The translations under genes and the position numbers were made by a program. From an uncultured Ilumatobacter sp. (lineage in GTDB: Bacteria; Actinomycetota; Acidimicrobiia; Acidimicrobiales; Ilumatobacteraceae), in the NCBI GenBank assembly GCA_938044705.1, contig CALIOL010000025.1, forward strand, positions 1 to 34,898: 34,898 nt of DNA, in the 5' to 3' direction. Below are positions 1 through 34,898 of this stretch, one piece after another; positions within the stretch are counted from its first letter, which is position 1, and every line of letters starts with the position of its first letter. Under the pieces are notes generated by a model. It searched no databases and had not been told where the DNA came from. It saw only the letters and a program-made list of their open reading frames with translations.

Positions 1-130
1 AGATCAGGTGATGCAGCCCGGTCACCCCGACGCCCGCTGAACCGAGGTACATGAGCGGCCGTGCCCGTACGTGGCTGAGCCCACTGAGCGCCTGGATCTG
101 GTCTGCTTCGTATGCGGTTTTCGTGCTCAT
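1..130 (-). CDS. DNA gyrase subunit B / ParE-like ATPase, N-terminus only (truncated by window edge)
   Basis: Reverse complement from ATG at 130 translates MSTKTAYEADQIQALSGLSHVRARPLMYLGSAGVGVTGLHHLI, matching the GyrB/ParE N-terminal pattern (YxAxxIQxLxGLxxVRxRPxMYIGS...GLHHL). Absent from the ORF track because it runs off the edge. Confidence 0.8.
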   Translation of the reverse strand, partial: MSTKTAYEADQIQALSGLSHVRARPLMYLGSAGVGVTGLHHLI

Positions 131-265
131 CCGAGCATTGAGAGTACGACGTCGCAACGCTCATCTCGGTGACCTCCGAGCGTGACTTTTGCCGCGTCCA
201 GGGCCATCGGCCGCCCGTTGCGGAGGCGACTCAAGGTGGCGGCCTGCAGCGTCGATACTTCACAT

Positions 266-2182
266 ATGAAAAGCAGACGATCGGGAGCATCGCGCACCTT
301 CGCAATGTTGCTGGCAATCGTGATCGCCGCATTCGCCGCACACGTTCAGACAGCGAACGAGTCGGTTGCCGAAGCCTCAGCGGTCGGCTTCCCGTCGGCG
401 TTCGAGCCGGTCGGCCCGCACCGGCTGGCCGACACCCGCCAACCCGATTGCTCGTGCACCCGCATCGACGGCCAGACCATCCGTGTGGACGTCGGCGGTA
501 CCGATGTCGTACCGCAAGAGATCACGGCAGCAGCCGTGACGGTCACCGTGACGCGCGGGTCGTCAGCCGGATTCGCCACGATCTACCCGAGTGGGAGCAG
601 CCGCCCCACCGCGTCGACCGTCAACTTCGCTGCATGGTCGAGTGCTGCGAACTCGACCATCGTCGGGGTCGGGTCCGACGGTGCCGTCGACGTGTTCGTG
701 AGCGCGAATGCTCACGTCATCGTCGACGTCACCGGCGTGTTCACTCGCTCAAGCCAGGCCACGAGCGGCAGATTCGTCTCGCTCAAGCCAACCCGATTGC
801 TCGATGGGCGCGAGCCCGACGCCCCGGTCGGACGGATGGCGCCAGGTTCGTCGGCAACCATCGCACTCCCGTCGTCCATTCCTTCCGACGCCACCGCTGT
901 GGCCGTCAACGTGACCAGCGTCTGGGCGCAACAGCGTGGCTACCTCACCGGGTTCGCCGCAGGAGGAGAGTCGCCGTCGACCTCATTCCTCAACGTGAAC
1001 GGCAACGGTCTCCCGGTTGCTGCCGCAGTGATCCTCCCGGTGTCGCCAGAGGGCATCACGATCACCAACACCGCGGGCGGGCGCCTGGCCATCGACCTCA
1101 CGGGTTACTTCACCGGGCCATCGGCGTCATCGTCGAGCGACGGCCTGTTCGTCGCGACCAGCCCGACTCGCCTGATCGACACGCGACTCGAGGATCGCCG
1201 ATTGTGGGCGAACGGTGCGATCGAAGTCGCCTCGCCCTACCCGAACGCGGCGGCACTGGTCACCAATGTCACGCTGACTCGTACCGATGCATCCGGCTTC
1301 GTCACGGCCTATCCGGCCGGAGCGACGCGCCCGGAGGTGTCGGCCCTCAACGCCTCCTGGCGCGATCAGACGATCCCCAACGCCGCGATCACCGCAGCGT
1401 CGCCCCGTGGCGTCGGCTACTACGCCTCGTTGAGCACTGACTTGATCGTCGACACGAACGGCTACTTCACGGGGCAACTCGTGCCTGCCACTCAACCGGT
1501 TCCGGCCAACACGACGGTTCCACGCCGTGTGCTCATGGTCGGCGACTCGACCCTCGCAGTCGTTCGCAACGTCGAGCGGACCCAAGACCTGTTCGTAGGG
1601 TTCGACCCGGTGCTCGATGCGGAAGGCTGCCGGCGTCTCGTCTGGCCGTCGTGTTGGAGTGACTCGGACTTCCGCACTCCGAACACGGTCGAGGAAGCGA
1701 TCCTCTCGACGCCGGGATATCTCGACGTCGTGGTCGTCATGGCCGGCTACAACGACTGGCACGACCCGTTCGGATCGTTCGTCGACACGATCATGCAGGC
1801 CGCCCGCTCCAAAGGCGCCCGGCAAGTCGTCTGGCTGACCTTCAGCCAAGGCCTCCAGCCCGAAACGAGCGCAGAGGCCATGGGGGTCTACGCAGAGAAC
1901 ACCCGCGACCTGTGGGCGTCGGCGCCGCGCCACCCAGACCTGTTCGTTGCCGACTGGCGTACCTACAACGCTCGGTCGTTCGGGTGGATGAGCGATGACG
2001 GGGTGCACCTCACCACCCGAGGCGGATTCGGTCTGGCCGACTACATCTCGCGCTGGATCGCACACTTGGATGGCCGGGCCTGCACCGCGCCGATGGATCC
2101 CGGCGGCGTCGTGCAGTCGCCGTGTCCGAATCCGAACACGTTGACTCGCGTCCCCGACATCGCAGGCCTCTACGGCGCATAA
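266..2182 (+). CDS. Secreted protein with three tandem 'PTRLxDTR...VDxxGYFTG' repeat domains and a C-terminal SGNH/GDSL-like hydrolase domain
   Basis: Start at internal ATG (MKSRRSGASRTFAMLLAIVIAAFAAHVQ signal peptide). Repeats HRLADTR / TRLLDGR / TRLIDTR. SGNH blocks VLMVGDSTLA, MAGYNDW, SDDGVHLTTRGG. Confidence 0.8.
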   Translation: MKSRRSGASRTFAMLLAIVIAAFAAHVQTANESVAEASAVGFPSAFEPVGPHRLADTRQPDCSCTRIDGQTIRVDVGGTDVVPQEITAAAVTVTVTRGSSAGFATIYPSGSSRPTASTVNFAAWSSAANSTIVGVGSDGAVDVFVSANAHVIVDVTGVFTRSSQATSGRFVSLKPTRLLDGREPDAPVGRMAPGSSATIALPSSIPSDATAVAVNVTSVWAQQRGYLTGFAAGGESPSTSFLNVNGNGLPVAAAVILPVSPEGITITNTAGGRLAIDLTGYFTGPSASSSSDGLFVATSPTRLIDTRLEDRRLWANGAIEVASPYPNAAALVTNVTLTRTDASGFVTAYPAGATRPEVSALNASWRDQTIPNAAITAASPRGVGYYASLSTDLIVDTNGYFTGQLVPATQPVPANTTVPRRVLMVGDSTLAVVRNVERTQDLFVGFDPVLDAEGCRRLVWPSCWSDSDFRTPNTVEEAILSTPGYLDVVVVMAGYNDWHDPFGSFVDTIMQAARSKGARQVVWLTFSQGLQPETSAEAMGVYAENTRDLWASAPRHPDLFVADWRTYNARSFGWMSDDGVHLTTRGGFGLADYISRWIAHLDGRACTAPMDPGGVVQSPCPNPNTLTRVPDIAGLYGA

Positions 2183-2260
2183 TCGAACGGCTCGGACGCC
2201 CATCGCTGAGAAATCGAGAAATCCGAGAACCAACTCGTTGGTGGCTGCGTACAGGTGGGC

Positions 2261-3031
2261 ATGACTGAGAACACCGCCCCCACCACCGCCCCCAAGAACC
2301 CGTCCAAGACCAGCGCCTCCACCTGGATGAAGCGAGGTCTCGTTGCAGCACTCGCCTTCGTTGCGCTCGGCTACGGCGCCATCTTCTTCTACGCCAACGT
2401 CATCAACGACGCCCCAGACGCGCTCGACAGCAGCGACCTGTCCGACGCAGTCGCCGTGAACGTTGCGGAGTCCGGCGACGGGTCGGCATCCGAAGCCAGC
2501 GCTGCGGTCGAGTTCGACGGAGTCTGGGTGCCGACGGCGGCCTCGGAGTTCGGCTACCGAGTCGACGAAGTCCTCGGCGGCGTGAACGTCACCGCGGTCG
2601 GCCGGAGCAACGAGATCGAAGGTGCACTGACCATCGACGGGACCACGGCGTCGATCGATGCGACCGTGCAGGTCGACAGCATCGAGAGCGACGACAGCCG
2701 TCGAGACGGTGCCTTCCGCAACAACATCATGGACACTGCGTCGTTCCCGACTGCCAGCTTCCGCACCACCGAGGCGATCGACTTCGGTGCCATCCCCGCT
2801 GACGGAGACCAGGTCACAGCGACCGCTACCGGCGAGCTGACGCTCAAGGGTGTGACGCTGCCGGTCACCTTCGAGGTCACCGCCCAGGCGACCGCTGGCA
2901 GCATCGGCGTGCTCGGCAACATCCCGATCACGTTCACCGACTTCGGTATCGATAACCCGTCGAACCCGGCGGTCAGCCTCGAAGACGACGGCGTCGTCGA
3001 GTTCGTGCTCGTGTTCGAGCGCCAGGCCTGA
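2261..3031 (+). CDS. YceI family protein with N-terminal membrane anchor
   Basis: One TM segment, then FDGVWVPTAASEFGYRVDEVLGGVNVTAVGRSNEIEGALTIDG...DTASFPTASFRTTEAIDFG...TGELTLKGVTLPVTFEV, typical of YceI. Confidence 0.85.
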   Translation: MTENTAPTTAPKNPSKTSASTWMKRGLVAALAFVALGYGAIFFYANVINDAPDALDSSDLSDAVAVNVAESGDGSASEASAAVEFDGVWVPTAASEFGYRVDEVLGGVNVTAVGRSNEIEGALTIDGTTASIDATVQVDSIESDDSRRDGAFRNNIMDTASFPTASFRTTEAIDFGAIPADGDQVTATATGELTLKGVTLPVTFEVTAQATAGSIGVLGNIPITFTDFGIDNPSNPAVSLEDDGVVEFVLVFERQA

Positions 3032-3069
3032 CTCGTACCGGAGACCCGGTCGGGCGCGATCATCGCCCG

Positions 3070-3975
3070 ATGCACTTCTCGACACCGACCCTGACCGACG
3101 ACGAGTTGGCGGCGCTCGAAGCCCAGGTTCAATCCGGGCTCGAGCGCCGCTCGCTTGCTGGGTTGAACGTGCTCGGATTCGGCGAGATCGGGGTAGCGAT
3201 CGGATACCCAGATCACGAACCCACCGCTGTGGTGAAGCGCATTCCGGCCGTGAAGGACCGAAGCGAGCTCGAGTCGTGGTTCGCCTACCTGGAGGACTAC
3301 GAAGCGCTGGTCGGCGAACACGTTGACGTCGCTCCCACGGAGAAGCGGATGATCGAGAGTGGGGACGGCCGGTGGGCCGGATACCTGATTCAGCCTCGGT
3401 ATCCAGCGAACGTGCTCGTCGAGAACATCCTCGGTGCGGAAGAACCGACCCCGGACCATCCGATCGTCGTCGCCGTCCGCGACGTCGCACTTGCGGCGAT
3501 CGAGGACGGACGAGCGGCAATCGACACCCAGTTCTCGAACTTCGTGTGGATCGACGGTGCGCTCACCACCATCGATTGCGGGTCGCCCTTCTTGTATCAC
3601 CCCGACGGTTCACCCGACTACCGAGTCGGCGCGTACAGCGACGCGATGCCCGCCGCGCTTCGTCCGGTCGTCTTGAAGCTCGCCACCAAGATCAGCTCCG
3701 AGGTCGGAACCCCCACCGGCAATCTGGAGCTTGCGGCGCTGAGCATCGTGCGCATCGAACAGCAACGCTGGCTCGACAGCGTGCTCGCCACCTTCAACCA
3801 ACGGCTCGACGACCCGATCGACACCGCAGCAGTGATGGCACGATTCGACAAGCTCCACGGCGAAATGCGGCAGATCAAGCGACTCGGCAAGCTGCAGCGG
3901 GCCTGGCTCGAGAAGGTTCGCCGACGTCGCTACGAGTTCTTCATCACCGACTCGTTCACCGGCGAGGTCTTGTAG
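3070..3975 (+). CDS. Conserved hypothetical protein, possibly kinase-like fold
   Basis: Long ORF with coding-like composition. AVVKRIPAVKD and 'TQFSNFVWIDGALTTIDCGSPF' vaguely resemble the Lys and DxD regions of protein/aminoglycoside kinase-like folds; no confident family. Confidence 0.55.
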   Translation: MHFSTPTLTDDELAALEAQVQSGLERRSLAGLNVLGFGEIGVAIGYPDHEPTAVVKRIPAVKDRSELESWFAYLEDYEALVGEHVDVAPTEKRMIESGDGRWAGYLIQPRYPANVLVENILGAEEPTPDHPIVVAVRDVALAAIEDGRAAIDTQFSNFVWIDGALTTIDCGSPFLYHPDGSPDYRVGAYSDAMPAALRPVVLKLATKISSEVGTPTGNLELAALSIVRIEQQRWLDSVLATFNQRLDDPIDTAAVMARFDKLHGEMRQIKRLGKLQRAWLEKVRRRRYEFFITDSFTGEVL

Positions 3976-4046
3976 TCGAGCCGTCCGAGTCGAGTCGCTC
4001 AGCGACGGGTCCGTACGATCTCGGTGACGACGAAAAGGGGATTTCG

Positions 4047-5345
4047 ATGTCGGACCGTGACCAATCAGGACTCGACGGAGCCGTGTCGGTCGACGACGTC
4101 GACTTCTTCGATCCGGGAATCAACGATTGCCCGTATCACGCCTATCAGGCGCTGCGCGATGACGCCCCGGTCTGGTTCGATCCACGGCTCCAGGGTTACG
4201 TCATCACCCGTCACGACGACGTGCGAGCCGTGCTCACCGACACGGAACGCTTCGCAAACTCTCGCGACAAGAACGCTCGCAGCCGGAGCACGTCGCCGAA
4301 GATCTTGTCGCTGTACGAAGAGAAGGGGTGGGTGCCTGCGCCGACACTCGCCGGTCGCGATGACCCGAACCATCGCGAGATGCGAGCGTTGTTCAACCAC
4401 GCGTTCCGGCCGAAGCGAATCAGCGCGTTGGAACCCGAGATCAGTCGCGTTGCCGACGAACTGTTCGACGGTTTCATCGACGACGGCAGGTGCGACTGGG
4501 TCAGCCAGTTCGCTGTGCCGCTCCCGCTCATCATCATCGGGGTCCAGATGGGCGCCGATCCGGCGGACATCTGGCGGATCAAGGCGTGGACCGACGCATG
4601 GGTGCAGCGACTCGGGCTGATGCAGACCCCGGAGGAGGTCGTGTGGTCGACCGAGATGGAGATCGAAGCGCAGCACTACTTCCAACCCATCTTCGAACGG
4701 CTCCGGGCAGAACCCGACGACACCCTGCTCTCCGATCTCGTCAACACCGAGATCCCGGAGTGGGGCCGGTGCCTGACCGACGAGGAACTCCACGCCGAGA
4801 TGATGGCCGACACCTTCGTAGGTGGCTCCGAGACCAGCACGAACGCGTTGTCCGGCGGCGTGCGACTTCTTATCGAGCACCCGAACCAGTGGGACCGTCT
4901 GAAGAGCGACCCCGCCACCTACCTGCCCGTGCTCGTCGAGGAGGTGCTCAGACTCGAGTCGCCGGTGCAGCGGCTGTCGCGCACGGCTGTCGTCGACGTC
5001 GACCTTCACGGGGTGACGATCCCGGCGGGTTCCACCGTGCTGATCGGCTACGCCGCCGCGAACCGCGACGACCGCATCTTCGAAGAAGCCGACGCGTTCG
5101 ACCTCGACAGAGGCGACGCCAAGAAGCATCTGGCGTTCGGATTCGGTACACACTTCTGCCTCGGCGCCCCACTTGCGCGACGCGAACTGCTGCACGGCTT
5201 CACCGCGCTCGTCGAACGCATCGACGAGATGTGGTTTCTCCCGACGACGGACCTCACGATCGCCCCGAACTACTTCCTCCGAGCGCTCCAGAAACTCGAG
5301 ATCGGCTTCTCCCCAGCGGCGCGGACGGGGAACGGCTCGCCGTGA
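4047..5345 (+). CDS. Cytochrome P450
   Basis: FVGGSETS I-helix, ExxR (EVLRLESP), heme motif FGFGTHFCLGAPLAR. Start at ATG 4047. Confidence 0.93.
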   Translation: MSDRDQSGLDGAVSVDDVDFFDPGINDCPYHAYQALRDDAPVWFDPRLQGYVITRHDDVRAVLTDTERFANSRDKNARSRSTSPKILSLYEEKGWVPAPTLAGRDDPNHREMRALFNHAFRPKRISALEPEISRVADELFDGFIDDGRCDWVSQFAVPLPLIIIGVQMGADPADIWRIKAWTDAWVQRLGLMQTPEEVVWSTEMEIEAQHYFQPIFERLRAEPDDTLLSDLVNTEIPEWGRCLTDEELHAEMMADTFVGGSETSTNALSGGVRLLIEHPNQWDRLKSDPATYLPVLVEEVLRLESPVQRLSRTAVVDVDLHGVTIPAGSTVLIGYAAANRDDRIFEEADAFDLDRGDAKKHLAFGFGTHFCLGAPLARRELLHGFTALVERIDEMWFLPTTDLTIAPNYFLRALQKLEIGFSPAARTGNGSP

Positions 5346-6766
5346 CGAACCCGTTCGATGCCGTGCCCGACCTTGACGAGCCGTGGGGCGCCAAGAGAAA
5401 GTTCGAGCACATGCCGCTGGGTCGGGCGGTCGACATGGGGTCGGCCGACGACGGAACACCCTTGATCGACCCGCGCATCTTCGACAGCAGCGAGTTCCGT
5501 CGCAACCCGTACCCGTACTACCGGATCATGCGCGACCACTACCCGGTGTTCCACGACCGATTGCACAACTGCTACTACGTCACCCGCTACACCGACATCG
5601 AGGCCGCGTACTTCGACGAAATCGGCTTCAACACGATCCCCAAGGGGTCGTCGTCCGGAGTGCTCGGCAACACGCAGCTCGAACTGAGCGGGCTCGAACA
5701 TCGGCGGCGCCGTAACATCTACGGCCGCCACCTCGTCGGTGCGGCATTGACCAAACGGCTCCCGGCCCTGCGTTCGATGGCCGAGGACCTCATCGACCAA
5801 TGGTCGCTTCCCGACAACCCGAAGGGTGTCGAGGTCGACGGCGACACGATGGTCGTCGAGCTGGGTCGGGCGTTCGCGAACGAGTTCCCGATCGGTGTCG
5901 TCGCCCAGGTGCTCGGCATCCCGGGTGATGCCCGCCAGCAGTTCAACTGGTGGTACGACGCGATGATGGCGGGCCTCGGTGGCAGCGACACGCATCACGA
6001 CGGTCTGCTCGCCCGACAGGACCTCGAGAACTACGTCGCCACGTTGGTCGAGGAGCGACGAACGGCGCCGACGTACTTGTACGACGAGGACGGCAACGAG
6101 ATCTGCAAGGACATCATCTCCGAGTTGTGCCACGCCGAGATCGACGGCGACGTCATGTCCACCGAGGAGATCACCTCCTTCGTCGCGCTCGTCGTCGGCG
6201 GAGGCGGTGAAACGACCCGCGGGGCGATCCTCAACCTCTGGTACCTGCTGCTGCAACACCCCGACCAGTACCAGGCCGTGCTCGACGACCCGAGCCTCTG
6301 GAAGGCGGCATTCCACGAAATGCTGCGGCACTCGACGTCGATCGGCGGGCAACCCCGCCACAACACCTTTGACATCGAGCTGCACGGGGTCTCGATCCCA
6401 GCCGGGTCACTCGTCCACATGGTCGACGTCTCGGCGAACCACGACGACCGTGTGTTCGACGAGCCCGAGCGTTTCGACATCTTCCGCGACGACCTCTACA
6501 GCGACAAGATCCTCCGATCAGGTCACGACCAGGACGGTCGTCGAAGCCACATGGCCTTCGGCGTCGGCCCGCACCTGTGCCCGGGTGCGTGGATCTCGGA
6601 GCAGGAGACCGTGATCGGAGCTCGCGTGCTCAGCGAACGGTTCGCGAACGTCGAACTCGCCGTCGACCGCATGCCGACAGACATCGACGAAATGTCACTT
6701 GCTCCCATCGGGCTCGGGTCGATCCGTCAGCTCTGGTTGCGCGTGGAGATGACTCGTCAGTCGTGA
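5342..6766 (+). CDS. Cytochrome P450
   Basis: GTG start overlapping the preceding TGA (GTGA). VVGGGGETT I-helix, EMLRHST ExxR, heme motif FGVGPHLCPGAWIS. Confidence 0.92.
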   Translation: MTNPFDAVPDLDEPWGAKRKFEHMPLGRAVDMGSADDGTPLIDPRIFDSSEFRRNPYPYYRIMRDHYPVFHDRLHNCYYVTRYTDIEAAYFDEIGFNTIPKGSSSGVLGNTQLELSGLEHRRRRNIYGRHLVGAALTKRLPALRSMAEDLIDQWSLPDNPKGVEVDGDTMVVELGRAFANEFPIGVVAQVLGIPGDARQQFNWWYDAMMAGLGGSDTHHDGLLARQDLENYVATLVEERRTAPTYLYDEDGNEICKDIISELCHAEIDGDVMSTEEITSFVALVVGGGGETTRGAILNLWYLLLQHPDQYQAVLDDPSLWKAAFHEMLRHSTSIGGQPRHNTFDIELHGVSIPAGSLVHMVDVSANHDDRVFDEPERFDIFRDDLYSDKILRSGHDQDGRRSHMAFGVGPHLCPGAWISEQETVIGARVLSERFANVELAVDRMPTDIDEMSLAPIGLGSIRQLWLRVEMTRQS

Positions 6767-8073
6767 TCGGAGCGGGCACGTACGACCCCGGAACGGGTGC
6801 AGAGGACGAGCCGCTTGCGGCAGGCGGCTATCGCACGTACGAGGTCTTTCAGCGTGAGCGCGTCGGCGAGTCCGCCCCTGACCTCACACCGCGACAACTC
6901 ATTGGCGACGAGATGCTCACCGACCCGTATCCGACCCTTGCGAAGATGCGCGAGCACTCACCCTGCTACCGCGACTGGATCGGCAACCGGTTCTGGGTGA
7001 CCCGCTACGACGATGTCACCTCGGTGTTCGCCGACGACGCGAACTACCGATCGCGTTCGGCGCGGGGGTGGGCAGGTGTACCCCAGTACGGCCGCGACCT
7101 GGGCAGTGAGCTGCCGGTGCTCTGGGCTCGCAGCAACCGGATCGATGCACATCTCGAACGGATCGTCGAGCGCATGATCGCCGAGTTGCGGGATCGCCCA
7201 GACCTCGCCACAGCGTTTGCTGCACGCCTCCCACTGGAGTTGTGGGGTGCGATGCTCGACCTCGCCGGTGATGATCTGGCCGCGTTCTCCGGCCGACTCT
7301 GGAGGATGCGGCGAAGCACGGGGTGGGACGAGCGAAGCCGGATCGACGGGCACCGAGCCCGAGCGGAGCTCGAGGTCTCGATGGGTGTGCTGCTCGAGGC
7401 GCGCCGTCACGACCCGGGTGACGACCTCATCAGCGCGCTTGCAACCCTCGAACTCGTCGGCGAACCCGTCACTGCCGCCGACGTCGTGGCGACCATCTTC
7501 GAATCCGACGACGACACGCTCCACGGAGGCGTGGCCAACCTGTGGTTCCAGCTGCTGACGAATCGCGAGCAACTCGCCGTCGTGGAGCGAGCGCCTCGCC
7601 TCGCGAAACAGGCGTGGCACGAGGCGCTGCGTCACAGCCCGCCGGTCCACACCGCAGCGCGGTTCGCTCGACACGAAGTCGAGCGATTCGGACGGCTCAT
7701 CCCCGACGGTGCGCTCGTGGCGTGCTCGGCCGCAGCCGCAAACCGCGATCCGCGGGTGTTCGCCGATCCGGACCGATTCCTCGTCGAACGTCCCGACCTG
7801 TGCCAGCGAGAGCCTCGCGGGCAGTATCGAGCCGATGGGCTGGCGTCCGGTATCGCGTTCGGTCTCGGCCGACCGTCGGTGCACCCAGCGCTCCCGAAAG
7901 AGCGGCCGCGTTCTTCCTACGCCATCGTGCGCGACATCGCAGTGACCGCCACGCGCATGTTGCTCGACGCACACCCCGGTATCCGTCTCGCCGATGGAGC
8001 CTCGCCGAAGCTGCGCTCATTACGACTGGGCGAGATGTACACGTGTTGGGAGCTCCCGGTCGACCTGGGTTGA
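6763..8073 (+). CDS. Cytochrome P450 homolog lacking the conserved heme-thiolate cysteine (degenerate or accessory P450-like protein)
   Basis: GTG start overlapping preceding TGA (GTGA). P450-like throughout (MLTDPYPTLAKMREHSPCYRDW, EALRHSPPVHTAARFARHEVERFGRLIPDGALVACSAAAANRDPRVFADPDRF), but the heme loop reads FGLGRPSVHP (Cys replaced by Val) and the I-helix reads FESDDDT. Confidence 0.82.
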   Translation: MIGAGTYDPGTGAEDEPLAAGGYRTYEVFQRERVGESAPDLTPRQLIGDEMLTDPYPTLAKMREHSPCYRDWIGNRFWVTRYDDVTSVFADDANYRSRSARGWAGVPQYGRDLGSELPVLWARSNRIDAHLERIVERMIAELRDRPDLATAFAARLPLELWGAMLDLAGDDLAAFSGRLWRMRRSTGWDERSRIDGHRARAELEVSMGVLLEARRHDPGDDLISALATLELVGEPVTAADVVATIFESDDDTLHGGVANLWFQLLTNREQLAVVERAPRLAKQAWHEALRHSPPVHTAARFARHEVERFGRLIPDGALVACSAAAANRDPRVFADPDRFLVERPDLCQREPRGQYRADGLASGIAFGLGRPSVHPALPKERPRSSYAIVRDIAVTATRMLLDAHPGIRLADGASPKLRSLRLGEMYTCWELPVDLG

Positions 8074-8083
8074 CCCGCAGCGG

Positions 8084-8854
8084 TCAGAGCTCTTCAGGAG
8101 GCGGAAGCACGCACGGTTCGCCGGCATACAACCCGATGTTGTTCCCCGAGCGCCCGTTCGGACCTTCCTCGAGGAGTTCAACCAGGACCTGAGCAACCTG
8201 CTCCGGCTGCATCCACGTAGCGACGTAGTCCGCTGGCGGGTCGTCGCCGAGCCACCCCCGCAGCATTTCGGTGTCGGTGGCGCCCATGCACAGATTGTTG
8301 ACGCGCACGTGATGACGAGCCAGCGAACGAGCCCAGTCGAAGGTCAAGCCGTTCAACGCCCACTTCGACGCGTTGTACAGGTCCATCGCGCCGTGCCCGT
8401 GGTGCAGGTGACAGCCCGGTCCAGGCTTCACGTGATCTGTGGAGACGTTGACGATCTCGCCACCACCGCGTTCGATCATGATCGGGGCGACCGCACGCCC
8501 GAACAGGAACGCGCCCTTCGTGTTCGACCCCACCATGCGATCGAAATCGGCGACCGCAGTAGCCCACGTGTCCTCCGGCCCCGATGCGATCACCTCGCCG
8601 GCGTTGTTCACGCAGATGTCGACGCCGCCATGTTCGGCGCAGGTTGCGTCCACGACCACCCGGACGTGCTCGGGGTCCCCGACGTCGCCGACATGGGCCG
8701 TGCCTCCGATCGCATCGGCGACTGCTGCCACCGACTTCTGGCGATCGGTGACCACCACCGTGCAGCCCTCCGCAGCGAGTCGTTGCGCAAACGCCCGGCC
8801 GATCCCCTGTGCGGCGCCCGTGACGATGGCGACGCGTTCTGCAAGCTGGCCCAT
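8084..8854 (-). CDS. SDR family NAD(P)-dependent oxidoreductase
   Basis: TGAAQGIGRA cofactor motif, NNAG, YNASK catalytic motif. Confidence 0.92.
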   Translation of the reverse strand: MGQLAERVAIVTGAAQGIGRAFAQRLAAEGCTVVVTDRQKSVAAVADAIGGTAHVGDVGDPEHVRVVVDATCAEHGGVDICVNNAGEVIASGPEDTWATAVADFDRMVGSNTKGAFLFGRAVAPIMIERGGGEIVNVSTDHVKPGPGCHLHHGHGAMDLYNASKWALNGLTFDWARSLARHHVRVNNLCMGATDTEMLRGWLGDDPPADYVATWMQPEQVAQVLVELLEEGPNGRSGNNIGLYAGEPCVLPPPEEL

Positions 8855-8922
8855 CGGCGCATCTTCGCAGAGCGCTGTGCTCCCGGTCGCTGCGGACGGG
8901 GCGGTGAACGTACCGTTCGAAC

Positions 8923-9975
8923 ATGACGGTCAAAGTGATTCAGTGGGGGAGCGGCAACGTCGGGCGTGCTTCGATCGCGACCGTTGCTGGTCGGCCGGAC
9001 ATGGAGCTCGTCGGTCTCCTCGTCAACAACCCCGAAAAGGCCGGTCGCGACATCGGCGAACTCGGAGGCATCGCTCCGATCGGAGTCACGGCCACCGATG
9101 ACATCGACGAGATCATGTTGGCCGACGCAGATGTCGTCCTGCACATGCCGCTGCCGTCGCTGGTGCACGGCGATGATCCGGGTGCTGACCTCGACCACTT
9201 CTGTCGACTGCTGGCGAGCGGCAAGCACGTCGTCACGACCGTCGGATACATGTACCCGCAGGTGTATGGCGACGAGGTCATGGGTCGGCTGGAGCAGGCC
9301 TGCGCGCAGGGATCGTCAGCGTTTCACGGTACGGGAGCGAACCCGGGCTGGTTCGGGGATCTGCTGCCGCTCCTGATGACCGGCATGTCGCTGCGCGTCG
9401 ACCAGATTCGCGTGCAGGAGGTCAGCAACTTCCAGTACTACCCGTCACCGGAGATCATGTTCGAGATGATGAACTTCGGGCGTACACCTGCCGAGTTCGA
9501 GGCGCGGTCGGCGCGTCATCGCTCCTGGCTCGACGGGTTGTTCACCGAAGCGGTCCAGATGGTCGCGGACGGGATCGAAGCGGTCGTCGACGGCGTCACG
9601 TCCGACATGGAGACCTGGGTGACCGATCGCGATCTCGACACAGCGGCCGGCCGTGTTGCCGCAGGCACCGTTGCGGGCCAGCGTTGGCACTGGCGAGCGA
9701 TGAGCAACGGCCACGCACTCGTCCACCAGGAGACGGTGTGGCGGATGCACGGCGACGTCGCTCCTGAGTGGCCCACCGGTGACTGGTCGATCCGCATCTC
9801 CGGCAGCCCTGACATGGAGATCACGCTGCCGCACTCGTGGAACCGTGACGTGCTCGGCTCGACCGCGGCTCACGCGATCAACGCAGTGCCCTACCTGATG
9901 AACGCAGGGTCCGGGGTCAAGACGTTCCTCGACCTGCCGCTCATCGCTGGCCGAGGCAGCGCCTTCACGCCGTGA
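8923..9975 (+). CDS. Dihydrodipicolinate reductase-like (DapB-like) NAD(P)-binding protein
   Basis: MTVKVIQWGSGNVGRASIATVAGRPDMELVGLLVNNPEKAGRDIGEL..., 'GTGANPGWFGDLLP'; Rossmann N-terminus of DapB / 2,4-diaminopentanoate dehydrogenase-like proteins. Confidence 0.75.
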   Translation: MTVKVIQWGSGNVGRASIATVAGRPDMELVGLLVNNPEKAGRDIGELGGIAPIGVTATDDIDEIMLADADVVLHMPLPSLVHGDDPGADLDHFCRLLASGKHVVTTVGYMYPQVYGDEVMGRLEQACAQGSSAFHGTGANPGWFGDLLPLLMTGMSLRVDQIRVQEVSNFQYYPSPEIMFEMMNFGRTPAEFEARSARHRSWLDGLFTEAVQMVADGIEAVVDGVTSDMETWVTDRDLDTAAGRVAAGTVAGQRWHWRAMSNGHALVHQETVWRMHGDVAPEWPTGDWSIRISGSPDMEITLPHSWNRDVLGSTAAHAINAVPYLMNAGSGVKTFLDLPLIAGRGSAFTP

Positions 9976-11422
9976 CCAGCGGGGGAGCGGTGAAGTGCTG
10001 GCCGAGCACCGAGGAGATCTCCTCGCCCATGCTCAAGATCTTGTGATCTGACCACTTCGGTCCGATCAGCTGCATCCCGACAGGAAGTCCCTCGGCGGTC
10101 TGGCCGATCGGAATCGCAACGGATGGAAGGTGTGGCATCGTCGCCAGACCCGCCCAGAACAAGATGTTGCGGTACGGCTCGTCGGAGCCGTTGACCGAGA
10201 GTGTCCGCTTGCCGTAGGGCCGTTCCACATCGTGCGGGAATGCTGCGACCGGCTGGATCGGAGCGATCATCACATCGACGTCAGCGAACACATCGGCCCA
10301 CGCCGCTTGAGCGTGAGCCCGCTGCTCGTTCGCCGCGATCCAACCACGATGTGACAACGCGCTGTCGCGGGCGAACATCACGCCGTGGTCGTCGATGAAC
10401 TCATCGGTCCCGCCTGACTTGGCGACGACACCGTCCCATTTGTCGTTCGGGATTCCTGGCGACAATGTGGAGTTGAGCAAACGCATGTAGGTGCGGTGGA
10501 GATCAGCCGATGCCACAGCGGGACGGATGTCGGCGTCGACCTGGGCGCCCTCGTCGGCCAGCAGGCCCGCCGCCCGCGCGACGAGGTCCTTCACGCTGCT
10601 GTCGACCGGGGCCACGGGGTCGTCTGCCCAGACGCCGATTCGGAGGTTGGCGATGTCCGGCTGCTGCTCGAACCGAGGAAGCTCAGCGCCCGGAACACCA
10701 CCGAATGCCGAACCGGAGTTGGTCAGCACTTCGAGCAGGATTCGCAAGTCGCCGCACGAACGTCCGAGGGGGCCGAACACGCCGAGGTCGGAAGCGGCTG
10801 GGATGTGACCGCGACCCGAGACCAAACCGTGTGTGGTCTTGAGTCCGAAGATCCCGTTCAGTCCGGCCGGTTGGCGGATCGAATTGCCGATGTCGCTCCC
10901 GATCTCCGCCGTGGTGAAACCGCACGCGACAGCGACCGCCGCACCACCTGACGACCCTCCCGACGTGCGGGTGAGGTCCCACGGGTTGTTGGTCACCCCG
11001 TACACATCGTTGTACGTCTGGTGGTCGCCCGCCATGTACGGCACGTTGGTCTTTGCCCAGACGATTGCCCCCGCACGGCGCAGGAGTCGCACCACGTCGG
11101 CATCGCGTTGCGGGACGTGTTCCGCGAGTTCGGGCGCACCGGCCGCGGTGACCAGATCGAGCGTTTCGTAGCAGTCCTTGATCGTCATCGGGAGGCCGTG
11201 CAGCGGACCGCATCGCTCGCCAGCTGCGCGGGAATGGTCGGCTGCTTCGGCTTCGGCCCGAGCTCGCTCGATGTCGGTGGCGACCACGGCGTTGACCGCA
11301 GGATTCAGCCGGTCGATGTTGGCGAGCATCCCGTCGAGCAGTTCGACACTCGACACCTGTCGGCGCGTCAGCGCGATCAGGAGCTGAACTGTGGTCGCGG
11401 TCGTCAGGTCGAGAGTGGTCAC
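9965..11422 (-). CDS. Amidase signature family protein
   Basis: MTIKD (Lys), TSGGSSGGAAVAVACG, GSDIGNSIRQPA, GLKTTHG: amidase-signature Ser-Ser-Lys layout. Confidence 0.92.
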   Translation of the reverse strand: MTTLDLTTATTVQLLIALTRRQVSSVELLDGMLANIDRLNPAVNAVVATDIERARAEAEAADHSRAAGERCGPLHGLPMTIKDCYETLDLVTAAGAPELAEHVPQRDADVVRLLRRAGAIVWAKTNVPYMAGDHQTYNDVYGVTNNPWDLTRTSGGSSGGAAVAVACGFTTAEIGSDIGNSIRQPAGLNGIFGLKTTHGLVSGRGHIPAASDLGVFGPLGRSCGDLRILLEVLTNSGSAFGGVPGAELPRFEQQPDIANLRIGVWADDPVAPVDSSVKDLVARAAGLLADEGAQVDADIRPAVASADLHRTYMRLLNSTLSPGIPNDKWDGVVAKSGGTDEFIDDHGVMFARDSALSHRGWIAANEQRAHAQAAWADVFADVDVMIAPIQPVAAFPHDVERPYGKRTLSVNGSDEPYRNILFWAGLATMPHLPSVAIPIGQTAEGLPVGMQLIGPKWSDHKILSMGEEISSVLGQHFTAPPLVTA

Positions 11423-11487
11423 GGAGCGACAGTAGCCAGACCCGAAGGCGGCCTTTGCAGCCGCGGCTGCGGTCGTAGGATCCGGGT

Positions 11488-13179
11488 GTGCCCGAGATCT
11501 CGTACGACCGCTACCCGAGTTACGACGACCTCACCGGTTGGTTGGAGCAATTCGCCGCAGACTTCCCCGACCTCGTTCGCCTGACGTCCATCGGGCAGTC
11601 CTACGAGGGGCGTGAGCTGTGGTTGCTGACCGTGACCAATCATGCGGTCGGCTCGCCCGACGAGAAGCCTGCGATCTGGATCGATGGAAACATCCATGCC
11701 TCCGAAGTCACCGCAGCGATGGCGATCGTGCACCTCGTCGATCACCTCACCGGGTCGTTCGGTGCCGACGACGACATCACCCGGGCGCTCGACACGCGCA
11801 CCTTCTATCTCGTTCCTCGTGTCAACCCGGACGGTGCTGAGCTCGCAGGCGCCGAGCTGCCGTCTTTCGTGCGCGGGAGCGTCCACCCGTGGCCGTTCAC
11901 GGAACAACAGGCCGGACTCGTCGGCGAGGACATCGACAAAGACGGTCGGATCCTGCAGATGCGCATTCAGGACCGGAACGGTGCGTGGAAACCGTACGGC
12001 AACGACCCGCGCCTTCTGGTCGCCCGCGAGCCAGACGAAGAAGGCGATGGGCCCTACTACCGGCTGCTCGGCGAAGGTCTCATTCACGACTACGACGGCG
12101 TTCTCGTTCCGTCGGCGCCCTTCAAGGAAGGCATCGACCCGAACCGGCAGTTCCCCTACAAGTGGGAACGCAAGGTCGACGGCCCGTGGGGTGCAGGGGA
12201 GTACCCGGGAAGCGAACCGGAGATCGCCGCCTTGCTTGCGGCGGTGACCGAACGCAAGAACATCTGTGCGTACTTCGCGTATCACACGTTCTCCGGCGTC
12301 CACATCCGCGCCTACAGCGACCAGCCCGACGAGTCCTTCGCCGCCGACGACCTGTGGACTTACGAGGTGCTGGGTCAGATGGCGACCGACCTCACCGGAT
12401 ATGCAGCGATCTCGGGGTACCACGACTTCCGCTATCACCCGAAGAGCGTGATCCACGGGGTCGGCACCGACTGGGCGTACGACCACCTCGGTGTGTACGC
12501 CTGGACCACCGAGTTCTGGAACGCGCTGCACGCGGCAGGGCTCGACGACGCCCACCCACTCGAGTGGTACCGCACACATCCGCTCGACGAAGAACTCCAG
12601 TTGCTCGCCTGGGTCGACGAGAACGTGCCCGGCGGATACGTCGACTGGTACGAGTACGAGCACCCTCAGCTGGGGCGTGTGGAACTCGGTGGCTGGCACA
12701 GCGAGCTGGTTTTTCGCAACCCTCCCGTTCACCTCCTCGAAGCGGAGATCCGACCGCATTCCCAACTCGCTGTTCGGACTGCGCTCTCGTCGCCGCTGCT
12801 GCGGCATCGAGACACGCTCGTCGATCGGCTCGGAGACGACACCTGGAGGATCCGGGTCGTTGTCGAGAACGCCGGATGGATGACCACCTCGGTCACCAGC
12901 CGAGCGGTCGACAGCGGCTACGTACGCCCGATGATCGCCCGGATCGAGCTCCCGGTCGACGCCACGCTGGTGACCGGTGAGCAACGAATCGATCTCGGGC
13001 AGCTCGACGGGCGCGCGCAAATGCAGAACGCCGTCCGATCATTCGCCTCCGGCTCCGACGGCACCGACGATCGAGCGGTCGCCGAGTGGATCGTGCGAGC
13101 TCCGGCCGAATCGGTCTGCTCGGTCGAGGTCGCACACGATCGAGCCGGAACGATCCGAACGACGGTCGACCTGGTCTGA
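11488..13179 (+). CDS. M14 family zinc carboxypeptidase
   Basis: SYDDLTGWLEQFAADFPDLVRLTSIGQSYEGRELW, HxxE zinc motif (GNIHASEV), VPRVNPDGAE, FAYHTFSG. Confidence 0.88.
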   Translation: MPEISYDRYPSYDDLTGWLEQFAADFPDLVRLTSIGQSYEGRELWLLTVTNHAVGSPDEKPAIWIDGNIHASEVTAAMAIVHLVDHLTGSFGADDDITRALDTRTFYLVPRVNPDGAELAGAELPSFVRGSVHPWPFTEQQAGLVGEDIDKDGRILQMRIQDRNGAWKPYGNDPRLLVAREPDEEGDGPYYRLLGEGLIHDYDGVLVPSAPFKEGIDPNRQFPYKWERKVDGPWGAGEYPGSEPEIAALLAAVTERKNICAYFAYHTFSGVHIRAYSDQPDESFAADDLWTYEVLGQMATDLTGYAAISGYHDFRYHPKSVIHGVGTDWAYDHLGVYAWTTEFWNALHAAGLDDAHPLEWYRTHPLDEELQLLAWVDENVPGGYVDWYEYEHPQLGRVELGGWHSELVFRNPPVHLLEAEIRPHSQLAVRTALSSPLLRHRDTLVDRLGDDTWRIRVVVENAGWMTTSVTSRAVDSGYVRPMIARIELPVDATLVTGEQRIDLGQLDGRAQMQNAVRSFASGSDGTDDRAVAEWIVRAPAESVCSVEVAHDRAGTIRTTVDLV

Positions 13180-13355
13180 CTTTTGGTTGCGTATCGAACC
13201 CGCCGACGGAGAGAAATCGACCGTGCGCTGGTGCGCGTCACCGTCTACACATGAGTGAAGCGCCACACGGCGTACCGATTTCACACAGAGAATTTCGTGG
13301 CACGTCCCGTTTCGTGGGGTACTGCTGTGCGACCATTTGTGTCCGGAGGTGAACC

Positions 13356-13883
13356 ATGTCCGTCCCCGTACTTCTGCTCGATGCCACATGGCGAATCGAT
13401 CGCGTCATCGGTGTGAATCACGCCTGCAGCCTGCTCGTGTCGAACGAAGCGGTCGCAGCGTCCGCGGAGATCGCGCTCGTCATGCACTCACCGTCGATCA
13501 CCGTCGAGATTCCTTCGGTGATCGCCCGCACGACCGTGGTGAGTCGCCGCCGCGAACGCACGCCGGGCTGTAACGCTCGCCGTGTCCGCCAGCGGGACAA
13601 TCATGTGTGCCAGTTCGTCATCGATGGCACGCCGTGCGATGCGCCCGGCGACTCGGTCGACCACCTGGTGCCGTCGTCGCGCGGTGGCGAGAACACCTGG
13701 GTGAATCTCGTCGCTTCATGCAAGGCGCACAACAACGTGAAGGCCGACCGGTCGCTGGATCAGATGACCGACCGTTTCGGCTGGCGCCTGCGCCGTGAGC
13801 CGTTCCCGCCGTCCTATGCCCAGATGCAGGTCGCGTCGATCCGGCGTTGCGTGCCGGCATGGGAGCCCTTCCTCGTCGCGTGA
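13356..13883 (+). CDS. HNH endonuclease
   Basis: CQFVIDGTPCDAPGDSVDHLVPSSRGGENTWVNLVASCKAHNNVKADRS; strong Shine-Dalgarno (ggaggtga) upstream of ATG. Confidence 0.85.
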   Translation: MSVPVLLLDATWRIDRVIGVNHACSLLVSNEAVAASAEIALVMHSPSITVEIPSVIARTTVVSRRRERTPGCNARRVRQRDNHVCQFVIDGTPCDAPGDSVDHLVPSSRGGENTWVNLVASCKAHNNVKADRSLDQMTDRFGWRLRREPFPPSYAQMQVASIRRCVPAWEPFLVA

Positions 13884-13929
13884 CGTTGCGAGGAAGCGGC
13901 GCCGACGCGTCTGCGCGAGAGTCGTGGCC

Positions 13930-14709
13930 ATGACCTTTCCGAACTTCGCGGGCAAGCACGACGCCGACGCGGTGCTGACACCATCGTCGTTGCTCGCACA
14001 CCGCCTAGATCAGCTCGGAGAATCGCTGCCGGACAACGTGCCGTCCCGGCTCGTGATGATCTACCAGCCGCAGCTGCTCAGCGCGATCCGCTCGTTGGAG
14101 AAGACCACGCTGGTGAACGTCGGGGGACTCACGCAAACGGTTCACGCGCTCGACCGCACGAACGGTGAGGTCGGCGTCGTTGGCGGGTTCGGGATCGGTT
14201 CGCCCGCTGCCGTTGCCGTGCTCGAAGAGATGATTGCGCTCGGCATCACCAAGTTCATGAGCATCGGAGCGGCGGGGGCGATCGCCGACCTCTCGATCGG
14301 CGACCTCGTCGTGTGCGACAGTGCGATCCGCGACGAGGGCACGTCACACCACTACGCCGCCGCCGACGTCGAAGCTGGTCCCGACGCGGAGCTCACTCAG
14401 GCAATGGTCAGTGCGTTCGAGTCGTCGGGCACGGAACACCTCGTCGGCAAGACGTGGACGATCGATGCGCTCTTTCGGGAGACTCCGCAGGAGGTTCGTC
14501 ACTACGCAGGCGACGGCGTGATCACCGTCGAGATGGAAGCCGCAGCGCTCTTCATCGTCGCCGCTGCCCGCGGCGTCCAACTCGGGGCGGGGTTCTGTGT
14601 CAGCGACTTGCTCGCTGGCGGTACCTGGCGAGCGGCCTTCGACTCCGATCGCCTGGTCGGCAACATGTGGAAGCTGTTCGAGACCAGCGTGTCGGTGCTC
14701 GAGGGCTGA
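13930..14709 (+). CDS. Nucleoside phosphorylase (uridine/purine phosphorylase-like)
   Basis: GGFGIGSPAAVAVLEEMIALGITKFMSIGAAGAI...VITVEMEAAALFIVAAARG, PNP/UDP phosphorylase signature. Confidence 0.85.
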   Translation: MTFPNFAGKHDADAVLTPSSLLAHRLDQLGESLPDNVPSRLVMIYQPQLLSAIRSLEKTTLVNVGGLTQTVHALDRTNGEVGVVGGFGIGSPAAVAVLEEMIALGITKFMSIGAAGAIADLSIGDLVVCDSAIRDEGTSHHYAAADVEAGPDAELTQAMVSAFESSGTEHLVGKTWTIDALFRETPQEVRHYAGDGVITVEMEAAALFIVAAARGVQLGAGFCVSDLLAGGTWRAAFDSDRLVGNMWKLFETSVSVLEG

Positions 14710-14758
14710 CTGCCACGTGGCCTCGCCGCGGACCTGAGCAGCGTGCGACACTCGCCTC

Positions 14759-15304
14759 ATGCAGTTCCTGGATCCACGCGGGGTGCCCAGTCGAGAGATC
14801 GAGCCGTACGAGCTCAGCGCCGATCTGAGCGAGGGCGACACCGTCGCCCTGTTCGCGAACGGCTTCCCCGATTCAGTCGCATTTCTCGATCACGTCGAGA
14901 GCTCGCTCGGAGCGCAGCTGCCAGGCGTCGAGTTCCTGAAGCTGAACAAAGGCAATGCGAGTGCACTCGCCTCCGACGAGCATCTCTCGGCGATCGCCGA
15001 TTCCTGTTCGGCTGTGGTCGCCGCGTACGGGCATTGAGGCAGCTGCACGTCCGGCACCGTGCGTGACGGAATCGAAGCAGCTCGCCGAGGCGTCGCGTCG
15101 GTCGCTCTGGTGACAGAGCAGTTCTGGTTGCAGGGCGACTCGGTCGCGGTCTCCGCCGGGATGCCGGACCTCCCTCGACTCCGACTGCCTCACCCGGTTG
15201 CCGGCACCGGACACGACGCCATGGCCCGAGTGGCCGACCAGTTCGCCGCACGCATCGTCGAAGTGCTTCGCGGGCAGGCGCTTGCGGACAACGTCGTCGC
15301 ATGA
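14759..15304 (+). CDS. UGSC family selenoprotein; in-frame TGA at 15035-15037 read as Sec (residue 93 of 181)
   Basis: ORF 14759..15037 continues in the same frame as ORF 15059..15304: ...IADSCSAVVAAYGH-U-GSCTSGTVRDGIEAARRGVASVALVTEQFW.... The residues around the TGA spell the defining U-G-S-C motif, and a SECIS-like hairpin follows directly. Confidence 0.9.
15035..15086 (+). promoter_or_regulatory. Putative bacterial SECIS element for the UGSC selenoprotein
   Basis: Immediately after TGA: GGCAGCTGC (15038-15046) pairs with GCAGCT-C-GCC (15077-15086, one bulged C). Apical stem CCGT (15057-15060) / ACGG (15066-15069) with loop GCGTG (15061-15065), G at first loop position, 23 nt after the UGA. 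Manual folding only. Confidence 0.75.
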
Positions 15305-16395
15305 TGCTCGAAGCACCGGACGAGGCAGCAGCGCTCGAGCTGCTCCATGCCTCGGGATGTACCGACGGGCTGCCCGTGGTCATTCCCACGCAAGGACGCG
15401 TCGACCGACTCGTGCTCGCGTCGGGACTCGACGCCGACCACCTGCTCGGCGAGATGGGCCCGGGCGGAGGAGCGGCGACCATCGAGAAGATCGCCACCAA
15501 CGCGGTGATGGCCGGGTGCGCCACCGATCACATGCCGGTCGTCGTCGCGGCGATTCGTGCGCTGCTCCGCCCCGAGTTCGATCTCGGCGAGATGCAGGCG
15601 ACGACGCACAGCACGGCGCCACTGATGATCGTGAGCGGACCAATGGTTCGACACTGCGACATCGCGTGCGGATTCGGAGCGCTGGGTCCCGGTCATCGAG
15701 CAAATGCGTCGATCGGGCGAGCGGTTCGGCTGTGCATGATGAACATCGGCGATGCTCGACCCGGGGTGTCGGACATGGCGCTCCTCGGACATCCGGGCAA
15801 GTTCGGGTTCTGCCTCGCTGAGGACGAGGCTGCGTCACCCTGGGAGTCGCTCGGCCGGTCGGCCGGCTTCTCGATCGAGGAATCGGTGGTCACCATCCTC
15901 GGCGCCGAAGCCCCGCACTCGGTCGTGTTCACCAACGATGCCGACGACGCCGACTCGCCGTCGAGGTTGCTTCGAGCCGTCGCGGCCGTCATCGCCAACA
16001 CCGGATCGAACAATGCGAACTTCGGCGCGGGTTCGGTCGCGGTGGCCTTCAACCCGGAGCACGCAGAGGTCCTCGCCGCGGCCGGAATGGACCGGGCAAA
16101 GGTCCAAGCGGAGCTCCATCGTCTCGCCACGAACACTCGCGGTCACCTTCGATCGTTGAATACCGGGTTCCTTAGGGCGGGCGACGAGGACGACGTCGTG
16201 CACGCCGTTCGTCGACCCGGCGACATCGTCGTGTTCGTCGCTGGTGGCAGCGGGCTCTATTCCGCTGTGTTCCCCTCGTGGGCTGCGGGCGCACATCGCA
16301 ACGCCGTCGTACGCGAGCCGATCGTGACAGGTGAGTCGTGTGAAGTCCCGTGGGCAGCGGCCGCCCCGCCGGCAGGCGCCCCGACTCAGAGCTGA
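15301..16395 (+). CDS. Conserved Cys-containing protein, putative partner of the UGSC selenoprotein
   Basis: ATG overlaps the UGSC gene stop (ATGA). Conserved-looking motifs SGCTDGLPVVIPT, AGCATDHMPVVVAAI, QATTHSTAPLMIVSGP, LGPGHRANASIGRAVRL, GDARPGVSDMALLGHPGKFGFCLAEDE. Confidence 0.75.
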   Translation: MMLEAPDEAAALELLHASGCTDGLPVVIPTQGRVDRLVLASGLDADHLLGEMGPGGGAATIEKIATNAVMAGCATDHMPVVVAAIRALLRPEFDLGEMQATTHSTAPLMIVSGPMVRHCDIACGFGALGPGHRANASIGRAVRLCMMNIGDARPGVSDMALLGHPGKFGFCLAEDEAASPWESLGRSAGFSIEESVVTILGAEAPHSVVFTNDADDADSPSRLLRAVAAVIANTGSNNANFGAGSVAVAFNPEHAEVLAAAGMDRAKVQAELHRLATNTRGHLRSLNTGFLRAGDEDDVVHAVRRPGDIVVFVAGGSGLYSAVFPSWAAGAHRNAVVREPIVTGESCEVPWAAAAPPAGAPTQS

Positions 16396-17021
16396 GCGAA
16401 GCGATCGTCCAAGACGTCAGCCCAGACCTGGTTGCCCTGGTCGCTCAGGTGGAGCCCGTCGACGGTGTCGTCTCGACGGAGTGCTCCCGCACCATCATCG
16501 AACGCCGGGTACAGGTCGAGCAGCTCGACACCTCGCTCGTCAGTCAACGAACGGATGGCGTCGTTGGCCGCCACCACCTCGCTGGCGCGATCCGCCCGCG
16601 GCAGCAGCGTCTGCACGATGACCGTCGTCTCCGGCGCCGTCCGCTCGAACTCGTCCAAGATCAACCGGAGGTGTCGGACGGTCCACGACGGAGACTGGCC
16701 GTCTCGAATGTCGTTCGTCCCGGTGAGGATGAACACCGAGGACGGGCGAGCTGCCGCCACGGTTTCGGCAACGTCGACCAGTTGCGCAGTCGTGTAGCCG
16801 GAATATCCCTCGTTGGCGATTTCTCGGTCGGCAAACGTCGACGCCCACGGGCCCTGCTCGGTGATGCTGTCGCCCAGCATCACGATGGTCGACGCATCGA
16901 TCGGGAGACGTTCGACGTCTCGGCCGCCGCGTCCCGACCACACCCAGGCAGCGAGTGAGAGCCCGAGCAACACCGCCCCGAGGCCAGCGCCGACGATGGC
17001 GGGGCGCTTCGGGATCTGCAT
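16386..17021 (-). CDS. Membrane-anchored SGNH/GDSL-type esterase
   Basis: MQIPKRPAIVGAGLGAVLLGLSLAAWVW anchor, then IVMLGDSITEQGPW, LTGTNDIRDG, DGLHLSDQGNQVWADVL. Confidence 0.85.
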   Translation of the reverse strand: MQIPKRPAIVGAGLGAVLLGLSLAAWVWSGRGGRDVERLPIDASTIVMLGDSITEQGPWASTFADREIANEGYSGYTTAQLVDVAETVAAARPSSVFILTGTNDIRDGQSPSWTVRHLRLILDEFERTAPETTVIVQTLLPRADRASEVVAANDAIRSLTDERGVELLDLYPAFDDGAGALRRDDTVDGLHLSDQGNQVWADVLDDRFAQL

Positions 17022-17124
17022 CACGACATGGTCGCGCGTTTCTCGCCGCAGTAGGCATCTCTCGGCGACGCCGACGACTACGTTTCGACAGACCGATCGA
17101 GCCAGACGACAGCGAGGAACACCC

Positions 17125-18681
17125 GTGACCGACATCATCATCCACCCCAGCCCGTTGCCCGAGGTAGAGATCCCAGCGGTCACGATCACCGCGCACGTAT
17201 TGCGAAAGACCGACGAGATGCCCGACCGCGTCGCCATTCAGGACGCCGCCGGAACGAGTTCGTACACGTTCGCCGAGCTCGGCACGGCGATCCACTCGTT
17301 GGCAGGAGGTCTTGCAGCACGAGGGGTCGCGCCCGGAACCGTCGTCGGGCTGATGGCACCGAACATTCCCGAGTACGCAGTGGTCTTCCATGGCGTTGCT
17401 GTCGCCGGTGGCGCGGTGACCACGATCAACCCGACGTACGGGGCCGAGGAAGTGCGTCACCAGCTCCAGGACGCCGGAGCTTCGATGCTCTTCGTCGTCC
17501 CGATGTTCCTCGAGACTGCCAGCGCCGCGATCGAAGGAACCGATGTCACCGAGATCGTGGTGATGGGCGACGCAGCGCCCGGCGCCACGCCGATGGCCGA
17601 AGTCTTCGGTGAACCGATCGAACAGGTCCCGGTCGACCTGATGGATCACACGGTCGTGCTGCCCTATTCGTCGGGCACGACCGGGCTGCCGAAGGGCGTG
17701 ATGCTCACGCACCACAACCTCGTGGCCAACATCGAGCAGGTCAAGCACGCCATCCTGTACGCCGACGACGAAGTCGGTCTGGCAGCGCTGCCGTTCTTCC
17801 ACATCTACGGCATGCAAGTCCTGATGAACGGCCTGATCGCCAACGGAGTCACCACGGTGTCGATGCCGCGCTTCGACATGGTGGAGGCCTTGCAAGCGGT
17901 TCAAGAACTCAAGATCACTCGGTTCTTTGCCGTGCCACCGATCATCCTGGGCCTTGCCAAGCACCCGATCGTCGACCAGTACGACATGTCCTCGGTGCGC
18001 CAGATCTTCTCGGGGGCCGCCCCGCTGGGTGCAGAGCTGGCCGCGGAAGCGGGCGACCGCCTCGGGTGCGAAGTCGTGCAAGGTTTCGGGATGACCGAGC
18101 TCAGCCCGGTCAGCCACTGCACCGTCGAGGGCGACTACCGGCCAGGTACGAGCGGCGTCACCGCATCGAACACCGAGAGTCGAGTGGTCGACCCCGACAC
18201 CGGCGAGGACCAAGGTGTCGGTGGACGAGGCGAACTCTGGGTCCGTGGGCCCCAGGTGATGAAGGGCTATCTCAACAACGACGAGGCCACCGCTGCGACC
18301 GTGGACGCCGACGGCTGGTTGCACACCGGTGACATCGCGATCATCGACGAAGCCGGCCACATGACGATCGTCGATCGGCTCAAGGAGTTGATCAAGTTCA
18401 AGGGCTTCCAAGTAGCTCCCGCCGAGCTCGAGGCGCTCATCATCACGCATCCGAAGGTCGCAGATGTCGCGGTCATCGGCGTCCCCGATGACGAAGCCGG
18501 CGAGGTCCCGAAGGCATTCGTCGCCCCGGTCGAAGGTGAAACCGTGACACTCGACGAGATTCAGGAACTCGTCGGCGAGCACCTGGTCAGCTACAAGCAG
18601 GTCAAGATCCTCGAAGTGATCGACGCGATTCCCAAGAGCGCTGCTGGAAAGATCCTGCGCAAGGAGCTGCGCGCTCGCTGA
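17125..18681 (+). CDS. AMP-dependent acyl-CoA synthetase (4-coumarate-CoA ligase-like)
   Basis: YSSGTTGLPKGVMLTHHN, QGFGMTELSPVSH, GWLHTGDIAIIDEAGHMTIVDRLKELIKFKGFQVAPAELE, PKSAAGKILRKELR. GTG start after a gaggaa-like RBS. Confidence 0.93.
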   Translation: MTDIIIHPSPLPEVEIPAVTITAHVLRKTDEMPDRVAIQDAAGTSSYTFAELGTAIHSLAGGLAARGVAPGTVVGLMAPNIPEYAVVFHGVAVAGGAVTTINPTYGAEEVRHQLQDAGASMLFVVPMFLETASAAIEGTDVTEIVVMGDAAPGATPMAEVFGEPIEQVPVDLMDHTVVLPYSSGTTGLPKGVMLTHHNLVANIEQVKHAILYADDEVGLAALPFFHIYGMQVLMNGLIANGVTTVSMPRFDMVEALQAVQELKITRFFAVPPIILGLAKHPIVDQYDMSSVRQIFSGAAPLGAELAAEAGDRLGCEVVQGFGMTELSPVSHCTVEGDYRPGTSGVTASNTESRVVDPDTGEDQGVGGRGELWVRGPQVMKGYLNNDEATAATVDADGWLHTGDIAIIDEAGHMTIVDRLKELIKFKGFQVAPAELEALIITHPKVADVAVIGVPDDEAGEVPKAFVAPVEGETVTLDEIQELVGEHLVSYKQVKILEVIDAIPKSAAGKILRKELRAR

Positions 18682-18746
18682 GACGCCGTGACATACGTCG
18701 TGCAGTACGACATGCTCCTGGCGGAGCGGTCGCCTACTCTCTGCTC

Positions 18747-19574
18747 GTGCAGCCCCGGCGTGTCACCAGACGAACGGTGATCGCCGGTGTCGCTGGCTTT
18801 CTCGGCCTTCGAGTGAGTTCTGCCGCGGCGAACGCGGGGCCCACGGAGGTCTCCGAGCCAGCCGTTCTCGGCGAGACGCAGCGCGCGCTGCGAATGGACG
18901 TACCGGTGCATCGGCTGCCGAGCTGGACGACCGGAGTGATCGGCCACAGTGTCGAGGGCCGCCCCATCGAGCGTCTCGACAGTCGGCCGCTGCGCACGAA
19001 TCGTCACGTGGTGGTCATCTGCGGCACCCACGGCGACGAACGAGCGCAGCTCGACCTGGCCGATGGCTTCGGACGGATCAACCGCCCCGATGACCTCCAC
19101 CTGACGATCATCCCGCTGTTGAACCCGGACGGGTGGGTGGCCGAGACGCGTGAGAACGCACGCAACGTGGACATCAACAGGAACTTCCCGTGGGGATGGC
19201 CTGCCCGTCCGGACTCAGGCCCCGAGCCGGCTTCGGAACCCGAAACTCAGGCGATCATGACGTTTCTCGAGATCACGCGCCCGGATCTGGTCATCTGGGT
19301 CCACCAACCGCTCGACTACGTTGCTCCGATCGAAGGATGCCCTAAGTGGTACGCCGACATCTGGTCGGAATTTGCCGACGTTCCGGTGCGCCTGCACGTC
19401 CTGCAGATCGGCGGCGGGGAGACGTGGACAGCGAAGTCGCTGGGACTCCCGTCGATGCTGATCGAAGTCGGCGGGAAACGCGATGACCCGATCGGTGTCC
19501 CGGCGCACGTCTCGGCGCTGGAAGCGCTGATCTTCGCAGTGCAGCCGTTCGAGGACGGCGCCCCCGCTGACTAG
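18747..19574 (+). CDS. Exported M14-like zinc peptidase (MpaA-like) with Tat-type signal
   Basis: N-terminus RRVTRRTVIAGVAGFLGL; GTHGDERAQ (HxxE), LLNPDGWVAETRENARNVDINRNFPWGW. Confidence 0.8.
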   Translation: MQPRRVTRRTVIAGVAGFLGLRVSSAAANAGPTEVSEPAVLGETQRALRMDVPVHRLPSWTTGVIGHSVEGRPIERLDSRPLRTNRHVVVICGTHGDERAQLDLADGFGRINRPDDLHLTIIPLLNPDGWVAETRENARNVDINRNFPWGWPARPDSGPEPASEPETQAIMTFLEITRPDLVIWVHQPLDYVAPIEGCPKWYADIWSEFADVPVRLHVLQIGGGETWTAKSLGLPSMLIEVGGKRDDPIGVPAHVSALEALIFAVQPFEDGAPAD

Positions 19575-19867
19575 CGGTTGGCTTTGGCGGCGGCCTTCGC
19601 GATGCGCTTGGCCGTGCGGCCCGTTGGCTCGATGTTGCGGTGATCGCAGTCGCCGACCTCCATGCCGTTCTCGAACAGCACGCGGTAGCGCAGCCAGTTG
19701 AAGCCGTTTGCGAGGATGACTTTGCCTTCGGTGCCGACCGGCACGCCGTTGATTTCAGCCGTGCTGACAACCCGGTCGTTCATCTTCAACGCGATCTGAC
19801 CATCGTGCGGCGACGCGAGCTTGTGCGGCTTCCAGTACTCCACGTCGACCAGTCTGCCGCAAACCAC
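19571..19867 (-). CDS. Small conserved hypothetical protein
   Basis: 98-aa ORF MVCGRLVDVEYWKPHKLASPHDGQIALKMNDRVVSTAEINGVPVGTEGKVILANGFNWLRYRVLFENG..., composition unlike antisense noise; no named family recognised. Confidence 0.65.
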   Translation of the reverse strand: MVCGRLVDVEYWKPHKLASPHDGQIALKMNDRVVSTAEINGVPVGTEGKVILANGFNWLRYRVLFENGMEVGDCDHRNIEPTGRTAKRIAKAAAKANR

Positions 19868-20025
19868 ACTCGATCATCCGCATCCGCGCCGGAATAAGGG
19901 TGTCTGGAATGATCGTCGCGGTGACTCATCGCCGATCGTCTCGTGCGTATCGACTCGGCATCGCAGTCCCGTTCCGGTGACGGGGCCGACGAGACGGGGC
20001 CTGAGGCGTCGACACACGGCCCGGA

Positions 20026-20031
20026 TAGCGT
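20026..20031 (+). promoter_or_regulatory. Putative -10 box (TAGCGT) for a near-leaderless tig transcript
   Basis: GGATAGCGT with 8 nt to the GTG start. Confidence 0.4.
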
Positions 20032-20039
20032 GGGCCTCC

Positions 20040-21461
20040 GTGAAAAGTTCGGTTGAAGTCCTCGAGGACAACAAAGTCAAGGTGTACGTCGAAGTCGAAG
20101 AGGCGGAGTTCGATACCGATATCGACAAGGCGTTCAAACTGTTGGCCAAGGAGGTGAACCTGCCGGGCTTCCGTGCTGGCAAGGTTCCCCGCAAGGTGCT
20201 CGAGGCCCGCGTGGGTATGGGCCCCGCTCGCGAGCAGGCGCTTCGCGACGGTGTTCCCGAGTACCTCTCCCGCGCGGTGCGAGAAAACGACGTCGACCTG
20301 ATCGCCACGCCGGAGATCGAGATCACCGACGGTGAAGAAGCTGGCCCCGTCGAGTTCGAGGCGACCTGTCAGGTCCGCCCGGTCATCACGGTGTCGGGCT
20401 ACGACTCGCTGCAGGTCGAGCTGCCATCGGTCGAGGTGGACGACGCCGACATCACCGAGGCGCAGGAGCAAGAACTGGCCCGAGAAGCGTCGCTCGACAC
20501 CGTCGAACGGCCAGCGGCCGAAGGCGACTTCGTGCTGGTCGATCTCGAAGCGACACGCGACGGCGAAGAAGTCGCCGGACTCAACACCGAAGACTGGTCC
20601 TACGAGATCGGCCAGGGTTGGGTCACCGATGACTTCGACGAACATCTGGTCGGCGCCTCTGCCGGTGATGTCGTCGAATTCACTTCGACCCCGAAGGGCA
20701 CCGAGGAGGCTGCCGACTTCAAGGTCACGGTGCAGTCGGTCCAGTCGCGGGAGCTTCCCGAGCTCACCGACGAATGGGTGGATGAGAACGTCGGCGAGTT
20801 CGACACGGTCGAGGCGTGGACGACGAGCCTTCGCGAGTCGCTCGCCGAGGGCAAACTGAGCGCTGCTCGCCAGCAGGCCGGCACGAAGCTGAACGACGCG
20901 TTGGCCGAATTGGTCGATCTGGAAGTACCCGAGCCGATGGTCACGTCCGACCTGAACCAGCGAGTGCAGGGCACGATTCAGCAGTTCCAAGCGCAAGGCA
21001 TCGACTTCGAGCAGTGGATGCAAGCAACCGGCCAGGACCCCGAGAGCTTCATCGAGGGCATGCGCGGGCAATCCGAGATGGCGGTGAAGGTCGACCTGGC
21101 CCTCCGGGCCGTCGGCGTTGCCGAGAACATCGAAGTGTCCGATGATGAGCTGGAGCGCGAGTACGCACGGCTCGCCATGCAGTATCAGCAGAAGGCCAAG
21201 GACATCCGCAAGGCCTACGAGCAAAACGATGCGGTCGGCGAACTCATTGCGCAGATCACCAAAGCCAAGGCGTTCGATGTGCTCGTGCACGGCGCCACGT
21301 ACGTGGATGAGAACGGCACCGAGATCGACCGAGATCTGCTCATCGGCGATCACGACCACGACCACGATCACGATCACGATGCAGTCGACGACGAATCAAC
21401 TGACGACGAATCAACCGAAGACGCACCAAGCCCCGACGAAAGCAGTGAGGACGAAGCCTGA
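20040..21461 (+). CDS. tig: Trigger factor
   Basis: [47 protein letters not shown]...; upstream of clpP-clpX. Start GTG 20040. Confidence 0.95.
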
Positions 21462-22093
21462 TGGATCTCGAAGCAACCAACTACATGGTTCCCAACGTCG
21501 TCGAGCAGACCGCTCGCGGTGAGCGCGCCTACGACCTCTACAGCCGTCTGCTCAAGGAGAACATCATCTTCTTGCAGACGCCGGTCGACGACACCGTCGC
21601 CAGCCTGATCTCGGCGCAACTGATCTTCCTGGAGTCGGAGAACCCCGACAAGGACATCAACATCTACATCAATAGCCCGGGTGGGGACATCACGGCGCTG
21701 TTCGCGATCTACGACACGATGCAGTTCATCAAGAACGACATCGCGACGATCTGCCTCGGTCAGGCAGCATCGGCGGCCGCGGTCCTCCTGGCGGCGGGCA
21801 CGAAGGGCAAGCGCCTCGCACTGCCGCACGCACGCGTGCTGCTCCACCAGCCGTCCGGCCAAGTCGGCTACGGCCAGGTCACCGATCTGGAGCTCGCAGC
21901 GTCCGAAATCCAACGAATGCGTGAGATTCTCGACGGCATCTTGTCCGAGCACACCGGTCAAACGGTGGAGAAGATCCACGCCGACACCGACCGTGACTTC
22001 GTCATGGAAGCGCAAGAGGCGCTGGAATATGGCATCATCGACCAGGTGATCAACTCGCGCGAAGCGGTGGATCGGGCCGGCCCGATCCGCTGA
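21461..22093 (+). CDS. clpP: ATP-dependent Clp protease proteolytic subunit
   Basis: [58 protein letters not shown]; start codon overlaps tig stop. Confidence 0.97.
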
Positions 22094-22101
22094 CCAGGGG
22101 C

Positions 22102-22139
22102 GGGACGGCGTGAGAGGAAATTCACGCCGGAACGGTCCC
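22102..22139 (+). terminator. Stem-loop in clpP-clpX intergenic region (terminator-like or regulatory)
   Basis: GGGAC GGCGTGA-gaggaaat-TCACGCC ggaacg GTCCC: perfect 7-bp inner stem plus 5-bp outer stem; no obvious U-tract. Confidence 0.45.
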
Positions 22140-22225
22140 TGCATCGGTCAGTGTGATGGTGCATGATGAGGGCCGTTCGTTGTCGGGTACGAGACGAACA
22201 GAAAGCGACCTGAGGAGAATCGACA

Positions 22226-23506
22226 GTGGCGAAATTCGGCGACACCGGGGAACTCCTCAAGTGCTCGTTCTGCGGCAAGTCGCAGAAGCAGGTCAAGAAG
22301 TTGATCGCTGGACCCGGCGTCTACATCTGCGATGAGTGCATCGACCTCTGCAACGAGATCATCGAAGAGGAACTGACCGAGACTGCCGAAGTCAGTTTCG
22401 AGTCGCTGCCGAACCCGCGAGAGGTCCGTGCATTCCTCGACGACTACGTCGTCGGCCAAGACGATGCGAAGAAGATCCTGTCGGTGGCGGTGTACAACCA
22501 CTACCGGCGTATCCAGCACCAAGCGGACAATGAGTCCACCGTCGGTCGCCGTGACGAAGTGGAGTTGGCCAAGTCGAACATCTTGCTGCTCGGTCCCACG
22601 GGCTGCGGCAAGACGCACCTCGCGCAGACCTTGGCTCGCCAGCTCAACGTTCCGTTCGCGGTCGCTGACGCGACCGCGCTGACCGAGGCGGGCTACGTCG
22701 GCGAGGACGTCGAGAACATCCTTCTGAAGCTGATCCAGGCTGCCGACTTCGACGTCAAGCGAGCCGAAAGCGGCATCGTGTACATCGATGAGATCGACAA
22801 AGTCGCTCGCAAGAGTGAGAACCCGTCGATCACCCGAGACGTTTCAGGCGAAGGTGTGCAGCAGGCGCTGCTGAAGATCCTCGAAGGCACCCAGGCCTCC
22901 GTGCCGCCGCAGGGTGGTCGCAAGCATCCGCACCAGGAGTTCATCCAGATCGACACGACCAACGTGCTGTTCATCCTCGGAGGAGCGTTCGCCGGTCTCG
23001 ACGACATCATTGAGAACCGCATCGGCCAGAAGGGCGTCGGGTTCAACCACACCGTGCGCAGCCACGTCGACCGCGACCCGGGTGAGCTGTTTGCGCAAGT
23101 GTTGCCCGAAGACCTCGTCAAGTTCGGCATGATTCCCGAATTCATCGGCCGCCTGCCGATGGTGGGGGCGGTACGCAGCCTCGACAAGGAAGCGCTCGTC
23201 TCGATTCTGACCGAGCCGAAGAACAGCTTGATCAAGCAGTACGAGAAGATCTTCAGTTTCGAAGACGTCGAGCTCGAGTTCACCGACGACGGGCTGACTG
23301 CGATCGCCGACCAGGCGCTCCTTCGAGCGACCGGTGCTCGTGGGCTGCGGGCAATTCTCGAAGAAGTCCTGCTGGAGACGATGTACGACTTGCCCGGCCG
23401 CACCGACATCGGCAAGGTCGTCATCGATGCCGAAACCGTGACCGAGAAGGTCAACCCGACCCTGGTGCCGCGTAAGGCTCCCCGCCAGCGCAAAGCCGCT
23501 TCCTGA
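22226..23506 (+). CDS. clpX: ATP-dependent Clp protease ATP-binding subunit
   Basis: [32 protein letters not shown] zinc domain, [16 protein letters not shown] Walker A, YIDEIDK Walker B. GTG start. Confidence 0.97.
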
Positions 23507-23509
23507 CCA

Positions 23510-23537
23510 TCGATCTGGTGGATGAACACCAGATCGA
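23510..23537 (+). terminator. 11-bp inverted repeat between clpX and folC
   Basis: TCGATCTGGTG-gatgaa-CACCAGATCGA, perfect hairpin with 6-nt loop just after clpX stop; no strong U-tract. Confidence 0.5.
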
Positions 23538-23561
23538 CGCATTTCACCTGACAGGACACCG

Positions 23562-24851
23562 ATGGACTTCCAGGCCGCGCTCGCGTATCTCGACGAGCAC
23601 ATGTCGTACCAGAAGACGGGCCGTATCGACTCGCCGTCGATCGAGCCGATCACGAAGATCTGCGGTGCGCTGGGTGACCCGCACCTGAGTGCTCCGGTGA
23701 TCCACGTCACCGGCACGAATGGCAAGGGCTCGACGGTCCAGATGATCTCGCGGCTCCTCGCTGCGCAGGGTCTCACCGTCGGGACCTACACGAGTCCTCA
23801 TCTCGAGTCGGTGACCGAGCGGTTCAAGCGCAACGGCGAATCCATCTCGGAGGAGGAGCTTGCCGAGCAGATCCAAGCCGTCGCCGAAGTCGCACCACTC
23901 GTCGGGCAGAACCCCGGCTACTTCGAGATCTTGACCGCGGCAGCGTTCCGTTGGTTTGCCGATATCGCCGTTGACGTGATGGTGATCGAAGTCGGTCTGC
24001 TCGGACGCTGGGACGCAACGAACATCGTGCAGTCACAGGTTGCGGTGATCACGAACATCGGGATGGACCACAACGAATTCGCAGGTCCGTCACTGGTCGA
24101 CATCGCACGGGAGAAGTCGGGCATCGTCAAGCCGGGCTCAGCGGTCATGATCGGAGAGACGCGACCGGAACTGATCGACATCTTCCAGAACGCCGGGGGA
24201 GCGACGTCCTTCGTTCGCGGCGAGGACTTCGCTGTCACGAGCAATGCCCTCGCAGTGAACGGCCGGTTGCTCGACCTGCGCACACCGACCACCATCTACA
24301 CCGATGTCTTCCTTCCGCTGAACGGGGCGCATCAGGGCGATAACGCGGCGCTCGCGCTTAGCGCCGTCGAGACCTTCTTCGCCGCGCCACTCCCAGAGGA
24401 TGTCGTTCACGAAGGGTTCGGCGAGGTCTCGATGGCCGCCCGCTTCGAGATCCTCGGTCGACAGCCGCTGACCATTCTCGACGGTGCACACAACCCGTTC
24501 GGCGCCGACACCGTCGCCTCGGTCTTCTTCGACGACTTCCATCCGGAGGGCCGACGGATTCTGGTCGCGGCGACGTTGCGAGACCCCGCCGAGATGCTTC
24601 AGGCGATGCGTGCCGACGAGTTCGACATGGTCTTCCTCGCGACCGCGCCGACACCCCGAGCGGTGCCGGTCGCAGACCTCGTGCAGGCAGCGGAAGCAAT
24701 GGGCTGTGACCACATCGCCAGCTTCGACACGGTCGAAGCGGCCTGTGCCCGAGCGATGGAATTTGCTGATGGCGATGACGCCGTGCTCGTGACGGGCAGC
24801 CTGTACACCGCTGGCGCCGCCCGGTCCGTCTTGCAGCGCTCCGCCAACTGA
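23562..24851 (+). CDS. folC: Folylpolyglutamate synthase/dihydrofolate synthase
   Basis: [45 protein letters not shown]. Confidence 0.93.
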
Positions 24852-24939
24852 GTCGACCTTCGCTCTGCCGGTTCAGGCCGACGTGACGAGTGCCCGCGCA
24901 CGCATGCGTTCATCGGGTGTCGGTGACCCGATGGCTGGA

Positions 24940-24945
24940 TAGCGT
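24940..24945 (+). promoter_or_regulatory. Putative -10 box (TAGCGT) for a near-leaderless ndk transcript
   Basis: GGATAGCGT with 8 nt to the ATG start, nearly identical to the tig arrangement. Confidence 0.4.
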
Positions 24946-24953
24946 TGCGGGCC

Positions 24954-25364
24954 ATGTCTGATCGCACTCTCGTCCTCCTCAAGCCCGATGCCGTGGAGCG
25001 CAAGCTCGCTGGTGCCGTGATCTCCCGCTTCGAGGCGAAGAACCTCGACATCGTCGCGATGGAACTGCGTCAGCTCGATGCTGACACGCTTGCCAAGCAC
25101 TACGAAGAGCACGTCGGCAAGGGCTTCTACAACGAGCTCGTCGAGTTCATGAGTCGCGGCCCCGTCGTGGCGATGGTCATCGAAGGACCCGAAGACACCT
25201 GGGAAGTCGTGCGCAACATGATGGGCACCACCAACCCGGCAAAGGCAGCACCGGGGACCATCCGCGGCGACCTTGGCATCCTCTTCACGGAGAACCTCGT
25301 GCACGGCAGCGACTCGCTCGAGTCCGCGACCCGCGAAATCGGGATCTTCTTCCCGAATCTGTAA
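24954..25364 (+). CDS. ndk: Nucleoside diphosphate kinase
   Basis: DRTLVLLKPDAVERKLAGAVISRFE, VVRNMMGTTNPAKAAPGTIRGDLG, NLVHGSDS active-site His. Confidence 0.96.
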   Translation: MSDRTLVLLKPDAVERKLAGAVISRFEAKNLDIVAMELRQLDADTLAKHYEEHVGKGFYNELVEFMSRGPVVAMVIEGPEDTWEVVRNMMGTTNPAKAAPGTIRGDLGILFTENLVHGSDSLESATREIGIFFPNL

Positions 25365-25509
25365 CATTGTCGCCTGACGGGGCAACGCTCCGGTTCGATC
25401 GCACTAGATTCGAACGATCATCTGGACTACGGCAAACAGGCAGGGCGCGGCATCGTTGGGATTGCCCGTCGTGACCTGACCACACAGCTCGCGAAGGGAC
25501 GGCCAGCAC

Positions 25510-26544
25510 ATGGCCCGCAACAACCCACTCAGCCTGGGGCGTGACCTCGCCATCGACCTGGGCACGGCGAACACCCTCATCTATGTGCGCGGCCAAGGGG
25601 TCGTGCTCGACGAACCATCGGTCGTTGCGATCAACGTGAACGACGGTCGACCGGTTGCGGTCGGTCTCGAAGCGAAGCGCATGATGGGGCGAACGCCCAA
25701 CCACATCAAGGCGATCCGCCCGCTGAAGGACGGCGTGATCGCTGACTTCGAAGTGTGCGAGAAGATGCTGCGCTACTTCATTCAAAAGGTGCACGCGTCG
25801 AAATGGAGCAAGCCGCGCATGGTGATCTGCGTGCCGTCGGGCATCACCGGCGTCGAACAGCGCGCCGTGCAGGACGCTGCGGAGTACGCAGGGGCGCGCA
25901 AGCCGGTGCACATCATCGAAGAGCCGATGGCTGCGGCGATCGGTGCCGACCTTCCCGTCCACGAGCCCTCGGGCAACATGATCGTCGACATCGGCGGTGG
26001 TACCACCGAGGTTGCCGTCATCTCGCTCGGAGGCATCGTGACGGCTCAGTCCGTTCGCGTCGCTGGCGACGAACTCGACGATGCAGTCCTGCAGTACGTG
26101 AAGAAGGAATTCTCGCTGGCGATCGGTGATCGCACGGCTGAGGAGATCAAGATCCAGATGGGCTCCGCCTGGCCGCTGGAAGAAGAGCTCACTGCCGATA
26201 TTCGCGGTCGCGATCTGATCTCCGGGTTGCCCCGCACGATTCAGCTCACCACCGAACACGTTCGCGAAGCCCTTGCCGAGCCAATCTCTGCCATCGTTGA
26301 CGCGGTGAAGACGACACTCGACAAAACCCCTCCGGAACTCGCAGCCGACATCATGGAGGACGGCATCACGATCACCGGTGGCGGTGCGCTCATCGGCGGG
26401 CTCGATGAACGCCTCACCCACGAAACGGGTATGCCGATTCGCGTGGCGAACGAGCCGCTCTACAGCGTTGTCATCGGCTCAGGCCGCGCACTCGAGAACA
26501 TCGATGCAATGCGCGGCCTGATGTCCATGGGCGGCGAAGACTGA
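25510..26544 (+). CDS. mreB: Rod shape-determining protein MreB
   Basis: DLAIDLGTANTLIYVRGQGVVLDEPSVVAIN, MIVDIGGGTTEVAVISLGGIV, GITITGGGALIGGLDERL. Confidence 0.97.
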   Translation: MARNNPLSLGRDLAIDLGTANTLIYVRGQGVVLDEPSVVAINVNDGRPVAVGLEAKRMMGRTPNHIKAIRPLKDGVIADFEVCEKMLRYFIQKVHASKWSKPRMVICVPSGITGVEQRAVQDAAEYAGARKPVHIIEEPMAAAIGADLPVHEPSGNMIVDIGGGTTEVAVISLGGIVTAQSVRVAGDELDDAVLQYVKKEFSLAIGDRTAEEIKIQMGSAWPLEEELTADIRGRDLISGLPRTIQLTTEHVREALAEPISAIVDAVKTTLDKTPPELAADIMEDGITITGGGALIGGLDERLTHETGMPIRVANEPLYSVVIGSGRALENIDAMRGLMSMGGED

Positions 26545-26547
26545 CCC

Positions 26548-26563
26548 GACCCCGTTCGGGGTC
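26548..26563 (+). promoter_or_regulatory. Short GC-rich hairpin between mreB and mreC
   Basis: GACCCC-gttc-GGGGTC perfect inverted repeat between mreB stop and mreC start. Confidence 0.4.
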
Positions 26564-26573
26564 CCTTCAGCTC

Positions 26574-27848
26574 ATGGCCATTTACACCGTCGGTCGCCGC
26601 CGCGTCATCGTCGGGCTGCTGCTCACCGCCGCCCTGCTCCTCACTCTCGACCTGCGCGGCAACGCTGTCCTCGACACAGTTCGCGACGGATTCTCGCGCG
26701 CCATGTCGCCGGTCGAACGCGCTGCGGACGTCGTGACCAACCCGGTACAGCGGGGTTGGAACTCGTACAACAACTACGACGACCTCGAGCGGGAGAATCA
26801 AGCGCTTCGCGACCAGCTTGACCGCCAGCGGGGTACCCAAGCTGCGGCCGAGGCGAGCATCATCGACTACAACCTGCTGCTTGCGTTGAACAACCTGCCG
26901 TCGCTCACGGGGATCCCGACTGCGAAGGCGCAGGTCGTCGGCGGAGCGACGAACAACATCGACCAGATCGTCGAGATCAACAAGGGAACCAACGACGGCA
27001 TCCGCCAAGGGATGGCGGTCGTCAATCAAGCGGGCCTGATCGGGAAGATCACGCAAGCGAACGCGACCACGTCCAAGGTCATGTTGGTGACCGATCCGCG
27101 CTACTCGATCGCCGTGGAGATCCTCGCCGGTACCGGCGAGACCAGCTCGCTCGACGACCTCGAGACCTCGAACACGACGCCGTCCGGCAACACCGAGGAA
27201 GAAATCGATCAGATCATCCTCGACGCAGTCGAATCGGACAACGACGATGCTGTCGAAGACGGTGCCGATGCCGAAACCGACGATGGAGACATCGATGGCG
27301 AGACCAACGATGGTGAGACCGACGATGGTGAACCAGCTGACGAGACTCCAGCCGACGTCTTCGCGAACGACATCGACCTGCCGCAGGCCGGTGACCTCCC
27401 CGATCCCGGCGTCGTCACGCCCGAGACCACGACCACGACACTGCCGCCTGCCGTGATCCCAGGCGAGGACGCTCCGCCGGTCACCGATCCCGACGGCAAC
27501 CCCATCGAGACGACCACCACCACGACCACGATCGTGGATCTCGAACCCGAGCAACTGGAGAAGGAGTTCGGCGAGATGCAGGGGCGAGGTGCGGGTCAGC
27601 TTCCGCAGATCCGCTTCCTTCAGGACATCCCGTCACTCGCGGTGCTCGAGGTCGGCGACCTCGTCGAAACGGCAGGGCCGTCCGAGAGTCTGGCGCCGCC
27701 CAACATTCCGGTCGGGCGAGTTATCAACCGCGCCGACCGCCCGGGCGTGGCTGGTCCGCTGTTGGAAATCGAGCTCTACGCCGACCTGGACAAGCTCAAC
27801 TTCGTTCGCGTCGTGCTGTTCCGGCCGCTGTCGGAAGCAGGGGAGTGA
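26574..27848 (+). CDS. mreC: Rod shape-determining protein MreC with long acidic/Thr-rich insertion
   Basis: N-terminal TM, coiled coil, VVGGATNNIDQIVEINKGTNDGIRQGMAVVNQAGLIGKI, C-terminal VGDLVETAGPSE...LPPNIPVGRV-like region; located between mreB and mreD. Confidence 0.92.
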   Translation: MAIYTVGRRRVIVGLLLTAALLLTLDLRGNAVLDTVRDGFSRAMSPVERAADVVTNPVQRGWNSYNNYDDLERENQALRDQLDRQRGTQAAAEASIIDYNLLLALNNLPSLTGIPTAKAQVVGGATNNIDQIVEINKGTNDGIRQGMAVVNQAGLIGKITQANATTSKVMLVTDPRYSIAVEILAGTGETSSLDDLETSNTTPSGNTEEEIDQIILDAVESDNDDAVEDGADAETDDGDIDGETNDGETDDGEPADETPADVFANDIDLPQAGDLPDPGVVTPETTTTTLPPAVIPGEDAPPVTDPDGNPIETTTTTTTIVDLEPEQLEKEFGEMQGRGAGQLPQIRFLQDIPSLAVLEVGDLVETAGPSESLAPPNIPVGRVINRADRPGVAGPLLEIELYADLDKLNFVRVVLFRPLSEAGE

Positions 27849-27858
27849 TCGATCGCCG

Positions 27859-28398
27859 ATGTTGGCGGCGATCGTCCGCAGCTCGCTGATCCGACTCGTC
27901 CCCGTCGGCATGGTGATGCTGGCACTGCAACGTACGGTCTTCGCAGAGATCGAAGTGTCAGGTGTGATCGTGCAGGTCGTGCTTGCGCTCGCCGCAGCGG
28001 CGGGCGCAGCGGGAGGCTCCGAACGAGGCGCCATGGCCGGCTTCACGCTCGGTGTCATGTTCGATCTCGTCGAGGGCACGCCGATCGGGTCGACGGCGAT
28101 CGCCTTCACGTTGGCGGGTGTCGTCGCTGGACTGCTTGCACTGATCGCTGCGGACCCGCAGTGGTGGCTCAGTGCGATCTTCGTGGGGCTCGGTGCGGCG
28201 GTCGGCGAAGCGATGCTTCCCGTCGTGCGGATATTCATCGGTGAAGAAGATCCTTGGCCGCCTCAGATGGTCAAAGTCGTCGCGATCGTGACGGTCGCAG
28301 CGACGGTGCTGAGCCCGCTCTTGGTCCCGCTCGGCCGATGGTGCCTGCGCATCCGCGGACCTGAGTGGAAAGCGCCAGCGGACTTGCCGTCGGTCTGA
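27859..28398 (+). CDS. mreD: Rod shape-determining protein MreD
   Basis: Multi-TM ORF (MLAAIVRSSLIRLVPVGMVMLALQRTVFAEIEV...GAMAGFTLGVMFDLVEGTPIGSTAIAF), positioned between mreC and mrdA. Confidence 0.85.
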   Translation: MLAAIVRSSLIRLVPVGMVMLALQRTVFAEIEVSGVIVQVVLALAAAAGAAGGSERGAMAGFTLGVMFDLVEGTPIGSTAIAFTLAGVVAGLLALIAADPQWWLSAIFVGLGAAVGEAMLPVVRIFIGEEDPWPPQMVKVVAIVTVAATVLSPLLVPLGRWCLRIRGPEWKAPADLPSV

Positions 28399-28534
28399 TC
28401 GCACGCTGCCGTCAGCCCGGATCCTTGGTCGCGACAGTGATCCTCGACGGGAGGTTTCGGTTCCGTGACTGATGGCTACAGGAGTTTTCGATTCGTGCCC
28501 GGCATTGCGGTTGTGTGACAGGCAGACTGTCTCG

Positions 28535-30787
28535 ATGGCTCTGGACAAGCGCACGGCGCGGCTGGGTGTGCTCGCGTTGGTCGGCACCATGTTGTTCGGC
28601 CTCGTCGGTGCTCGCCTGTGGTTTCTGCAGACCGTCGAGCAAGAGGCGCTCCAGCAAGAGGTGGAAGAAACGAAGCGCCGCACGGTGCCGCTGCTCCCCG
28701 AGCGCGGTCGAATCTTCGACGCCGAGGGACGAATCCTCGCGGACAACGAACGCGTGCTGACCGTCGGCGTCGACTGGGATTTCATGCGGCGTGACAGCGA
28801 CCGTGCTGAAATCTTCCGACGGCTGTCCGGCTGGGTCGACGTGCCGGTCGAAGAGATGGAGGAGCGTTTCCAGAGCGGCATCTACGAGCGCCTGCTGCCG
28901 TTCCCGGTGGCCGAGGACGTGGACGAGCCGACCGCCATCGCGATTCGCGAACGTGTCGAGGACCTGCCGGGCGTACAGATCCTCGAGCAATCTCGGCGGG
29001 TGTACCCGTATGCGCCGCTTGCGAGCCACGTCGTGGGGTACATGGGGCGAATCACGCCCGAGACCAAGGACGCGTACCTGGACCGCGGCTACCAGCTCAT
29101 CGAGCGCGTCGGGAAGTTCGGTATCGAGCTGTCGATGGAGGAGGAGCTCCACGGGACCCCCGGCTACGTGGTCTACGAGGTCGACAAGTCCAGCCGCATC
29201 GTCCGGGTGATCGAAGAGGTTCCTCCGGTCAATGGCAAGGACATCCAACTCACCATCGACCTCGATCAGCAGCAGTTCGCCGAGCAGGCACTGGAGTCGC
29301 AACTGAAGTTGCGACAGAACGAAGTGGCTCGCAACGGGCTCGACCCGGAGACGAACTTCGAAGAACGATTCTTCACCGACTTCCCCGAAGAGGTTCCGTT
29401 CAAGGCTCCGGCGGGTGCAGTCGTCGTGCAGAACCACGACAACGGCCACATCGTCGCGCTCGCCAGCTACCCGACGTTCGACAACCGGTGGTTCGAGTCC
29501 GATCTGAGCGGAGGTGTCTTCGAAGAAGTCTTCGACGCCACCGATGTCGCCGCCCTGGAGTACGACGAGAACGGCGAAGTGCTCCCCGAGAGCGTCAAGA
29601 TCGATCCTGATCGATCCACACTCGTGAATCGAGCAATCCAAGGCCGGTACAACCTCGGATCGACCTTCAAACCGTTCACTGCGTACGCAGCACTGCAGAA
29701 TGGGCTGTACAGCACCGAGGAGTACTACGTCGACACCGGGACCTACCGGATGACCTCGATCGACGAGAACAAGTGCAACTCCGGCGAGGTGCGCTGCGTG
29801 TTCCGGAACGCGACCTGTTCCGGTACGGGGCGACCGTGCGTGTACGGAGCCGTCGACGTCGAACTGGCGCTGGCGGTGTCGAGCGATGCGTTCTTCTACC
29901 GGATCGGCGAGCAGATCATGGAAGAGAACCCGGGCAACACGGCGCTCCTCCAAGAAAGCGTGCGGGCATTCGGCTTCGGTGCCGACACCGGAATCGACCT
30001 GCCATTCGAGTTCGACGGGACCGTCCCCGACGCGGAACTCAAGGCCCGCTATGCCGAACTCGGCGTGATCTCGGAGGATGAAGGCCGTGGATACTTCACG
30101 GGTGACAACGTGCAACTCGCGATCGGACAGGGATTGCTGTCAGCGTCGCCGTTGCAACTCGCCACGGGGTACTCGACGCTGGCCAACGGCGGGTTCGTGC
30201 TGCGTCCCGAGATCATCAAAGCGATCTACGAGCCAGGCGTTCCCGATGCGGCAGAACCCGGCTACGCCGACATCTCGCAGGGTCGGTTCGCGGAAGAGCC
30301 GAACCTGGGCGGCGACCTCGTTCGTCAGGTCCCGCTCTCCCCAGAGATCGGCGGGGAGATCACCCGAGGCCTTCGGCGCGTCATCACGGGTCCCGGCACG
30401 GTCAGCGACTACTACCACTCGACCACCGGGGAGAAGCTCTTCTTCAACTATCCGGCGAGTGCGATCCCGGTGGCGGGCAAGACCGGGACGGCTCAAGGCG
30501 CCGAGAACTACCCGTGGAACGACTCCTCGGCATTCGGTGCGTATTCGGTCGACCCTGAGCGGCCCTTCACCGCCACGGCGTACTTGGAAAAGGCGGGCTA
30601 CGGCTCGCAGGCCGCCGGTCCCGTCGTCAAGTGCATCTTCTTGCAGCTCTCCGGTATCGCTCCGGCGGACCCGGTCACGCTGTCGGACCCGCTCGACACG
30701 GACGTGTTGATTCCCGCAGAGCCCAAGAGCCTGGCCGATCAGTCGTGCTACGCCGGCCGATTCTCCGCGCAGCCCACGACAGAGTGA
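28535..30787 (+). CDS. mrdA: Penicillin-binding protein 2 (transpeptidase)
   Basis: TM anchor, PERGRIFDAEGRILADN, STFK active site (LGSTFKPFTAY), SSD, KTGT. Start at MALDKRTARLG. Confidence 0.93.
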   Translation: MALDKRTARLGVLALVGTMLFGLVGARLWFLQTVEQEALQQEVEETKRRTVPLLPERGRIFDAEGRILADNERVLTVGVDWDFMRRDSDRAEIFRRLSGWVDVPVEEMEERFQSGIYERLLPFPVAEDVDEPTAIAIRERVEDLPGVQILEQSRRVYPYAPLASHVVGYMGRITPETKDAYLDRGYQLIERVGKFGIELSMEEELHGTPGYVVYEVDKSSRIVRVIEEVPPVNGKDIQLTIDLDQQQFAEQALESQLKLRQNEVARNGLDPETNFEERFFTDFPEEVPFKAPAGAVVVQNHDNGHIVALASYPTFDNRWFESDLSGGVFEEVFDATDVAALEYDENGEVLPESVKIDPDRSTLVNRAIQGRYNLGSTFKPFTAYAALQNGLYSTEEYYVDTGTYRMTSIDENKCNSGEVRCVFRNATCSGTGRPCVYGAVDVELALAVSSDAFFYRIGEQIMEENPGNTALLQESVRAFGFGADTGIDLPFEFDGTVPDAELKARYAELGVISEDEGRGYFTGDNVQLAIGQGLLSASPLQLATGYSTLANGGFVLRPEIIKAIYEPGVPDAAEPGYADISQGRFAEEPNLGGDLVRQVPLSPEIGGEITRGLRRVITGPGTVSDYYHSTTGEKLFFNYPASAIPVAGKTGTAQGAENYPWNDSSAFGAYSVDPERPFTATAYLEKAGYGSQAAGPVVKCIFLQLSGIAPADPVTLSDPLDTDVLIPAEPKSLADQSCYAGRFSAQPTTE

Positions 30788-30827
30788 CGTTCGACGGCGT
30801 GTCTCACATCTACGATTCGGGACGTAC

Positions 30828-31979
30828 ATGACCGCGTCCTTCCTCTCCCGCAAGCCCGACTCCGGGCTCGGCAATATCAAGGCGAGTCCGGCCGACCCAA
30901 CGCGCAACATCGACTGGGTGTTGATGACGGCGCAGATCTTGCTGACCATCATCGGCTGTTTCGTCGTGTTCTCGACCTCGCGAACCCGCCTCGACGACGA
31001 GTTCGGTTTCGCAACTCGCCAGGTCGTCTTCGCGATCGCAGCGATGGTCGTGATGGCGGTGGTGATGAGTGCTGACTACGAGTTCTGGAAGGACAGAGCT
31101 CGCTCGTTGTACTTCATCACGGTCGTCAGCTTGGTGTTCTTGGTGCTGCTCGGCGTGGCGAGCGGTGAAGACCGCATCTCGTTCGACCTGGGCATCATCA
31201 ACGTGCAGCCAGCGGAGTTGGCGAAGTTCACGACGTTACTCATGCTCGCTGCGTTCTTGGCCGAGGAGCGAAGTGACGAGGTTTCCTATGCGAGGTTCCT
31301 CGGTGGCCTGATCATCGTCGGCGTCCCCTCGGTGTTGGTGATCGTTCAACCCGACCTCGGGTCGGCATCGGTCATCGTGTCGATCGCCATGGGGGTGCTG
31401 CTGGTCGCCGGCGCAAAGATCCGCTACATCTTCTTGATCTCGTTCCTGTCGATTGCCACGGTCGGAGCAGCGTTCCTCGGCAACCTCGTCAACTCGTACC
31501 AGGAAGCTCGCATCATCGCGCTGATCAACCCGAGCGCTGCTGGGGCGGACCAGACGTATCAGGCCGACAACGCGATGCGGGCGCTCGGCACCGGTGGGGT
31601 CTGGGGCAAAGGCTGGTTGAAGGGTCCGCTGACCAACGACGGCGACATCCCGGTCATGTGGGCCGACTTCCCGTTTGCTGCCGTCGGGGAACAATTCGGT
31701 CTCGTCGGCTGTGCTGCGGTCCTCGCGTTGATCGGCGTCTGTCTGGTTCGGATCTGGCGCATCGCTCACCTTTCCCGCGACCTGCTCGGCACGTACGTCT
31801 GTGCAGGCGTCTTCGTCATGCTGCTGTGGCAGACGTTCCAGAACGTCGGCATGACACTGAAGATCATGCCGGTCACCGGTTTGCCACTCCCGTTCATCAG
31901 CTATGGCGGTTCGGGTTTGATCGTGTACTTCGCGATGTTCGGCCTCGTGCAGAGCGTGCACATGCGACGCATGCGTTGA
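30828..31979 (+). CDS. rodA: Rod shape-determining protein RodA / FtsW-family SEDS protein
   Basis: Multi-TM SEDS protein: LGIINVQPAELAKF, VIVQPDLGSASV, GNIG-like NVGMTLKIMPVTGLPLPFISYGGSGLI. Confidence 0.94.
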   Translation: MTASFLSRKPDSGLGNIKASPADPTRNIDWVLMTAQILLTIIGCFVVFSTSRTRLDDEFGFATRQVVFAIAAMVVMAVVMSADYEFWKDRARSLYFITVVSLVFLVLLGVASGEDRISFDLGIINVQPAELAKFTTLLMLAAFLAEERSDEVSYARFLGGLIIVGVPSVLVIVQPDLGSASVIVSIAMGVLLVAGAKIRYIFLISFLSIATVGAAFLGNLVNSYQEARIIALINPSAAGADQTYQADNAMRALGTGGVWGKGWLKGPLTNDGDIPVMWADFPFAAVGEQFGLVGCAAVLALIGVCLVRIWRIAHLSRDLLGTYVCAGVFVMLLWQTFQNVGMTLKIMPVTGLPLPFISYGGSGLIVYFAMFGLVQSVHMRRMR

Positions 31980-32055
31980 TCCGACGGTCCGACGGGGAAG
32001 TTCCTCGCGCAAGTAAGCTGCGTCGCCAGTGATCGACACCGACGAATTCACCCCT

Positions 32056-32078
32056 TGGCCGGCCGTTGTCGGCGGCCA
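32056..32078 (+). promoter_or_regulatory. Stem-loop in the rodA-rne intergenic region
   Basis: TGGCCG[G]CCG-ttgt-CGGCGGCCA: 9 bp with one bulged G. Confidence 0.45.
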
Positions 32079-32227
32079 GGTGCCGGTGGTGGTGTCTGCA
32101 CGGACGACCCGCTCCATCAGCCGATGCGGCGGTACCTACACGAACGCCGGGATCCGCCCGAAGTGCGGCCTGATCCTGGCGACGGAGCGACGCCGATGCG
32201 TCCCGCTCCCGAGAAGGGACACCCTCC

Positions 32228-34186
32228 ATGGACAACGATCAGAGCATCGCTTCCGACACCGACGCCGAGTCCACGACTCCGGCTGACCCTCCCGCTCCCG
32301 ACAAGAAGACCGCAGCGTCGAAGTCACCGGCAAAGAAGGCTGCCGCAAAGAAGACCACGGCAAAGAAGACCGCAGCGAAGAAGGCTGCCGCAAAGAAGAC
32401 CGCAGCGAAGAAGACCACGGCGAAGAAGGCCACCGCCAAGAAGGCCACAGCAAAGCGGTCGGCGGCGGAATCTGAGGCTCCGGCAGCGTCACCAGCCCCA
32501 GATGGTCCCGTCGGTGGCGACAGCCGCAACGACGTCGAGCTCCCCGAGAAGATCTCCGAGGGACGGCCGTCCGCAGAGGCGTCCGAACGAGCGCTCGTGC
32601 GCAAGCCCAAGATCGGCGACACCATGCCGGTTCCGTCGGCCCCGCCGCCTCAGGCACAGCAGGGTGACGACGCGGACTCCACAGGTGGAGGCCAGAAGCG
32701 TCGCCGTCGCGGTGGCAAGGGCCGTGCGGGCGAAGGTGGGGGCGAGGAGCGTCAACCGAAGGCGAAGAAGGGTGGTCGCGATTCTGGTCGTCAAGGTGAA
32801 GGTGCCGGTAAGTCTGCGGGCAAGAAGCGCCGCGGCCGCGGCAAGGGCCGTGACCGGAGCGTCGACGACGAGGCAATGCTGGAACAGCGCAAGGGTCGCG
32901 AACGCAACGGCAAGCCCGTCGGGCGGTACTTCATGTGCGTCCAGGTGCGACCAGGTATGGCGCAGGTTGCTGTCATGGAAGGCCGCAACCTGATCGAGCA
33001 CTACGTCAGCCGGCCCGCCGACGACGTCGCCCAAATCCACGGGAACATCTACGTCGGCAAGGTCCAGAACGTGCTCCCGGGCATGGAAGCCGCGTTCGTC
33101 GACATCACGACACCCAAGAACGCCGTGCTGTATCGCAGCGACGTCCAGTACGACCCTGCCGACATCGAAGTCAAGGGCAAGAATCCGCGCATCGAGGACA
33201 TCCTCAAGAACAAGCAGCTGATTCTCTGCCAGGTCACGAAGAACCCGATCGCGCACAAGGGTGCCCGTCTGACCCAGGAGGTCTCGCTGCCGGGTCGTTT
33301 CGTGGTGCTCATCCCGAACTCGAAGACCTACGGCATTTCCAAGCGGCTGCCTGACGACGTTCGCAAGCGCCTGCGCAACATCTTGGACCGCGTGAAGCCG
33401 GAGGAGCACGGCCTGATCGTGCGAACGGCAGCCGAACACGCGACTGAAGACGAACTCGTCGCCGACATGACCGTGCTCCTGAAGCAGTGGGACGACGTCG
33501 AGAAGAAGGCGGCAAAGGCACAACGTCCTGCGCTGTTGTCACGAGAGCCCGAGTTGGCGGTGCGGGTGATCCGCGAAGAGTTCAGCACCGACTACCGCGG
33601 CGTGATGATCGACGACAAGCGCTTGTTCGAAGAGGTGCGCGACTACGTCCAGGCCTTCAATCCTGACCTGGCGGAGCGAATCGAGTACTACGACGCCGAA
33701 AAGGAAGGTCTGTCCTTGTTCGAGCGCCACCACGTGCACGAGCAGGTGCACAAGGCCCTGGACCGCAAGGTCTGGCTGCCGTCGGGTGGTTCGTTGATCA
33801 TCGAGCACACCGAGGCGCTCACCGTGATCGACGTGAACACCGGCAAGAACGTCGGAAAGTCCAATCTCGAAGAGACCGTGTTCCACAACAACATGGAGGC
33901 TGCCGTCGAGGTGGCGAAACAGCTCCGCCTTCGTGACATCGGCGGCATCATCGTGATCGACTTCATCGACATGGAGATCAAGGAGAACCGAGCCAAGGTC
34001 GCGGGCGCGCTGCGCGATGCGCTCGCTCGGGACAAGACCCGATCGCAGGTGTTCGACATCGGTGAGCTCGGGTTGATCGAGATGACGCGCAAGCGCATTG
34101 GCGAGGGCCTGCTGACCGAGTTCAGCGAGATCTGCCCCGACTGTGATGGTCGCGGCGTGCAAGTCGACCATTCCTTGCTGGAATGA
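32228..34186 (+). CDS. rne: Ribonuclease E/G family protein with Lys/Ala-rich N-terminal extension
   Basis: Core GNIYVGKVQNVLPGMEAAFVDI, LTVIDVNTGKNVGK, GGIIVIDFIDME, CPDCDGRG zinc-link; N-terminal KKAAAKKTTAKK repeats. Confidence 0.93.
   Translation: MDNDQSIASDTDAESTTPADPPAPDKKTAASKSPAKKAAAKKTTAKKTAAKKAAAKKTAAKKTTAKKATAKKATAKRSAAESEAPAASPAPDGPVGGDSRNDVELPEKISEGRPSAEASERALVRKPKIGDTMPVPSAPPPQAQQGDDADSTGGGQKRRRRGGKGRAGEGGGEERQPKAKKGGRDSGRQGEGAGKSAGKKRRGRGKGRDRSVDDEAMLEQRKGRERNGKPVGRYFMCVQVRPGMAQVAVMEGRNLIEHYVSRPADDVAQIHGNIYVGKVQNVLPGMEAAFVDITTPKNAVLYRSDVQYDPADIEVKGKNPRIEDILKNKQLILCQVTKNPIAHKGARLTQEVSLPGRFVVLIPNSKTYGISKRLPDDVRKRLRNILDRVKPEEHGLIVRTAAEHATEDELVADMTVLLKQWDDVEKKAAKAQRPALLSREPELAVRVIREEFSTDYRGVMIDDKRLFEEVRDYVQAFNPDLAERIEYYDAEKEGLSLFERHHVHEQVHKALDRKVWLPSGGSLIIEHTEALTVIDVNTGKNVGKSNLEETVFHNNMEAAVEVAKQLRLRDIGGIIVIDFIDMEIKENRAKVAGALRDALARDKTRSQVFDIGELGLIEMTRKRIGEGLLTEFSEICPDCDGRGVQVDHSLLE
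32303..32461 (+). repeat. Degenerate tandem repeat encoding (A/T)AKK units
   Basis: DNA units of the type gcaaagaagaccgcagcgaagaaggctgcc encode KKAAAKKTTAKKTAAKKAAAKKTAAKKTTAKKATAKKATAK. Confidence 0.85.
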
Positions 34187-34473
34187 GCGAGAGGCGTCGG
34201 TCGGTCAGCGTGTCGGGCCCGGACGGCGAGCCCCTGTCGAGGTCGCGCCGCATCGCCCTGGCGCTGGTCACTCATCCGCACACGGAGAAGTCGCTTCGTC
34301 GCGGCTTCCTGGTCAACCTGGTGTTTCTGATCGTGTACCTCGTGATCCTGGTCGGGAGTATCGGCGCGATCTCTGCGTTGCTGGCCTCGGTGGCAGCGAT
34401 CGTGGCCGTGTTCATCGGCGCTCGAGCGTGGGCGAACTGGGCGGTACTCAGAGAGATCTCGACGCAGTCCTGA
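34183..34473 (+). CDS. Small integral membrane protein (two predicted TM segments)
   Basis: ATG overlaps rne stop (ATGA); hydrophobic FLVNLVFLIVYLVILVGSIGAISALLASVAAIVAVFIGA. Confidence 0.7.
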   Translation: MSERRRSVSVSGPDGEPLSRSRRIALALVTHPHTEKSLRRGFLVNLVFLIVYLVILVGSIGAISALLASVAAIVAVFIGARAWANWAVLREISTQS

Positions 34474-34543
34474 CTCACCCGAGCGCAGCCTGCTCATTGC
34501 ACAAGATTCCGCGAACGTGGCGAACCGGAGCCACGGCAGGACA

Positions 34544-34549
34544 TACGCT
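34544..34549 (+). promoter_or_regulatory. Putative -10 box (TACGCT) for the HesB-like selenoprotein gene
   Basis: TACGCT with 7 nt to ATG; TAnnnT pattern. Confidence 0.35.
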
Positions 34550-34556
34550 CGACGTC

Positions 34557-34868
34557 ATGGAGATCCAGATCACGGACGAGGCACACAAGCTGCTGAAGAA
34601 GAAGGGCGGAACGATGTCGATCGACTTCATCCGCCCAACCGGTTGAGGCAAGGTCGCTGAGGTGTCGGTCGACACCAACGTCAAGAACAAGAACCTGTCG
34701 CCGTACCGCAAGCTGCGTCACGACCAGTTCAAAATCCTCATCACACCGCAGCTCATTGGCATGGCGGAGTCGCTGCGCGTCGTCACCAAAGGGGCGATAG
34801 CGAAGAAGCTGGCCGTGGAGTTCCAGGCGGCTCCGGGCGCCGACGACGGTTCGTGCGAGGTCTGCTGA
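34557..34868 (+). CDS. HesB-like / CC-Se-motif family selenoprotein; in-frame TGA at 34644-34646 read as Sec (residue 30 of 103)
   Basis: MEIQITDEAHKLLKKKGGTMSIDFIRPTG-U-GKVAEVSVDTNVKNKNLSPYRKLRHDQFKILITPQLIGMAESLRVVTKGAIAKKLAVEFQAAPGADDGSCEVC; the ORF track splits it into 34143..34646 and 34662..34868 in the same frame; a SECIS-like hairpin follows the TGA. Confidence 0.87.
34644..34676 (+). promoter_or_regulatory. Putative bacterial SECIS element for the HesB-like/CC-Se selenoprotein
   Basis: GGTGTC (34661-34666) - loop GGTC (34667-34670) - GACACC (34671-34676): perfect 6-bp stem, GG at loop start, loop begins 20 nt after the UGA. Confidence 0.78.
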
Positions 34869-34898
34869 GGCCGTTGCGGTGAGTTTGCGGCGGCCTGG

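Follow-up and report, generated by a model that had tools for sequence, protein, structure and literature searches.

A UGSC-family selenoprotein gene and its adjoining partner in Ilumatobacter: a candidate thioredoxin-linked selenoenzyme with a distant relation to GrdB and PrdB

Results

A UGSC gene interrupted by an in-frame TGA

The window, i.e., the whole stretch of 34,898 nucleotides analysed here, comes from an uncultured Ilumatobacter sp. and contains two ORFs in the same frame, at positions 14759-15037 and 15059-15304. The first terminates at a TGA, and only seven sense codons (15038-15058) lie between that TGA and the second; the coordinates given in the original prediction, which regarded the two ORFs as halves of one selenoprotein gene, are thus exact. 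Reading the TGA as selenocysteine (Sec) yields a protein of 181 residues with U at residue 93, in the context ...AAYGH-U-GSCTSGTVRDGIEAARRG.... Residues 91 to 98 are GHUGSCTS, so that the expected U-G-S-C motif, in its general form U/C-G-S-C, is present at the Sec position. The features of the locus are collected in Table 1.

Table 1. Features of the UGSC locus, in window coordinates
Feature	Position	Strand	Details
UGSC-family selenoprotein gene	14759..15304	+	181 codons; ATG start, TGA stop at 15302-15304; PF24696 1.7e-41 over residues 3-171; AF2 pLDDT 95.7
In-frame TGA, read as selenocysteine	15035..15037	+	Residue 93, first of U-G-S-C; TGA in 11/11 Sec-type clade members including the window; TGC/TGT in 5 Cys homologues
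Probable bacterial SECIS hairpin	15050..15070	+	nt 16-36 from the T of the TGA; UCCG-g-CAC, loop CGUGC, GUG-a-CGGA
Partner protein, 364 aa	15301..16395	+	Start overlaps the UGSC stop (ATGATG); AF2 pLDDT 91, pTM 0.90
AMP-binding acyl-CoA ligase ORF	16813..18681	+	PF00501 1.9e-91; real start probably near 17150

In high-GC DNA, a frame that stays open past a stop codon is no evidence by itself. The continuity of the frame was therefore tested with the two halves of the protein, with substitution rates and with relatives. Searched separately, the 92-residue half before the TGA matched positions 2-92 of PF24696 (2.4e-11), and the 88-residue half after it matched positions 94-171 (1.7e-21). The joined protein matched positions 2-171 of the 172 in the model, with 142.7 bits against a cut-off of 25, which bears out the predicted membership in the UGSC family. 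The dN/dS ratio after the TGA was about 0.09-0.17 among the closest relatives and similar before it, with mostly silent changes. On these sequence comparisons, a chance open frame after the TGA is excluded. Sequencing error is ruled out as well, because the TGA is kept in ten other genomes of the clade.

Sec/Cys exchange and selenocysteine machinery

Besides the family search, the original prediction proposed two computational checks, a search for homologues with U or C aligned to the Sec residue and one for the genes of Sec insertion, and both had positive outcomes. By its UGSC gene, the window is closest to Ilumatobacter metagenome-assembled genomes. Among 13 related loci from GTDB, eight, all actinobacterial, have TGA at the Sec codon, and five (L026-L030) have TGC or TGT at the same residue; Cys occupies this place in records from Rhodospirillaceae, Sphingomonadaceae/Novosphingobium and Cryobacterium. 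A search of the class added two TGA members of the window clade (L068 and L085).

The genome to which the window belongs is a draft of 3.88 Mb in 369 contigs, 82% complete, in which selA, selB, selC and selD all score over cut-off. The tRNA-Sec passes the Rfam cut-off with 66.5 bits and is also called as tRNA-SeC by ARAGORN, while selA and selB are adjacent on contig C74. The selD gene (C215:3816-4736, locus L032) has an in-frame TGA of its own, so SelD is probably a selenoprotein too. A search of the genome with PF07355, the GrdB family, gave matches on contigs C49 and C89 and left the window gene unmatched. The two short GrdB/PrdB-like genes there lie at C49:474-851 and C89:391-753, and the former has TGA at the Sec position, which argues that further selenoproteins are probably encoded in this genome.

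The UGSC family is widespread in the class, being carried by 139 of 395 genomes drawn from it; among the matches listed, most have one internal TGA. Among those same matches, SelA was found in 97 of 103 genomes with a TGA copy versus one of seven with Cys copies only (Fisher 2.9e-6, uncorrected for phylogeny). One class member (L101, 7746-8288) has a second TGA near the end of the frame, followed by PAADPRSA, which may be its normal stop. Our literature search on selenoproteins in Acidimicrobiia or Ilumatobacter found no relevant paper.

A probable SECIS hairpin after the TGA

From sequence comparison, the segment of nucleotides 16-36, counted from the T of the TGA, is probably a SECIS hairpin. 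The silent sites of codons +6 to +10 (GGC ACC GTG CGT GAC) are identical in 11 of 11 Sec-type relatives and vary in the Cys homologues. Across the window clade, 93.5% of the pair cells are paired, with one compensatory pair, which goes with a TCC/AGC switch of serine codons. The hairpin of this clade is no more stable than controls obtained by synonymous codon resampling. The sister UGSC clade has a hairpin 11 nucleotides after the TGA in which 97% of the cells are paired and four of eight pairs show compensatory changes, a result matched by none of 500 shuffles, and which beats its codon-resampled versions in stability (mean z -2.1). The hairpin of the window clade is shorter than that of the sister clade and has a loop containing GU.

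The energetic weakness of the window-clade hairpin, together with the fact that UGA is an ordinary stop in this genome and ends the UGSC gene itself, would fit a TGA that is a true stop followed by a gene remnant or a separate small gene. We consider this extremely improbable, given that both halves fit one Pfam model contiguously, that purifying selection acts downstream of the TGA, that the TGA is retained in 11 genomes and replaced by Cys codons elsewhere, and that the genome has the full Sec machinery. That a single gene encoding a UGSC-family selenoprotein spans the TGA is, as far as sequence can tell, virtually certain.

A divergent clade of a known family

The UGSC family (NF041046 and PF24696) is already known, so the gene does not define a new selenoprotein family. 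The 2008 paper on the GOS metagenomes (PMC2398784) listed UGSC proteins with the selenoproteins that are most abundant in aquatic microbes, and their function was still uncharacterised in a 2026 review (PMC13188914). The window gene resembles them in its full-length Pfam match, its U-G-S-C motif, the place of the Sec/Cys residue and its length of about 180 residues. It belongs to a divergent clade, placed with 15 relatives on one side of a branch with an SH-aLRT of 99. Members of this GH-UGSC clade have GHU or GHC in the motif and TSGTVRD after it, with the UGSC gene upstream of the partner gene, whereas most other members have (A/G)DUGSC, SxSVHD after the motif and the opposite gene order.

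The window protein scores 102.3 bits with NF041046, under its equivalog cut-off of 125. Seven tested members of the window clade, including the window, lie at 88-104 bits, and four proteins of the sister clade exceed the cut-off, at 128-169 bits. Annotation by that cut-off could thus miss the window gene. On the Paracoccus ferrooxidans plasmid pFER4 (L127, 5369-5938), the annotation gives two short hypothetical ORFs in place of a UGSC gene with an internal TGA; this gene adjoins a partner gene, and selB lies about 4 kb away on the same plasmid.

A near-constant partner protein

The gene directly downstream of the UGSC gene encodes a protein whose homologues, of about 360 residues, directly adjoin UGSC in 13 of 13 GTDB loci. 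The partner is also found beside UGSC in almost every class and plasmid locus that has sufficient sequence, and in the GTDB and class loci either gene may come first; a few loci, some of them short or located at a contig end, gave no partner match (L034, L035, L046, L053, L069 and L070). The two are fused in Variovorax boronicumulans, in one CDS of 545 residues. These observations argue strongly that the two proteins form a functional unit, and the near-constant presence of the partner, adjoining or fused, is new relative to the literature searched.

The partner has conserved stretches of the types DGLPV, MAGC and RAN..IGRA. Nothing in Pfam or among PDB sequences matched it, and despite its confident model no PDB fold came out below 1e-3. 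A fusion of UGSC to a domain called Unknown_1 was reported in the GOS metagenomes (PMC2398784); the partner, likewise fused to UGSC in V. boronicumulans, may be this domain.

Two large hypothetical proteins combine the partner domain with an N-terminal part, one in Vibrio europaeus (L128, 5323-7008) and one in Sporomusa termitida (L130, 5299-7023), and both are encoded near aconitase X. The N-terminal part of the Vibrio protein is weakly UGSC-like and has Met at the Sec position, which suggests that some relatives work without Sec or Cys.

Predicted fold and relation to GrdB and PrdB

The AF2 model of UGSC (pLDDT 95.7) shows alternating beta strands and alpha helices in a Rossmann- or flavodoxin-like arrangement. 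It places Sec93 between a beta strand (residues 85-91) and a helix (94-109), just before the helix. Flavodoxin-, FtsZ- and Rossmann-like structures make up its listed PDB fold matches; every one has a TM score (query) below 0.5, and no thioredoxin fold is among them. The fold of UGSC is thus predicted to be Rossmann-like rather than thioredoxin-like.

Profile comparison with hhalign aligned UGSC to GrdB/PrdB-like selenoproteins of the same class with a probability of 92% and a score of 52.7 over 91 columns, Sec on Sec. Sixty column-shuffled controls gave at most 1.4% and a score of at most 21.5, and two unrelated families stayed below 1%. The similarity to GrdB (PF07355/TIGR01917) and to the D-proline reductase subunit PrdB covers the last 91 or so columns. 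TIGR01917 also matches one UGSC member across the Sec region (8.5e-5). The two groups share the U-G-(S/T) pattern, a downstream PHP motif and a linkage to thioredoxin. There are thus good grounds, at the profile level, to regard UGSC as a distant relative of that end of glycine/proline reductase subunit B which carries Sec; this relation and the predicted Rossmann-like fold are new relative to the literature searched. UGSC corresponds to the Sec domain only, with 181 residues versus about 435 for GrdB. We considered the partner as a counterpart of GrdE (PF09338) by homology and rejected this (hhalign 0%). As the partner is unrelated to GrdE, the analogy with GrdB/PrdB is limited to the Sec domain.

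Gene neighbourhood

A homologue of the acyl-CoA ligase gene that follows the pair in the window lies some 0.1 kb after the pair in a related locus, L020 (88.6% identity to the window ligase), and another is 73% identical (L019). Of 14 window-clade loci, 9 have an AMP-binding CoA ligase gene no more than about 3 kb away, versus 30 such genes in the 3.9 Mb of the window's own genome, a comparison uncorrected for phylogeny. Other recurrent neighbours encode enoyl-CoA hydratase, acyl-CoA dehydrogenase, SDR, CoA transferase and tricarboxylate/TRAP binding proteins, and some loci have genes of the isocitrate lyase/PEP mutase and adenylosuccinate lyase families. Since the neighbours vary between loci, a single shared substrate is unlikely.

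At six plasmid loci (Roseovarius, Variovorax SRS16, V. boronicumulans, Arthrobacter, Neorhizobium and Haloterrigena), a thioredoxin reductase (TrxR)-like gene lies about 2 kb or less from a UGSC copy. The TrxR-like genes of three of these loci exceed the TIGR01292 cut-off, and Arthrobacter also has trxA; this plasmid linkage is new relative to the literature searched. The genome of the window has one TrxR over the cut-off. Neither the window nor any Acidimicrobiia locus examined has trxB beside the pair, which counts against the thioredoxin link.

Related loci had no nucleoside phosphorylase gene close to the pair, so the one at 13795-14709, 50 bp upstream, was dropped as an operon member. The sister clade has metallo-beta-lactamase-like and HhH-GPD neighbours, which probably reflect shared synteny of one orthologous locus. 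Phosphosulfolactate synthase genes occur near UGSC on Arthrobacter and Natrinema plasmids (L123 and L124). Elsewhere in the window, 18747-34473 is a housekeeping run (an M14 peptidase-like ORF, trigger factor, clpP, clpX, a Mur-ligase-like gene, mreB, mreC, PBP2, rodA and RNase E/G), and two neighbouring ORFs at 4490-8073 contain cytochrome P450.

Discussion

The gene structure, family, Sec machinery, partner linkage and distant GrdB/PrdB relation come directly out of the computations. From the latter relation, the TrxR-like plasmid neighbours and the acyl-CoA and carboxylate neighbours we infer a redox cycle, thioredoxin as the electron donor and the class of substrate. UGSC and its partner would form a thioredoxin-fed, Sec-dependent reductase acting in carboxylate or acyl-CoA catabolism. 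The SelB/tRNA-Sec machinery would read the UGA to produce the Rossmann-like protein, in which Sec93 would head a helix and be followed three positions later by Cys96, and this protein would act together with the partner. By analogy with the Sec domain of glycine and D-proline reductase subunit B, the two proteins would hold a substrate towards which Sec93 serves as nucleophile or reductant; Sec93 would then form a Se-S bond with Cys96, which thioredoxin and thioredoxin reductase would reduce. The probable substrate is a small carboxylic acid or the corresponding CoA ester, and it may differ between UGSC paralogues. We put the probability of this mechanism as a whole at about 0.6; that no biochemistry of the UGSC family was found in the literature searched counts against it, as does the Met at the Sec position of the Vibrio protein.

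UGSC might instead be a genuine selenoprotein with a general thiol-disulfide or antioxidant role, akin to thioredoxin, with the partner as its target or chaperone. The UxxC motif and the trxA and trxB genes that adjoin UGSC on some plasmids are compatible with such a role, and the GOS paper thought a Trx-like fold likely (PMC2398784). However, the high-confidence Rossmann/flavodoxin-like model, without thioredoxin among its listed fold matches, and the profile relation to GrdB/PrdB point elsewhere, and tight pairing or fusion with one partner among catabolic neighbours is ill-suited to a general reductant, making this role quite unlikely.

We also judge it unlikely that the pair performs non-redox chemistry, for example as an isomerase, racemase or lyase of carboxylic acids, with Sec or Cys as nucleophile or base and thioredoxin merely keeping that residue reduced. 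The isocitrate lyase/PEP mutase and adenylosuccinate lyase family neighbours would suit such chemistry, as would the Met that replaces Sec/Cys in the Vibrio fusion beside aconitase X and the similar setting of the large Sporomusa protein. Against it stand the invariance of U/C, G and the second C in 49 aligned UGSC members and the recurring linkage to TrxR-like genes.

If the reductase is taken further, the pair could represent a new two-subunit class of selenoenzyme, widespread in actinobacteria and also plasmid-borne. A free-standing GrdB/PrdB-type Sec domain would work with a substrate subunit of new fold, and thioredoxin would drive the reductive cleavage of carboxylates or acyl-CoAs by the two. 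We advance this class only tentatively, as a possibility that may well not hold.

Our analyses also point to an annotation gap, as members of the window clade fall under the NCBIfam cut-off and the TGA copy on pFER4 is split into two ORFs. The near-constant partner, its fusion to UGSC, the TrxR link and the relation to GrdB/PrdB turn a functionally uncharacterised selenoprotein family into the subject of a specific, testable hypothesis.
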